DNA of 64,000 nucleotides, taken from assembly GCA_037576195.1 (NCBI GenBank), contig CM075101.1, forward strand, positions 2,914,001 through 2,978,000, read 5' to 3'. The DNA is from Phytoseiulus persimilis. Its lineage: Eukaryota; Arthropoda; Arachnida; Mesostigmata; Phytoseiidae. The translations under genes and the position numbers were made by a program. Shown one piece after another: positions 1 to 64,000 of this stretch. Below the pieces are notes generated by a model. The model worked only from the letters and a program-made list of their open reading frames with translations. It ran no database searches and was not told the origin of the DNA. The first letter of the stretch is position 1. Every line of letters begins with the position of its first letter.

Positions 1-95
1 GATTTCAGTCCTCGTGTGCTTAGTCGGTGGACACTCAATCTGGAAGTATAGTCTGTGTTCTGGAAGATCACGGCACGAAATAAAGAGACAGGGGT
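1..95 (-). mobile_element. Copia-type LTR end, fragment cut by window edge
   Basis: Read on the minus strand, this segment resembles the end of the Copia-type LTR at 22567-22640 on the plus strand. Shared blocks include CGTGCCGTGATCTTCCAGA and GTCCACCGACT in the same order and similar spacing. It also carries AATAAA on the plus strand near 79. Only the terminal part of the LTR can be recognised and the remainder lies left of the window or has diverged. The match was made by eye, so the family assignment is tentative. Confidence 0.4.
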
Positions 96-1004
96 CTGTT
101 CCTGGTACTCAGCTCCTCCTGGGCCTTGGCCTTTATTGTGTGTATGTATCCCAAAACAGGAGTGTGGGTTTTGCATGAGCCGAAGGCAGATGGCCTTCGG
201 CTCAGGGTACTTATAATTATGAGATACTGCTGTACTGTATCTCCCAGTGAGGGCTTGTCAGCCCACGGTACTGTATTACCGCCCTGTATACCACTAAGAT
301 GATCGTCTGAACTAAGAGTGTTTCAGATACCAGAAACGGAGTGATATTTCAACAGGATGGAAAGTAAATCTATCCCAGAAAGATATAGGAAACACAAGAA
401 GCGAAGAGGCACGATAGACTATATATGTATCACACTGCCTGATAGGGAAAACTTAACAAGGAAGCTGACAACTAGATTGGGATGAATCGAGGTCGTGGAT
501 TCCGGAATCTGTCAACCGTTTCCTCGGATTCGCTCTAGTTTTTTCGTTATTCCGAGTTTTCAGGTTTTCGGAGATTTTTTCATGTTGGACTTTTCATCTC
601 TGCTCCTGTCAGATCTGAATGAAAATTTGGGAGCACATGGACCCATAACTGAACTATCTCTGGTGGAAATTTCGTGCCATCCGGAGCCATGGCCCTGAGC
701 TAGAAGAGATCAGAAGTCATATTTCGTCGTTGAGCACCGAAAAGTTGCCCCCACTTCGGCCGAAAACGAGAAAACCATAGCACCCACAGCCGAATTCCGT
801 TGAGCTCTCTGATAGGGAATCCAATCATGAACATTTTAGGACAAATAATTTGGTCGACCAGAGCCAATGAACGCAAGGCATAGGCTTCTCGATGGTTCAT
901 TGAGTCAATGAAAACAGGGTTGCCGGAGAGCTTTCGGATTTGAGGTCCATCTTAAAGAGTATAGGAACTTAGGAACTTTGCCCGTGGTGTTTACCACATG
1001 GACG
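96..1004. other. No gene seen; one perfect hairpin
   Basis: No ORF here looks protein-like and no known element was recognised. A perfect inverted repeat with an 11-12 bp stem (GAGCCGAAGGC, loop AGAT, GGCCTTCGGCTC) lies at about 177-204. The segment could be the remainder of the LTR whose end is at the left edge, but I cannot show that. Confidence 0.4.
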
Positions 1005-1762
1005 CATCTTCAGAGGCTATACGACATTTGGACCAGGATCGAATGTGGATGAATGCATTCGGGCTGTCGGACGAGAAGGTTCTGTGACGCGCTGAATTGA
1101 AAAACTGTAGGGGGCTGAGCAGCGTTCCGTGGCACATGCGGCAAAGCGGAGATGGTTGGGTAGAACCACGGTAAGAATGAATACGTTGCATGGTGCACCA
1201 TGGAACACAAAAGACCTTACGCGCCACTGAAGCGAAGAAGACAGAATCTTGCAATTGTTGAATGCAGATGAACGGGGGAAAATGGGCGTTCTGAGTTGCC
1301 ATACATAGTTAGCAAGACGGAGTCTGGGTTTCACTAATTGTTGAGCTTGGCCCTCGGCGGACGGAACGAGAACCAGGATCACATGCGTTACCAAGCACTG
1401 TTTCGGAGGCTAACACAGTTTCTATTCGAGATACAGTCTTGCACTAAGAGAAAAATCTACGCGGCAAGGACGGAGTCGGTAGAAACGTAGTCAAGCATGA
1501 CAGGATCCGCAGTCGGCTTCCGCAAGGACGTCTGTGAACCAGTCGCCTAGTCGGGGGAATTCAACCGCTAGGCCGTCAGAAGCGGATTAGCAATGATCGA
1601 ATTTAGAAGTCTGTTGCCGCCATCTCGACAATACCGCGGTGACTGAGCGCTGCTCGCACCCTGCTGCTCTTCAATTTGGCGCATCGCAGCACCTTGTCGC
1701 TGACAGCCCCGAATGCATCCATGCACACTCAATCCTGGTCCAAATGTCGTATACCCATGCAG
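1005..1762. repeat. Inverted repeat, arms of about 125 bp
   Basis: The left arm (about 1005-1130) and right arm (about 1636-1762) are imperfect reverse complements. The common core reads TATACGACATTTGGACCAGG on the plus strand of the left arm and on the minus strand of the right arm, followed by ATGCATTCGGG and CTGTC in both. The spacer of about 500 bp has no recognisable gene. This looks like a non-autonomous fold-back element or two inverted copies of a short repeat. The right arm abuts the larger fold-back that begins near 1750. Confidence 0.6.
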
Positions 1763-2995
1763 AGATGGATTTCAGAACAACGGAACAACGGCGTGCACTG
1801 CAACGTTATGGGCCTATGCTTCAGCATACGTTGTAACAACGTGTGCTGAGTCTATGGGAATTCCCGTGGTGGAAGAACGGGGGGTTGGGAATGAAAAAAA
1901 ACGAAGTTTTTCGACGCGAGAATGGAGACAACATTGACGATGATCTTTGCTGAAAGTATGAGCCGAATGTGAGCGCCCCATCTGCTTTTGAGGAGGGCGG
2001 CTTTTGGCGTAATACTCGGCGTCTGAGGATCACACTCAAAATGCGGCCGGATCACGGCATCACGCCCTGAATTCGACGAGGACTAATCGACGGAACGGAA
2101 GGGGAGCGTGATGCCGTGATCCTGATCAGGATCTCGCTCAGAAATCAAATATCATCACGCTCTACTAAGCCTAATCGAGTGGAGGGCGTGATACAGTGAT
2201 CCGGATCGAGATCTCGCTCCAAAACCACCGGATCACGCTCCCCAAGTGTTTCACTGCGGGCCATGATACCGTGACCCAGATCGAGATCTCGCTCAGGAAA
2301 CCACAGGATCACGCTCCTACCAAGTGTTTCACTGGGGCCGTGATACCGTGATCCGTATCGAGATCTCGCTCAGAAACCACCGGATCACGCTCTACCCAGT
2401 TTTCACTGGGGCCGTGATACCGTTGATACGGATCGAGATCTCGCTCAGAAACCCACCGGATCACGCTCTACCCAGTGGTTCACTGGGACCGTGATGAACA
2501 CTTGGTAGAGCGTGCTCCTGTGGTTTCTGAGCGAGATCTCGATCCGTATCACGGTATCACGGCCCCAGTGAAACACTTGGTAGAGCGTGATCCGGTGTTT
2601 TCTGAGCGAGATCTCGATCCGTATCACGGTCTCACGCTCCCCTTCCGTTCGCGTCGATTAGTTCCCCTCAATTCAGGGCGTGATGCCGTGATCCGGCCGC
2701 ATTTTAGTGTGATCCTCAGAAGCCGAGTATCACGCAAAGGCCGCACTCCTCAAAAGCAGATTGGGCGCTCATATTCGGCTCATACTTTCAGCAAGATCAT
2801 CGTCAATGTGTCCTCTCCATTCTCGCGTCAGAAACTTCATTTTTTTTCATTCCCAAATCCCCGGTTTTTCACAACGGGAATTCCCATAGATCAGCACACG
2901 TTGTTACAACGTATGCTGTAGCATAGGGCCCATAACGTTGCAGTGCAACGCCGTTGTTTCCGTTGTTCTTAAATCCATTCTCTTACTCATCTTCA
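1750..2995. repeat. Fold-back (large inverted repeat) element with internal subrepeats
   Basis: The left arm (about 1755-2125) and right arm (about 2625-2990) are inverted copies of about 360 bp. Paired landmarks are GAACAACGGAACAACGGCG against the complement near 2965, GGGAATTCCCGTGGTG against its partner near 2877, and CGGCCGGATCACGGCATCACG against its partner near 2690. The centre (2110-2640) is built from short copies of a motif containing GATCGAGATCTCGCTC and GTGATACCGTGATCC, in both orientations. No transposase is encoded. ORFs at 2475-2921 are repeat readings, not genes. Confidence 0.65.
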
Positions 2996-3082
2996 GAGAG
3001 AGGAACGGTCCTCCGCCAGCTTGGCGGTCTGCCACTGGCACGATGAGAGCTGTTGCTGGGAGAGCGCGACGACACGCGGGGA

Positions 3083-3270
3083 GGTAGAGCTCGCAATTCT
3101 TTCGAACGGAGGGACGGAAGAACGTATGCTCTTCTATGAGAAACTCCGTTCAAAAAGAACGGGGGGAGAAAATGCTTGAAAGTGAATCGGTTTGCGGGGC
3201 GGTGTGGCATGGTGAAGCCGATGATCTTTCCTGAGCGCCCGAACGAAATTCACACATCACTTGGGCTGCA
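3083..3270 (+). repeat. Dispersed MITE-like repeat, copy A
   Basis: This stretch recurs inverted at about 18918-19155. Shared landmarks are GCTCGCAATTCTTTCGAACG, GGAAGAACGTATGC, GAAACTCCGTT, AGAACGGGGGG and GCTGAGCGCCC-type ends followed by AACGAAAT. Neither copy encodes a protein. It is a short dispersed non-autonomous repeat; terminal inverted repeats and target duplications could not be fixed by eye. Confidence 0.6.
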
Positions 3271-3809
3271 ATATTCGAAATCTTGGATCTGATTTTTTTT
3301 TGCAATATGACTGATATCATTTATCTCTGAATAAGGTCATGGTAACATAACGTGCCTGCAGCGGGCGAGTTTGCCCGTGGTACAGTCGCACGGATGAATA
3401 CGTTCGGTCATCAGACATTCAGCCTAACTTATAGCATTTGGGGGGGGGGATGTCGGTAGACCTCAAGCAATGGTATTGGAACGAGTCTAATGGAGGATTC
3501 TCCTCAGTTCCTCCGTGCTTATCTGCGAGTAATAACTTTTCAACAGCGATTCGAGAAAATTCGCATCACTCGCGTAGCGGTTGTCAACATAGTTCCTTAT
3601 CTCATCATAAGGTCACCTTATGAGGTGATTGTACAGTGCGCAGAGGTTTGGCAGCGCGGTCCGTCTGTTTCTCGTCTTGCGAAGATTTGTAGTGGATAAG
3701 AGTCCAGCCGACTTGACTCGCGTCTGGTGAGAGTGTGCCGGTCTTGGAAGCGTTTATAATCTGGAGCCCAGAGTCTGGAGTAGGCTGATCGCATCTAGCT
3801 GTTTAAGAG
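3271..3809. other. No gene seen
   Basis: The stretch has a T-run near 3293, a G-run near 3440 and a short near-palindrome around 3600-3630 (CTCATCATAAGGTCACCTTATGAGG). The ORFs are short and unlike proteins. Nothing else was recognised. Confidence 0.4.
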
Positions 3810-4570
3810 TTAATACATTGAGGTCGGCGAAAGTGGGTGCAGAGTAGGCTTCGGACCGGGCCTTGACAACCAGCCGGATGGCTTTTTCTGTAGCCTCTCT
3901 AGCCCAGACAGGCGCAGACTTCCGACACACCACCGAAAACTGTGATCATATAGCGTAGTTTCGACTCTATCAACGCCAGATAGATCGATTCCGTTAATGG
4001 GTACAGAGCAGATATGCTTCAATCGAGCAAGCACTTGCGACTCCTGATCTGACCTTGGAGCAAATTCGCTCAATGTGCGTTCCAAACTTCAAGTCAGAGT
4101 CAAGCATAAGGCCAAGGAGCGGGTGCGTTGGCACTGCCTCGATTGGTTACAGCTGCAACTATCCGGGGTGGTACAGCCGAGGTTGTGATCCTCTGGGGAA
4201 TGCTCAGAGTTTTACGACCGAACACAATATACTTCGTTTCATAGCGTTTGAGGAGTACACCATTACGAGTCATCCAGTCGTTAACCGCTGAGATAGCTCT
4301 CGAGGCCATTCGGCTTAGATGCGTGGATCATCGTCTGACAACAAAGAAGTGGTGTCGTCGGCGAAGGAGATCATGGTTCCTTCGATGGTTGCTCCGGGGA
4401 GGTCATTCAGGAAGAGTGCAAAGAGGCCTGGGGCCATGTTGAACCTGAGGTACCTCCGCAACTTATGTGGGCATATGCCGCTACTCATCCCTCGGATGAT
4501 TCCATGCAACTGGATGGGCATACATGCCCCTACACCGCTTGTTCGCGTCGTGAAGTTGCGTCGCCCCTAG
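3810..4570 (-). pseudogene. LINE reverse transcriptase fragment, decayed
   Basis: On the minus strand, 4521-4315 translates to the part of a non-LTR reverse transcriptase around the catalytic box. It shows an LFALFLNDLP-like segment, then a short gap and FADDTTSLL, where the two aspartates bind the catalytic metals. The frame then changes and 4309-4100 continues with residues typical of the region after the palm (VNDWMTRNGVLLKRYETKY). Another shift leads to 4085-3810. No endonuclease or ORF1 is linked to it. It is a short degenerate piece of an I/Jockey/R1-type element. Confidence 0.65.
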
Positions 4571-4614
4571 GCCCTCGAGGAAGTACTTTCTCAGAAACAT
4601 CAATTCAATAATGC

Positions 4615-7094
4615 TCAGCTCTGGACATCTTCCCCACTTTCATTATCACTCGACGGCTCTTCTCCTGTGATGCGAGAGTCTTTATCGTAGGCATTCCAAG
4701 GCTTATTCTTCGAGTAGGAAAAGTCTTTGAGGGAGGCAGCTTCCTCGCGAGCGCTCGTCGTTCGGGAGCTCCTGATTGTAGCGCCGGATGTCACGAGCTT
4801 TGCTGAACCCTCGTTCAGCAGCCAACGCTCGTTGGCCGAGCGTGTTCCACAACCGAAGTCATCAGCTTTGGACCAGTGATCGGTACCTGCGTCCCTCCTC
4901 AAACTCTTCGATGAGCCGCGTTTGCAATCTTGCTCGCCTCCGCGCTCTGTCTAATGGATTGGAACTCGGATGGTTCGCGATTCATGCCGGGATGCTCTTC
5001 GAATAATATTCGAAGTCACTGGATGAATTCATCGGCGTACTTCCTTCGTTTCCTCGCATCTCGCTTTCTTCGATTCGAGATGGACTTCGTTATTTCTTGC
5101 TCCAAGGCACCGTCACTGATACCAGCTTCAGGCGGGAATGCGCCCGCATGGACCGTAGGACAACATGGCGGCTACAGACGAATTCGAGGGAGCGGAGGAA
5201 AACGCAACCCGCGCACGGTCATTTCTTCAGTGTATGGGGGCCAAAAGACCGTTTCTCAGCAGATTGCATGGCATTGGGTCAGGTTAGGTTAGGTTGTACA
5301 CACACCCGAGGAAGCTCTCATTGCTTTCCCCTCCTCTCCCTCGATTCTTCTAGAGCCGCCATCTTGTCCTACGGTCATCCGACGTAGACCCGCTTCAGGC
5401 GCGTTGGACTCAAATTCTAGAAAACCGTCGGGGAGCAGACCATTTTCTGCCGTAGTGAATGAATCTTGCGCAATTGTTCTCCGCTTTGCGATGTGATTGG
5501 ATGAGACTCTCCTTTAGTTACACACGAAGAGGTTGTCTGACTTCTGTGCCATGCCAACCGAGTGAAGAGGAACTGGAACGGAATCACATCCTCCATCGTA
5601 AGTTGTAGCCACCCCATCTGCATAAACGAGCATTTCAGCAAACGAAATTCTAATCACCGCCGTGAATGTGAATATAACGAAGCTGATGGACCTCTAGAAT
5701 CTAGAATAACGTCCGCGTCATTCAATATCGCATCTGGCCGCGGACAGTCTGAGTGAAGTCTTCTTCGACATTTTTCAAAGCTGGGATGATGTGGCGCAAA
5801 GAAAACAATCTCAATCGTCGGAGAGCGGAAAATCTCTTCCGTTCTCTCTGGCGCAGTAGGTTCGAGAGGCTTTTCCCAGCTCCAATGAACCTTTCAAGCA
5901 TCCTCAAGGTCGAATTCCATCGAGTCGGCACGTCGGGGACAAACTGAAAGACTTTCAGACCGGGACTGCTCCGGCAGGATGAGTTCAAATTCATATAGGA
6001 CTTCTTTGGGCTTTGGGAGAACTCTTGCGAAGAGACCGCACTTATCCTGAGTAAAACCGAGTGTTGGCTTTCGGGACTTCAACGACTTCCTGTACTGCAC
6101 TGGATTTTTGAGAAATTCTGCCCGGCGGAGAGTTCTCTTCCTCGTCGTCCTCACCGGTTTGCATAACTGAGAACTTCGGTCGTAGATTCTGCGGTGACGG
6201 TCCACGGTTTGCGATGCTTCGCTCGAGGCTTCCTTCACCGCCCTAGGTGTAACCCGGTGCGCTAGGCATTTCTGATGGTAGAAGATTTCAGATCCTTTTC
6301 TCTTGATTGATTAATTGACCTACTTTCACCATCGTACTCGCCGCGTCTGTGTCATCCCTCGAACGTCGGCGAGGGTCAAGCCAAACGTTTCCAAGGAATT
6401 TCGAATGACTCCCAAAGGATGTTTTTAGAGGTTCCTTGCTCTCCGGAATCGCACTAGGAGTTCTATACGCTTGAGCCCAGCGAGGGGATCGGAAGGGAGG
6501 AGGCAGAGAATTACGCCAATGAAACGGCTTTCTCCGCCACGTCCTTCGTCTGCCACGAGCGTGAAGACTGCAGGCTCGTCGCTTGAGCTCGGGGAGACAT
6601 CCGCTGCTACGATGCCTGTGACCCTGGTGAATTTGTGATCGGTTTGCTCGGTGCGCGATTCAGGCATTAACCGTTCCAAACTTCGAGAATCGAAACGAAA
6701 GTCGAAATGCTGGGTGCGAGAAGACTGAGAAAGGCATGTCAATACCGTCAACAAAGAACCGCTATCAGCCACTGCTCGTATCTTGTGAAACTTTCGGTAG
6801 GGTATCGACTGAGGACCACCACCGCTGCGAGCCCAAGCCTGCTTTGCGAGAGTGATGAGCCAGATGGCGCTTCATTGCTGTGATGCTTCCATGCACGAAG
6901 GAAATCTTAGCGCTGCAAGTTTTCTGCAATTCGCCTTGCTCCCGTTTTCCTCTGATAACTTGAAACGTTCCAGAACTTCTTGCCCTTATGGACGAGAGGA
7001 AAGCTTTGGAGAAAACGATAGAAGCGGGAGTCTCTGATGACTCCAGAGGAATGTAGAATCTTACATGAGAAAACCACATTAAATATGTGCTCAC
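4615..7094 (-). pseudogene. hAT-family transposase, decayed
   Basis: Several minus-strand segments, in different frames but in the right order, match an hAT transposase. Near 6900-6960 a BED-finger-like piece keeps the tail motif AMKRHLAHH. Near 5930 the core motif VPTRWNSTLRMLER appears, the well-known TRWNS(T/S) block. At 4902-4615 the C-terminal dimerisation region is visible (ERWLLNEGSAKLVTSGATI, matching the family ERxFSxAG pattern with changes). Frameshifts and stops are many and the gene is further split by a MITE at 5151-5376. It is inactive. Boundaries beyond the motifs are approximate. Confidence 0.65.
5151..5376. mobile_element. MITE with 23-bp terminal inverted repeats
   Basis: The ends 5151-5173 and 5354-5376 are inverted repeats of 23 bp with a single mismatch; they begin GACCGTAGGACAACATGGCG. 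The 226-bp unit encodes nothing. It lies inside the decayed hAT transposase. No clear target-site duplication was seen. The interior holds three TTAGG units (about 5282-5295), too few to call telomeric. Confidence 0.7.
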
Positions 7095-7989
7095 TCGAGA
7101 TCGGGAGTTTCGGATGGTGATTCACCTCCGGGGTCGGAAGAAGCGGAACCAACATCTGAATTTGCAGAGTCTCCTCCTGTGAAGTTCGAGTGGTGAAGAC
7201 GTTAGGGACGAGACTCAGTGGTACAGTCGAATCTTCTCCCTCGATCGTCATTGATCTCGATCGACATTGTTACCACGAGCCCAGAGCTCAAAACGAATCT
7301 CATGGAACTAGGGAAGCGATCTCCACCTTCTGGAGCAGTCCTTACGCGCCTAAGCGCTCTCGATTTCAGCTTTTCATTGAAATGTGCAGAGAAAGAAAGT
7401 GTCCACTTTTACCCGTAACGTCCATATTAAAGTCACGAATGTCTTCTTCAGCGATCGTTTGCTCAGAATCAGAATCCATTTCCTGCGATGAAAACTCTCA
7501 GCGTTTTCTAGCACAAGGAAATATGAAGCGGGCGACTGGGGGCGTCGTGCACCTGACGGAGGTGGATCCAAGGGTAAGGCATTTAAGGATGAAATCCTGG
7601 GAAAGATAGGCAAGGTTCGCTTCCGGGTTTCCGATTCTCAATACCGTGGTCATAGCGTGTACACATGGGTTTTTTTCCCAGCCAGAATGCAACTCGACGA
7701 AATCGACAACTCGAACTCCGTACCTCACGTGAGGTAAAACTGAAACTGAAAGGTAACTTACGGATGATTTGCATAACGTGAATCGACTCACCAAATGACC
7801 ATCGAATGAAGGAATGCTGAGCCGATGGAACAACAGGTCAGGCTTCGAGCGCTGATTCCGATCGGAAGGAAACGAAGACAGAAAACAAAACGATTCCGAT
7901 GAAGTCAGAGGCCTCATAATCCGGGTCGTCTGCTTCTCTGGTGTGACAGCCGCTTTTCCGATCGATCTGGTGAAATTCGTTGAAAAATC
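7095..7989. other. No recognised gene
   Basis: Overlapping ORFs on both strands (7190-7609 plus; 7917-7498 minus) have no motif I recognise, and neither has the look of a single constrained gene. The stretch separates the hAT N-terminus from the LINE ORF1, so it may contain the hAT terminus and the LINE 5' untranslated region. Confidence 0.35.
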
Positions 7990-8031
7990 CTGGAACAGAA
8001 GGATATCCGGTCGTTCGTGGTGGACAAGAAA

Positions 8032-9007
8032 ATGTCAGTTGACGAGTGTGCTGATGGGGACTCCGACTTGGCCCACACCAAGCGATGGAAACCAGAAGAC
8101 CGATGCCCCTTGTGCAGCGAGCGAATCAACACAAGATGCAATCAACTACGGTGCATTGAATGCAGAAACTGGATTCACGCGAAATGCTGCACTGACCTGC
8201 AGCCTGCAGATGTTGTGAACCACGAGGTTACGCAGAAGTATGTATGTGAAAAATGTTCGACCACCCCTGACTCCGTTGTAATGACTGAACTCATGGCTGA
8301 TGAATGCGGCCCCTCATCTGACCGAAACATTCTCTTGAGAATCCTCGAGGAACTGTCCGCTCTGCGAAGAGAAGCCCAGATACGGAGGAAGATAGAAACA
8401 AGAGTTGTCGACTGAGTGAGGAAAATTAAAAACTTCGCGATATGATACGAAATATTCCGACTAAACGATAAATCCCAACCTTGTACGCCCGGCTGCCGCT
8501 AGAGGGCGATCCCCTGGAAGACCGCTCGTAAACAGAGACGTGGCCCAGTCGCGCTCACGGTCTAAAACCCCGGTGAATGTTCGTTTCTCGAACAACTCGA
8601 GTGGAATGGTGCCGCCTAAAAAGTCCGCTCTTGGCCGTATGACGAGCTCAAACCCGGTAGACACCATGTGACACCATCGCTTGCGGAATCGAGAACCCTC
8701 AGGGTCGCAGGTACCGAAAGAGCAACCCCAAGGCTCGGATTGCTGAAATCTAACGTACGTCTCCACAACCGAAAGGTTCTGATAGTACTCCGTGACTGCC
8801 AAGTAGGATGTCAGGACATCGCCGAATACCTCAAAGAGAATTCGATCCAAACCATCCGCCTTACCGAACTGAAGGAAAAAGCTCCCGGAATTACAATCGT
8901 TCGTTGTTGAGTGTAACGATGCCTTCTTTGACAGCTTCTTCAAAGAAGCTATGGGATGAGGGCACTTGTGTCGAGGAATTCTACGGGGACCCACCCCAAT
9001 CTGATTA
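8032..9007 (+). pseudogene. LINE ORF1 with PHD-type zinc finger
   Basis: The start ATG at 8032 follows GACAAGAAA. Residues of about 25-75 form a C4HC3 PHD-like finger: CPLC, then CIEC, then WIHAKC and YVCEKC. The frame stops at 8415. A second segment from about 8668 (stop at 8908, then 8909-9007) resembles the C-terminal nucleic-acid-binding part of CR1/Jockey ORF1, with VLIVLRDCQVG and DIAEYLKENSI-type motifs and an ending LWDEGTCVEEFYG like the family's WPEGVRVREF. ORF1 proteins of this type bind element RNA. The gene is broken by stops and frameshifts between the two halves. Confidence 0.6.
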
Positions 9008-9134
9008 ACACAACCTTTCCGCTGCAAGGGTAGTTCGCTGCCCGCTGCAGAAACTACCCCCAACGTTGACTGTGACTGGAATGATGATTACACAATGATA
9101 CCACCGACCGAACAAACTTCTCATCTGACAACGT

Positions 9135-11750
9135 CTGATGCCTGTATGTAAATGCTCGTTCTATTGTGCAACCCGGTAAACTGGCCAGCCCACTCTGTGC
9201 TGCAAATGTTGACAGAATCAATATTGTGTGTGGTCGAGACGTGGCTAGATGACAGAGTATCTGATGCTGAACTCTCAAATGGCGATACCTTCTCCGTATA
9301 CCGTCGTGATCGCGGCTCAAGAGGGGAGTTCTCATACTGGTTCGAAAGAACATTCGATGTTCCCTCGTGGAAACCAAATGCAACGTCGAAATGCTGTGTA
9401 TTGATATCATGATACAAAGGAATCCCACCCGACTTGTACTTGTATACCTTCCCGGACTGAGGGATCGGTAGTAGACAAGGAGAGGATGATTGAAGCGACA
9501 AATGAAATCGAAAAGCTTGTGATACCCTTGAGGAGTGTAATAATTGTCGCTGATTTCACTGCCCCAGCATTGACTGGGCAATGATGCGCTGCAATCCGAG
9601 CCGACAGCCCAAGGAAAAAGTACTCCTCGAATTCTGTCTGCTAAATGGGCTGAGCCAGCTTGTTACTGCCACAACACGCCCGCGAGCGATAGCTTGATAG
9701 ACCTGGTGCTCACGATGGAAAACTTTGTTGACAAGTCGGATGTGGACATCATTCCGAGCCCGATTGAGTCTGATCATCTTGCCCTACGATTCACCTTCGC
9801 TGTAGTTGAGGATGACACCGATCCCGCTGACCGACTGGACTTCGTGGCTGCTGATTACGAAAGTATTACTGACTCACTGATAGCAACAGACTGGAGCGTA
9901 TGCTCTGCCAGACCCCTGACGTGAACGCTATGTATTCACCATTATGGAGTATCTAGGTGTCTTGATTGAACTGCATGTTCCAACTAAAAACGGCGGGTCT
10001 CTCAGCCCCTTGAAACTGAGATTATGAGAATTATGCACAGAATATCTGTTTGTCCGTGAGCGATGCCACAGAACTCGGTCGGCTCAGGAAGAAACTGAGT
10101 CGATGTCTTACAAGAAAACGTTGCGTTCTGGAAAACGAATAATTGAGTCATCTGATGCTTCGAGGTTCTATCGGTACACTGCATCGCGATTGAAGCTCAG
10201 AGACGACCTTGCTGTTCTGATGTCCAGCGATGGGAAGGCAGTGACAGAGGACCGCATGAAGGCCGACCTACTGTGCGACATTTTTGAGGACACTTATCGC
10301 GACGACGTCGCAGATGTACCCGCCACCACTGCGGTTCTTCTGCCGCGAGATATTCGTACCAATGACGTTGATGTGTCGAGTTTGCCGTCTACAAGGCACT
10401 GTGCTCTCTTGAGCCCAAATAGAGCCTCAACCCGGACTACATTCCGGCCATCTTCTTCAAAAGAACGGCCCTGGGGATAGCTAAACCACTGAGCATTCTG
10501 TTTCGAAGCTCCCTCGACTCGGGACGGTTCCCGACGGGTTTCGGAAAGCCCATGTGGCGCCCGTTCACAAGAGAGGATCTCGAAATGACCCGAAGAATAA
10601 ACGCCCGGTCTCCTTAACCTCGGTGATATGCAAACGCTGGAGCGCATTGTATGCCGGGGCATCATGTGCAATGCTGAGGATCGGGGTCTCATTTCTGATC
10701 GACAGTTCGCCTACCGCAGGAACCGGTCAACCAATGACTGCTTGATGGACTTCCAGAACTCGACCGCTATCAACGTGAACAAGAGACAAGCTGTGATGTT
10801 GTATACACAGACTTTAATCTGCTTTCGAGACTTTGCCGCATGACCTTCTTCTTTCGGTGCTTCCGAGTAAAGGAGTTGGACCAAGGATCGTTAAATGGCT
10901 GTCTGACTTACTGACAAACCGCACCTTCAACGTCAAGATCAAGGACTTTCTCTCAAACAGGTCATGCGTCGAAAGGGTGTCCACAGGGAACTGTATACGG
11001 AAGTTTATTGTTTGTCCTATTCATTGATGAAGTGAAGCACATAATGAGCAAAGACGTGGACTTCTATATTTACGCAGATGACGTAAAGATTGTGAGAGCT
11101 ATCAGTTCCACGACTGACTGCCTGTCTCTCCGAAAAGTTCTGGACGACTTCTGTGTCTGGACTAGTAAGATGGGGCTTAAGCTATCAGCAAACAAATGCG
11201 GTGTCCTCAGATTCGGACCACAAACGCCCGCTTCCTCCTACAAGATTGAAGATGCTCTCCTAGCGGGAATGACTGTTGCAAGAGACCTCAGAGTTCTGAT
11301 GACCCCCTCCCTCAGTTCACTGAGCAGGTTCATAGTGTTGTCCAACGATGTTCGCTTATCTGTTCATGGATCATGAGGGCCTTCGTCGTCCGACGACCCA
11401 CCTTGCACTTGAAACTTTTAACACCTACGTCGCACCGATCCTAATGTATTGCTGTACAGTATAGAACCCGACGACGATGGGCGACCTTGATACTCTAGAG
11501 AAGACGCAGCGGCAATTCCTCCGCAAGTAGAGTATAGATGCTTCCTTGACCGCGGTAGCCTGTCTCTGAGTCTGCCATCCGTTGAAACTCGTCTCAAAGA
11601 CGCTGACATGAGGCTGCTCAGGAGAACCATCCGCATGAGCCGCAATTCGATAAAATGTTTGACTGAATCACTCAAAATCAAGACGCGGTTTCGTGTTGAG
11701 GCCAAAACATCGTGCCAATACGAACACACTCGATCATGTCTACCCCTGGA
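9135..11750 (+). pseudogene. LINE ORF2: AP endonuclease and reverse transcriptase, decayed
   Basis: Pieces of one protein follow each other in changing frames. The N-terminus has the endonuclease start (LNARSIV near 9150), CVVETWLDD near 9230, a degraded GDFN motif (VADFTAPALDW near 9550) and ESDHLALRF near 9770. The reverse transcriptase follows: RPVSLTSVICK near 10600, YRRNRSTNDCL near 10710, LSDLLTNRTF near 10900, and the catalytic YADDVKIV near 11070. At least six frameshifts or stops make it inactive. A C-terminal tail can be followed to about 11750. Confidence 0.7.
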
Positions 11751-11825
11751 GGGTTTGTAAACTTTTTAATACATCTGACTGAATACTGTTATTCCACATT
11801 TATACCCATTTATTCATTCATATTA

Positions 11826-14045
11826 TACTAGCCGGCCTTCGGCCGACTACGCTGGCTGGCCCGTCCCTTGCTTTGGGAGTCTACTGCTGACAGACACACC
11901 TTGCCTAACATGCGGTGTCATCGGGACACCTTCGGGGGTGGCCACCGATTCTCGATAGGATTCTGACCTGGGATCGAGGCACTTTTCCCTCTCTTCACTG
12001 GGTCAGCATTAAGGTTTCGAGAAGTAATGGTCAGATTGGTCCCGGGATCACTCCTCCAAACTCGGAAGTAATGGTCAGATTGGAGACGGGAATCACCCCT
12101 CCAGGTTCTGAAAGTACGGTCAGATTCACCTTGGAAGTACCCCTCCGGACTCGAAAAGTATTGTCAGATTGGTTCTGGAATCACCCCTCCAGAGTGGGAG
12201 AGTAATGGTCAGATTGGTCTCGTGAATCATCCCTCCAGGGTTGGGAACTAATGGCCAGATTGGTCCCGGAATCACCCTCCAGAGTAGGAAGAGTATGGCC
12301 AGATTGTGTCCGAATCACCCCTCCAAGTGCAGAGTAATGGCCAGATTGGTCTCGTATCACCCTCAGGTTGGAAACGAATGGCCAGATTGGTCCTCGAATC
12401 ACCCCTCCAGAGTTGGAAAGTAATGTCCAGATTGGTCTCGGAATCACCCCTCCAGAGTAGGGAAGTAATGGCCAGATTGGTCTCGGAATCACCCCTCCAG
12501 AGTTGGAAATAATGGCCAGATTGGTCTCGGAATCACCCCTCCAGAGTTGGAAAGTAATGGCCAGATTGGTCTCGGAATCACCCCTCCAGAGTTGGAAAGT
12601 AATGGCCAGATTGGTCTCGAAATCACCCCTCCAGAGTTGGAAAGTAATGGCCAGATTGGTCTCGGAATCACCCCTCCAGAGTTGGAAAGTAATGGCCAGA
12701 TTGGTCCCGGAATCACCCCTCCAGAGTTGGAAACTAATGGCCAGATTGGTCATCGGAATCACCCCTCCAGAGTTGGAAACTAATGGCCAGATTGGTCACC
12801 GGAATCACCCCTCCAGAGTTGGAAACTAATGGCCAGATTGGTCCCGGAATCACCCCTCCAGAGTTGGAAAGTAATGGCCAGATTGGTCCCGGAATCACCC
12901 CTCCAGAGTTGGAAAGTCATGGCCAGATGGTTCCGGAATCACCCCTCCAGAGTTGGGAAAGTAATGCCAGATAGGTCTCGGAATCACCCCTCCAGGAGTT
13001 GGAAAGTAATGGCCAGATTGGTCTCGGAATCATCCCCTCGAGAGTTGGGAAGTAATGGCCAGATTGGTCTCGGAATCACCCCTCCAGAGTTGGAAAGTAA
13101 TGGCCATATTGGTCTCGGAATCACCCCTCCAGAGTTGGAAAGTAATGGCCAGAATTGGTCTCGGAATCACCCCTCCAGAGTTGGAAAGTAATGGCCAGAT
13201 TGGTCTCGGAATCACCCCTCCAGAGCTTGGAAACGTAATGGCCAGATTGGTCTCGGAATCACCCCTCCTAGAGTTGGAGGAGGGGTGATTCCGGTGCCAA
13301 TCTGGCCATTAGTTTCCAACTCTGGAGGGGTGATTCCGGTACCAATCTGGCCATTACTTTCCAACTCTGGAGGGGGGATTCTGAGACCAATCTGGCCATT
13401 ACTTTCCAACTCTGGAGGGGTGATTCCGAGACCAATCTTGCCATTAGTTTTCAACTCTGGAGGGGTGATTCCGGTACCAATCTGGCCATTACTTTCCAAC
13501 TCTGGAGGGGGGATTCTGAGACCAATCTGGCCATTACTTTCCAACTCTGGAGGGGTGATTCCGAGACCAATCTGGCCATTAGTTTTCAACTCTGGAGGGG
13601 TGATTCCGGTGCCAATCTGGCCATTAGTTTCCAACTCTGGAGGGGTGATTCCGGTGCCAATCTGGCCATTAGTTTCCAACTCTGGAGGGGTGATTCCGAG
13701 ACCAATCTGGCCATTAGTTTCCAGCTCTGGAGGGGTGATTCCGAGACAAATCTAAGCATACTTTTCAAAACCTGGAGGGGTGATTCCGGGACCAATCTGA
13801 CCATGCTTCTCCGAATCTGGAGGGGTGATTACGACACCAATCTGACCATACTTCTCGAGACCATGATGCTGACCAAGTGAAGAGAGAGGAAAGTGCCTCG
13901 ATTCCAGGTCAGAACCCTTTCGAGAATCGGTGGCCACTCCCGAAGGTCTCATGACACTACATTTAAGGCGATGTGTGTCTGTCAGCAGTAGACTCCCGAA
14001 GCAAGGGACGGGTCGGCCAGCGTAGTCGGCCGAAGGCCGGCTAGT
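11826..14045. mobile_element. Head-to-head pair of truncated minisatellite elements (giant palindrome)
   Basis: The left end (11830-11960, starting CTAGCCGGCCTTCGGCCG) is the reverse complement of the right end (13915-14045). Inside, the 45-bp minisatellite runs in one orientation to about 13275 and in the opposite orientation from there to about 13870. The flip point is itself a palindrome around GGAGGAGGGG. Both termini therefore correspond to the same (3') end of the element seen complete at 14046-17417. The terminal hairpin followed by CTAG resembles Helitron/Helentron 3' ends, but no Rep/helicase is present, so the class is inferred. Confidence 0.5.
12010..13870. repeat. 45-bp minisatellite, two arrays in opposite orientation
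   Basis: The unit, read on the minus strand of the left array, is about 45 bp: TGGAGGGGTGATTCCGAGAC, then CAATCTGGCCATTACTTTCC, then AACTC. The left array (about 12010-13275) has roughly 28 units and the inverted right array (about 13276-13870) roughly 13. Units near the outer ends are the most diverged. Because 45 is divisible by three and the unit lacks stops in most frames, long artificial ORFs appear on both strands. I do not annotate them as genes. Confidence 0.85.
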
Positions 14046-17000
14046 CTATATATATAAAAATCCAGGGTCTGTTTGTTTGTTTGTTTGTTTGTTTGTTTGT
14101 TTGTCCTCAATAGGCTCCTCTGGTATTGATCGGATCGACTTGGAACAAACTGCATAATGTAGGGCGGCTCTCCGGGAAGGACATAGGCCACCCACCACTC
14201 CCCCCCTCCTCCTCCCCTCCTCCCCCCCTCGCGATTTAACCCAACTTTGACCCCCTCCATACTGTCATCCGCATCCAAATTCTGACGATAAGGTGCACCG
14301 CCCCGTTATGACGCCAGCCAGACTCATCCCATCGTCATCGGATATCCTTCCCCACCTCCTCTCCTATACATCTATCATAAAAATCTATCATAAAAATTCC
14401 TGGAGGGGTGATTTCGAGACCAATCTGGCCATTACTTTCCAACTCTGGAGGGGTGATTCCGAGACCAATCTGGCCATTACTTCTCAACTCTGGAGGGGTG
14501 ATTCCGAGACCAATCTGGCCATTACTTTCCAACTCTGGAGGGATGATTCCGGGAGCAATCTGAGCATTACTTCCCAAGCCTGGAGGGGTGATTCCGGGAG
14601 CAATCTGAGCATTACTTTCCAACTCTGGAGGGGTGATTCCGAGACCAATCTGGCCATTATTTCCCAACTCTGGAGGGGTGATTCTGAGACCAATCTGGCC
14701 ATTACTTTCCAACTCTGGAGGGATGATTCCGGGAGCAATCTGAGCATTACTTCCCAAGCCTGGAGGGGTGATTCCGGGAGCAATCTGAGCATTACTTTCC
14801 AACTCTGGAGGAGTGATTCCGAGACCAATCTGGCCAATACTTTCGAACTCTGGAGGGGTGATTCCGAGACCATTCTGGCCATTACTTTCCAACTCTGGAG
14901 GGGTGATTCCGAGACCAATCTGGCCATTACTTCTCAACTCTGGAGGGGTGATTCCGAGACCAATCTGAGCATTACTTCCCAAGTCTGGAGGGGTGATTCC
15001 GGGAGCAATCTGAGCATTACTTTCCAACTCTGGAGGAGTGATTCCGAGACCAATCTGGCCATTACTTCCCAACTCTGGAGGGGTGATTCCGAGACCAATC
15101 TGAGCATTACTTCCCAACTCTAGAAGGGTGATTCCGGGACCAATCTGAGCATTACTTCCCAACACTGGAGGGGTGATTCTGGGATCAATCTGACCATTAC
15201 TTTCCAACTCTGCAGGAGTGATTCCGAGACCAATCTGACCATTACTTTCCAACTCTGGAGGGGTGATTCCGAGACCAATCTGAGAATTACTGTCCAATTC
15301 TGGAGGGGTGAATCCGGGACCAATCTGAGCATTATTCTCCAACTCTGGAGGGGTGATTCCGAGACCGATCTGAGAATTACTGTCCAACTCTGGAGGGGTG
15401 ATTTCGGGACCAATCTGAGCATTATTTTCCAACTCTGGAGAGGTGATTCCGAGACCAATCTGAGCATTGATTTCCAACTCAGGAGGGGTGATTCCGAGAC
15501 CAATCTGAGCATTACTTTCGAACTCTGGAGGGGTTATTCCGGGACCGATCTGAGCATTATTTTCCAACTCTGGAGGGGTGATTCCGAGACCAATCTGAGA
15601 ATTACTGTCCAACTCTGGAGGGGTGATTTCGGGACCAATCTGAGCATTATTTTCCAACTCTGCAGGAGTGATTCCGAGACCAATCTGACCATTACTTTCC
15701 AACTCTGGAGGGGTGATTCCGAGACCAATCTGAGAATTACTGTCTAACTCTGGAGGGGTGATTTCGGGACCAATCTGAGCATTATTTTCCAACTCTGGAG
15801 GGGTGATTCCGAGACCAATCTGAGCATTATTTTCCAACTCTGCAGGAGTGACTCCGAGACCAATCTGACCATTACTTTCCAACTCTGGAGGGGTGATTTT
15901 GAGACCAATCTGAGAATTACTGTCCAACTCGAGAGGGGTGATTTCGGGACAAATCTGACCATTACTTTCCAACTCTGGAGGGGTGATTCCGAGACCAATC
16001 TGAGAATTACTGTCCAACTCTGGAGGGGTGATTTCGGGACAAATCTGACCATTACTTTCCAACTCTGGAGGGGTGATTCCGAGACCAATCTGAGCATTGA
16101 TTTCCAACCCAGGAGGGGTGATTTCGGGACCAATCCAACCATTACTTTCCAACTCTGGAGGGGTGATTCTGAGACCAATCTGAGCATTACTTTCCAACTC
16201 TGGAGGGGTGATTCTGGGATCAATCTGGCCATTACTTTGCAACTCTGGAGGGATGATTCTAGGACCAATTTGGTCATTACTTTCCAACTCTGGAGGGGTG
16301 ATTCCGAGACCAATCTGGCCATTACTTTCCAACTCTGGAGGGGTGATTCTGAGACCAATCTGAGCATTACTTCCCAACTCTAGAAGGAAGATTCCGGTAC
16401 CAATCTGAGCATACTTTTCCAAGTCTGGAGAGGTGATTCCGAGACCAATCTGACTATCACTTTCCGAGTCTGGAGGGGTGATCTCGAGACATATCTAACC
16501 ATACTTTTCAAAACCTGGGGGGGTGATTCCGGGAGCAATCTGAGCATTACTTCCCAACTCTGGAGGGGTGATTCTGGGATCAATCTGACCATTATTTTCC
16601 AACTCTGCAGGAGTGATTCCGAGACCAATCTGACCATTACTTTCCAACTCTGGAGGGGTGATTCCGGTGCCAATTTGACCATTAGTTTCCAACTCTGGAG
16701 GGGTGATTCCGGTGCCAATTTGACCATTAGTTTTCAACTCTGGAGGGGTGATTCCGGTGCCAATCTGGCCATTAGTTTCCAACTCTGGAGGGGTGATTCC
16801 GAGACCAATCTGGCCATTAGTTTTCAACTCTGGAGGGGTGATTCCGAGACCAATCTGGCCATTAGTTTCCAACTCTGGAGGGGTGATTCCGGTATCAATC
16901 TGGCCATTAGTTTCCAACTCTGGAGGGGTGATTCCGGTACCAATCTGGCCATTACTTTCCAACTCTGGAGGGGTGATTCCGAGGCCAATCTGGCCATTAC

Positions 17001-17417
17001 TTCCCAACTCTGGAGGGGTGATTCTGGGAGCGATCTGGCCATTACTCTCCTACTCTGGAGGGGTGATTCCGGTATCAATCTGGCCATTACTTTCCAACCC
17101 TGGAGGGGTGATTCCGAGGCCAATCTGGCCATTACTTTCCAACTCTGGAGGGGTGATTCCGGGACCAATCTGACCATGCTTCTCCGAATCTGAAGGGGTG
17201 ATTACGACACCAATCTGACCATACTTCTCAAAACCATGATGCTGACCGAGTGAAAAGAGAGGAAAGTGCCTCGATTCCAGGTCAGAATCTTATCGAGAAT
17301 CGGTGGCCACTCCCGAAGGTCTCATGACACTACATTCAAGGCAATGTGTGTCTGTCAGCAGTAGACTCCCGAAGCAAGGGACGGGCCGGCCAGCGTAGTC
17401 GGCCGAAGGCCGGCTAG
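14046..17417 (+). mobile_element. Complete minisatellite-bearing non-autonomous element (Helitron/HINE-like)
   Basis: The 5' part (14046-14397) starts TATATATATAAAAATCC, carries a (GTTT)n microsatellite at about 14069-14103 and contains no gene. It is followed by about 62 copies of the 45-bp unit (14398-17205) and a conserved 3' end (17215-17417) that repeats 13865-14045 almost base for base. The 3' end finishes with GTCGGCCGAAGGCCGG, which can form a hairpin, and then CTAG. Helentron-related non-autonomous elements have this organisation (unique 5' end, central minisatellite, 3' hairpin plus CTAG). The class is inferred from structure only. Confidence 0.5.
14398..17205. repeat. 45-bp minisatellite array, about 62 units
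   Basis: Consecutive units share the frame TGGAGGGGTGATTCC...CAATCTG...ATTAC..TCCAACTC with two main variants at the middle (CTGGCC or CTGAGC). Higher-order blocks recur: alternating DSN and GTC variants near 15240-15900 suggest local unequal exchange. A 695-codon open frame on the minus strand (16422-14335) is only the 15-residue reading of the 45-bp unit. Confidence 0.9.
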
Positions 17418-18917
17418 TGTGTGAATAAAGAGGGGGCCAAAATTTAGAACGTATCTTGCCGCCTCACACCAGCGTACTACTGACACCTGAATCACGCAGC
17501 TTCTTGGCAACTAAGATCTGAGAGTTCCTGAATCGAACAGCAAGCCAGGGTTGGTAATAAATTTCGTCCAAAGAAAGAAGGAAATTTACCCTGGAGGGGG
17601 GGGGTGCAAGCGTTCTGGAATAACCTGGTGAGGACCTCAAACCGTCATGGAGCTTGTATTGGGTCGGGGGTTTTATTCTCGGTCGTCCGGAATGGGTGCG
17701 AACAGGACCGAAGAAAAATCAAGGGAATTGACCCAACGTTCACAAGAACCGAGATTCAGTTGAGAGATTCTGCTGCTTTCGGAACTCGACTCAAAACTGA
17801 CTTGGTTTGTGTCGTTTTTGGGACGGTCATCGTAATTTCAACATGCGCACACCTTTACTCCCTTCGAGAAGCGGGTACGGCATCGATCGATCGCGGAACA
17901 TGTGAGAGCGTGGAAGGAATTCGTCGACGAACCCGGGTTGATTTGTCGCTGGTTAAGTCTCACAAAACGTCGAACTCAGTGTCGCCATGCCCCTTGATCA
18001 TTCTGGCAACTGTCCTCTCACGGACCCGAGTTGGTGAAATTGCGCTCTGCGATAGCCTGTTAACTCTTGGGATGGATAACGCCCTTTCGTTCGGGTCTCC
18101 GATATCGGTTCAGCACTCCTATTGTTATTGACCTCCCTTCTCCTTGAACACACGCACACTTTTTCACAGCGTGAGATGCACGCACACTCTCATGATGAGA
18201 AGCGCTAGTCTCTCCCTTCGAATGCTTTGACTTGCTTGACTTAGACACTCGCAGTAGGGAAAAACGTGACATAGCCACACCAGTGCCTAGCGCGCCCATC
18301 GAGTTTCATCAATTTACTCCCACAGGAAGCCGCGTAACCGATGACGAGGCAGTTGAAATTTCGGGAGCGGTGCAGTTTTGTCTTCAATGGATACTTTGAT
18401 CGCTCACGATTCGATTGGACGCGTATCTGAATCGCCTATGGGAAAAGCTCCAAATAGATCCCCAATCCTGGATCGGAACGACGCGCCGGCTCCAAAACTC
18501 TGTTTCGTGAAACAATAAATTTTCTGCGGCCTGAGCCGGTGTTTCTCAAGCAGAATCCCACCAGGCCCCACTTGTTCAACCAGAAACTCCCCACGCCTCA
18601 CCGCGCCCTCACAGGGCACCGATAAGGAGCGAGAATGGGATAGGCTTTGACCTCAATTTGTAAGGAACACAACTTCATTAGCGAATTGGGGGTCTCCGAG
18701 CCCCATCGAAAATACTCCGTGCCCAACCGGTGAGGCAGGTGCCCCACGTGGGGAAACACTGGCCTAGGCCAATAGAATTTCACAGCTGCAGGGGTGGCAT
18801 GTATGCCTATCGAGTTTCGATCTATTCCAGTCGAGAGTCCAGTCCAGTCGAGAGTGATTACCGAGGTAGCAGCATTGAAAAACGTTGAGTTCCGAAATTA
18901 CGAAATTCGCCGCCGAA
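17418..18917. other. No recognised gene
   Basis: The longest ORF (17604-18131 plus, 175 codons from a non-ATG start) has no motif I recognise. A G-run lies near 17592. I see no repeat ends, tRNA signature or transposase motif. A short tandem (CCAGTCGAGAGT, near 18828-18853) is present. Confidence 0.35.
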
Positions 18918-19155
18918 AAGATGAGTGGATTTCGTTTGGGCGCTCAGCAAGGATCATCGGCATCATTAGCAACACTTCCCCGCTGACCGATTTCAATTCC
19001 AAGCTTTTCTTCCCCCCGTTCTCTTTTAACGGAGTTTCCCATAGATGTGCATACGTTCTTCCATCCTTTCGAACGGTAGAGTTCATCCGTTCCAGAAGAA
19101 CGCCGTTCTTCCGTACCGCCGTTCGAAAGAATTGCGAGCTTAGCAGGGAGCCTAG
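18918..19155 (-). repeat. Dispersed MITE-like repeat, copy B
   Basis: This is the inverted counterpart of 3083-3270. It keeps the order of landmarks (AACGAAAT and GCGCTCAGCAAGGATCATCGGC at the left end; GAAAGAATTGCGAGCTTAGC at the right) but has an extra internal segment of about 50 bp with a second GAACG-rich inverted motif. No protein is encoded. Confidence 0.6.
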
Positions 19156-21339
19156 CGGAGCTACCGATAATTTCAAGCACGATCCAAGCGCGGAACAGTA
19201 AGGAGAACTGGCATGGTTCGCCGCGGAATGATGAAATTTCCAAAGATTCTATGGTTTACACATGATCCATCGTCAACAATGTCAGTTTAGATGGCGAGGA
19301 GTCGATACGCAGGGTGAACGGCAAAACATTGAGCCAGGCTCAATACAAGGAGATGAAGTGCACAGCGAGACGCATCGAGTGATTCTCATCCCGGACAGGA
19401 CACAGTGTGATGCAACTCCACGGAACCTCTGGTCTTCGGCGCTTGGAGACCGAAGAACTCCGCGGCCGTGAGGCTTCCTCGGCACTGAAGCGGATGCGCC
19501 ATTTGCAGAGCAGTGAGGGTGAGGGTGGTGAGGCCATCCGGCATTCCTTAATGATGGGAAGACCGAGGGATAAACTTTCTGGACCTGTCTCTTTCGATTT
19601 CGTACTTCCCGAGGAATTTGAGCCGGATAATCCTGCATTTCTCCATTGGAGTTTATGAGAGGGAGCGACGCTCGATGATTTTTCCCTCCATGCACACAAC
19701 ATGAAACAGACTCGTCGGCTTATGTGGATGGATATTTGTTCTGTAAATACCCTTCGACAGCGTATATCATTTACAGCAATCGAATCAGTTCATCTAATCC
19801 AATCGGGGCTGATAGGATGAAATTCGCCCTGCATCGCCAGATCTCGGCAGGTAACGGAGTCCTTACGCTCTGCGTTTCTTGCATGCCAAACCCCTGGAAC
19901 CCTTCCAAGACCCCTGGAATGAAAGGGACCATAAGTGCAAATGGAAGATCGAAATAAATCTAAGAATCCAAATTGATCATTGTCCCGCAGGGCGAGTCTC
20001 TTTCCTTGTCGAAGACGAAATTGCCTGTTCCTGTGTCATGTTGGGTCACGTAGCTCCCCCAATCGTACCAAACGGGTCGACCGTATTCGCTCCCCGCCCC
20101 AGCGACGTTGATCCGATCCATATCTACATTTCTTCAATATCAATGAAAAAACGGAGGAACACTCGACATCGAAATGAGACCACTACGAGCTTCCACGCGG
20201 ATGTATATAATATACGTCTCAATATTGAATATGATATATATATTAAAATCCTTTTGTTGGAAATTAGGCCACACCAATGTAATAAGGATGACACTCGGTT
20301 TAGAAACCAGTACCCAGTGTTTATTATTTAAGAGCGGTGGCTTATCTAGTATGAAGGGAAAGGGTATTTCTCCGAGTCCAGTGTCGTAAGACACTCAGTC
20401 TTTCCCAGACCTGCCGCAAACCGGCCACCAGGATAATCCTCCTCCTGGTTGATGGTTAAGGCAGAAATCTAGTCCTGTTACATATTGTGATACACAGTAA
20501 AGATTCCCATGGTAGTCACCTAGTCCGATTACAGAAATTTGTCCCGATCTCATTTCTTGGTGACGTATTGCCTATCAATGATTTCCTCAACGCTCATGTT
20601 GTAGATTCCGCCGAGTCGATCTCTAGATTCCGATGATACTTGCTGACTCGAATCGGTGCTCTTGAGGGTAAGTGCTGTAGGTAGTATATGAGCTTAGTGC
20701 TCGAATATGAATGATGCATTCAGTTCGCATAATTTACGGATTATCATCGCCATTATGCCCGAATGCCAAAACTCCCTCGAGGAAATTTCGCTCCTTAATA
20801 CGCTTGAGAAGTCTCCTCCTGATGTTCGAAGGCTGATGCAACCCGACACGCGGCGAATCGAGGCGGTCAACCCGTCTTATTCTTTGCAACAGTTTCATCT
20901 CAATTTTAGCAGTTGCAGCCATAGTGATAGCGATTCCCCTGGCGAGACTAGAAGAGCCAGTCCTGGATCTCATCTTTTTAGAATGGTTGAGTTCTTCCTT
21001 CTTCCATGTTTAGTTCGGTTGATATCTTACTGAAGCTCTCAACGTGGAATCCTATGATGACACCGGCCGTTCTTCACGGGAACGCTCCGGCAGCCCTGAC
21101 GATTCTGAGGTCTTCAACTCCAACTACCTCAACCCAGATGGCGCTCACTCCATCGGTCACACCAACACCAAGTCCGTCGGAGCCCGAGGCTGAACTCACC
21201 CTCGCCAACTCAGATAATTCTTCGCTCACGTCCTCTTCTCCGACAACGACCACCAGTACAGATCGTATAGACAGTTGATTCCGTTTGGCACAAACCGTAT
21301 CGCGTCCCCAACAATCCAAGGACCTTCGGTAGCAGTTCC
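19156..21339. other. No recognised gene
   Basis: Overlapping ORFs of 100-150 codons occur on both strands around 19280-19700 and 19880-20390, none with a recognisable domain. The segment 20200-20250 is A/T-rich. ORFs at 20707-21033 (plus) and 20973-20734 (minus) overlap antiparallel and neither is convincing. Confidence 0.3.
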
Positions 21340-21525
21340 GTGGATGACTCCGGCGAGGATAGTCACTCCGCCGACCTTAGTGACATCGGTAGCTCGATTT
21401 CGACAACGACGGCAGCTCCGATCACGATGACAACGGTGGCTCCGACCACGACGACGACGGCGACTCCGACCACGACGACGACGGCGACTCCGACTACGAG
21501 GACGACGACAACGTCCGAGTCTGTT
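21130..21525 (+). repeat. Low-complexity coding-like stretch (Thr-rich or Asp-rich by frame)
   Basis: GAC/ACG-rich triplets at about 21385-21510 read as Thr runs in one frame (TTTTTATPTTTTTATP) and as an acidic repeat in another (SDHDDDGD repeated). An upstream Thr/Ser/Pro-rich frame covers 21006-21278. Triplet repetition that stays in register suggests a former coding repeat, but there is no domain to say which frame, if any, is or was translated. Confidence 0.35.
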
Positions 21526-21529
21526 GATG

Positions 21530-22554
21530 CGTGGTATCGTATTGATAACTTCATTTGTGAAGACACACCCGTAGCCACTCTCTGCAGCTGGACGATGGAA
21601 AGCTCATGTCTGCTTACGAGAAAGAACTCAGTTGACCCCGGAAGGCGAATTTCTACCATTCTAAGAGCATTCTAAGAGCATCTATCGATTTGGATGGATC
21701 GTTGATTCCGACCCTTGCTTCGGATACCCGAAGCTGGGAACCAGGAAGATTCATCGTTTGAGCAGAGATTTCATCAGGAACCCCTTCCAGCTCCCTGAAC
21801 GCAACGGCTCCCAGAGGCTTTACTTCGGACTGAACGGGGGAAGCAGTTCGCGATGGTTCCGCCTGAGAACGCGATAACGCAAGTCGATGTCAATAAGAAG
21901 TTAAATCATCTCCGCGATCCGTTCCGGATGTCTCAGTGTGAAGAATAACCGCGGTTGGGATCTGCTTCCGCTCGCAGCAGTCACCGTGAGTAAACGACCC
22001 GGGAGGACTCCTCCACGGCGGCATCTTCCTCCTCGGTTTTGATCCGACTTGAGGGGCTCGTTCCGTAGATCCAGCTGCGGAAATCGAGGATTCAGTCATG
22101 AGAACTCTCTGAGCCGTGCGAATCTGGCGGATTGTGAGTCCGCTGACTTTCGTTGATACGAAAGCCGTTAAACACTTGTTGATCAAGCTGAAAGTCCCCC
22201 CGATGAGTCTTGGAAATGATTGGACTCTCTCTTCCTCTCTCTCTTCCTCCCTCTCTCTTCCTTCCTCCTCTCTCTCGGTATAATCTCCGCTCCGCTGTTT
22301 TACGACCACGTGGTCCATCCGGCTCTGATCCCGCCGCACCGATGTAAACCTTTACGTTTACGATGGGTTTGAGGCTTGGGACGTCTCTCATAGAGGTCAT
22401 TATTGCAGACCTGCGTTTCCGAGAAGCGGAAAACGGAAATTCATACTCTTACGGATGCGGACAAGACAGACGATAAAGTCTCAGAGTGAATCGGTTCGCC
22501 GCAAGACAAAGGGTTCGGCAATTAAGGACACTCGGGGAGCTACATGATTCTAAC
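21530..22554. other. No gene seen; CT-rich microsatellite
   Basis: An impure (TCTCTCTTCC)n pyrimidine run lies at about 22223-22279. The minus-strand ORF across it (22339-21890) is a reading of that run and is not supported. A small duplication CATTCTAAGAG occurs near 21657-21680. The rest shows nothing recognisable. Confidence 0.4.
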
Positions 22555-24500
22555 ACCGAATGTCTGTCTCATTATTCCGTGCCGTGATCTTCCAGACTCA
22601 CAGAGTACTTCTAGATCGTGTCCACCGACTGACCCCAGTGGGTTATTTCCAACATTCGTTATTGCGCACGATACCGCTTTACGGACCCATACGACTGGAC
22701 AGTGTACTGTGAGGTGTGTGACTCTCCCGTGAATAGTTCGGTGCAACTCCAACGAGTGAAATGTATCAAACGGAGAGTCAGCCAACACACGAGATTCCAG
22801 TAGCTCCCACGGCTCAAGCAACGCAGGCGACCAGATGCCCGGGCACTCAGCAAAAATAGAAAGTGGTAGGCTGAAAGCAGAAGACAAACACAAGCGAGAG
22901 TATGGTGAGGACATGGAGGACTTCAACAACCTCGACGTAGGCTCGAGAAACCGGCACCAATACATCGGTGTGCTGCGGCCTGATGGTGCGAACTACACCG
23001 AATGGGTTGTTTTCCGCGACTTTAGATGCAGACCCGTTCGCCCTCGATGTGACCCTGTGGAAACTGGTACCACCGCGAACGATCTCCAGGCGGTCATTCA
23101 CCGCGAGGGAGGAATCCGGAAAATCTCTTGTGCCCCTAGTGAATGCTACGGAGATTGAAGCTCTCAGACTGGTACCCACGAGATGACGGTTCTGTCCATG
23201 GAGCTCCAGACTTCCCATGGAGAACAGCATCGCGGAAACACTCATAACCATGGGGCCAGCATCAACCGAACGGTGACCAGTTCCAGCGAGAGATCCTGTT
23301 TCAATTGTGGAAGGTCAAATGATCAGACTGCCCAATGTCGGGCCCCAATTCGGAGAAGGACAACAAGCCGATAACAGCATCGTTCACAAAGTCCTCAACA
23401 GTCTCACCGATACCAGCATGTACGTCCCGGAGGACAACCCTTGAATGGTCAACAGCAATCAAGTGCGAACAACACTGAAGCTCGCGTTGTTGAAGCTCTC
23501 ATTTGTGAGACGGGTATCGTTCAGACTAGCAATGTACCAACCGATAATGAGTACTCCGTGGACAGTGAAATGAGTTCTCATTCGATCAACTACACGCCCT
23601 ATCATCAGCCACGTGAGATCAAATTGAGTGGTTCTAGAGCCCTGAGCGCTCCTGGGTTCGGAACTGTTCGTTTGAGTTCAATCTACAACGAACGTTCTCA
23701 GACTGTGCAGCTGAATGAGGTGTTGTATCTCCCACGAGTCCGACGAGATTTCTTATCGGTCTTCTGTCTTATCAGTGTCAAAGCTGGCTGAAGATAACGT
23801 CGAGATGAGTGTTCTTCAGGACAACAGCAACTTGAAACAAGGGAACATGGCTCTTCAGGAGAACGTAAGAATGGTCTCTACGAGCTCACGCTTTACCTAC
23901 ACTTCTGAAAGAAATGATGCTAAAGGCAACAACAGTGTCAGCCTCGCGCCGAAGCACCGAACAGACGCTCACGTCAACGTAGGATAGCTGAAGTTAATGT
24001 TCTAGAGAGAAGGATATGGAGTGATCCCAGAATTCACTAGCTGTGAAAGCTGTGTTGACGGAAAGATGCATCGAGCTGGCTACCGGCAGAAGCCTAGCAG
24101 CAGGCTTGCCCCTCGCATTGTGTGGATCAACTGCGCTGTGGGTTCCGTAAGCACGCCTTCTTACGGAAGACATGACGCATGCCTCACATTGACTTATGAC
24201 CGCAGCCGTATCCGTAAATCGTACCTCCTCCGAAAAGAATCCGAAGTCTTCGATCGGATTAGGGATATGCTCGGAAGGTTCTACAACTTGCCAGAACCGT
24301 TATCAACATAGAAGAAGATGGACCGAGTTGAAGAATCCTCAAACTCGGAACTAAGGACGTTCATCGAATCCGTGACATCACTGGACAGAAACCAGTACTA
24401 CCCAACGGAAACGCTAACCAGCGTCCCCCACTGTCCCCAGATGAACCCAACTTCGACGGACATCATCGAGCTTCCCTCACCGAGAAGAAACGTGCCATCT
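22555..24500 (+). pseudogene. Copia element 4: LTR end, primer site, gag and early pol, decayed
   Basis: An LTR end (CCAACA at 22654) is followed by TTCGTTATTGCGCACGAT, a degraded version of the primer-binding site of the other Copia elements in the window. Gag begins around 22835 and contains the Copia gag motif LRPDGANYTEW near 22970. A zinc knuckle near 23300 reads CFNCGRSNDQTAQC, with the usual His replaced by Asp. The protease-linked region ends with VLYLPRVRRDFLSV (about 23720). The pre-integrase motif CESCVDGKMHRAGYRQKP is at about 24040, followed by the start of an integrase core (KSEVFD near 24260). It stops there. Many shifts make it inactive. Confidence 0.65.
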
Positions 24501-25299
24501 CCCAGAAAACATCGACGGTTGAGACAGCGTCAGAGGATGGCAATTGGAGTGGAGTGAGAAATCATGATAAAATGATGAGTTTTAAAGTTAGGAGTGGCTG
24601 TCGATCGCGTATCCAGCACTCAGATATTGCCTGCCACAGGTCCGCGCGGAAAAAATAGGATGATTACCGGCAAGGACTAAGGATCAAGACGAGGGATGCA
24701 AGTATGATTTGAGAAATCGAGGTAGCTCGTAGCTCAGTGCTCGGAGCTTGTGAAAGCCAGATCGCGTTGAGGCTTGGATAGCCCACTGTGTCTTCAGTAG
24801 TACTACGACTTACACGATTATCAAATAACTAGGCAGTTCTAACCCACAGGTAGACGTACCTTCCCGCCTATAAGATGATGAGAACTTGACACATACACAG
24901 GAAAATGAACAACTAACAGCGATGGCTTGTGAACTAGGATAGTTCGAATCGAACCAGTATGACAAGCTGGTCGATCCAGCTCCAGGATTGCGTGTTCTGT
25001 TGAGCCGCTTGGTTTCCCCTTGTAAGCAGACAAGGATTGAAAGATGATCGAGCGAAAGGCGAGGCTTCAAGTAACGGATTGTGATCGGCATCACTTTCGG
25101 AAGCCATTACAGCCCTGTGGCGAGACTCGTATACGGTCAATATTGTCTGTCTCGGCCAAGGAGCAATCATGTCTCACTCAGGCAGATGCTGGCACCGAGC
25201 ACCTCTCAGTTTCTTTGGATGCGGAGCTCAGCTCGCGCAAACCAGCTCATCTTGTGCACGGAAGCGGTTCACGGACGAAAAAAACTCAGCGCCACCCCC
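24501..25299. other. No gene seen
   Basis: Short ORFs only. A run of C residues at about 25294-25308 precedes the LINE fragment. Nothing else recognised. Confidence 0.35.
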
Positions 25300-25830
25300 C
25301 CCCCCCCAGAGAAAATCCTGGCCTTGGGATGGGAAGAGTATGGCATCACCCAACTCCGGTAAATTTCATCACGCTGGAGAAATGTTTTTGCTCATATATG
25401 AAGAGAGTTCTCAGAATCTCCAAAAGCAGCCGTAACAGATATGTGTATACTAGCTGGCATCGACACACCTTTCGTCGAAAGTTTTAGACTGTACGTGAAG
25501 GCGACATCGACGACAACAAAACAGCTTTTCATGGACGAGTGGAAGCAAAAAGCGGAGACGAGAGAAATCCTGGAGGGTGACCCCATCATGCAATACAAAG
25601 AGAGTAGGAGCGAGCCGATGTTCCCCGAGAGACACTTATTCACACGTTACCTGGTGCGCGGCTACAACCACAAGCTCCGCATCACCCCCGGACGCCACAC
25701 ACCAAACGACGAATGTATATGCACGTTTTCTGTAGAAGGATGTCCCCGCTATCATGCTTTGGTATGTGAATCGAGACCGAGACTCGAAGAACTCGGTGAA
25801 CTAAGTTCTATTATGTAGTATACACGCGAT
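25300..25830 (+). pseudogene. 5'-truncated LINE, C-terminal part (same family as 62336-64000)
   Basis: The protein read from about 25370 through 25818 is collinear with the C-terminus of the LINE at the right edge. Shared blocks are FCSYMKRVLR against FCAYLKRVFR, TPFVES against EPFVET, DPIMQ, HLFTRYLVRGYNHKL against HVFSRYVVHGYHHHL, and CPRYHAL(V/L)CES. The terminal Cys/His cluster (CICTF...CPRYHALVC) lacks one Cys compared with the other copy. The stop TAG is at 25816-25818. Truncation at the 5' side is usual for LINE copies. Confidence 0.7.
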
Positions 25831-26188
25831 AAATTATTTCGATCGAAGATTATCCAAGTAGCTGCGCACGATTCTTGTGAAGATGCGATCTGCCGCCAAC
25901 TCGGGATTCGACTCTGTCCACGAAAATCTTCGGGCTGATGTAGCCGGTAGCCGATCAATCCCAGTTGATGTGCATCAAGGCGTTATAAATTCGGATCGCT
26001 TCCCCGGGAAGAGATCTGATGTGGACGCAGCCTTCATCGCGGGCCCTCTTGTCGGTCGGAACGTCCTGGGATAACTTGCAAATGACAGCCATAGGACGAA
26101 ACAACAGCATAAGACGACGTCGGTACGGAATAGTTTCGAAGGTAGCTCAAAACCATCACGAATTTACATAAACAGGTCATATACTCAC
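25831..26188. other. No gene seen
   Basis: No motif, repeat or credible ORF was recognised between the LINE tail and the MULE fragment. Confidence 0.35.
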
Positions 26189-26835
26189 CTATGAGATCCC
26201 GTGTCGGTCCATGGCATTTGAGCCAAGACGCCAGAAATGCGTTGTTGGTTCGACAGGGTGCTCTGAACAGAGAGAGTTGCTCCGGACTATCGATACCCAA
26301 CCATTGCTGACGGATGTAATCCACAAGTTTTTCGAGCTCGAAATGATGATGGTGTTCTTGATTCGGCGGAACAGTCCGAGGCGATTGGATTGTGAGTTGT
26401 GAGCCTGGCATGGCTCAAACCTAGGAGCGACGTCAGGTCTATAAAGTTTCATACTCACACGGCTGTCCACGGCTTCAGCTTTCCTGGCACACCCTTCAAA
26501 TACCTCTCATATATCTCGTGCTGGGAGGAGTGGAAGCGAGCAGAACGACACACGCTTCGAATGTACAGTTCTTGAACCCCTGATGCTCGTTGCGAGTCCC
26601 ACGTCAGGTCCGCTGGCGTATCTCACGATGCATTGTGCATAGTGAAAGAGACAGCCGTACACACGAACACCGCTGAACTCGGCTCGAAAGGCTTCTCTCG
26701 TCGTAGCATCAAAATCCCCCATGTATCTGGGAACGACGAGCCCTGGTACCTCTCTCTTGATAACGATGAGAACCTCTCGATACGCCTCGGCTGATCATGC
26801 CCACATAAGGGCAACAGCAACCATTCCGACCTTGG
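26189..26835 (-). pseudogene. MULE (Mutator-like) transposase fragment
   Basis: Read right to left, the protein contains AYREVLIVIKREVPG, then MGDFDATTREAF and GVRVYGCLFHYAQCIVRYA (26722 downward), matching the MULE core MxDFExA...FP...GCxFHxxQ. A frameshift later, 26411-26189 gives LVDYIRQQWLG and PCRTNNAF, corresponding to the YxxxxW and RTNN blocks near the end of the MULE catalytic domain. Stops and frameshifts separate the pieces and neither terminal inverted repeats nor the C-terminal zinc finger was found. Confidence 0.65.
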
Positions 26836-27451
26836 AAAGTGAAAAAAAACGAATTCTGAACAATACCGACCACACCACAGAAAAGCACCAGGGAGTCAAC
26901 GGTCGCGTCGTGAGGGTTGGAGAGATGGCGAGTTGAAGAGCCTTGCCATGTCCTTGCCAGTCCCCGTGTCAGGTGAGAAGTTGGTGACACACTGTTGCCC
27001 TGACCTTTTTGACGCTGTAGGGGTGAAAGCGTCGTTGGATACCAGAAACCGACGATGCCCGCTGGAGAACGGACTGCCAAGGTTTGAATGGTATGCTGGC
27101 TGCCGTTTGACCCGCACAACTCCCGGTGAGTCGCCAAAGCTCACACAGTCATTAAATCGGTCAATCAGGTAACATTGCACGAGCCTGAATGTGCATGTCA
27201 CCGCGCATTTTGTACGCGTGTTGGTCAGTGCTCAATGCGCATCAAGGGTAATGGAAGCCATTGGTCCAATTGAATTGTATCAGCAGTAGGTTCATAAAAC
27301 TTCAGGATGACGAGCAAGCGTTCCCTGATTTTGGAATTATTCCAGCAAGATTATGATCAGTGTGATATCGTTCGCTTGGTTGGTGCTCCCAAATCGACCG
27401 TCGAAAGCAATCCGCAGGTTTCGCTAGCTTGGCCATCATGGAAATAATCCG
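26836..27451. other. No gene seen
   Basis: A minus-strand ORF (27137-26709) overlaps the MULE region out of frame and has no motif. No other feature was recognised before the Copia-2 LTR. Confidence 0.3.
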
Positions 27452-27681
27452 TGTTGAGAAATTAGGATTCCCTCAGCACGTGTCTCTGTTCAGGTTTGGA
27501 TGAGGCCACATCAGAGGCCACAACATGCGTAGGTACGGGTGAAATCGACCGACTTCACCTTCGCCACTTCAGTACATCAGGACTATATAAGGCAACCGTT
27601 TGGACAGATAAACACCGAAACAGTAACCAATACGGTATCCGTTGTATTTACTTGGTGGAACGAATCTGTGAACTCCCAACA
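27452..27681 (+). repeat. Copia-2 5' LTR
   Basis: The right boundary is fixed by CCCAACA directly followed by the primer site. The left boundary is inferred from TGTTGAG at 27452, which forms a TGTTG/CAACA terminal inverted repeat with the right end. The segment contains a TATA box (CTATATAAGG, about 27588) placed as in a retroelement promoter. The size (230 bp) is typical of short Copia LTRs. The left end is less certain because there is no second copy to compare. Confidence 0.55.
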
Positions 27682-27695
27682 CGTTATCAGCACGA
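27682..27695 (+). promoter_or_regulatory. Copia-2 primer-binding site
   Basis: CGTTATCAGCACGA immediately follows the LTR. The same motif occurs two bases after the LTR end at 59065 and, with a one-base insertion, after the Copia-1 LTR on the minus strand. Its complement, TCGTGCTGATAACG, resembles the anticodon arm of eukaryotic tRNA-Ile rather than a tRNA 3' end, suggesting priming from an internal tRNA site, as Drosophila copia does with tRNA-iMet. Confidence 0.6.
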
Positions 27696-27761
27696 GCTTT
27701 ACCACCCGTGAGCGACACAAAAACCAACGAGTACGTTGAAATCTCAAAACTATAATAGATA

Positions 27762-28222
27762 TGATAGGACTGGAAGTCGTAGGGTTTGAAGGTAGAGGAT
27801 CGAAGGTGTGGAACACTAGCTCAGTTGACAACAAGAGTGACAACGCAAGAGACGTGTAGAGTAGAAGGCTCTGTACCACAGTGAAGTTTATGCGAAAAGA
27901 GGGTCCTTATATACCTAGAAGGGGAGCGTAGCTCTCCCATGATTGGTCTAGAGTCCAGACACCAGATGAGTCACATCTTAACATAAGTTGACAGATGGTC
28001 TAGTTTGTAGGTCGGAGGGGTTGTAATCCCGACTCCGTACTCTTGGTTTTATGTGGACTGTCTGTATCAGTCCCTTACATCTGCTGTCGGGGTTGGAACC
28101 CCGATTTCGTTGCATTTCCCAGACGTCGTGACTTGGGAGTACTGTGAGTCATCTGAGTGTGTCATGCTCTCAGACGCGTGCGAGATCTGAGCCCGACAGG
28201 CTTCAGATTCTGATCTCCAACA
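27762..28222 (-). repeat. Copia-1 3' LTR
   Basis: On the minus strand the LTR starts TGTTGGAGATC and ends CCAGTCCTATCA. A TATA box (TATATAAGG) reads from 27913 to 27905. By eye it differs from the other LTR at a single base, 27892, where the minus strand has CATAAA instead of AATAAA. That hexamer, about 20 nt downstream of the TATA box, would be the element's polyadenylation signal. Confidence 0.9.
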
Positions 28223-28232
28223 TCCCCTCTGG
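28223..28232 (-). promoter_or_regulatory. Copia-1 polypurine tract
   Basis: Directly upstream of the 3' LTR on the minus strand is CCAGAGGGGA, a purine-rich tract suited to plus-strand priming. The tract and its flank (ACAGCCAGAGGGGA) are repeated about 84 bp further upstream (28307-28320), so the element has a duplicated candidate. Confidence 0.6.
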
Positions 28233-28790
28233 CTGTCGAGTCCGAAGATCTCGCAGCTGAAAAAGTATTCGCAGAATAGTTCCGTGATGTGATTAAACAT
28301 TGAATATCCCCTCTGGCTGTGAAGATTGAGGAATCGGTCGAGTTCGAATTTTTCTTGAGAAAATCGAGTGATTCCTTTACAATGATTGTTTCAGTTTGAA
28401 TTGTTCGTGAATCCGAATATGCGCGGTAGTTGGTAGACGCTACAACCGTTCGTTTTTCATCGAGACTGCATGCGCAGTTAGGAAGTTCGACGTAGTTTCT
28501 CCGGAGAGCGTGTTATGGGTGGAGCCAGTTGGGGGGCATTTAAATAAAAGTTGAGGAAGTGTGAAATATGACCTTTTTCTTGGTGATTTGACCTGGAAAT
28601 CATGATCCATGTGTCTCAAGATTTGTACCATTTCCCCTCTCACAGGGAAGTAATGATTTCTTTCAACAAAGATGAAAATCCGTAGAGGTTTCGATGGTTT
28701 TTCAAGATTTTTAGTTTGGTTGCCTAGAGTCGCTGATCCAAGTTGCGAGAATGAGGGAAAAAGTCGGTTGATTTCGCCCTAGGCGGATAG
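28233..28790. other. Copia-1 region between polypurine tract and antisense gene
   Basis: No ORF here looks protein-like. It contains the second polypurine-like copy (28307-28320). In element orientation it is the 3' untranslated end of the genomic RNA; in plus orientation it is the upstream region of the antisense gene that starts at 28857. Confidence 0.4.
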
Positions 28791-28820
28791 GATAAAAAGG
28801 CGTGCGGAATTAGTTCAGAG
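28791..28820 (+). promoter_or_regulatory. Candidate promoter of the antisense gene
   Basis: A TATA-like GATAAAAAGG at about 28791-28800 lies roughly 20-25 bp before TTCAGAGT at about 28813-28820, which resembles the arthropod initiator TCAGT. The pair precedes the first ATG of the antisense gene by about 40 bp. The arrangement is suggestive but weak matches of this kind occur by chance. Confidence 0.35.
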
Positions 28821-28856
28821 TACAGTTCATTTTGAACTTGTAATTTGTGCCTCGTG

Positions 28857-29763
28857 ATGCTTCTACGCTCCGGTCGCCGCACCCTCACCCCCAGCTCGGA
28901 AAACCGAACGACTCGAGGAACAACCGAGGAGAGGATGGGTGCCTGGTTGAGCTCCCAGGAGGAGGTGGACCTGGAGATCGGCGAGAGCCCGGCGGCAGCG
29001 GCCGCGAAGGCCACTTGGAGAGCGTCGGAGGCTCTCCGCGCCGATCGCTTGGCGAGGGAAGGCCGATCATCGAGTGCCGAATCGGTCGGCCGTGTCTCCC
29101 CATGGCGACCGCGGGAACGGGCTCGCCAGCCCACGGAGCGGAGCACAAGTTCCGGGAGCTGGGGCCTCCGCAGTGTCCTCGGCCTCAGCAGTGGCGGGAT
29201 GCCAAGGGGCACCTGTGGGAGCGGGTGCTCCCGAATGAGGATGATCGCCGCGGCGATCATCAGTTTTGTTGCCCTTGTCGTGGGCGCGGCCGTATTCGGT
29301 AAGTGCTGAGCGGTCGATTTTTCCGTGTTTTGTCAGTGTCTGTTGAGGCCTGATTTAACGTCATTTCATCTTTCCAGGCCTGGAACAGACGGGCGGCCAT
29401 GCGGTGGCCACGAGAGGGTCGGGCCAAGACGAGACCTCGACGAGGTTCTCGTTGGCAGTCGAGAGGGTGACCACCAGCTCGGCTCGGTGGGTCACAGGGG
29501 ACGACGCCCCATTAGTGAGGACACCTGAGGGGGAGGGAGCCGAGCCGGACGTTGGGGAGGTTGAGAGGATCTCCCTTGAAGGCTTCGTCTGCCGATTAGT
29601 GGACCGGTGTCTGGTCTGCTATTCTCCGCAGCGGAGGCAGTGCGTTGCACTGCGAGCAGGCCGGGCCGTGAAACCGGCCGCGGTGCAGGCAAAGAGGAGC
29701 GGACGCATCCCGCTGCCTCTCTGTCGTGGGTTTGAGTCGTTTGTGGAGACAGAACGAGTATAA
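28857..29763 (+). CDS. Antisense accessory gene in Copia-1: membrane protein, one intron
   Basis: Exon 1 runs from ATG at 28857 to 29298, followed by a consensus donor (GTAAGTGC). The acceptor TTTCATCTTTCCAG ends at 29377 and exon 2 runs 29378-29763. The 79-bp intron joins the two open frames exactly (phase 1). The product is about 275 residues: a polar, Arg/Ser-rich N-terminal part, one hydrophobic helix near residues 128-147 (MIAAAIISFVALVVGAAVF), and a C-terminal part of about 125 residues with several Cys. The stop codon overlaps AATAAA (29762-29767). Third codon positions are rich in G and C, unlike the flanks. It opposes the element's own genes and converges on the HMG-like ORF. I recognise no family; a type II membrane topology is inferred. 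Confidence 0.5.
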
Positions 29764-29797
29764 TAAACGAGAAATGTTTTTCTAAGCTTGCATTGTG

Positions 29798-29806
29798 TTT
29801 ATTAAC
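29798..29806 (-). terminator. Polyadenylation signal for the HMG-like gene
   Basis: The minus strand reads TTAATAAAC here, about 105 nt after the stop of the minus-strand ORF ending at 29911. With AATAAA at 29762-29767 on the plus strand, the two convergent genes have facing polyadenylation signals about 35 bp apart. Confidence 0.45.
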
Positions 29807-29910
29807 TCAGGATATAACGTTCATGCATATGTCTGAGGTAACTTAGGAGTTTGATATGGCTATTGTTGATGATTGAGGGCACCTAGCATGCATTACATAT
29901 TAGAAGAGGT

Positions 29911-30795
29911 TCAGACAGAACCACTGTGAGTGCTAGAACTGGACTCCGGCCAGTCGATTGGTTGAGCGCGTTTCAGCTCAATTTTCGTTTTCAGTAGCTG
30001 TGTTTTCAGCTCGTAATTCTCGTTAAGGAGATCGAGTGGTTGTTGTCGATCTTTAGAATTACTTTCGGATTGCTTTCTGTTGAGAGTTTCGAGTTGCTCA
30101 ATGTGATCAGTGTGATCACACAAGTATTTTGAGGCTGTTGATTCTTCTAGTTCGTTTTCGAGACGAGCAATTTTCTTTTGATAGAATGCGCGTCCGTCAT
30201 GCCAGTTTCCTCTGTCTCGATCATAGAGGCGCTGTTTAGCCTCTGATTCAGCGCGTAGATCGTAGATCTTTTGTTTGAGCATGCGGATCTCTGTCTCAGC
30301 GAGCTCAAGTTGACGAGCTTCTTCTGATTCGACAGGGTCATCCGCACCAGTTGGGATTGACGGGCTGTAGACTTCTTCGTCTAGATAGTCTGGATCTGCA
30401 TTTAGGTGGTCTGCCGATGCGGGCCGAGTGTCCTCAGGCGCAGGGTCTGTGGAGATTTCTGCTGAGGAGCTTTGCGATTTTCGTCGCAGGCATTCGACAG
30501 TGTTTTCTAGATCCGAAATTTTCTTTTGATTTGTGGCGCACTCGACGATTAGTGTTTCGGCATATTCTGCCGATGCGAGTGCAGGGGCCGTCAGTCTAGC
30601 GCGGCGTGCCGCGTTGTGGAGAAGTCTCGCTTTCTCGTTGAATTCAGGCGCGACTGCCTGTCCGTAGTAAAATCGGGATTGTTCATCCATTTGAGGCCAA
30701 AGGCGATATGACGCCTTCTGAGCAACATCGCGTGGAACGCGATGCAGATCCTGGAGTTCCAGTACGTGAATCCAGAAAGGTGACTGTTTGGGCAT
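29911..30795 (-). CDS. Copia-1 accessory ORF: HMG-box-like domain plus coiled coil
   Basis: The product is 294 residues from the ATG at 30795; the frame is open further upstream but without an ATG. Residues about 4-60 resemble an HMG box: an SPFWI start in the place of the usual NAF/Y, a run of small/hydrophobic residues, then LWPQMDEQSRFYYGQA, which matches the WxxMsxxEKxxYxxxA helix. The middle is acidic (DPDYLDEEV). The region from about residue 155 to 275 is a heptad-rich coiled coil (LAETEIRMLKQKIYDLRAE, IARLENELEE). HMG boxes bind or bend DNA, so a role in chromatin targeting is possible but is inference. A spliced 5' leader is likely (acceptor TTTTCCTTGGTTCCTTGGACGCAG ending at 30850). 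No such ORF is standard for Copia. Confidence 0.55.
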   Translation of the reverse strand: MPKQSPFWIHVLELQDLHRVPRDVAQKASYRLWPQMDEQSRFYYGQAVAPEFNEKARLLHNAARRARLTAPALASAEYAETLIVECATNQKKISDLENTVECLRRKSQSSSAEISTDPAPEDTRPASADHLNADPDYLDEEVYSPSIPTGADDPVESEEARQLELAETEIRMLKQKIYDLRAESEAKQRLYDRDRGNWHDGRAFYQKKIARLENELEESTASKYLCDHTDHIEQLETLNRKQSESNSKDRQQPLDLLNENYELKTQLLKTKIELKRAQPIDWPESSSSTHSGSV

Positions 30796-33711
30796 AGTGC
30801 AGGGATTGGGAGGTAAACCAAGCGATGGGATGCTAGCGGTCGGGGCGAACTGCGTCCAAGGAACCAAGGAAAAAAAAACACGAGGGACCTGGAGGTGTAC
30901 ATCAGGTTAATACCGTGATATTATGCCATGCCGAAGGAGAATCATGCGAGAGAAGTGGAAGAAGTGAATAGAGGCCGAAGAAGTGCGTTGAGAAACAGAG
31001 AGAGAAGAGATGCGTATGAACCACGCACAGCACAGCTAGGTGCCTCTCTCGGATACGTAACGAGGTTTCCGCTATCTGCTAAAGCTCGCTCACAGGGCGT
31101 CCTAGCGACCTGGGGGATGGATAGGCCGTCGCTCCCAGAGTAAGTAGGCGAACTTACTCGGACACAATTCAGAAGCGCGGAAGGGCGAGGTCGGACGGGT
31201 CTTGGGACGCTGGCTAGGGCAAGGACGGGACGCTGGGTCTTTGCACAATAATTCTCCGAGCGGAGCTGGGCGCTTCAACTCTAAAGCTAGGGCTGTTGGG
31301 TTGGAAGAAAGGGACGGGCGTGAGGGTCCACAATCCGACTCCACTGTCTTCGTCTCGTCGTCTCTTTTTTATTCAGTCTCTCCTCTCTCGCCTTACTCTC
31401 GCTCCCTACACGACTTTCTCGTTGAATTCAGGCGCGACTGCCTGTCCGTAGTAAAATCGGGATTGTTCATCCATTTGAGGCCAAAGGCGATATGACGCCT
31501 TCTGAGCAACATCGCGTGGAACGCGATGCAGATCCTGGAGTTCCAGTACGTGAATCCAGAAAGGTGACTGTTTGGGCATAGTGCAGGGATTGGGAGGTAA
31601 ACCAAGCGATGGGATGCTAGCGGTCGGGGCGAACTGCGTCCAAGGAACCAAGGAAAAAAAAACACGAGGGACCTGGAGGTGTACATCAGGTTAATACCGT
31701 GATATTATGCCATGCCGAAGGAGAATCATGCGAGAGAAGTGGAAGAAGTGAATAGAGGCCGAAGAAGTGCGTTGAGAAACAGAGAGAGAAGAGATGCGTA
31801 TGAACCACGCACAGCACAGCTAGGTGCCTCTCTCGGATACGTAACGAGGTTTCCGCTATCTGCTAAAGCTCGCTCACAGGGCGTCCTAGCGACCTGGGGG
31901 ATGGATAGGCCGTCGCTCCCAGAGTAAGTAGGCGAACTTACTCGGACACAATTCAGAAGCGCGGAAGGGCGAGGTCGGACGGGTCTTGGGACGCTGGCTA
32001 GGGCAAGGACGGGACGCTGGGTCTTTGCACAATAATTCTCCGAGCGGAGCTGGGCGCTTCAACTCTAAAGCTAGGGCTGTTGGGTTGGAAGAAAGGGACG
32101 GGCGTGAGGGTCCACAATCCGACTCCACTGTCTTCGTCTCGTCGTCTCTTTTTTATTCAGTCTCTCCTCTCTCGCCTTACTCTCGCTCCCTACACGACTT
32201 TCTCGTTGAATTCAGGCGCGACTGCCTGTCCGTAGTAAAATCGGGATTGTTCATCCATTTGAGGCCAAAGGCGATATGACGCCTTCTGAGCAACATCGCG
32301 TGGAACGCGATGCAGATCCTGGAGTTCCAGTACGTGAATCCAGAAAGGTGACTGTTTGGGCATAGTGCAGGGATTGGGAGGTAAACCAAGCGATGGGATG
32401 CTAGCGGTCGGGGCGAACTGCGTCCAAGGAACCAAGGAAAAAAAAACACGAGGGACCTGGAGGTGTACATCAGGTTAATACCGTGATATTATGCCATGCC
32501 GAAGGAGAATCATGCGAGAGAAGTGGAAGAAGTGAATAGAGGCCGAAGAAGTGCGTTGAGAAACAGAGAGAGAAGAGATGCGTATGAACCACGCACAGCA
32601 CAGCTAGGTGCCTCTCTCGGATACGTCGCAGATTCACGGCAGTTTGGAGGGCTATGGGAGAATTGAATTGAGCATTTCGAGTTGTTTGTGCTACCTAAGT
32701 TGCATGCTAGGACCGAATGGGTAAAATAGGAATGAAGTGCATCGGATAAATGAAATTAGGGTTGAGAGACGAGCTCCGTGGTTGGCATGTAGGGGCCATC
32801 AACTGCCGGGTTTGGCGATGGGTTCGCAAATGAATGATAGTTTCTACGCTTATCGTAGATCATGCAAAGGACCGTGATTCCGAGAAAGACGGCCAATGCG
32901 AGTATAGCGCCTGCACTTGCGAAAGCATAGTGCAGAAACCTGTTGTCAATGATGACAGGGGGAAGGACGGGGTAGTGTTGATCCCGGAATTCTTTCCAAA
33001 TTTGTTCGCCACCCACAGCAGGGAGAAGAGGCCTCAGACAGACCACGGACTCGGATGCCTCATTGTAGCATGCCGATGCTGAGCGTGTACAGGCGCATTG
33101 GAAACCGGTTGGTTTCTTGCTAATTGTACAGCTGATGTTTAATGAAACACAGGCGTCATCGCAGTCTTCGAAGCGAAAATAGTTCGGAGACGCGGATTGG
33201 ACAGAGAGAACGTAGAGCGTGAACACTATGAACAAGATTGTGGTAGCGGCCATGGTCGCAAGCCGATCAGTGTTCGGAGACGCTCGAAGATTGGTTTGTG
33301 AAGTGGTTTCGTCAGACCGTCACTGAGATTCTCTGTCGTCGGAATATTGTAACGAGGTTTCCGCTATCTGCTAAAGCTCGCTCACAGGGCGTCCTAGCGA
33401 CCTGGGGGATGGATAAGCCGTCGCTCCCAGAGTAAGTAGGCGAACTTACTCGGACACAATTCAGAAGCGCGGAAGGGCGAGGTCGGACGGGTCTTGGGAC
33501 GCTGGCTAGGGCAAGGACGGGACGCTGGGTCTTTGCACAATAATTCTCCGAGCGGAGCTGGGCGCTTCAACTCTAAAGCTAGGGCTGTTGGGTTGGAAGA
33601 AAGGGACGGGCGTGAGGGTCCACAATCCGACTCCACTGTCTTCGTCTCGTCGTCTCTTTTTTATTCAGTCTCTCCTCTCTCGCCTTACTCTCGCTCCCTA
33701 CACGACTTGCG
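30632..33711 (-). repeat. 784-bp tandem triplication between pol and the HMG-like ORF
   Basis: Three copies of one segment lie head to tail with identical-looking sequence: about 30635-31418, 31419-32202 and 32203-33711. The third (next to pol) contains a 722-bp block (32627-33348) that carries the envelope-like gene and is absent from the other two. Each unit holds the end of the preceding frame, an AATAAA on the minus strand, a consensus donor (GTAAGT at 31157, 31941 and 33449, reading leftwards) and the acceptor plus first 57 codons of the HMG-like ORF. Copies 2 and 3 end that ORF after the HMG-like part (31579-31406 and 32363-32190). The joints share only CTT. Confidence 0.85.
32756..33253 (-). 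CDS. Copia-1 envelope-like ORF: small Cys-rich type I membrane protein
   Basis: The 165-residue product starts at an ATG in a strong context (GCGACCATGG). Residues 1-21 are a signal peptide (hydrophobic, ending VQSAS). The ectodomain (22-109) has Cys at 31, 35, 42, 53, 55, 62 and 72 and an N-glycosylation sequon at 39-41. Residues about 110-132 form a transmembrane helix, followed by DKRR and a 30-residue Pro/Asn-rich tail. It lies just after pol, where retroviruses keep env, but is far too small for a fusion protein and no furin site or fusion peptide is visible. A decayed homologue with the same spacing C-x3-C-x6-C-x12/13-C-x6-C-x9-C occupies the same position in Copia-2. Function unknown; membrane display or secretion is inferred. 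Confidence 0.65.
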   Translation of the reverse strand: MAATTILFIVFTLYVLSVQSASPNYFRFEDCDDACVSLNISCTISKKPTGFQCACTRSASACYNEASESVVCLRPLLPAVGGEQIWKEFRDQHYPVLPPVIIDNRFLHYAFASAGAILALAVFLGITVLCMIYDKRRNYHSFANPSPNPAVDGPYMPTTELVSQP

Positions 33712-36700
33712 CACAGAATCGCTTGCATGTGACGTACATGTGGTCTCCGCTGACTGCTCTCTGGCTACCTGTCCAGATACGGTCGTCTTTGGAGTACCTC
33801 GACTGAATGTGGCTTCCTTGAGCTTCATGACAATATATCGATATTCGACTTGTTTACGTTCGTGTAGTTGACGGATGAAGAAGAATCTCGTGGAAATGTG
33901 TTTCGTGCGTTTGTGGAAGACTGGATTCTCTATGAGCTTTATCGCTCCAATGTTGTCCACGAAGATCACTGGACGAATAGTGATTCGTAATTCTTGGAAG
34001 AGTGTTCGAAGCCAGAGAGCAGACTTCGAGCAGTCAGTGACCGCTATGAACTCGCTCTCGGTGGAGGACAGTGAGACTGATCGTTGCTGTTGGGAAGACC
34101 ACAGGACTGGACCGCCGGCAAGTGTGACAAGTGAGCCACTTACCGAGCGTCGGGTCTGTTTACAAGCAGCAAAATCGGCGTCCGAATAAAGTTTAAGCGT
34201 TTCAGCTAGCAGAGTGGATGAGCTTCCGGAGTAAACAATTGACAGGTTGGGTGTCGCCTGCAAGTAACGCAGGATCTTCAGTGCTGCCTGCCAGTGTTGT
34301 TCTGAATAGTTCTCGAGGAAGCGAGCTAGGAAACCCACGGAGAAACAGACATCTGGTCGCGTACAGATAGATAAGAACATGAGAGCGCCAAGAAGTTGGG
34401 GATAAGGTCGATCTTCTGCGCGAGTTTCAGTTGTAGGCTCAATGTCGTATATTCCCGAGTCTGCGGGAATTGAGACGGGACGACAGTCCTCAAGATTGAA
34501 CCTTTTCAGGATGTTTTTGATGTACTTGTACTGGTTGAGCCAGATATTGTGATCGGAATCGATATGAATCTGAATGCCAAGGAAAAGACTCAGAGGAGAA
34601 GTCTTGAGTTTGAATGATTTTCCCAGTTTGGCAAGTGTATCTGTAATCAAGTGTTCATGCGTCGAGGCGATTAGCCCATCATCGACGTACACTGCTAGCA
34701 TCAGAAGTTCGCCATTTGAGCCGTGCCAGTAGAATAGGCAGTGATCGGCTTGGCTTTGAGTGAAGTTGAGATTCCGTAGAACATCTGCCAATTTTTGATT
34801 CCAGCATCGCGGAGCTTGTTTGAGCCCGTATAGACTTTTGTGCAACAGGCATACCCTGCCGGTGTCATCTGACCATCCGGGGGGTTGAGTCATCCAGATT
34901 TGTTCCTGGAAATCGCCATAGAGGAAGGCGGTGGTGACGTCAAATTGACGAAGTTTTAGACGCATTGATGCACTCGTAGCAAGCAAAACGCGGACAGTGT
35001 CCAGCCTGGCAACAGGGCTAAAGAGCTCCTGAAATTCTTGACCGGGAATTTGATTATAACCGCGAACAACGAGACGTGCACGGTATCGGTCTATTTCATT
35101 TTCAGCATTGGTTTTCCTGCGGAAGACCCAGCGACAAGTTACGGGTTTCTTGTTCTGTGGTGGGTCGACCAATGTCCAAACACCATGAGCTTTAAGTGCG
35201 GCCATTTCCTCAGCCATTGCTTCTTTCCAGTACTCTGCTTCTGGACTCGCAAGTGCCTGTGCAAGAGTCTGTGGCTCAGGTGAAGAGGGCGCTGCTAGCT
35301 GCACCTCTGTTTCGTAGCGCTTTGGCTTACGAAGATTCGTACAGCGTCGAAGGTTCATTTTCATTGGCTCCATTGGGGGTATCGTGATCGAGCGCGTAGC
35401 TGCAGAATCACTTTCGTCAGCCGAGTCAAATGCTCCAGGCGGAAAGAGCTCCTCGTCAGGATGCCGGTCCTCAACGATGCTATCGCAATCGGAGGAATCA
35501 TGCGCGTCCATAAAATCAGTGGCTTCATCGGCGGTTCCCAAACCGGGGACATGCGCTGCACTCTTTGGTGCCTTCCCCAAGAACCTGACGTCTTTGGTTT
35601 CCCTAATTGAGGGAGGAGAACCTGGGAGATACACACGAAAGCCGTCAACACGGTCGGTGTAACCGATCAGAAACGCGGGGATGCCGCGGTGTGTCCATTT
35701 GTCAGTTTCTCCTTCGTTGTAGATGAAGCAGGGGGAGCCGAAAGGGAGTAGATGAGAGATCTTTGGTTTCACTTTGTAGATTGTTTCGTACGGAGACTTG
35801 TTTGTCTGGGGACAAACGTCTACGATATTGAGAATGAAAACGGCACATCTGCAAGCTTCTGGCCACAAGAATTTCGGAAGTTTTGAATCAAGGAGCATGG
35901 TTCTAGCGAGTTTAGTGATAGTTTGATTTTGACGTTCAGCGCGGCCGTTCTGGGGAGAACAGGCAACATGGCTCATGACAAGCTCTGCGCCGATTGAAGC
36001 TAGAGAAGCTTTGACTTGAGCATTATTGAATTCTAGGCCGTGGTCACAGAAGAGTTGCTTGACTTGACCAGGAGTTGACATTGGACCACACAGATCGGTG
36101 GAAATGTATCCCAGGGACCGCGGTACAGCTGAATCGGGTTTCGAGCGATACGTCGCCCGATTCAGTTTTCCTTCAATACAGGCAGTGCAGGTGATCTGGT
36201 CCCTTTTGAAGGGAATCCCCTCTCGAGCTAAAAATTGCTGAACTTGGCGTTTATTAACGTGTCCAAGTGTTTCATGAGCACTCTGCAGAGTGACTGATTG
36301 TGACGATGAAAGCAAGCATTCGGCAGATATGGGAACCGTCACAGCTGTAGCTCGGAGGGCAAAAAGGCCGTCGTTCACTCGAACCCTGAGAGTAGCTGAG
36401 TCTCGGTTCAAGCGAAGGGTGGTCTTAGTGGCAGTAATTGACCAATTGTCATTCATCAGACAGGCCATCGACACGAGGTTTCGCCTCATTTCGGGCACGT
36501 AGAGAACCTCATGGAGATGTAAAAGAGTGTCTCCATTGGAGCCGTTCACAACAAGCAAGATCTCGCCCTCACCAAACGCTTGAAGTTGTTGGTGACCGCC
36601 GACTTTCACAGTACGGGGACAAGAGTATGCGAGATAATTTCGGAAAAGATCTAAATCATTGCAAATGTTGTGGGTTGCCCCAGAATCGATTAACCATACT

Positions 36701-37611
36701 GAGGAATCAAGATTGTTATGCGCAGCAGAGGCAATGTGAACCTCGACATCAGATCCGAAGGGATCGATTGTCTCAGCATCATAGGCTGTTGGGCGAGAAG
36801 TGCGCCTCTGATTCAGAGTTGGCTGGCGAGAGCGTGGGGGTTGGGTCGAAACACGAGGTCGAGGAGGTTGGCTTGATCGCCAAGCATTAGCGGGTGGAGC
36901 CTGAGTTGGATTGGAGGCGACTCTTCGATTTTGATTCGAGTTCTGGTAGCGAGCATTGGAGTTGGAGTTGTACGAGTTAGAATTGAAGCGGGAAGCGCGT
37001 TGAAAAGTATTTGAAGGACGTGATTGAGGTCGGTAAGAGGAGTTCTGATTACGACGATTGTCGTATTGAGGACGATTGTTGAAGTTGGGTCGTCTATTTG
37101 AGCGAATAGAGAGACGAGAGAACAAGGCGGTCGGATCCGCCTGGGAGGAGTTTTCACGTCGCATTGCTTCTTCACGGAGAAGAACGTAAAGGTTGGAAAG
37201 AGTCTGATCGGTTCCGGTTTTAACACTCCAGAACAAACGAAGACCTTCCCAGGACGAGGGCAAGCTTTGCAGGAGACGCTGGCATGCCTGTTGCTCGTCC
37301 ACCTTCGTGCCAGCAAGTGCGATGCGCTGCATAATTTGTTGGAAATTATCTATATTCTTCGTCGTAGATTTCGAAGAATTGTAGCGGAAGTTATAGAACG
37401 AGCTAAGAGCTATGTCTTGAGCGATACCGCTTGTTTGAGCAAAACGCTTCTTCAGTGCCTCATAGAGATCTTTCGCATTGAGATCTTGGGTAGAAATGCT
37501 GAAGTACGTGGCTATCAGAACGGGGGAGATTGAGTTAAGGATGATTGTTTTGGCCATGGCGTTCGCAGCTTCATAGCCGGTCGCTGTTATGACAAGATCG
37601 CCAGAAACAAC
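33685..37611 (-). CDS. gag-pol: Copia-1 Gag-Pol, main part
   Basis: With the 5' part at 45022-45243 this would be one frame of about 1382 codons. Order: gag (a UBN2-like region), a basic Asn/Arg/Ser-rich tail with no CCHC knuckle, protease (WLIDSGATHNI near 36690), pre-integrase motif (HETLGHVNKRQV, CTACIEGKLNRATYRSKP), integrase, reverse transcriptase (FDVTTAFLYGD, YVDDGL near 34690) and RNase H (YSDADFAAC, SSTESEFIA). Two oddities: the integrase core has only 17 residues between its first two acidic residues (STDLCGPM to CDHGLEF), where Copia-2 has 62, and the C-terminus after VEYRYI lacks the usual ADxLTK ending. The stop at 33685 is followed by AATAAA about 20 bp on. Polymerase looks intact; integrase is probably defective. 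Confidence 0.9.
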   Translation of the reverse strand, partial: VVSGDLVITATGYEAANAMAKTIILNSISPVLIATYFSISTQDLNAKDLYEALKKRFAQTSGIAQDIALSSFYNFRYNSSKSTTKNIDNFQQIMQRIALAGTKVDEQQACQRLLQSLPSSWEGLRLFWSVKTGTDQTLSNLYVLLREEAMRRENSSQADPTALFSRLSIRSNRRPNFNNRPQYDNRRNQNSSYRPQSRPSNTFQRASRFNSNSYNSNSNARYQNSNQNRRVASNPTQAPPANAWRSSQPPRPRVSTQPPRSRQPTLNQRRTSRPTAYDAETIDPFGSDVEVHIASAAHNNLDSSVWLIDSGATHNICNDLDLFRNYLAYSCPRTVKVGGHQQLQAFGEGEILLVVNGSNGDTLLHLHEVLYVPEMRRNLVSMACLMNDNWSITATKTTLRLNRDSATLRVRVNDGLFALRATAVTVPISAECLLSSSQSVTLQSAHETLGHVNKRQVQQFLAREGIPFKRDQITCTACIEGKLNRATYRSKPDSAVPRSLGYISTDLCGPMSTPGQVKQLFCDHGLEFNNAQVKASLASIGAELVMSHVACSPQNGRAERQNQTITKLARTMLLDSKLPKFLWPEACRCAVFILNIVDVCPQTNKSPYETIYKVKPKISHLLPFGSPCFIYNEGETDKWTHRGIPAFLIGYTDRVDGFRVYLPGSPPSIRETKDVRFLGKAPKSAAHVPGLGTADEATDFMDAHDSSDCDSIVEDRHPDEELFPPGAFDSADESDSAATRSITIPPMEPMKMNLRRCTNLRKPKRYETEVQLAAPSSPEPQTLAQALASPEAEYWKEAMAEEMAALKAHGVWTLVDPPQNKKPVTCRWVFRRKTNAENEIDRYRARLVVRGYNQIPGQEFQELFSPVARLDTVRVLLATSASMRLKLRQFDVTTAFLYGDFQEQIWMTQPPGWSDDTGRVCLLHKSLYGLKQAPRCWNQKLADVLRNLNFTQSQADHCLFYWHGSNGELLMLAVYVDDGLIASTHEHLITDTLAKLGKSFKLKTSPLSLFLGIQIHIDSDHNIWLNQYKYIKNILKRFNLEDCRPVSIPADSGIYDIEPTTETRAEDRPYPQLLGALMFLSICTRPDVCFSVGFLARFLENYSEQHWQAALKILRYLQATPNLSIVYSGSSSTLLAETLKLYSDADFAACKQTRRSVSGSLVTLAGGPVLWSSQQQRSVSLSSTESEFIAVTDCSKSALWLRTLFQELRITIRPVIFVDNIGAIKLIENPVFHKRTKHISTRFFFIRQLHERKQVEYRYIVMKLKEATFSRGTPKTTVSGQVAREQSAETTCTSHASDSVRKSCRERE

Positions 37612-37904
37612 TGTCACGCACTCGACAGAGTGCTTCAGGGTTTATTGATAAATACCGAATAAAGTACATCCTCAACTGTACGCCGCGTGCTGTTCTCTCC
37701 GTGCGACCGGCCCACTGCGCATGCGCCGGCAGTGGCGATGCCGGTGGGCGGCCGACAGTCGGTCGGCAGTCAGGTGTCTCACAGCGTTTGAGAGACAACG
37801 CACCGAGCACAAGAGAGAGCGGCCACGACGGCGTCTACAGGAGGATTCCAGATCCAGACCAGAGTATTCCCTCTTGTAGAGTAAGCCCAAACTGTGGCAT
37901 CACA
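37612..37904 (+). repeat. BEL 5' LTR
   Basis: TGTCACG...ATCACA, 293 bp, with AATAAA at about 37658. No difference from the LTR at 44724-45016 was seen. It contains a GC-rich inverted motif around 37716-37760. Confidence 0.95.
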
Positions 37905-38321
37905 TGGTGGCAGCGAGTTAAACGACCCCAGCCAGTCTCAAGAAGAAGCGTCAACCAGGATTCCAGATCCGCCGACTCAGACGGCGTGCCCTCGGACAGA
38001 GTTCGTCGCATTATTCAGTTCATCCAGACGGCCGAAGAGGGCAATCAGCTATCGAGGAGTCCTCACAGTCCTACGTGAGACTCGCAGCGGATATTTCGGG
38101 GAAATATCCAGGTTCCGACAACTTCAAAAGTGCTGCGTCAGCGAGGGCGTCCCTCACGCGCGCAACCCGCATTCAGTGTCCAGCGGCAGTGCTTCAAGTG
38201 CAACCACCCCAGGCGGCTGGATTTCATTACCAAGGCGAGTCCAGTTCGTTGATTTGCTATTCCGAGGCTCAACGCGCCGACACTGTAACGGCCGCGAGAG
38301 GTCCCGGAGTCAGTCTTGACG
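37905..38321 (+). promoter_or_regulatory. BEL primer-binding site and leader
   Basis: TGGTGGCAGCGAGT directly follows the LTR and begins with TGG, complementary to a tRNA CCA end. I cannot name the tRNA. The remaining 400 bp up to the gag ATG form the leader. ORFs here (37701-38319) are not supported. Confidence 0.55.
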
Positions 38322-41300
38322 ATGGCATCCACACCCTTGGAGGACGCCGATCAGCTCGAGCTGGATGCCGAGTCACAGCTCAGGTCCCGAGTCCCAACCG
38401 TCGAGGAACAGACAGAGTTCACCACATTGATCAAGGTGCGACGGAACGTCAGAACCAGATTCACGAAGAGAGCTAGGGACCTCGAGGCGAAGACGGAGGT
38501 TGAGGTGCCAGAGGAACAGATTGACGCGGAGTGGCAAGAATTCGATGACATCTACTCGGAGTTGCGCTCACTCAACTCCCAGATCACCCCGCTACTCGTC
38601 AAATGCGCCATCGCCCAATTCGACGACGCGATGGAGCGGGTTGCAGCTTACGACAAACAGTACGCTCGCACCGTAAGTTTCCTGAAGAAGAAAACGGCAG
38701 CAGCGCATGCGAGCCGGTCGAGGGAAGCACCAGATCATGGGCCGAAGATGCCAGCACCAACCCACGCGTGCCAGACTGCAAGCAGGCACTTCAAACTACC
38801 GAAGTTCAGGGGCGACTTAAAGAGGTTTCGGGAGTGGTGGCAACTCTTCAACGTCCATGTCCACAAGAGGGGGATGGACCCCATCGAGAAATTCACGCTA
38901 TTGAAGGAGGCGCTGCAAGGACCCCCATCCTTCGAGATCGCACACTTGGAATTCAGCCCGGACCAGTACGATGAAGCAGTCAGAATCATCGAAAAGAAGT
39001 TCGGATGCCAACGCGCGGCCGAAAAAGAGCATCTCCAGGAAATTCGGAAACTGTGTTCAGCCAGGGATCTGCACGCGAACGATAAGTTCTTCCGTTTTGT
39101 ATCCTCGCTGTCCCAGAACGTCAAGGCGCTGCTATCCTTGGGGAAGAGTTTCGAATCAATCTCCATGGCAGTCGCGCAGGACATCCTCAGATGCCTGCCC
39201 AGAGTAATGAGCGAAGAGTTCACGAGAAAGGATTTTGAAACCGTGACGGCGCCAGGCGGCTCGGACAGCGAGCTTAAATTACTTCTAGAGTACCTAGAGA
39301 GAGAGGTAGAGATCAAACGATCCTGCGGTCCGTCGGCTCAGCCGGGACCAAGCAGTCCCCACAGTTCCCGCTTCGGTAGGGATTTCAGCTCTAGCGATAA
39401 AGACAGGCAATTTCACTCAAAACCGGGTAACTGGAAAGGTAGTCAACACGAGCCAGGCAGGGGCACCGTTGGATTTCTCGCAAAGGACGCAGCAGTAGAC
39501 CACTCTTGCATATTTTGCTCCAGCCCGAAACACGAGTCAAAATCGTGTAGAAAATCATTATCGTATGAAGAAAAGAAGGAACTTTGCGACAAAAACAGCG
39601 CGTGTTTCAAATGCCTCAGGCGCAACCATTTCGCGAAAAAATGCAGGGCTAGAAATGTCAAGTGCGAAAGGTGCAACCGAGGGCATTACGCGATAATGTG
39701 CAACGCCGACAGAGCAACGGGGCAGCAAACAGAGGCACTCTCAACCCAGATAGACACGGGCAAACTCAAAAGGACGCCGAAGGGTCTAGTTTTCTTTCAG
39801 ACCGGTCTAGTTTGGGTGAACTGCCCTTCAGGCAGACAAGTGTTTAGATTCTTCCTGGACTCGGGGTCAGAGCGGTCTTACGTATCAGAGCATGTCGTCA
39901 GGGCTCTCGGATTAAAACCCGTATACCAGGAAAGCCTGGCAATGGTCACGATAGGCGGAAACGTATCCAGCTTCAAGAAGCACAACGTGTACCGCATCGG
40001 GCTTCAAAGCAGATTCAACAGCGAGATGGCAGTGGAACTCGAGGCGACAGAACTTCCAGAAATAGCCCGGGGACACTTCCCGGTGTCGCCGGAATCGTGG
40101 AACCTCGCTCCATTGGCGGACCACGGCGAGAACATAGGAAGGCGTGAGATAGACGTTCTCTTGGGCTGGGATATCATACCGAAAATTAAGTGCGGAACGG
40201 AGCGCGTTTCCGAAAACAGAATGGTCGCGAACGAAACCATCTCCGGCTGGATAGTGGCGGGAATGGACGAGTCGCGGAACAGAGGCGCGCAGTCGCAGGT
40301 CTTCGTGACAGCAAATTTGTACCAGCCAGGTACCAGACTAAGATCAGCACAAGTTGTCAGTATGGCAACAGCAACAGCGGTTAGCACACCGGAAATCGGC
40401 ACAGCACCGACTACATCCAGTCCAGCGGTATTGGGTTCAGCCGAAGACGCGCAGTCGAAGACCGCCGACAGGTCAGCATTCCATGAGGAAATCAAAGCCG
40501 ATCTACAGCTTCTGTGGTCAACAGAATTGCTGGGGATCGAAGATCCAGGCCAGGAGTCGGGCGACGCGGTTGAGGCAGAACTACAAAATTTTTTCAAAAA
40601 TAATCTGGAGAGGCTAGAAGAAGGCCGATACATGGTCAGTCTCCCTTTCAAAGAGAATCTGAGAACGCTGGGGGACAACGAGAATATCGCGCGAGGCAGT
40701 TTAAAGAGATTTCTACTCAAGGCTTCCAAAGACAGAGAACTCCTCGCGGCAGTAGATGAAGAGATGAGTCGGTACATAGGGAAAGGCTATGCGGAATTAG
40801 CATCACCGAAAAGGCCGGGCGAACTAGTTCATTATCTCCCGATTCTGCCGGTGGTCAAGAGAGACCCAGAGAAGAAGCTTCTAAAGGTCAGAGTCGTGAA
40901 GGACGCGGGCGCGCGCAGAAAAGACGAGGCAGCGCTCAACGACGTTCTCCACGATGGTCCAAACCTATTGCCGGACATTTTCAAGGTCCTGTTGAGATTC
41001 AGAAGGGATGAGATCGCGGTGGTGTCGGACATTGAAAAAGCATTCCTGCAATACAGGATCCGCCCCGACCACCGCACTTTCTTGAGATTTTTTTGGGCCC
41101 CGGGAATTAGCAGCGATCCGCGGGCGCCGATCAAGGAGTTTTGGAGCACGACGCTCGACTTCGGGACATCGGCGTCGCCATTCATTCATTGCGCCGGGTT
41201 GACGTACCACATCAGACACCTCGCGCAACAACACCCAGACAAAGTGCATTTTCTCAAAGACTTAGAACAACATTTCTACATGGACGATCTGGTCTTCACA

Positions 41301-43870
41301 ATAGATTCAGAAAACGAAGGCGCGGAGTGTTTCAAGTTCAGTTTCAAGGCGTTCCAGACGGGAGGCTTCAGGCTGCGGAAATGGGCAACAAATAGTTCAG
41401 CGTTAGGTCGAGAGATAGAAAGATCGCTCAGCGACCCAGATGTTCAGGTCTCCTTCGATCAAGAGGATTTCAAATTCCTAGGAATAGGTTGGAACCAGAA
41501 AACAGATCAGCTTCACATAGACGTCGCGCCGGCGATAGAAACACTAGAAGCAAGCATTCCGTCGAAGAGAACCATATTGAAGGGCACAGCACAGATTTTC
41601 GATCCCTTCGGTCTCATTTCTCCGCTCACGGTCAGACCCAAAATACTGCTACAAACATGCTGGAAACAAAAACTCGATTGGAACACAGAGCTGACAGGAG
41701 ACACTCGCAGAGAATTCTTAGAAACTACAGACGCGCTCAAACACGCACGGGAATTTCGCATACAACGGAACATAAACACAAACGAGCGCGACGTCACCCG
41801 AGAACTGCACGTGTTCTGCGACGCGAGCCTGTCGGCACTCGGATGTGTGGCATACATCAGAGAGATGTCGAAACGCGGCGCCGCGCAGATCTTTTTCGTC
41901 GCCTCAAAGGCGAGAGTAGTTCCAATAAAGTCGACCTACTCGATTCATAAGTTAGAGCTCGTCGGGGCAGTCATGGCGGCCAGAATGGGGTCGAGGATTA
42001 AGCAGTATCTCAATTATCATTTCGAGGCGACCCATTACTGGTCCGACAACTCCCCGACGCTACACTGGATCAAAGAGTCGCCGGACAGACTGAAAGTTTT
42101 CGTAGCGAATAGAGTGAGAGAAATTCAATCCCTGACAGCGGCGCCGGAGTGGGACTACGTCACCTCCGCGCAGAACCCGGCCGACCTGTTGAGTCGCGGA
42201 GCAAACATCGCGTCAGAGGAATACAGTTCCATGTGGCTTAAAGGGCCGAGTTGGCTGGCAGAGAAAGGGCGGCCATCAGAAAGGCACTCACTGAACAAGT
42301 TCTTCGAAAGCGAAATAGAGTCAGAAAGGAAAGCGATCAGCATGTTGACGGTAGAGCGAAATCAGTCAATATTGGAGGGCTCCCGATTATCATCTTGGAG
42401 CGTACTGGTCAACTCCACGGCGCGAATCCTCAGGTGGCTTGCAAGCCGATACTCGCCAGCGAGACAATCCCCGCGGGATGCTCCGGTTTCAGCAACCGAG
42501 GCATGGAGAGCAACAGTCAAAGTAATCCAAAGTCTTCAAAAAAGCCAGTTTAGGGCAGAGCTAGAGTCAGACTGTAAGGAAATCCAGAAAGAAAGCAAGC
42601 TGTTCAAATTGACACCGTTCCTGGATGCCGAGGGATTAATTAGGTGTCGTTCCAGATTGGAACGCGGCGAAGAGCGGGTATACGATGAAAAGTACCCAAT
42701 CGTGCTCCAAGGGGAAGCGCACGCCGTTAGACTGCTCATCAGGTTTTTCCATGAGGAAAAATGTTTCCACGTAGGCGGAGTCGCGGCAACATTGAGCATG
42801 TTAAGGAAGAAATACTTCATCCTCGCGGCGCGCAAGGCAGTCAAAGCAGTCCTCAAAGACTGTAAAGTTTGCATGTTATTCCGGATCGAAGCGGCAGCGG
42901 AGCCAGCGCCCCCGATTCCGAATTTCAGGCTGTCAACAGCCCCTCCATTCACGGTTTGCGGAGTAGATCACGCGGGACCAATCAGCTATCGTCTCCCAAG
43001 CGGAGATCTCGCCAAGTCGTACATACTGCTATTCGTGTGCTCGAATACGAGAGCAGTCCAGTTGCAATTGGTTCCAGACCTGTCAGCATACGAATTCTTG
43101 CTGGCATTGAGAAAATTCTTGAGCCGATTCAGCGGAACCACCAGAATCATGTCCGACAACGGGCTCGCGTTCGTTAGAGCAGCCAAGGAGCTGAAGATCA
43201 TCTTCGAGCACGTCAAGTCGCCAGCCGTTCAGCACCACCTGGCTTCCGCAGAGATAGAATGGGAATTTATCACAGCCAGGGCCCCCTGGCAGGGCGGATG
43301 GTGGGAACGCTTGGTGCAGTGCGTAAAAAACCACTTAGGAAGATCTTGGGCAAAAACTCGTTACCGTTCCGGGAGCTGGAGACAATCTTGGCAGAAGTGG
43401 AGGCGATGGTCAACCAGAGACCGCTCACGGCAGTTCAGGGCGACCTCAACGAAGTTGGCGCTCTCTGCCCAGCGGATCTCCTCTACGGCTACAGAGCCAA
43501 ACAGGGTCTCCCGGAAACTAAGTTAAAAGCGAACGACCGCGAAGCGGCGACAGCAATAGTCTACTCAAAGCGTTGGGAACACCAGCGGTCAATTCTGCGC
43601 GCGCTGTGGAAACGGTTCCGGGGAGAGTATCTGTCCTACCTACGTTCCGCGCACATTCGGCCACCGGAGGCTCGCAGACCGATAGCGGTAGGCGACGTTT
43701 GCCTCCTTAAGGACGCAAATCCTTCGCGAGCACACTGGCCGTTGTGTCGCGTTCTTGGTCTGTCCGGCGGGGAGAGAACGGATCGACGCAAGCGATCCTG
43801 TCTAATCAAGACGGCCACAGGCCAAACTCTAAATCGACCAATACAGCTACTATTCCCACTGGAAGTCTAA
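38322..43870 (+). CDS. gag-pol: BEL Gag-Pol polyprotein, one frameshift in integrase
   Basis: ATG at 38322; the frame is open for over 5 kb. Approximate residues: 155-300 DUF1759-type gag (LPKFRGDLKRFREWW), 425-460 zinc knuckles (CFKCLRRNHFAKKC and CERCNRGHYAIMC), 512 protease (FFLDSGSERSYVS), 900-990 reverse transcriptase (VSDIEKAF, YMDDLVF), 1160-1260 RNase H (FCDASLSALGC, HKLELVGAVMAA), 1480-1530 integrase HHCC finger, 1547-1660 integrase core (GVDHAGP, MSDNGLAF, PWQGGWWERLV). In an A6 run at 43324-43329 the frame shifts; the continuation (RKKPLRKILGK onward to DUF5641-like SRAHWPLCRV) is in the next frame to 43870. One extra A would restore the frame, so this copy is one base from intact, or the base is an assembly error. 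Confidence 0.92.
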
Positions 43871-43983
43871 TCGGGTGAGCTGCGGCAGAAGAGGGAAGAA
43901 CGATGTCAGTTATACAAGGAAAAGACGGCCTTCCAAAAGGAAAAATCGAGTATATTTCGGAATCACCAGAGACATATTACAAA
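43871..43983. other. BEL pol 3' flank
   Basis: A short purine-rich stretch after the pol stop (AGAGGGAAGAACGATG; CCAAAAGGAAAAATCGAG) with no separate gene. It ends where the antisense ORF stops. Confidence 0.4.
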
Positions 43984-44415
43984 TCAGACAAAGGGGGACA
44001 GGTGGCGGCTGCGCGCCAGCCCCATCTCGAACGCGTTGGTCTGAGTGCCCACCTCCTTGGAGGGACACTCTGGGGTGGAGGAGCTCTCCGGGGCGGGGGT
44101 CTCGGCGGATTGTGGGGGCACCGCTCCAGGCGGCCCGCTGGACGGGCCCACCTCTCGCAGGTCCGCCACCGCGGCGTGGACGGCATCGACGAGCACGGAC
44201 GGGACGTGCAGTGGGGGCGGGTTCCGCGTTCCGCGGCGTCGGGCGACGGTGGCACTCACGTAGAAGGGCTGGCGGGTTTCCGGTGTGGCATTGTCCCACA
44301 CGCGTCTCGCGGCGGCCCGGAGGTGGGCATACGGGGTCCGGGCGAAGTGTCCGGACACGGACAACGAAACAACCAAGACGCCCAACGGGCTGCGCTCGAA
44401 ACTCGATAGAGACAT
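43984..44415 (-). CDS. BEL antisense ORF, GC3-rich, unknown function
   Basis: On the strand opposite to gag-pol, an ATG at 44415 opens 143 codons ending at 43984 (TGA). Codon third positions are strongly G/C (runs such as GCC CAC CTC CGG GCC GCC GCG), and the product looks like a real protein: an amphipathic HLRAAARRVWDNA region, FYVSATVARRRG, then a Pro/Ser-rich tail with CPSKEVGTQ. It has no signal peptide, membrane helix or recognised domain. Overlapping plus-strand ORFs across the same bases show less orderly codon use. It lies between pol and the 3' LTR, where some retroelements keep antisense or accessory genes. It may be captured host sequence. Confidence 0.4.
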   Translation of the reverse strand: MSLSSFERSPLGVLVVSLSVSGHFARTPYAHLRAAARRVWDNATPETRQPFYVSATVARRRGTRNPPPLHVPSVLVDAVHAAVADLREVGPSSGPPGAVPPQSAETPAPESSSTPECPSKEVGTQTNAFEMGLARSRHLSPFV

Positions 44416-44723
44416 CGCGTGGTGCAGGGTCACAAAACGACTCGGGGAATGATTTCGGAAGTTCGGAAAAGCCAGAGTTTCAGTCCGTGGGAAAGGGAAA
44501 ATGTCGGTGTCCTCTCAGAATTGGCGAGATTTCCGTCTCGTTAAGGCTCACCCCGTGTCGGGTTCAAGACCTCAATCGCTCGAATTTCGGAAGTCTCGGT
44601 TGCACCACGCGCTAGTTCTAGATACTCAAATTCTCAAGTTCCGGTCGACCATCTCGGGTCACCAAAATGTGTCAAAAGTGCTCTAGGCAGGAAACCAGTG
44701 TAAATTGAGAATTTGGCCGGGAG
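44416..44723. other. BEL 3' untranslated region
   Basis: No credible ORF. The sequence just before the 3' LTR (GGCCGGGAG) is a poor polypurine tract; a better purine run was not found within 50 bp. Confidence 0.4.
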
Positions 44724-45016
44724 TGTCACGCACTCGACAGAGTGCTTCAGGGTTTATTGATAAATACCGAATAAAGTACATCCTCAACTGTACGCCGCGT
44801 GCTGTTCTCTCCGTGCGACCGGCCCACTGCGCATGCGCCGGCAGTGGCGATGCCGGTGGGCGGCCGACAGTCGGTCGGCAGTCAGGTGTCTCACAGCGTT
44901 TGAGAGACAACGCACCGAGCACAAGAGAGAGCGGCCACGACGGCGTCTACAGGAGGATTCCAGATCCAGACCAGAGTATTCCCTCTTGTAGAGTAAGCCC
45001 AAACTGTGGCATCACA
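44724..45016 (+). repeat. BEL 3' LTR
   Basis: A 293-bp copy of 37612-37904, followed by the target duplication ACAAC (45017-45021). Confidence 0.95.
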
Positions 45017-45021
45017 ACAAC

Positions 45022-45243
45022 TTTGTAGGCGTCACCGCTGTTTTGCAGGACCACGGTGACCAGTGAAGACCACGCGAGCCAGTTTCTGCCATCATCAGCC
45101 AATGTGATGCTGCATGCATGATTGGATTTTGAGCCAGATCCGCTTGCGGAAGAGGAGTCAGCCATCACTCTCTCTTCAGGAGACTCTAGGAGCTCGTAAT
45201 CGTCAAGATTAAACGAAGCTTCGGTCTCTGGAGCACTTTGCAT
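45022..45243 (-). CDS. gag-pol: Copia-1 Gag N-terminal part, separated by the BEL insertion
   Basis: ATG at 45243 (CGCCCATGC context) opens 74 codons up to the BEL target duplication. The sequence is acidic at first (NLDDYELLESPEE) and includes the Copia gag motif ITLADDGRNWLAW. Skipping BEL and one copy of ACAAC continues at 37611 in the same frame. This shows that gag was intact when BEL arrived and that BEL is the only break in the gene. Confidence 0.85.
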
Positions 45244-45365
45244 GGGCCGAAAAAATATACCTGACTGCAACTGTATTAGCTGAGCTGTAGCTAGGTGAGT
45301 AGGTAGAGGTCAGCTTACCCGACAGTAGTCGATCGCGAAGTCACGCTGTGTCGTCACGTAGCGAA

Positions 45366-45381
45366 TACGTGGCTGATAACG
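45366..45381 (-). promoter_or_regulatory. Copia-1 primer-binding site
   Basis: On the minus strand CGTTATCAGCCACGTA follows the LTR end directly. It is the Copia-2 motif with one inserted C after CGTTATCAG. Confidence 0.55.
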
Positions 45382-45842
45382 TGATAGGACTGGAAGTCGT
45401 AGGGTTTGAAGGTAGAGGATCGAAGGTGTGGAACACTAGCTCAGTTGACAACAAGAGTGACAACGCAAGAGACGTGTAGAGTAGAAGGCTCTGTACCACA
45501 GTGAAGTTTATTCGAAAAGAGGGTCCTTATATACCTAGAAGGGGAGCGTAGCTCTCCCATGATTGGTCTAGAGTCCAGACACCAGATGAGTCACATCTTA
45601 ACATAAGTTGACAGATGGTCTAGTTTGTAGGTCGGAGGGGTTGTAATCCCGACTCCGTACTCTTGGTTTTATGTGGACTGTCTGTATCAGTCCCTTACAT
45701 CTGCTGTCGGGGTTGGAACCCCGATTTCGTTGCATTTCCCAGACGTCGTGACTTGGGAGTACTGTGAGTCATCTGAGTGTGTCATGCTCTCAGACGCGTG
45801 CGAGATCTGAGCCCGACAGGCTTCAGATTCTGATCTCCAACA
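45382..45842 (-). repeat. Copia-1 5' LTR
   Basis: A 461-bp copy of 27762-28222 with one visible difference (45512). Here the minus strand reads AATAAA at the presumed polyadenylation signal, next to the TATA box TATATAAGG. The target duplication AGATA follows at 45843-45847. Confidence 0.9.
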
Positions 45843-45860
45843 AGATAAAAGTTCTAAGCC

Positions 45861-47370
45861 ATGTCCGCAAGTAACGGTGATACCGGCAGAGTGAATGCAG
45901 GCAAGTCTACCCCAAACAATAGTCAAACGGATGGGGATCAATTCAAGATTTCCAGCTGTCCGGTCACGCTTGCAGAAAACGGCTCAAACTATTCAGTATG
46001 GCACTCCATTGTGATCGTCTACCTCAGTGACGAACCAATGATCTGGAGGATAGTTGAAGGCGAATTGACGAAAATTGAGAAAGAGATACTAGATGATGTC
46101 GAAAAGAAGTCGAATGCGGAGTTTGAGATTTGGAATCAGGGAGCCAGGATGGCCTTGTTTGGATGCATTAACAGTTCTTTAGCATCCACTCTCTTTCATA
46201 ATGAGACTCAGACAATTAAGGCAAAAACCATGTGGGACCGCATGAATGACAAATTCATGGAAATGACTGGTGCCCAGAAGAGGGCTGTCGTTCCCGGTCG
46301 TCTCCCGGTTCACACACTCCAGAATCCCAAAATGTCACAGCTTTCTTAAAGATTGTGCAAAAGCTGACTGACATCAAAATGAGTTATCCAAATGAGGTCC
46401 TCGGCTCTCGTTTACTACAGGCCCTGCCGAATTCTCGGGAACCATTCAAAATGTCCCGGGCAACTAGATCAGATACTGAGAATTTGACCATCCGTGTGCG
46501 ATAATCATCGCTGAATCATACAGAAGAGGTTCGATCGACAAGGTGGACACCTCCACGGCTTCATTCTCACAAATAAGAATGAGCGGCAGACCATACCGTG
46601 GCAGAGGTCGCGGTCGGTTCCACAGAGGAAACCGGTTCCAGCGACAGCCGCGTAGAGGAAACCCAAGGTCCATGCTGACACGCTACAAGTGTCATAAGCC
46701 CGGTCACCTGATGAAGGACTGTCGCAGCTCCGACAGCAATTGTCCAAGAGGCCCATCTGGAGGTCCCAGAGGAAGGGATCCCAGAAGGAACTGGGGAGGC
46801 AGAAGACCTCAGTTCAATGTAGCCGAAGCTCTCACAATGATGGAAGTGGATGACTCGCGTAAACCGGTCGAAACCGTAAGGCGCTCGGAGTCAAGTCTCC
46901 CAGAAGTCTTCGAAGCAAGTGGTTACAACAGTAACAATCCATCCGAATCAGGCTATCTATTGATTGATGGCGGGTCGACCCACCACATAATGAATAACAG
47001 TCGTTGGTTCAGTGAATTGGACAGGCACTCCGACATCCGGAAAGTTAAGGTTGGAAGCTGCCACAGACTGCGGGTTCAGGGCCATGGCACCGTTCCCTCA
47101 ACTTTCGGAGAAGATAACCAGCAAGTCAAACTAATACTTGAGAATGTACTGTACGTGCCCCGGATGAGAAAGAATCTCTTAAGTGTGAGCAAGCTGATTG
47201 AAAATGGCTACGAGATATGCGCAAGTAAAAAAGAAATGATGCTCTGCAAAGGAGATGAAAGAATTCGTGCACCAGAAGCGAATGTCTTGTACAAGCTCAG
47301 AGCTAGCAGATGTAAACAAAGCTGCGTCGTCTGCTACGGTGAACACAACACGTGGCTGAGCACTCTGGTC
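45861..47370 (+). pseudogene. Copia-2 gag and protease, decayed
   Basis: ATG at 45861 opens gag with the motif VTLAENGSNYSVW, parallel to Copia-1. The frame breaks near 46300. In another frame, 46543-47400 carries an Arg/Gly-rich tail and a zinc knuckle near 46685 whose first Cys has become Arg (TRYKCHKPGHLMKDC). The protease near 46960 reads LLIDGGSTHHI, with Gly in place of the Ser of the usual DSG. The segment ends with NVLYVPRMRKNLLSVSKL and LYKLRAS and is then cut by a LINE. Confidence 0.8.
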
Positions 47371-47475
47371 AAAAAAACCCGAAAAAAGAGGAGAAAATAA
47401 GCCTGGGAAAGGCTGTGAGAGTGCGTAAAGTTGCAGAATCGTACCAGGAACGAGGAGGTAAGAAATAATACCAAA

Positions 47476-48645
47476 ATGCCTCAGTTCACATGTGCCCCAT
47501 GCGAAAACAGCGTGCGGGAAGCCGAGAAGGCGGCAGGCCAGAATTGTGCCTACTGTGTCTGGAAGCAGAATTTGCTTCGAGATGCAAACCTTCAGGTAGC
47601 CGCTATGGCGGAACAGATTAGGAAACTTGAGGAAGACCTGAGAAAACAGGTCAGGCTCACCGCCGAGGCAGTAGAAGCCCGCGGTCAAGCCCTCAACCAA
47701 CTAGCCGTAGAATTGACACGGCGCTCGGGCGCGGAACAGACAGCACCGACAGACTCGCAGAATAGCGAGGAAATGGAGCAAGGCGAGATCAATACGGATC
47801 CAACGTCATGCGCCTACCTGATTGGAGAAGAATATCTCGAAGCAATCAATCAGGAGAGAATATTGACAGGCATGCTGGGAAAGAAGTGTGTCCTGAGAGC
47901 TAGGCCTACATTGGTCGCCGCGCACTTCGAAGTAGCAGAAAAGCTACTGAACGAAGGTGACGCAGATTACTACCACATATTCCTGGAAATTGGGATGTGT
48001 AATATCAAAGATGCAGAATTTAGGCCTTGGAAAGGTAAAGACCTGGCGGAAGACATAATCAGGGGGATAGAAAACATCCTAGCTAACCCTAAAGTGATTT
48101 CCCTCACATGGATGAGTTTACCGGAAAAAGGTGAAACACTAGAACCCGCCAGAGTGGTCAACCGACTAGTGGAAAAGTGGCTCGAAAGAGAGCCAAATAA
48201 ATGCAGCCTCTTCAATATGAGAGGCCTTTATTTCAATAACACTCTATTCCACAATGAACGCCTCACCAGAAACGGTGTAATCGAGACTGGAAAACGAATA
48301 GTCTCGTGGTATATGGAAGCGTTGAAGCTCGGAAAAAAAGAGCAAGAGGAGCTCCGAGCAAATATGCGAAGAGCGAAAGCTAAGGTCCTCGAAAAAGAGG
48401 AAGAGAATAAAAGAGAAGCCTTCGGCAGAATAGCCAGAGGCACAGACCATCCCGGTAGAGGGAGAGGCTCCACCCGGGGGAATGGTCGAGGCCGCGAAAT
48501 AGCGGACCTCGACATATATCAATTCCAGGCATGCCCCCCTCCCCCCCCCCCCCCCCACCCAGCAGAGGGAAATGCCACAATGGGCGAGGGGAACAAGAGG
48601 AAGGGCGAGAAACCAGCCCTACAACCCTGCACCATCGCGACATGA
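47476..48645 (+). CDS. LINE ORF1, intact-looking, function unassigned
   Basis: From ATG at 47476 the product is 389 residues. The N-terminus has paired cysteines (CAPC and, after 14 residues, CAYC), then a coiled coil (MAEQIRKLEEDLRKQ...). The middle is a soluble-looking domain with LVAAHFEVAEKLLNEGDADY and LARMF-like helices. The C-terminus is Arg/Gly-rich (GRGRGSTRGNGRGRE), then a proline run encoded by a C-rich tract near 48535. ORF1 proteins of LINEs bind RNA as multimers; the coiled coil and basic tail fit this. No PHD or RRM was recognised. The frame is free of stops although ORF2 is broken. Confidence 0.6.
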   Translation: MPQFTCAPCENSVREAEKAAGQNCAYCVWKQNLLRDANLQVAAMAEQIRKLEEDLRKQVRLTAEAVEARGQALNQLAVELTRRSGAEQTAPTDSQNSEEMEQGEINTDPTSCAYLIGEEYLEAINQERILTGMLGKKCVLRARPTLVAAHFEVAEKLLNEGDADYYHIFLEIGMCNIKDAEFRPWKGKDLAEDIIRGIENILANPKVISLTWMSLPEKGETLEPARVVNRLVEKWLEREPNKCSLFNMRGLYFNNTLFHNERLTRNGVIETGKRIVSWYMEALKLGKKEQEELRANMRRAKAKVLEKEEENKREAFGRIARGTDHPGRGRGSTRGNGRGREIADLDIYQFQACPPPPPPPHPAEGNATMGEGNKRKGEKPALQPCTIAT

Positions 48646-48763
48646 AGGAAGAAGGGGGCGGTGACAGAAGCAGTCCCCCCCTGGAACTGCGAGCCCGAAG
48701 GATAGAATAAATCCAAGGAGAAGGAGAGGGAGAAGGCACAGAATAGTGAATAAAATCCCCGAA

Positions 48764-50363
48764 ATGGGCTCCGAGCGAAAAGTCGCATCCAAATTCGAAA
48801 TAGCTGTTCTCAATCTTAGGGGGGGACGGGAAGAGAGTAAATGGAATAATCTGATTAGGGAAGTCTTCTCAGAAAATGAAAGCGAAAAAGAAGGAGTGGC
48901 TAGGGGAATCATCCTAGTGAATGAAACGTGGCTGATTAACGATGAAATGCCACCCAACATACCCAGATATAACTGGGTAGGGAGTAATCGGACAGGCCTG
49001 ACCGAGAGAAATGCGAAGGCAGGAGTGGGCATTCTCATACCGAACAACTGGCTTCCAGAACAGGCAGAGATTTCGCAGCTACTAGAATCGAGATAGGATC
49101 GACCGAATGGCTGTTCATATCAGTATACGTAGCCCACGAAAAAGGGGGGCAAAACGCGAGACTGTTCGAAGAATTAACAGAGACGCCCAACCAAGACGGA
49201 ACAGGGAAAACTCATGTCATCGTGGCCGGGGACATGAATGCTCATATATCCCAATTCGCGGGACGTGAGGACGCAAGAGGTTGGCTACTGAAGAATTTCG
49301 TAAGTCAAAATGGGCTTATTATAGCCAACCTGTCGGACAGATGCCAAGGCAGACGAACACGGAAAACCGCTGTGATTGACTACATCCTCTGTAACGCCAA
49401 CGCGTTCGAGAAGCTCGAACAAATGCAGGTAGACGAGGACAGAGTACGGGAGGAAAAGTACGATCTGGGAGGAAAAAGCAGAGAAAGTGATCAGACAAAT
49501 GCACGCCAAGTCACTGTGGAGATTCAACAGATTCGAAGTCACAAAGATACAATGGAAAAGAACAGCAGTCCCAGCACTAACGTATGGAAACTCGGTTACA
49601 ACCATGCCCGCCGAAAGCGGAAACGGCTCGAAAACCTGCAACGCGAAGCAGGACGGTGGGCCTTGGGACAACCGAACGCGAACACCGCCGTCGAATTCAT
49701 AGACGGAGAACTAGGATGGTCACCCTTCGAGGCACGCGAAACGAAACCGAAACTCATGTACTCTGCCAGAATAAGCGGAATGAATGAAGCCAGGTGGCCA
49801 AAAGCGATCCATACCATGCTGGAGATCACAAATACGGAAACCTCATTGAAGAAAAGAATCAACCAAGTTAAGAAACGATTCAAATGCCAGGAATTGAAAG
49901 AACTATCAACCAGCGAGTCAAGGATGGGTCTCAAAAGCTACAAGAAATATGTGGAAGAGACGCTGGACAACAAGATGGATAAGGAATGGCGAAAGGGTAT
50001 GTCGGAAAAGAGAACGCTTGACCGATATCGCCATTTCAAAAAGCTCGAGGAAATATCGAACACATATACGATAACAGTAGAGGCAGTCGACTGCTCGCGA
50101 ACGCCAGAGCGGGATGTCTACAGACTAGGAAATACAGGTCAAGATACATAGACATCGAAGCGATCTGCCAACGGTGCGGAAGGGAGGACGAAACTATGGA
50201 GCATGTGCTTCTTGAATGCGAAGAAACCCCAGATGCTGAGTGTATAATACAGAAAATACTAGGACTACACGAAGAGAGCACACCAAGAATGATATTCGAC
50301 ACCAAGAGAATACTTGAGAAGTGGGAACGGAAAAACGACCCAGACCGTATGTCCGAGAAATAA
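48764..50363 (+). pseudogene. LINE ORF2: endonuclease joined to C-terminal domain, RT missing
   Basis: The start (ATG at 48764) gives an AP-endonuclease N-terminus (IAVLNLRGGREESKW, LVNETWLIND). After a shift near 49065 the frame continues with VIVAGDMNAHISQFAG and VIDYILCN. At about 49500 it passes directly into sequence normally found after the reverse transcriptase (LENLQREAGRWALG, IDGELGWSPFEARE). After another shift near 50090 a Cys/His cluster CQRCGREDETMEHVLLEC (about 50168-50221) ends the protein before the stop at 50361. No YxDD box or any palm motif lies between. Confidence 0.7.
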
Positions 50364-50489
50364 TAATAACCGCACCGTCGACCAGCTGAGTCATCGCCCC
50401 GTGTTAAGGGTCTTCAGCTATATTTGGAATGAAAATACAGCATGAAGATGGTCAATAAACAATCAATCAATCAATCAATCAACAAAACC

Positions 50490-53400
50490 GGTCAAGTGCC
50501 AGCAGTGGAACAACTCAATGGAAGTGACTCAGACGACTATGATATGCTGGATGACGTCGAAGAAATCGATCCAGCAACACAAAGAGAGATTGATGAGATC
50601 TCTGAAATCGCAGAGAATGAAGAGGAAGAAAATGACGAGTTAACAGCGGTTGACAACTCGATTGAGTCCCGACCGGAAACGGTGACGGTTGTCTATCGAG
50701 CAGCGTCGGAGACTGATCAACCCCTGGATCCGGGAAACTGGATTACGCATCAACCAGTAAGCTTAAGAGCGGTACATAAGCTCTTCGCTCATATCAACAA
50801 GGCATCACTGAAGAAACTGCTCAATCTCGAGGGCATCCTCTACAAGGATGATTTCGACCAATGCCTGGAATGTGTACAGGTCAAACAAATACGAAGTTCG
50901 TATCATAGCCGCCCAGACGTGGGTAGAGCTACCGAACTGGGAACCATCACAGGAGATTTGTGTTCGACCTCGGTGGAGTCTCTCGGTGGGGCGCGATACT
51001 TTCTTGTGCTCACCGAGGAGTTCAGCCGGTATCGCAAAATTTACATGTTGCAAACGAAAGCCGCGACAGTGGACTGTATTTCCCACTACATCGCGTGGTT
51101 CGAGACTCAAACTGGAACGAAGATAAAGCGATTCATGTCCGATCATGAACAGAATTCATGAACCGGAGTCTCAAAGATATTTTCGACAGGAAGGGGTTAG
51201 TGCAGACCTTCTCGAATATATACACGGCTCAACAAAATGGGATCGCGGAGAGATCCCACAGAACGTTATTGAACTTCATATACTAGAGCACTTTTGTTGA
51301 GCACGAAGCTGCCCCCATTCCTTTGGACGGAAGCTCTGAATTATTCAGCGGACATGCTGAATCTGGTCTTGATTAATAAGGATCTCGACGAATCCGCCTT
51401 TGAAATTATTCACGGTAGAAAACCGTTCTTGGGAAAACTTCATAAGTTTGGAGCTGATTGCTCGGTCTGTATCTATCACACGAACAAGATAGATAAACGA
51501 GGCGAAAGCGGTTTCATGACTGGATACACTGACTATGGCTTAGGCTATCGTGTATTTCTGCCCAGAACACGTGAGGTGGTAAACACAAAGAACGTTGTTT
51601 TCTTGAAAGATCCACCGAAGAAAACGAACCCATCAGAAAGAAATGTGGCACCTCTTGAAGTTGAGAACGCTTCTTCCATTGACCCAACAATCAGCCAGCC
51701 GCCATCGCTCGGGCCTCAAGAACTTCAGGTAACGATGGAAGACTCTCAAGTGAAACGCGTAGACCAACCGAAGAGGCGCAAAAAGAAAAAGGTAATTCGT
51801 TTCACTGAGAGGAAACAGACCAAGCGACGAAGAGAGATTAGCCAGCAGGAACTCAGGCTGCCGGCTCAGAGCATGGGGCAGAAGAGGCAGAGTCTCAGCT
51901 TCTTATGTTGAAGCAGACCAACGGGAGCCTCTCGGCCGGCGCCTCTCGCGAATGCTCGGGAAGAGCGACAGGGGGAGCAGTGACCTGTGATCGCTCACGA
52001 GACCGAACACATCTTGAGTTTGCGGAATTCGGGGTTGGTGCATGCGCCACATTGGTTGAAAATGAACATGGGGCCACCCATTTTGACTCACAGAATCCTT
52101 CTGAGGCCCATTATTATTCGTCCGTTCAAAAGAGAGGCAGCGATCAAAGAAGGGACGCAAATACTCGAAAGGAACACAATGAACCCACGACTCATGAAGA
52201 ACCAATCACATGTAAAGATCGAGAACACTAGAAAATAGCTATCGCTCAGGAACTAGGAAAAATGGAAGAGCTTGAGGTATGGAAACCAACGGTGCTTCCC
52301 GAAGGAAGAAAAGCTATAACATCCAGGTGGATTTTTCGCCTGAAGACTGATCCACAGACCAAGACAAATCGGTACAAAGTACGACTGGTGATTAGAGGGT
52401 TCAGCAAGGTTCCTAACTCGGACTACACTGTCGACAATTTGTTCGCACCGGTAGCCAGGGCTGAGTCACTCAAACTGATGCTCAGTATTGCAGCCGAAGA
52501 GAAGCTCCTCTGTCATCAGTGCGACATGGCAAGCGCGTTTGCGTACGCTACGCTCGAAGAATCCATCTATATGGAGATGCCCAAAGGCTATAAATCTGGA
52601 GGATTCAAAACCCTCCTCCGCAAGAAGGCGCTTTACGGTATGAAACAATCACCGTTTCTGTTAACCACACACTTAAAAAGGTTCTCATTATTATGGGTCT
52701 ATCTCAAAGCAAAACTGAGCCATGCATTTTCTTCGGGATCAATGAAACGAGACTGATTGCTCTAGCGTACGTTGACGACATTTCGGTTATGGCCAAAACG
52801 AGCGAACAGATAGACAAATTTCTGGGTGAACTGGCAAGCAAGTTTGTAATTACCTCAAAGAAACTGTCCTACTTCCTCGGCGTGCAGGTGGAGACCGGAG
52901 CCAGGGGTGGAATCCACATCCACCAAACCAAGTTCGCTCTGGAGGTGGTGGAGCGCTTTGGCATGAAGAATCGAAAGCCAGTCTCCTCACCCTCTGACGA
53001 GTCAATTCACGAGCCCGACGAAGGACTGATTATCACTGACAAGCCGTACTGAGAATTGATTGGCGCCCTCGTATACCTAGCGACCATCACGAGATTTGAC
53101 ATTGGTTTTACGGTGGGATACCTGCCAAGGTATTTGGATAAAAGCATAGAAAAGAGATGGAGCGAAGCACTCAGGGTTCTGAGATATGTTGCGGAAAACC
53201 CTTCACTGGGAATAACGTACCAATCCGGTTAGCAGAGACCAACGGAGGTCTAGTCGGATAGCGATCGAGGAGCGGACATTGAGACAAGAAAGTCAGTTCT
53301 AGCGATTCTGATCATCAGGCAGTCTGGTGCAGTACTTTGGTCGTCCACACGGCAAACAACAGTGGCACAGTCGAGTTCTGAGGCGGAGATCTGTGCCGCC

Positions 53401-53760
53401 AGCCAGGCATTGAGAAGCTCGATCTGGGTGACCAAGTTGCTCAGTGAGCTGGGTATAAATGGAACCCATACGATCAGAATCGATAATTAAGCAGCCATAA
53501 AAATAGCTCAGAATGCAAACCTGCACAGGCGGTCTGAACACATTGCACTGAAAGAGCTTCTGGTTCGTGATCACTACCAGAAAGGCAATATCAAAATAGA
53601 ATACGTTAGCACTCGATATCAAAAGGCAGACATCCTAACGAAGGCTGTAACAGGACCCAGATTACAGGAACTCATCAGATTGACAGGACTATCAACTTGG
53701 AACCATGAAAGGGCAACTATTCCTCACAACGATAGCTATGGCTATCGGGCTCTCGAGTGA
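50490..53760 (+). pseudogene. Copia-2 integrase, reverse transcriptase and RNase H, decayed
   Basis: The pre-integrase motif (HKLFAHINKASLKKLL, CLECVQVKQIRSSYHSRP) and the integrase core (TGDLCST to FMSDHE, 62 residues apart) occupy 50760-51150. The third acidic residue is in the next frame (QQNGIAERSHRT near 51235). The reverse transcriptase begins near 52262 (WIFRLKTDPQ), has MASAFAYATLEE in place of the usual DVxxAFLxG, breaks near 52650 and keeps YVDDISV near 52770. RNase H follows after a stop at 53050, with several stops, to ADILTKAVTGPRLQELI (about 53625-53680). It is inactive but longer than Copia-1 in the integrase core and has the canonical C-terminus Copia-1 lacks. Confidence 0.8.
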
Positions 53761-54192
53761 AACTTTGACTATGGCAGCTGCCCGGGTGAGTGTCAAAAGA
53801 ATCACCACAGCTGTTTGGTAGAGCTTGGTGGACACGAAAGCTTCAATCACGAATGCATGGAATGGGAGTACGAATGCGAAAGGCATGCCAGCGATACGGC
53901 AGCGTGCGTGAATGAGGATAGACCTACGGTGGCGGGTTTGGAGGCATAGAGGATATTCAAGAAACACAGACCATCGCCACCGCAGCCAGGACCACAGCCT
54001 TTGCCTGAAGGCTTGTGCTTAACCTGGAAAATTTCAAGTATGATTCAATGTGGACTTACAGTACTAATAATTATATCCTACTGTGTACAAAAGATCACAG
54101 CATACATCAAGAACAGAAGGTATGACCGACTTCCGAGCTCTGATCCAAATAACCCCTACAGAGAGACAGTACAAGATGTCCTAGAGAACTAG
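53705..54192 (+). pseudogene. Copia-2 envelope-like ORF, decayed homologue of 32756-33253
   Basis: ATG at 53705 (AACCATGA) overlaps the end of pol in another frame and opens a signal-peptide-like stretch (MKGQLFLTTIAMAIGL). A shift then moves to the frame of 53761-53949, which has six Cys spaced C-x3-C-x6-C-x13-C-x6-C-x9-C, matching the Copia-1 protein. An in-frame TAG at 53947 precedes a Pro-rich stalk, then a transmembrane helix (CGLTVLIIISYCV, about 54046-54090), basic residues KNRR and a polar tail with DPNNPY ending at 54192. Total length corresponds to about 162 residues against 165 in Copia-1. One shift and one stop disable it. Role unknown. Confidence 0.65.
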
Positions 54193-54392
54193 CTGAGCGA
54201 AACCATATACATAGACTGCACAGATAACATTTGAGGATATCAACTGATATGAATGGAAGGCTCCCAACGCTCAAGGCATGGAAAACACAAAGCAATAATA
54301 GCCGAGAGAAGAAGTATGCGAATGATTTATTTGCCGAATCAAAACTGAAGTACTAATGGGATAAACAAAATAAATAAAATAAAAGGTTGAGG
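54193..54392. other. Copia-2 3' flank, A-rich tract
   Basis: No gene. An A-rich run (ACAAAATAAATAAAATAAAAG) lies at about 54365-54385. No LTR copy matching 27452-27681 is found here. Confidence 0.4.
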
Positions 54393-55150
54393 TCAAGCAT
54401 CATGGTAGAGACGAAAGAGAACTACTGAAACGTTAAAAACCAGTCGAAAGTTCCACACCCGCATTGATCGTGATACTTCCCGACCAAAAGATGCACTGTG
54501 TACGTGGAGGCAGGATGGGCAACGAGTGTGCTGATTCCCTGATCCTGGTTCGGCTGTCGAATCAAGCATGAGCACCCTAACTGTGACGAGCAGATGACGA
54601 CCTTCGACCTTGAAGATTCGTCTCTGATGAAAATCCACCAGCGGGACTGCGGTGTTCGGCCAGAATATAGGTAGATCCTGTGTCCCCTCTGTAGTGGGGA
54701 CCTGCGATTTCTCCACTGGAGTTCTTCTGATGACAGCTGAGTGATCCGAGGGAGGCGTGGTCTGCATGAGACGCGGCTCATTACCCGTCGAATTGTCTGC
54801 TGAATTGATGGATGACATTGCCAATCCATTGATACAAAAATCGAATAACGGACAGAACAAATGAGCCCATGGAGATCAGTTCCCAGGACTGGCTCGAAGC
54901 AAGGCCAGTGAAAAAAGGAGAAGGAGAAACAACAGAAGGCTGGCAACGCACCACTTCATGACAGTTTCCCGCCTGGACTCCGAGAAGTCAGACGGAGGGG
55001 AGCTGTCACACAGTGAAAAGGGTGGAGCACTCGGGGCGTACGGATTTATGAACAACTCCACGTCCTCGAGACGCTCTACTCCCAATGACCCTTGGGGTAG
55101 CGAAGAGCTGCCACCAGACAACAGAATCTGTTGCGCGTGTGGCACCAGGT
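54393..55150 (-). other. Minus-strand ORFs with a membrane segment, unidentified
   Basis: An ORF (55145-54876) ends with a strongly hydrophobic helix (MKWCVASLLLFLLLLFSLAL) followed by a stop. A further frame (54860-54393) continues as a Thr/Ser-rich then hydrophobic/basic sequence with CPSC. If the two were one gene broken by a stop, the product would be a polar N-terminus, one membrane helix and a C-terminal domain, the same layout as the antisense gene of Copia-1 and in the same place (downstream of the envelope-like ORF, opposite strand). Sequence similarity is not evident, so this is a hint only. Confidence 0.3.
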
Positions 55151-55376
55151 ATGACCCGGCAAAATCAGATGTAGGTCCGCGTACTGATGAATCACAATTC
55201 GGACCTCGTCCAGGGCTAACTGATGAATAAGCGATTGATGCTCCACGAGGAACTCGCCGTAGATGTGTGGGTCGTTCCCTTGAACAAACTGGCAGATCCG
55301 AATCAATGGTTCCGGCGGTATTGTCCGAAGGAATACATCGGAAGTTAGGAAACGATATGTCTAACGCGACTCATCT
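55151..55376. other. No gene seen
   Basis: Minus-strand ORF 55306-55076 has no recognised motif. It may be further BEL-derived sequence. Confidence 0.3.
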
Positions 55377-56016
55377 CTACATCAACGAGAATACCTCACG
55401 GAGGTCCGGGGAGAAGCATTGTAGCGCCCGCTGGGTTAGCATGATGATCAGCTCAGCAAACGAGAGCCCCATCGCTATGAGAGCGCGAACGTGCAGACTG
55501 AGGGCGTCCGAGAACGACTCGAGACGGCTGTTTGAGACCTGCCCCCGGTCCACGAGCGAAATGAGCTCGTTCACGTGGACCTTCTGACCTAGCTTGCAAT
55601 CGCCGAATTTGTCTCGCAGGATTTCATTCGCTATCTGGTAGTGGCCCTCTCCCCAACTCAGGTGCGCAATGGCGTCTTTGGCCCTTCCGGATAGCGAGAG
55701 GCGGAGCATATTGAACTTCTCGATGGTGGAAGCCGAGGATTCATCGACGAAGATCGAAGATAGGAACCTGCCTAGCTCTACCTCCCAGGTCCGCGGCGGG
55801 ACGACTCGCAGCAGGGGCGCTGTGAGGCTGGCCCATGAGTTCCGGCTGCGAAGCCTTGAACTGTTCGGGGAGACCAAGAGAGACCGCCCTCGGATGGTCC
55901 GCCGGGGGAGCAGGTTCTGCGATGTCGCTGGTGACGCCAGAAAATGCGATAGGGTGCCGCGTCTGCAACCGAAGGTTCGGGTCCGCGTGCGGGAGGTAGA
56001 TTTTACTCATGGGCAA
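55377..56016 (-). pseudogene. BEL/Pao gag fragment (second BEL family)
   Basis: On the minus strand the DUF1759-type gag is visible: FLSSIFVDESSASTIEKFNML, then LSLSGRAKDAIAHL and ILRDKFGDCKLGQKVHVNELISL (55877-55580), and a C-terminal part to 55377. The N-terminal half (56016-55741) is in a different frame. It is clearly different in sequence from the gag of the BEL element at 37612-45016, so another family is present. No LTR or pol is attached. Confidence 0.7.
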
Positions 56017-56368
56017 TGCCGGCGGCTCCGACGTAAACAGCAGCCGTTGAGGAGAGATACCTTGCTGAGCGACTTGCTGGGCTGGCTGAGCGGGGAAACG
56101 GGCCCCGGTTGAAACAAAGCGGCGTGTTCACGCCGGAAGTAGATCAACGTCTCTCCGGGTAGTGGCGACACGACGCAGCCGTGCGGCCTTCTCCCTTGCA
56201 CCAGTCGCGGTTTTATTTGGATTATCTCTGAACATGCAGGCGCCGAGAGCACACTGCATGGGTACCTAACTAGCGCACCGAGTCCGATTCGTGACAGTAC
56301 TTTCGAGCATCTCCGGCGCGCAAATCCCCCCGCCAAAGGAATCGCTGATGCCAGCGCTTTTGTTTCGG
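56017..56368. other. No recognised gene
   Basis: Minus-strand ORF 56336-56007 lacks a recognisable motif. The stretch separates the BEL gag fragment from the hAT duplication. Confidence 0.3.
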
Positions 56369-57255
56369 TATGAATAATAGGAGATGACTAATTTTGTCTT
56401 TTTCGGGAACGTGTTCTTTTTTCAGGGGAACATCACCTGGGAATCGGTCTTGACCGATCATCATCTCCCAGCCAGCACGGGAGAAAACTTGGAGATGGAA
56501 CTCGACCTTCACAGACGCGGGAGCGGTCGTGGTCGTCTCCTAGATCGCTGTTGTGATGCATTGTGCAGCCACCCTCCAACATCGGCTCAAGCAGAGCGAG
56601 ATTTTAGTACGATCAGAATTATGTTGGGAGAGCATCGCGGGAGGTTGAGTTCGAAGTTCCTAAACGATATGTTCATCGTCTGGAAGGCTCTCCAACATGA
56701 AATGATCTAGTTAGTCCCAGATCAGGTTATTGTGACAAATATTTCATAGCTTGTGTTCCCGGCCGTATCTGGTCAAGGTCAAAATGTGGAGGAAAAACTC
56801 TTTGTGAAATGTTTTCCAAGATTGCTTTTTATCCGTAAGTTATGAAAATGCCCTTCTCGGAGAAGAGAGGAAGCTTCCTGGAAACCATACAGTGTTCTCG
56901 CTTCCCAGCGTAAAGTTTCCATTGAATTTCTTGGAAGGATCTCGAAGGATTGTAGGATCTTTCCTCCGTCTCTGAGAATGGCTAATTTCAATGCGATTGG
57001 GCGAGAACTTCATGGTGTAAATGCAGGAGCTGCTCAAAATCACGTCTCCGGGCACTTTCCTGTATAACCGCGGTTATTTGCGGTTATAACCGCGGTTTCT
57101 TGCCCTAAATTTGCGGTTGACCGCGGTTGCGGTTATGGATTTGCGGTCACCGGTTGACCGTAACATCGGTCATTTGGGAATGCGGTTATTTGCAAAGCCT
57201 AACAGGTACCCACTGCCAGAATACTCTGCTTCGCTCATCAATAAGGTAAAGGTAT
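56369..57255 (+). pseudogene. hAT transposase C-terminus and 3' end, copy 1
   Basis: The ORF to 56710 encodes the hAT C-terminal dimerisation domain: PPTSAQAERDFSTIRIML, then RGRLSSKFLNDMFIVWKAL, matching the family PxSSAxxERxFSxxG...R..L...N. The stop is TAG at 56708. The following 540 bp contain no gene but a cluster of CGGTTA/TAACCG motifs (57063-57185), including TATAACCGCGGTTATTTGCG, as found in subterminal regions of hAT elements. The rest of the transposase is missing. Confidence 0.7.
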
Positions 57256-58067
57256 GAATAATGGGAGATGACTAATTTTGTCTTTTTCGGGAACGTGTTC
57301 TTTCTCAGGGGAACATCACCTGGGAATCGGTCTTGACCGATCCTCATCTCCCAGCCAGCACGGGAGAAAACTTGGAGAAGGAACTCGATCTCCACAGACG
57401 CGGGGGCGGATGTGGTCGTCTCCTAGATCGCTGTTGTGATGCATTGTGCAGCCACCCTCCAACATCGGCTCAAGCAGAGCGAGATTTTAGTACGATCAGA
57501 ATTATGCTGGGAGAGCATCGCGGGAGGTTGAGTTCGAAGTTCCTAAACGATATGTTCATCGTCTGGAAGGCTCTTCAACATGAAATGATCTAGTCAGTTC
57601 CAGATCAGGTTATTGAAAGCTTGTGTTCCCGGCCGTATCTGCTCAAGGTCAAAATGCGGAGGAAAAACTCTTTGTGAAATGTTTTCCAAGATTGCTTTTA
57701 TCCGTAAATTATATTTCTTTTTATCCGTAAGTTTCCATTGAATTTCTTGAAAGGATCTCGAAGGATTGTAGGATCTTTCCTTCGTCTCTGAGAATGGCTA
57801 ATTTCAATGCGATTGGGCGTGAACTCCATGTTGTAAATGCAGGAGCTGCTCGAAATCACGTCCCCGGGCACTTTCCTGTATAACCGCGGTTATTTGCGGT
57901 TATAACCGCGGTTTCTTGCCCTAAATTTGCGGTTGACCGCGGTTGCGGTTATGGATTTACGGTCACCGGTTGACCGTAACATCGGTCATTTGGGAATGCG
58001 GTTATTTGCTAAGCCTAACAGGTACCCACTGCCAGAATACTCCGCTTCGCTCATCAATAAGGTAAAG
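57256..58067 (+). pseudogene. hAT transposase C-terminus and 3' end, copy 2 (tandem duplicate)
   Basis: This repeats 56369-57255 with few differences: GTATGAATAATGGGAGATGACT start, the same dimerisation ORF ending at 57593, the CGGTTA/TAACCG cluster at 57881-58003, and the end AATACTCCGCTTCGCTCATC. Copy 2 is shorter by about 65 bp between the ORF and the CGGTTA cluster. The two copies join head to tail after CAATAAGGTAAAG, which in copy 2 leads on to unrelated sequence. Confidence 0.75.
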
Positions 58068-58480
58068 TGCGGTGGTTGCGAGCTGAATTCGCTGTTCCTG
58101 CGAGCGAAGTTAGCAGTGGCTGCAATGTCTTCGTCCTGTATTTGGACGATCGGGTGGAGCTGGAGCATCGCTCGGCTATCCACAGAACAACTTTGTCATT
58201 CGAACTGACTTCCCTCCCCAGGTTGGCGTCTCAATCGATGTAGCCCCCTGCGTGTCCGAGCTCGCGGAAGGTTTCCCACTGGATCCTGGTACGCAGGGCT
58301 CACCCGCGAAACACACATGTCCTGGCTCGCGAAACCTGCATGCTTCTCGTGGCTAGTATCAGGGAAAAAACGCATATGGACATGAGTGTTGGTAATGAGC
58401 AGTATTCTGGATGACTCCGACTTCAGCTATGCAACTAATTGCAGTAATTCGTTACTTCGTCTCGAAGCTCTAGTTGGAAG
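58068..58480. other. No gene seen
   Basis: Short ORFs only. It may include the start of the Copia-3 LTR, whose left end I could not place. Confidence 0.3.
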
Positions 58481-59065
58481 CATTTCAATTGTTCTCAGTG
58501 TTTTCATTTTTGTTTCCGTTCAAATTATCTGACGAGGACTGCGGAAACTCATCGACAGAGACATCCCTCTATAAGCTGCTGCTGAATAAAACACGAACAC
58601 AGATTCTTCTGTCACTACACAACATGCGTCTTCTATCCTATCGGGGTGATACTCCCTGATCTCTCTCCCAGCCTCCGCTGCTCTAGTGCCAACTCAGCAA
58701 TGAGTGCAACCAAGTTCCTCCGACCGACTAAACTGAGTACCACCATTGTTGGGAGTCTTTGTTTTCCGGCTGAACTTCTCAGCCAGCCCTCAGAAGTGTC
58801 CTGGGATCACCTTTCGGTATTGCTTCAGTAACACTCCCTATCGCCTCGCAAATCCCATTGCGGGCGGTGGGCTTGGGTCTCAAGATGGTCCAGATTCAAT
58901 TCTGATACAAATTAAATCTTCTTTTTACCACATAAGAAATTTTTGTTGTCGGCCGGGGATCGAACCCGCGATTGCTAGCTTAGCGTGGCACCCAAGGCGT
59001 TGGTTTATGCCACACGGCCAACGAGCCGAGCTATTGTTGGGAGTCTGAGGCCAAGATTCCTAACA
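58481..59065 (+). repeat. Copia-3 LTR (right end clear, left end not), split by a SINE
   Basis: The right end is ATTCCTAACA at 59065, directly followed by the Copia primer-site motif. Upstream, CTATAAGCTGCTGCTGAATAAAAC (about 58571-58593) carries a TATA-like box and AATAAA as in an LTR. A SINE interrupts it at 58759-59032. No partner LTR was found in the window. Confidence 0.5.
58759..59032 (-). mobile_element. tRNA-derived SINE with 14-bp target duplication
   Basis: The sequence ATTGTTGGGAGTCT occurs at 58745-58758 and again at 59033-59046, flanking a 274-bp insert. On the minus strand the insert begins with a tRNA-like head: an A-box-like TGGCCGTGTGGCATAAACC and a B box GGTTCGATCCC (about 58961-58971) spaced as in a tRNA. 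The remainder is tRNA-unrelated and ends with AAAACAA. This is a typical Pol III SINE copy. The parent tRNA was not identified. Confidence 0.75.
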
Positions 59066-59210
59066 TTCGTTATCAGCACGATTTGAACTCTTCAGAGGAA
59101 CTCAGCAAACTTGTAAGATACTGAGGTGAGTAGAGAGTCTCCTCGCTAGGATGATGGAACAGCGTGGAGCCGCTATCACGCTGAAAGTCGACGTTGCCAA
59201 CTAACCAAAG
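59066..59210 (+). promoter_or_regulatory. Copia-3 primer-binding site, leader and gag start remnant
   Basis: TTCGTTATCAGCACGA follows the LTR. The leader is followed by ATGATGGAACAGCG near 59151, which opens a short frame with ITLKVDVAN, possibly the first codons of gag, ending at a stop near 59203. Nothing of pol remains. Confidence 0.5.
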
Positions 59211-59699
59211 AACAAGTTCGGTTCAACGTTGGTCTCTCCGCGAGGATTCATCTGGAATATCCTCATTCGGAGAAGGATGGAGTCCGCCGTGCAAACAGCC
59301 GCCCGAAACACATCTGAGCCCATCGGGTGTAACAGCCAGTTGGATTCTGGAGGAGAGCTAACTAGAATGATCTCTGGAGATGCACGTCGGAGGCGGCAAT
59401 GCCGGCGGATCGACATGGGAAAGGGAAGCGGCGTTGACGAGAGAATGCCCCCCCCCCCCAAGACTCTTCGATGATATTGGGCAGGGGGGATTATATTCTA
59501 CTTTAATGGAAGAAAAAGTTCCACAAAGATTCAGTCTTATCAGGAAAATTCTCACAGGTTTGAAAACCATGTTGATTGCGTCATAAAAATATCGAGACGA
59601 TGATCATCATCATCCCCGGCATCATCATCACATCATTGGCCCCCCCTTGAAAAAAAAAGCTGGGTAGGCCCCTGGTAGGAGCATTCAAGGAGGCGTACA
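59211..59699. other. No gene seen; homopolymer and ATC-rich tracts
   Basis: A C-run lies at about 59449-59459 and ATC-rich microsatellite sequence at 59600-59640 (ATGATCATCATCATCC). No credible ORF. Confidence 0.4.
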
Positions 59700-62335
59700 T
59701 ACCTCAAGAAAATAAGATGGAATTACTAGAGGAGATTCAAAGAATCAGGCAGGAAAAAGGGGAGACGGTGGAAAGATACGTCCGAAGGAAAGAATCACTC
59801 GCGAAGAGGTTAGGGTTAGCTTCGGAGGAAAGTAGGGACCAGATTCTCAAAGGGTTACGTCCAGAGTATAGGTTCTTGATTCACGAAATGCGCGGAAGGG
59901 TGCATAAAACCACGGCAGACTTAATTGGAGATATTAATCGGAGTATGGACATCGAGCGAGAAGTCAGGGGAGAACGTTTGCCACCAGCGGACCGAAGGGA
60001 AACGAGGCCCGGAGCAGGAGTGACTTGCTATATTTGACGGAGGGAAGGACACAAGCAGATGAACTGCCCGGACAGAAGGGAGCGTCGCGCGGTAGAAGGA
60101 TACCCGAGTCGGTCACCAAGGTCGGATTCGTACGGAGGATCACCAAGAGGAAATTCCGGGGATTGGCGAAGACAACCGACGGACGATTCGAGACAGCGCG
60201 GCAGGTACGACACGAGAGGCCAACCAGGCCCATCAAGAGGTGGACAACGCGAACTGACGTGGAGGGAGACAGCAACACCGAGACCCGGACCAATCGTTTG
60301 TGGTCAATGCAAACTAACCGGTCACCACGCGAGGGAATGCAGACGAGCTCGCCGAATAACAGCGACAGGAGACCACGAACGGCGGACACTGCCAGAAGTC
60401 GAAGAACCTGCACCAGAAGTTTGCCAGATCCTAGGTGGACCCGCGGGAGTCGAAACTGAAGAGGAAGACAGGGGAAGCAAAACTGTCCGAGTTAACGGAA
60501 TCGAATGGCAGGCGGAGTGGACACCGAAGCGCAGCTGAGCGTCATTCCTCAGAATGCGGCGGAGGCTTTCAACTTGAGGATCAGCCCAGGAACAGTTCAA
60601 CGAGTTCGAGGAGTAGGCGGAGGTTGCAACACGCTAGGTCAAGCGACAGCAAGTCTAGCGGTGGACGGCATCGAGGCGAAGAAGGTCACGTTGACGGTCT
60701 TGCCGAACGAGGTGATGGAAGGCGAAAAAATTCTGATAGGGAAGGATTTCCTTGACGATCCAGGGTTGGCGACCGTAAATCGCCTGGGTGGTAGAAGAAC
60801 GAGCGATCGAAGACATCGCCAAGCTGCTGCCCCAACAAGGGAAGAAAGTGAAGCTGAAGCTACAGGAGGAAGTGACTCTAGAACCGAGAACAGTGTCATT
60901 CGTGACCATCACTCCGATCGATGGCGATACGCTGAGGAGTGAAGGAATGATAGTCGTCGGAGACCACAAGGAAGTCACCGAATTCGGAGCCCTGTACGAA
61001 CTACAGAAGGGAGGCCTGACAGTTCCAGAAGCAAACCCGGGAGAATACGAGCTCATCTTGAAGCCAGGGACAATCGTGGCGAGAGGAACCTTAGTGGACG
61101 AAGAAGATATTTTCAGGCTGAAAAAGAAGGCAGGCAAGGGGAAAGGAGCCACCATCGGACAAATAACGACCAACAAACCAACGGAGAAGAATTGGATCAA
61201 GGAAAGTGAGATAGACGTCGGACCCGCACTGCCGAAGGCCGTGCAGGATAGGTTGGTGACGATGGTAAACCAAAATCGGGAGGTTGTCGCGACATCGATG
61301 GTAGAACTAGCACGCACGTCATGGGCCGAATTCGACATCAACGAAGTGGAAGGAAGTCAGCCGGTCCGAGCCAAGCCATATCGTTTGGCGGCACCGGAGA
61401 AGGGAGCGCTCGAAGAAATCATCAAGGAGATGAGGGATGCAGACATGATCGCACCATCGCAGTAGCCTTACGCGAGTCCGGTTCTGCTTGTCAAGAAAGC
61501 GGACGGAAGTTGGAGGATGGTCATCGACTATCGGACGCTGGATGCACAGACGGTGCGACCGAGTTTCCCTTTACCACTCATTGACGAGATCCTAGACGAG
61601 ATAGGAGGCAGGAAGATGTACTCAACATTCGATTTGGCGTGGGGATTCTTCCAAATCCCAATGAAAAAGAAGGCGGCGGAGAAAGCAGCATTCGTGATAC
61701 CAGGAGGTCACTTTGAGCCGAAGGTGATGATGATGGGACTCTGCAACGCACCAGCAGCATTCCAGGAATTGATGATGAGGGTCAGAGATAGAATCAGGTC
61801 CCGGCAGATATTTCCATTCTTGGATGACCTGATTACAGCATCAGACCTCTACAACGATCATCTTGACAGGATCGAGGAGATTTTCATAGCGCTGAAGGCA
61901 GCGGGGCTAACGATAAGATTGAAGAAATGCAAATTCTTTAGGACATCGGTACAATTTCTCGGATTCACAGTGGCGAAGGATGGAATCAAGGAACTCAAAA
62001 GCTCGGGGCGGTCTGGGAGTTCAAGCAACCGAGGGACGTTCACGCCGTGAGAAGATTTCTCGGGCTAAAATCGTTCTTCAGAAGGTTCGTGAAGGATTAC
62101 GCAACTATAGCATGTCCGCCTACGGAGTTGCTGAGGAAGGAAGCGAAGTTAGAAACGGACGAAGGATTGCGAAGAGGCACTCGCGAAGCTGACGGCGTCG
62201 CTGACAGGAGCATCGTTGGCTCGTTTCGAAAGAGGGAGACCAACTCAACTACAAACAGATGCTTCACTCGTTGTTGCGTGCTTTTATGGAAAAGACGGTA
62301 TGGGTGTCGACTCCCCACTCGGCCTCCAAGCTATG
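59700..62335 (+). pseudogene. Gypsy (Ty3) element: gag, protease, RT, start of RNase H; decayed
   Basis: Gag (59717-60035) ends in a zinc knuckle in which the second Cys codon is now TGA (CYI*RREGHKQMNC). A second knuckle CGQCKLTGHHAREC is near 60300. The protease near 60510 reads VDTEAQLSVIP, with Glu for the Gly of the family DTGA. The linker and reverse transcriptase follow (60788-62050): a TAG at 61463 interrupts PSQ-PYASPVLLVKK, then VIDYRTLDAQT, DLAWGFFQIPM and FLDDLITAS (about 61819), and QFLGFTV. RNase H begins (QTDASLVVACFYGK near 62260) and ends abruptly where the LINE tail starts. No LTR or integrase is present. Confidence 0.8.
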
Positions 62336-64000
62336 AGCAACCAGACAGGATTTCCGAGCTAGGCTCCTATATAGTTTTATTGCATGTAGTAACATAGTAG
62401 TGAAGATTAAGCTTCTCCGAGTTTTGTTAATCCCGGGCTAGATTCACATAGTAAAGCGTGATAACGTGGACAACTTTGTCCACAAAGTTTACACACACAG
62501 GTATCCGTCGGGAAATGGTGTCCCTCTATGATACACAGATGATGATGATAACCGTGTACCACATAGCGCGAGAAGACGTGTCTCCTTACACACCTAGGAC
62601 CGGTCCATGTTTCTCTTTGCTGCATGATGGGGTCGTCTTCTAGAAGTTTTCTTGCTTCGGTGAACTTAAACTTCCATTTGTCGAATAGTTTCTGCAGCTC
62701 TGGAGTTGTTTCTGTCATCGGTCTCTTTCTCATTGTTTCGACAAACGGCTCCTCATATCCTGCCATGATGTACAAGTATCTGTTGAGCGAGCACTTTGGA
62801 ACTCTGAAGACCCTTTTCAGATACGCGCAGAAGCACCTTTCGAACGTCTCGAAGTTTCGCTCGGTTAGGTGACGCCATACTCGTTTCATACCGTAGCTCA
62901 GCTTCGGTAATGCTTTCATATCGAATAGTTTTAGAGCTGTATCGACTGATAGGTGGTATGGATCACCTGCCTCTCCATACATCACCGCCACCGTCTTGCA
63001 GCAGATTTCTTCGATATGATCTGTGAAACACGTCCCCGTGGTCTGCAGGCGGATCCCTAGATATTTGGCCGATGATACGAACTCTAGTGAATTTCCTTTC
63101 CACATGATTCGATCGTGACGACTTAGAGGACCACCCTTTCTTATCTTCATGACCATGGTTTTTGTTGGGTTCAGTCTGAGTTGTTCCGCTTCTAGATGTT
63201 CGCCGACAATGTTGAGCATCTTTTGTAGTTGCTGTCGATGCCTATGGAGCAGAATGATGTCATCTGCGAACATTGCAATCGTTCCCGTTCTAAACTCCTC
63301 CGTTATTTTCCTCGGGAGGTCGGCAAGCAACAGCGAGAATCCGGAGCAGCTTAGCGGATCGCCTTGTGGTGTACTCTGTTTTGCTGCACCTCGACAAACG
63401 CGTTCCCGCCGACGCATACTCGCAGTTCATCTCTGTGGAAGAAGCTTTCTATGACCTTGAGCATTTGGCCATTCACTCCTGCTTGCTTGAACTTGTCGAC
63501 CATTCGTTGTCGTGGGGCAAGATCAAATGCTTTCTGGCAATCTATAAATAATGCATACGTTTGTTGCTCTTGACTCTTCAGGCTTCGTTCGATTTCTGAC
63601 ATCACCACATGTAGAGCGTCTTGAGTTCCGATTCCCCTCCTGAAGCCAAATTGTTGGGGGGGCAAGAAATCCTCGAGCATGAATTCGATGCGCCTTATCA
63701 CTCCCTTGAGGAAGATCTTCTTGAGCGTTGCCTCGCTCGCGATTCCTCGATAGAGATCCATACTGTCCTTTGGGTCTGTCGGTTTCCCTTTGAAGAGGAG
63801 TGTGAGCGTTGATTTGTGCCATGAGCTGGGAATTTTGCCTTCTTCCATTATCTTATTGAATAATTCCGAGATGGGTTCAGTTGCGCATTGATCGAAGTCT
63901 TTCCAGTGTTCATAATATATTCCATCTGGTCCAGCGCTTTTGCCGTTTGGCAGCGTTTCCATGATTGCCCGAACTTCTTGTGCAGTCCAGGGCGCATTTA
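62336..64000 (-). mobile_element. LINE, 3' half, continues beyond the window
   Basis: The element enters from the right edge and ends inside the Gypsy RNase H. Its 3' untranslated end (62406-62336) is A/T-rich with AATAAAACTATA on the minus strand. A second, shorter copy of the same family is at 25300-25830 on the plus strand. The 5' part is outside the window. Confidence 0.75.
62407..63962 (-). pseudogene. LINE reverse transcriptase and C-terminal domain
   Basis: From the right edge: GKSAGPDGIYYEHWK, SSWHKSTLTLLFKGKP, YRGIASEATLKKI, FGFRRGIGTQDAL, ALFIDCQKAFD, then after a one-base shift near 63400 the frame STPQGDPLSCSGF, AMFADDIILLHRH (about 63275) and the thumb (LRLNPTKTMVMKI, KYLGIRLQTTG). 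The C-terminal part has a Cys/His cluster CVCKLCGQSCPRYHALLC before the stop at 62407. Palm motifs are complete (FADD), so only the shift and the missing N-terminus prevent function. The clade is uncertain; the nearest impression is an R4/CRE-like or related early-branching LINE. Confidence 0.75.

What the first reader, a model, noticed from the sequence alone, without database searches (positions are those of the whole stretch)
32756..33253. Conserved envelope-like Cys-rich membrane protein after pol in two different Copia elements
Copia-1 (32756-33253) and Copia-2 (53705-54192) each have, directly after pol, an ORF of about 165 and 162 residues with a signal peptide, six matching cysteines (C-x3-C-x6-C-x12/13-C-x6-C-x9-C), a stalk with prolines, one transmembrane helix, a basic stop-transfer patch and a short polar tail. 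The two pol proteins are clearly different, so the shared ORF has outlived substantial divergence. Envelope-like ORFs are known in plant Copia elements such as SIRE1, but a small Cys-rich type I protein like this in animal Copia is not one I know. It could mediate membrane association, particle release or cell-to-cell passage.
Basis: partly seen in the sequence, partly recalled or inferred. Interest (0 to 1): 0.88.

Follow-up and report, generated by a model that had tools for sequence, protein, structure and literature searches.

The report
Envelope-like gene in animal Copia elements
A clade of Copia jumping genes in this animal genome carries an extra, conserved gene for a small cysteine-rich membrane protein, which suggests that these elements, usually thought to stay inside one cell, have or had a step at the cell surface.

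Summary
The ORF at 32756-33253 (minus strand) is real: intact, 165 aa, between pol and the 3' LTR of a young Copia element. The second one (Copia-2, 53705-54192, plus strand) is a broken relic in this window, but the 6 other copies that cover it are intact. The protein belongs to a large family in this genome: 12 families and 75 intact copies among 98 places examined, with about 25% identity between the most distant of six families compared. They share a signal-peptide-like N-terminus, a six-cysteine ectodomain (median 89 residues) with GGxxIW, a proline-rich stalk, one TM helix, basic residues and a PYxxT tail. In typical copies of all 12 families the start codon lies between 74 nt before and 2 nt after the pol stop. 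dN/dS is 0.30-0.72 by group, and omega = 1 fits worse in four of four sets tested. ORF and pol diverge together; bearers form one RT clade, and seven sampled loci of other Copia lineages lack the gene. No significant Pfam, PDB or viral-structure match. The ICTV profile names only plant Sireviruses as env bearers. So this is a new, old, selected envelope-like gene of animal Copia, unlike sORF2/FAST and class I Env. Action at the plasma membrane is inferred, not shown.

The parts
32756..33253 (-). Copia-1 envelope-like ORF, 165 aa: signal-peptide-like helix, 6-Cys ectodomain, GGEQIW, stalk, TM, basic patch, YHSF, PYMPT tail
33685..37611 (-). Copia-1 gag-pol, distal part (Retrotran_gag_2, Pol_BBD, RVT_2)
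45018..45243 (-). Copia-1 gag N-terminal piece, cut off from the rest by the BEL/Pao insertion
45382..45842 (-). Copia-1 5' LTR (461 bp; 99.8% identical to the 3' LTR; target-site duplication AGATA)
27762..28222 (-). Copia-1 3' LTR
30630..33708 (-). 784-bp tandem array: two units lack the envelope-like ORF (about 722 bp deleted), the third holds it; it displaces the ORF from the pol stop in this copy
29911..30795 (-). Copia-1 further ORF downstream of the envelope-like ORF, 294 aa from its first ATG, hydrophilic, weak coiled-coil-type match
53705..54192 (+). Copia-2 envelope-like ORF, broken in the window by a frameshift and an internal stop; open in the 6 other copies that cover it
37612..45016 (+). 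BEL/Pao element nested in Copia-1 gag (LTRs 37612-37904 and 44724-45016)

Best explanation
Shown: one clade of Copia (Pseudoviridae-type) elements in this animal genome carries a third gene, placed at or overlapping the pol stop. It encodes a protein (156-206 aa in 75 intact copies) with the layout of a type I membrane protein: hydrophobic N-terminus, compact six-Cys ectodomain, proline-rich stalk, single TM helix, basic patch and a short tail with a nearly fixed PYxxT motif. The gene has diverged together with pol and is kept by purifying selection. Inferred: it enters the ER, forms three disulfides, is often N-glycosylated and reaches the plasma membrane. Its tail contacts the sorting machinery or Gag, and its ectodomain acts at the outer face so that Copia particles leave the cell or pass between touching cells, for example soma to germline. 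It would do the job of an Env or of sORF2 with an unrelated protein.
For: Family: 150 scored matches in the genome for P0001, 146 for a second family's protein. Of 75 intact copies (71 distinct), 68 show the six-Cys spacing, 70 GGxx[hydrophobic]W, 70 PYxx[T/P], 72 a basic patch after the TM, and 74 a hydrophobic N-terminus. Invariant in a 19-row alignment: C42 F51 C55 C62 C72 G82 W86 P154 Y155. Position: pol and ORF overlap or abut in 12 of 12 families. Selection: pooled pairwise dN/dS 0.33 (Copia-1) and 0.30 (METV), 7 of 8 diverged pairs have dN/dS below 1 at P below 0.02 (best L047-L063, 0.133, P 1.7e-14). The free codon model beats the omega-1 model in 4 of 4 sets. Co-inheritance: pol-ORF identity Spearman 0.72 over 15 family pairs; ORF bearers lie on one side of an RT-tree branch, support 96/94. 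Fold: ectodomain model pLDDT 90.5. The window's Copia-1 LTRs are 99.8% identical, so the insertion is probably recent.
Against: No expression, localisation or function data. No hydrophobic fusion-peptide-like 15-mer inside the ectodomain and no RxK/RR site in 75 of 75 copies, so nothing points to a classical fusogen. A membrane protein could equally act on the host or inside the cell. Pseudovirids are described as having no extracellular phase. The YxxPhi tail motif is not universal: 2 of 8 public homologues have it strictly. dN/dS is 0.5-0.72 in six of nine groups, and one of eight tested pairs is not significant (L074-L076, P 0.32). No signal-peptide or TM predictor was available, only hydropathy and the AlphaFold helices.
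Confidence: 0.55

Rival explanations
1. Host-manipulating surface protein: the ectodomain binds a host receptor or immune component, or blocks re-infection by kin, and plays no part in particle passage.
For: A small, compact, variable Cys-rich ectodomain with a strongly kept tail would also suit a decoy or interference protein. No fusogen-like segment was found.
Against: Linkage to pol in all 12 families and co-divergence with pol suggest a part in the element's own cycle, though this does not exclude the rival.
Confidence: 0.2
2. Intracellular anchor: it ties Gag or particles to ER, Golgi or endosomal membranes for assembly or transport, without any surface role.
For: The tail motif is as well kept as the ectodomain motifs (PYxx[T/P] in 70 of 75), and tyrosine-based tails are typical of sorting (recalled).
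Against: A folded six-Cys ectodomain, with sequons in 7 of 9 family representatives, is more than an anchor needs.
Confidence: 0.15
3. sORF2/FAST-like fusogen of the kind reported for Drosophila MDG1-group elements.
For: Same genomic idea: a small single-pass membrane protein with a basic patch after the TM (72 of 75) and an aromatic residue near it. In 7 of 22 Lepidoptera consensus sequences sORF2 also lies after pol (PMC11952523).
Against: Those proteins are 63-107 aa, with an ectodomain of about 30 residues and a myristoylation motif used to find them. Here length is 156-206, ectodomain 84-109 and MG start 0 of 75, with six cysteines and a signal-peptide-like start.
Confidence: 0.08
4. Chance or relic ORF without function.
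For: An ORF of this length arises in 42 of 300 random sequences; many copies are broken.
Against: Homology across 12 families, dN/dS below 1, and fixed cysteines and motifs.
Confidence: 0.02

Closest known systems
Plant Sirevirus envelope-like ORF (e.g. SIRE1)
   Different: Sireviruses are plant-restricted. This one is in an animal genome, is small and Cys-rich and overlaps or abuts the pol end. No sequence comparison with a Sirevirus protein was run here.
sORF2 of MDG1-group (Metaviridae) elements, and reoviral FAST proteins
   Same: Small single-pass membrane protein of an LTR element, basic patch after the TM, proposed passage between cells
   Different: sORF2-like proteins are 63-107 aa with about 30 ectodomain residues and an N-myristoylation motif, mostly upstream of gag, in Gypsy-type elements. 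Here 156-206 aa, signal-peptide-like start, six-Cys ectodomain, after pol, in Copia.
Class I Env-type glycoprotein, e.g. of rotifer TelKA elements
   Same: Membrane protein gene (ORF3) downstream of pol
   Different: TelKA Env is about 600 aa with protease site, fusion peptide and coiled coil (PMC5408684, passages seen). Protease site and fusion peptide were looked for and not found here; coiled coil not tested.
Short ORF3s of bdelloid rotifer LTR elements (Vesta4, Vesta6c)
   Same: Short ORF3 (210-230 aa) with TM segments; Vesta4 with cysteines
   [quoted passage not shown] Sequences were not compared here.

Membership tests
Copia / Pseudoviridae element (the bearer) | RVT_2 reverse transcriptase, Copia-type gag and Pol_BBD domains, LTRs with target-site duplication | tested here: met
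   RVT_2 5.8e-71, Retrotran_gag_2 4e-14, Pol_BBD 2e-18; LTR pair and AGATA duplication
Sirevirus | plant host, third ORF after gag-pol | tested here: not met
   Third ORF present, but the genome holds a BEL/Pao element; the ICTV profile calls that family metazoan (start of abstract in the listing), so the host is an animal. Species not identified.
sORF2/FAST-like proteins | 63-107 aa, ectodomain about 30 residues | tested here: not met
   length 156-206, ectodomain 84-109 in 75 of 75
sORF2/FAST-like proteins | N-terminal myristoylation motif MGxxxS/T (search criterion) | tested here: not met
   0 of 75 begin MG
sORF2/FAST-like proteins | polybasic patch after the TM | tested here: met
   three or more K/R in the 20 residues there in 72 of 75
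Class I viral fusion glycoprotein (Env) | furin-type site and hydrophobic fusion peptide | tested here: not met
   no RxK/RR site and no hydrophobic 15-mer in the ectodomain in 75 of 75
Class I viral fusion glycoprotein (Env) | trimeric coiled coil | not tested
   no coiled-coil predictor was run
Any Pfam, NCBIfam or PDB family | significant sequence match | tested here: not met
   Pfam: none; best E 0.015, at most 2 of 19 members per family; Viral_cys_rich in 3 of 32 members, best E 0.2. NCBIfam best E 0.034, one member each. PDB sequences: P0001 best E 0.5, profile 0 matches
Any known fold | structural match | tested here: inconclusive
Membrane glycoprotein acting between cells | surface location and need for transfer | not testable with these tools
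   needs experiments

The most novel reading that the evidence does not exclude
Animal Copia elements have an 'errantivirus-like' lineage of their own. One clade acquired, once and long ago, a glycoprotein gene of a fold not yet recognised, and uses it to move between cells, independently of plant Sireviruses and of Gypsy-type env or sORF2 elements.
Probability: 0.4. Interest if true: 0.9.

Novelty: new variant of a known kind. Interest (0 to 1): 0.74.

Why it matters
The current ICTV profile describes Pseudoviridae as intracellular, non-infectious particles (its table adds that virions 'might be enveloped') and names only plant Sireviruses as bearers of an env ORF; a 2013 review calls Sirevirus the only genus with a putative env-like gene. 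A selected membrane-protein gene in an animal Copia clade challenges that picture and adds a candidate third route, besides Env and sORF2, by which LTR elements might reach the germline. It also supplies a new small protein family with a confident predicted ectodomain, 71 distinct natural variants in hand and sharp conserved motifs, so the question is directly testable.

Tried and rejected
Kazal-like or PAN-like ectodomain (spacings compared from memory): not supported. Pfam scans of 19 and 32 members gave no Kazal match, and PAN_3 for one member only at E 0.26. Splicing as the cause of the ORF-less tandem units: the deletion borders are not GT-AG and share about 2 nt. A splice acceptor before the ORF start: some families have CAG directly before ATG, others ACC-ATG, so undecided. 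Plasmid records and viral contigs: no relative; bacterial and archaeal genome contigs and metagenome contigs were not scanned. The codon program did not print omega, so I rely on the likelihood difference between the free run and the run in which I asked for omega 1, and on the pairwise counts.

Full report
WHAT IS THERE. The window is C1:2914001-2978000 of a 181-Mb, 127-contig assembly. The Copia-1 element is on the minus strand. Its LTRs are 27762-28222 and 45382-45842 (461 bp, 99.8% identical, target-site duplication AGATA). It sits just upstream of the gag of Copia-2, which is on the plus strand. A BEL/Pao element (37612-45016) is nested in Copia-1's gag. The ICTV profile calls BEL/Pao elements metazoan (start of abstract in the listing), so the host is an animal; the species was not identified. 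The flagged ORF, 32756-33253 minus, is intact at 165 aa. The Copia-2 counterpart at 53705-54192 plus is a relic with a frameshift and an internal stop.

THE WINDOW COPY IS ATYPICAL. A 784-bp tandem array (30630-33708) separates pol and ORF by 431 nt. Two of its units lack the ORF through a deletion of about 722 bp without GT-AG borders. In other copies the ORF start overlaps the end of pol: by 28 nt in 17 of 25 Copia-1 rows, plus three rows (L002, L038, L040) whose pol frame ends at the same place; by 56 nt in 18 of 24 METV rows; by 22 nt in 7 of 7 MAFT rows; by 65 nt in 4 of 5 MIQF rows; by 56-65 nt in 6 of 6 Copia-2 rows; and by 13 nt in L086. The other rows give other distances, mostly where a frame is broken early. 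Families held with short flanks show overlaps of 13, 22, 68, 71 and 74 nt or a 2-nt gap in their unbroken copies. So in 12 of 12 families pol and ORF overlap or abut. Family labels (METV, MAFT and so on) are mine, from the first residues.

A LARGE FAMILY. P0001 finds 150 scored matches in the genome (169 candidates), from 100% down to 22% identity. A second family's protein finds 146 at E 0.001. Sampling: the top 30 rows came as loci; 14 fragment rows after them were left out; of the next 42 rows I fetched 40 (L047-L086); of the last 64 I picked 20 representatives (L087-L106). With the loci this makes 106 loci, 8 of them repeats of the same place, so 98 places. Of these, 75 hold an intact ORF of 156-206 aa (71 distinct), 12 are truncated or fused, 9 lack the motif or a start, and 2 (L009, the window's Copia-2 relic, and L016, a fragment) were not used. 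The sample leans towards full-length matches, so 75 of 98 is not a rate of survival. Of the 75, six-Cys spacing is kept in 68, GGxx[hydrophobic]W in 70, PYxx[T/P] in 70, a basic patch in 72, a hydrophobic N-terminus in 74, and a TM hydropathy above 1.6 in 68; YxxPhi somewhere after the TM is found in 75, by a lenient window. Read at the aligned position, all 16 genome rows of alignment A1 have Y-x-x-[LIMFV], but P0002 and P0003 have YxxY and P0004 lacks it, and P0007-P0009 have F in place of Y.

SELECTION AND INHERITANCE. Pooled pairwise dN/dS of intact copies is 0.33 for Copia-1 (21 copies), 0.30 METV (14), 0.31 MIQF (5), 0.50-0.60 in MAFT, MAS, MQLK, MWSF and Copia-2, and 0.72 in a single MND pair. 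Drift after insertion should push these values up. One search took the pairs with most synonymous change and stopped with an error in the third of nine groups: of 8 pairs finished, 7 have P below 0.02 (L047-L063: 0.133, P 1.7e-14) and one has P 0.32. The ORF value is below that of pol in 4 of the 5 pairs where pol could be compared. Against a run in which omega was set to 1 on the same tree, log-likelihoods of the free model are better by 14.1, 23.7, 68.5 and 66.5 in the four sets tested; MAFT and Copia-2 were not in these sets. Identities of pol and ORF across 15 pairs of six families correlate (Spearman 0.72, P 0.003; the pairs are not independent). Among the best 150 RVT_2 matches (of 443 candidates), 94 have the ORF within 2.5 kb downstream and 56 do not; with an open frame of 500 aa or more and no stop it is 67 against 25. 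I fetched 10 of those 25 and did not read the other 15. Two carry a broken ORF (L110, L113), and in L115 similarity to its relative ends about 30 nt inside the ORF. Seven belong to other Copia lineages with no such ORF in the roughly 750 nt held after pol. In the RT tree of 22 rows the bearers, with these three, form one side of a branch with support 96/94. This fits one acquisition followed by vertical descent; the sample is small, the tree is unrooted, and the program warned of long branches (L082, L112, L116, and L086 with L014).

RELATIVES ELSEWHERE. Three searches of 5.8 billion proteins gave eight homologues (P0002-P0009), all unnamed, from sources marked 'ena' or 'lgn'. All eight keep GG...W and PYxxT by eye; P0004 begins after the first two cysteines. 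Whether they come from other species is not stated; none is closer than 54% to the window's protein.

LITERATURE. The ICTV Pseudoviridae profile (whole text) says that these viruses lack an extracellular phase and that Sirevirus carries the env ORF. PMC3599292 (passages) calls Sirevirus the only such genus. PMC11952523 (outline, sections 7, 8, 10, 12 and passages) describes sORF2 in MDG1-group elements; its screen of consensus sequences was of Metaviridae. PMC5408684 (passages) describes rotifer ORF3s. In PMC3587641 and PMC8556966 the passages found were about 'environment' only, and those of PMC2774666 named no animal Copia env. Nine paper searches (two of them without any hit) listed no report of such a gene; subscription journals and Repbase were not available, so a prior mention cannot be excluded.

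HOW IT PROBABLY WORKS. The overlap with pol implies a downstream cistron reached by reinitiation or a spliced RNA (undecided; purine at -3 in 56 of 75 starts). The protein would enter the ER, fold through its cysteines and, in 7 of 9 family representatives checked, could carry N-glycans (sequons). The PYxxT motif stands out in an otherwise variable tail, which I read as binding to Gag or to sorting adaptors. Surface action in egress or cell-to-cell passage is my leading inference (about 0.55); host manipulation and intracellular anchoring are live rivals.

Noticed in passing
window 29911-30795 (-): Copia-1 copies carry another ORF, in most about 390 nt downstream of the envelope-like ORF: 294 aa, hydrophilic, weak TPR_MLP1_2 match (E 0.0048). 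Intact at 294 aa in 6 of 21 held stretches, dN/dS 0.36 over 28 pairs (8 frames, two of them shorter), and a 64%-identical open copy at C3:29591515-29592453.
   Followed up: partly
window 30630-33708: Tandem 784-bp units repeat the last bases of pol and the first part (81 codons from the TTG) of the downstream ORF, with the envelope-like ORF deleted from two units. Rows at C3:16540983-16551850 may be a similar array.
   Followed up: partly
window 47431-50151 (+): Two long ORFs (404 and 309 aa) interrupt Copia-2 between Pol_BBD and integrase; they look like a non-LTR retroelement (by eye; the first has no Pfam match).
   Followed up: no
window 62407-63417 (-): Non-LTR-type RVT_1 reverse transcriptase fragment, 336 aa (type by eye).
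   Followed up: no
window 59717-62397 (+): Broken Gypsy-like gag-pol pieces (zinc knuckle and RT motifs by eye).
   Followed up: no
C1:53116300, C2:28304700, C2:2268078: Weak partial matches to the envelope-like protein with no Copia RT near them in the capped RT list; could be decayed or solitary copies. Not read.
   Followed up: no
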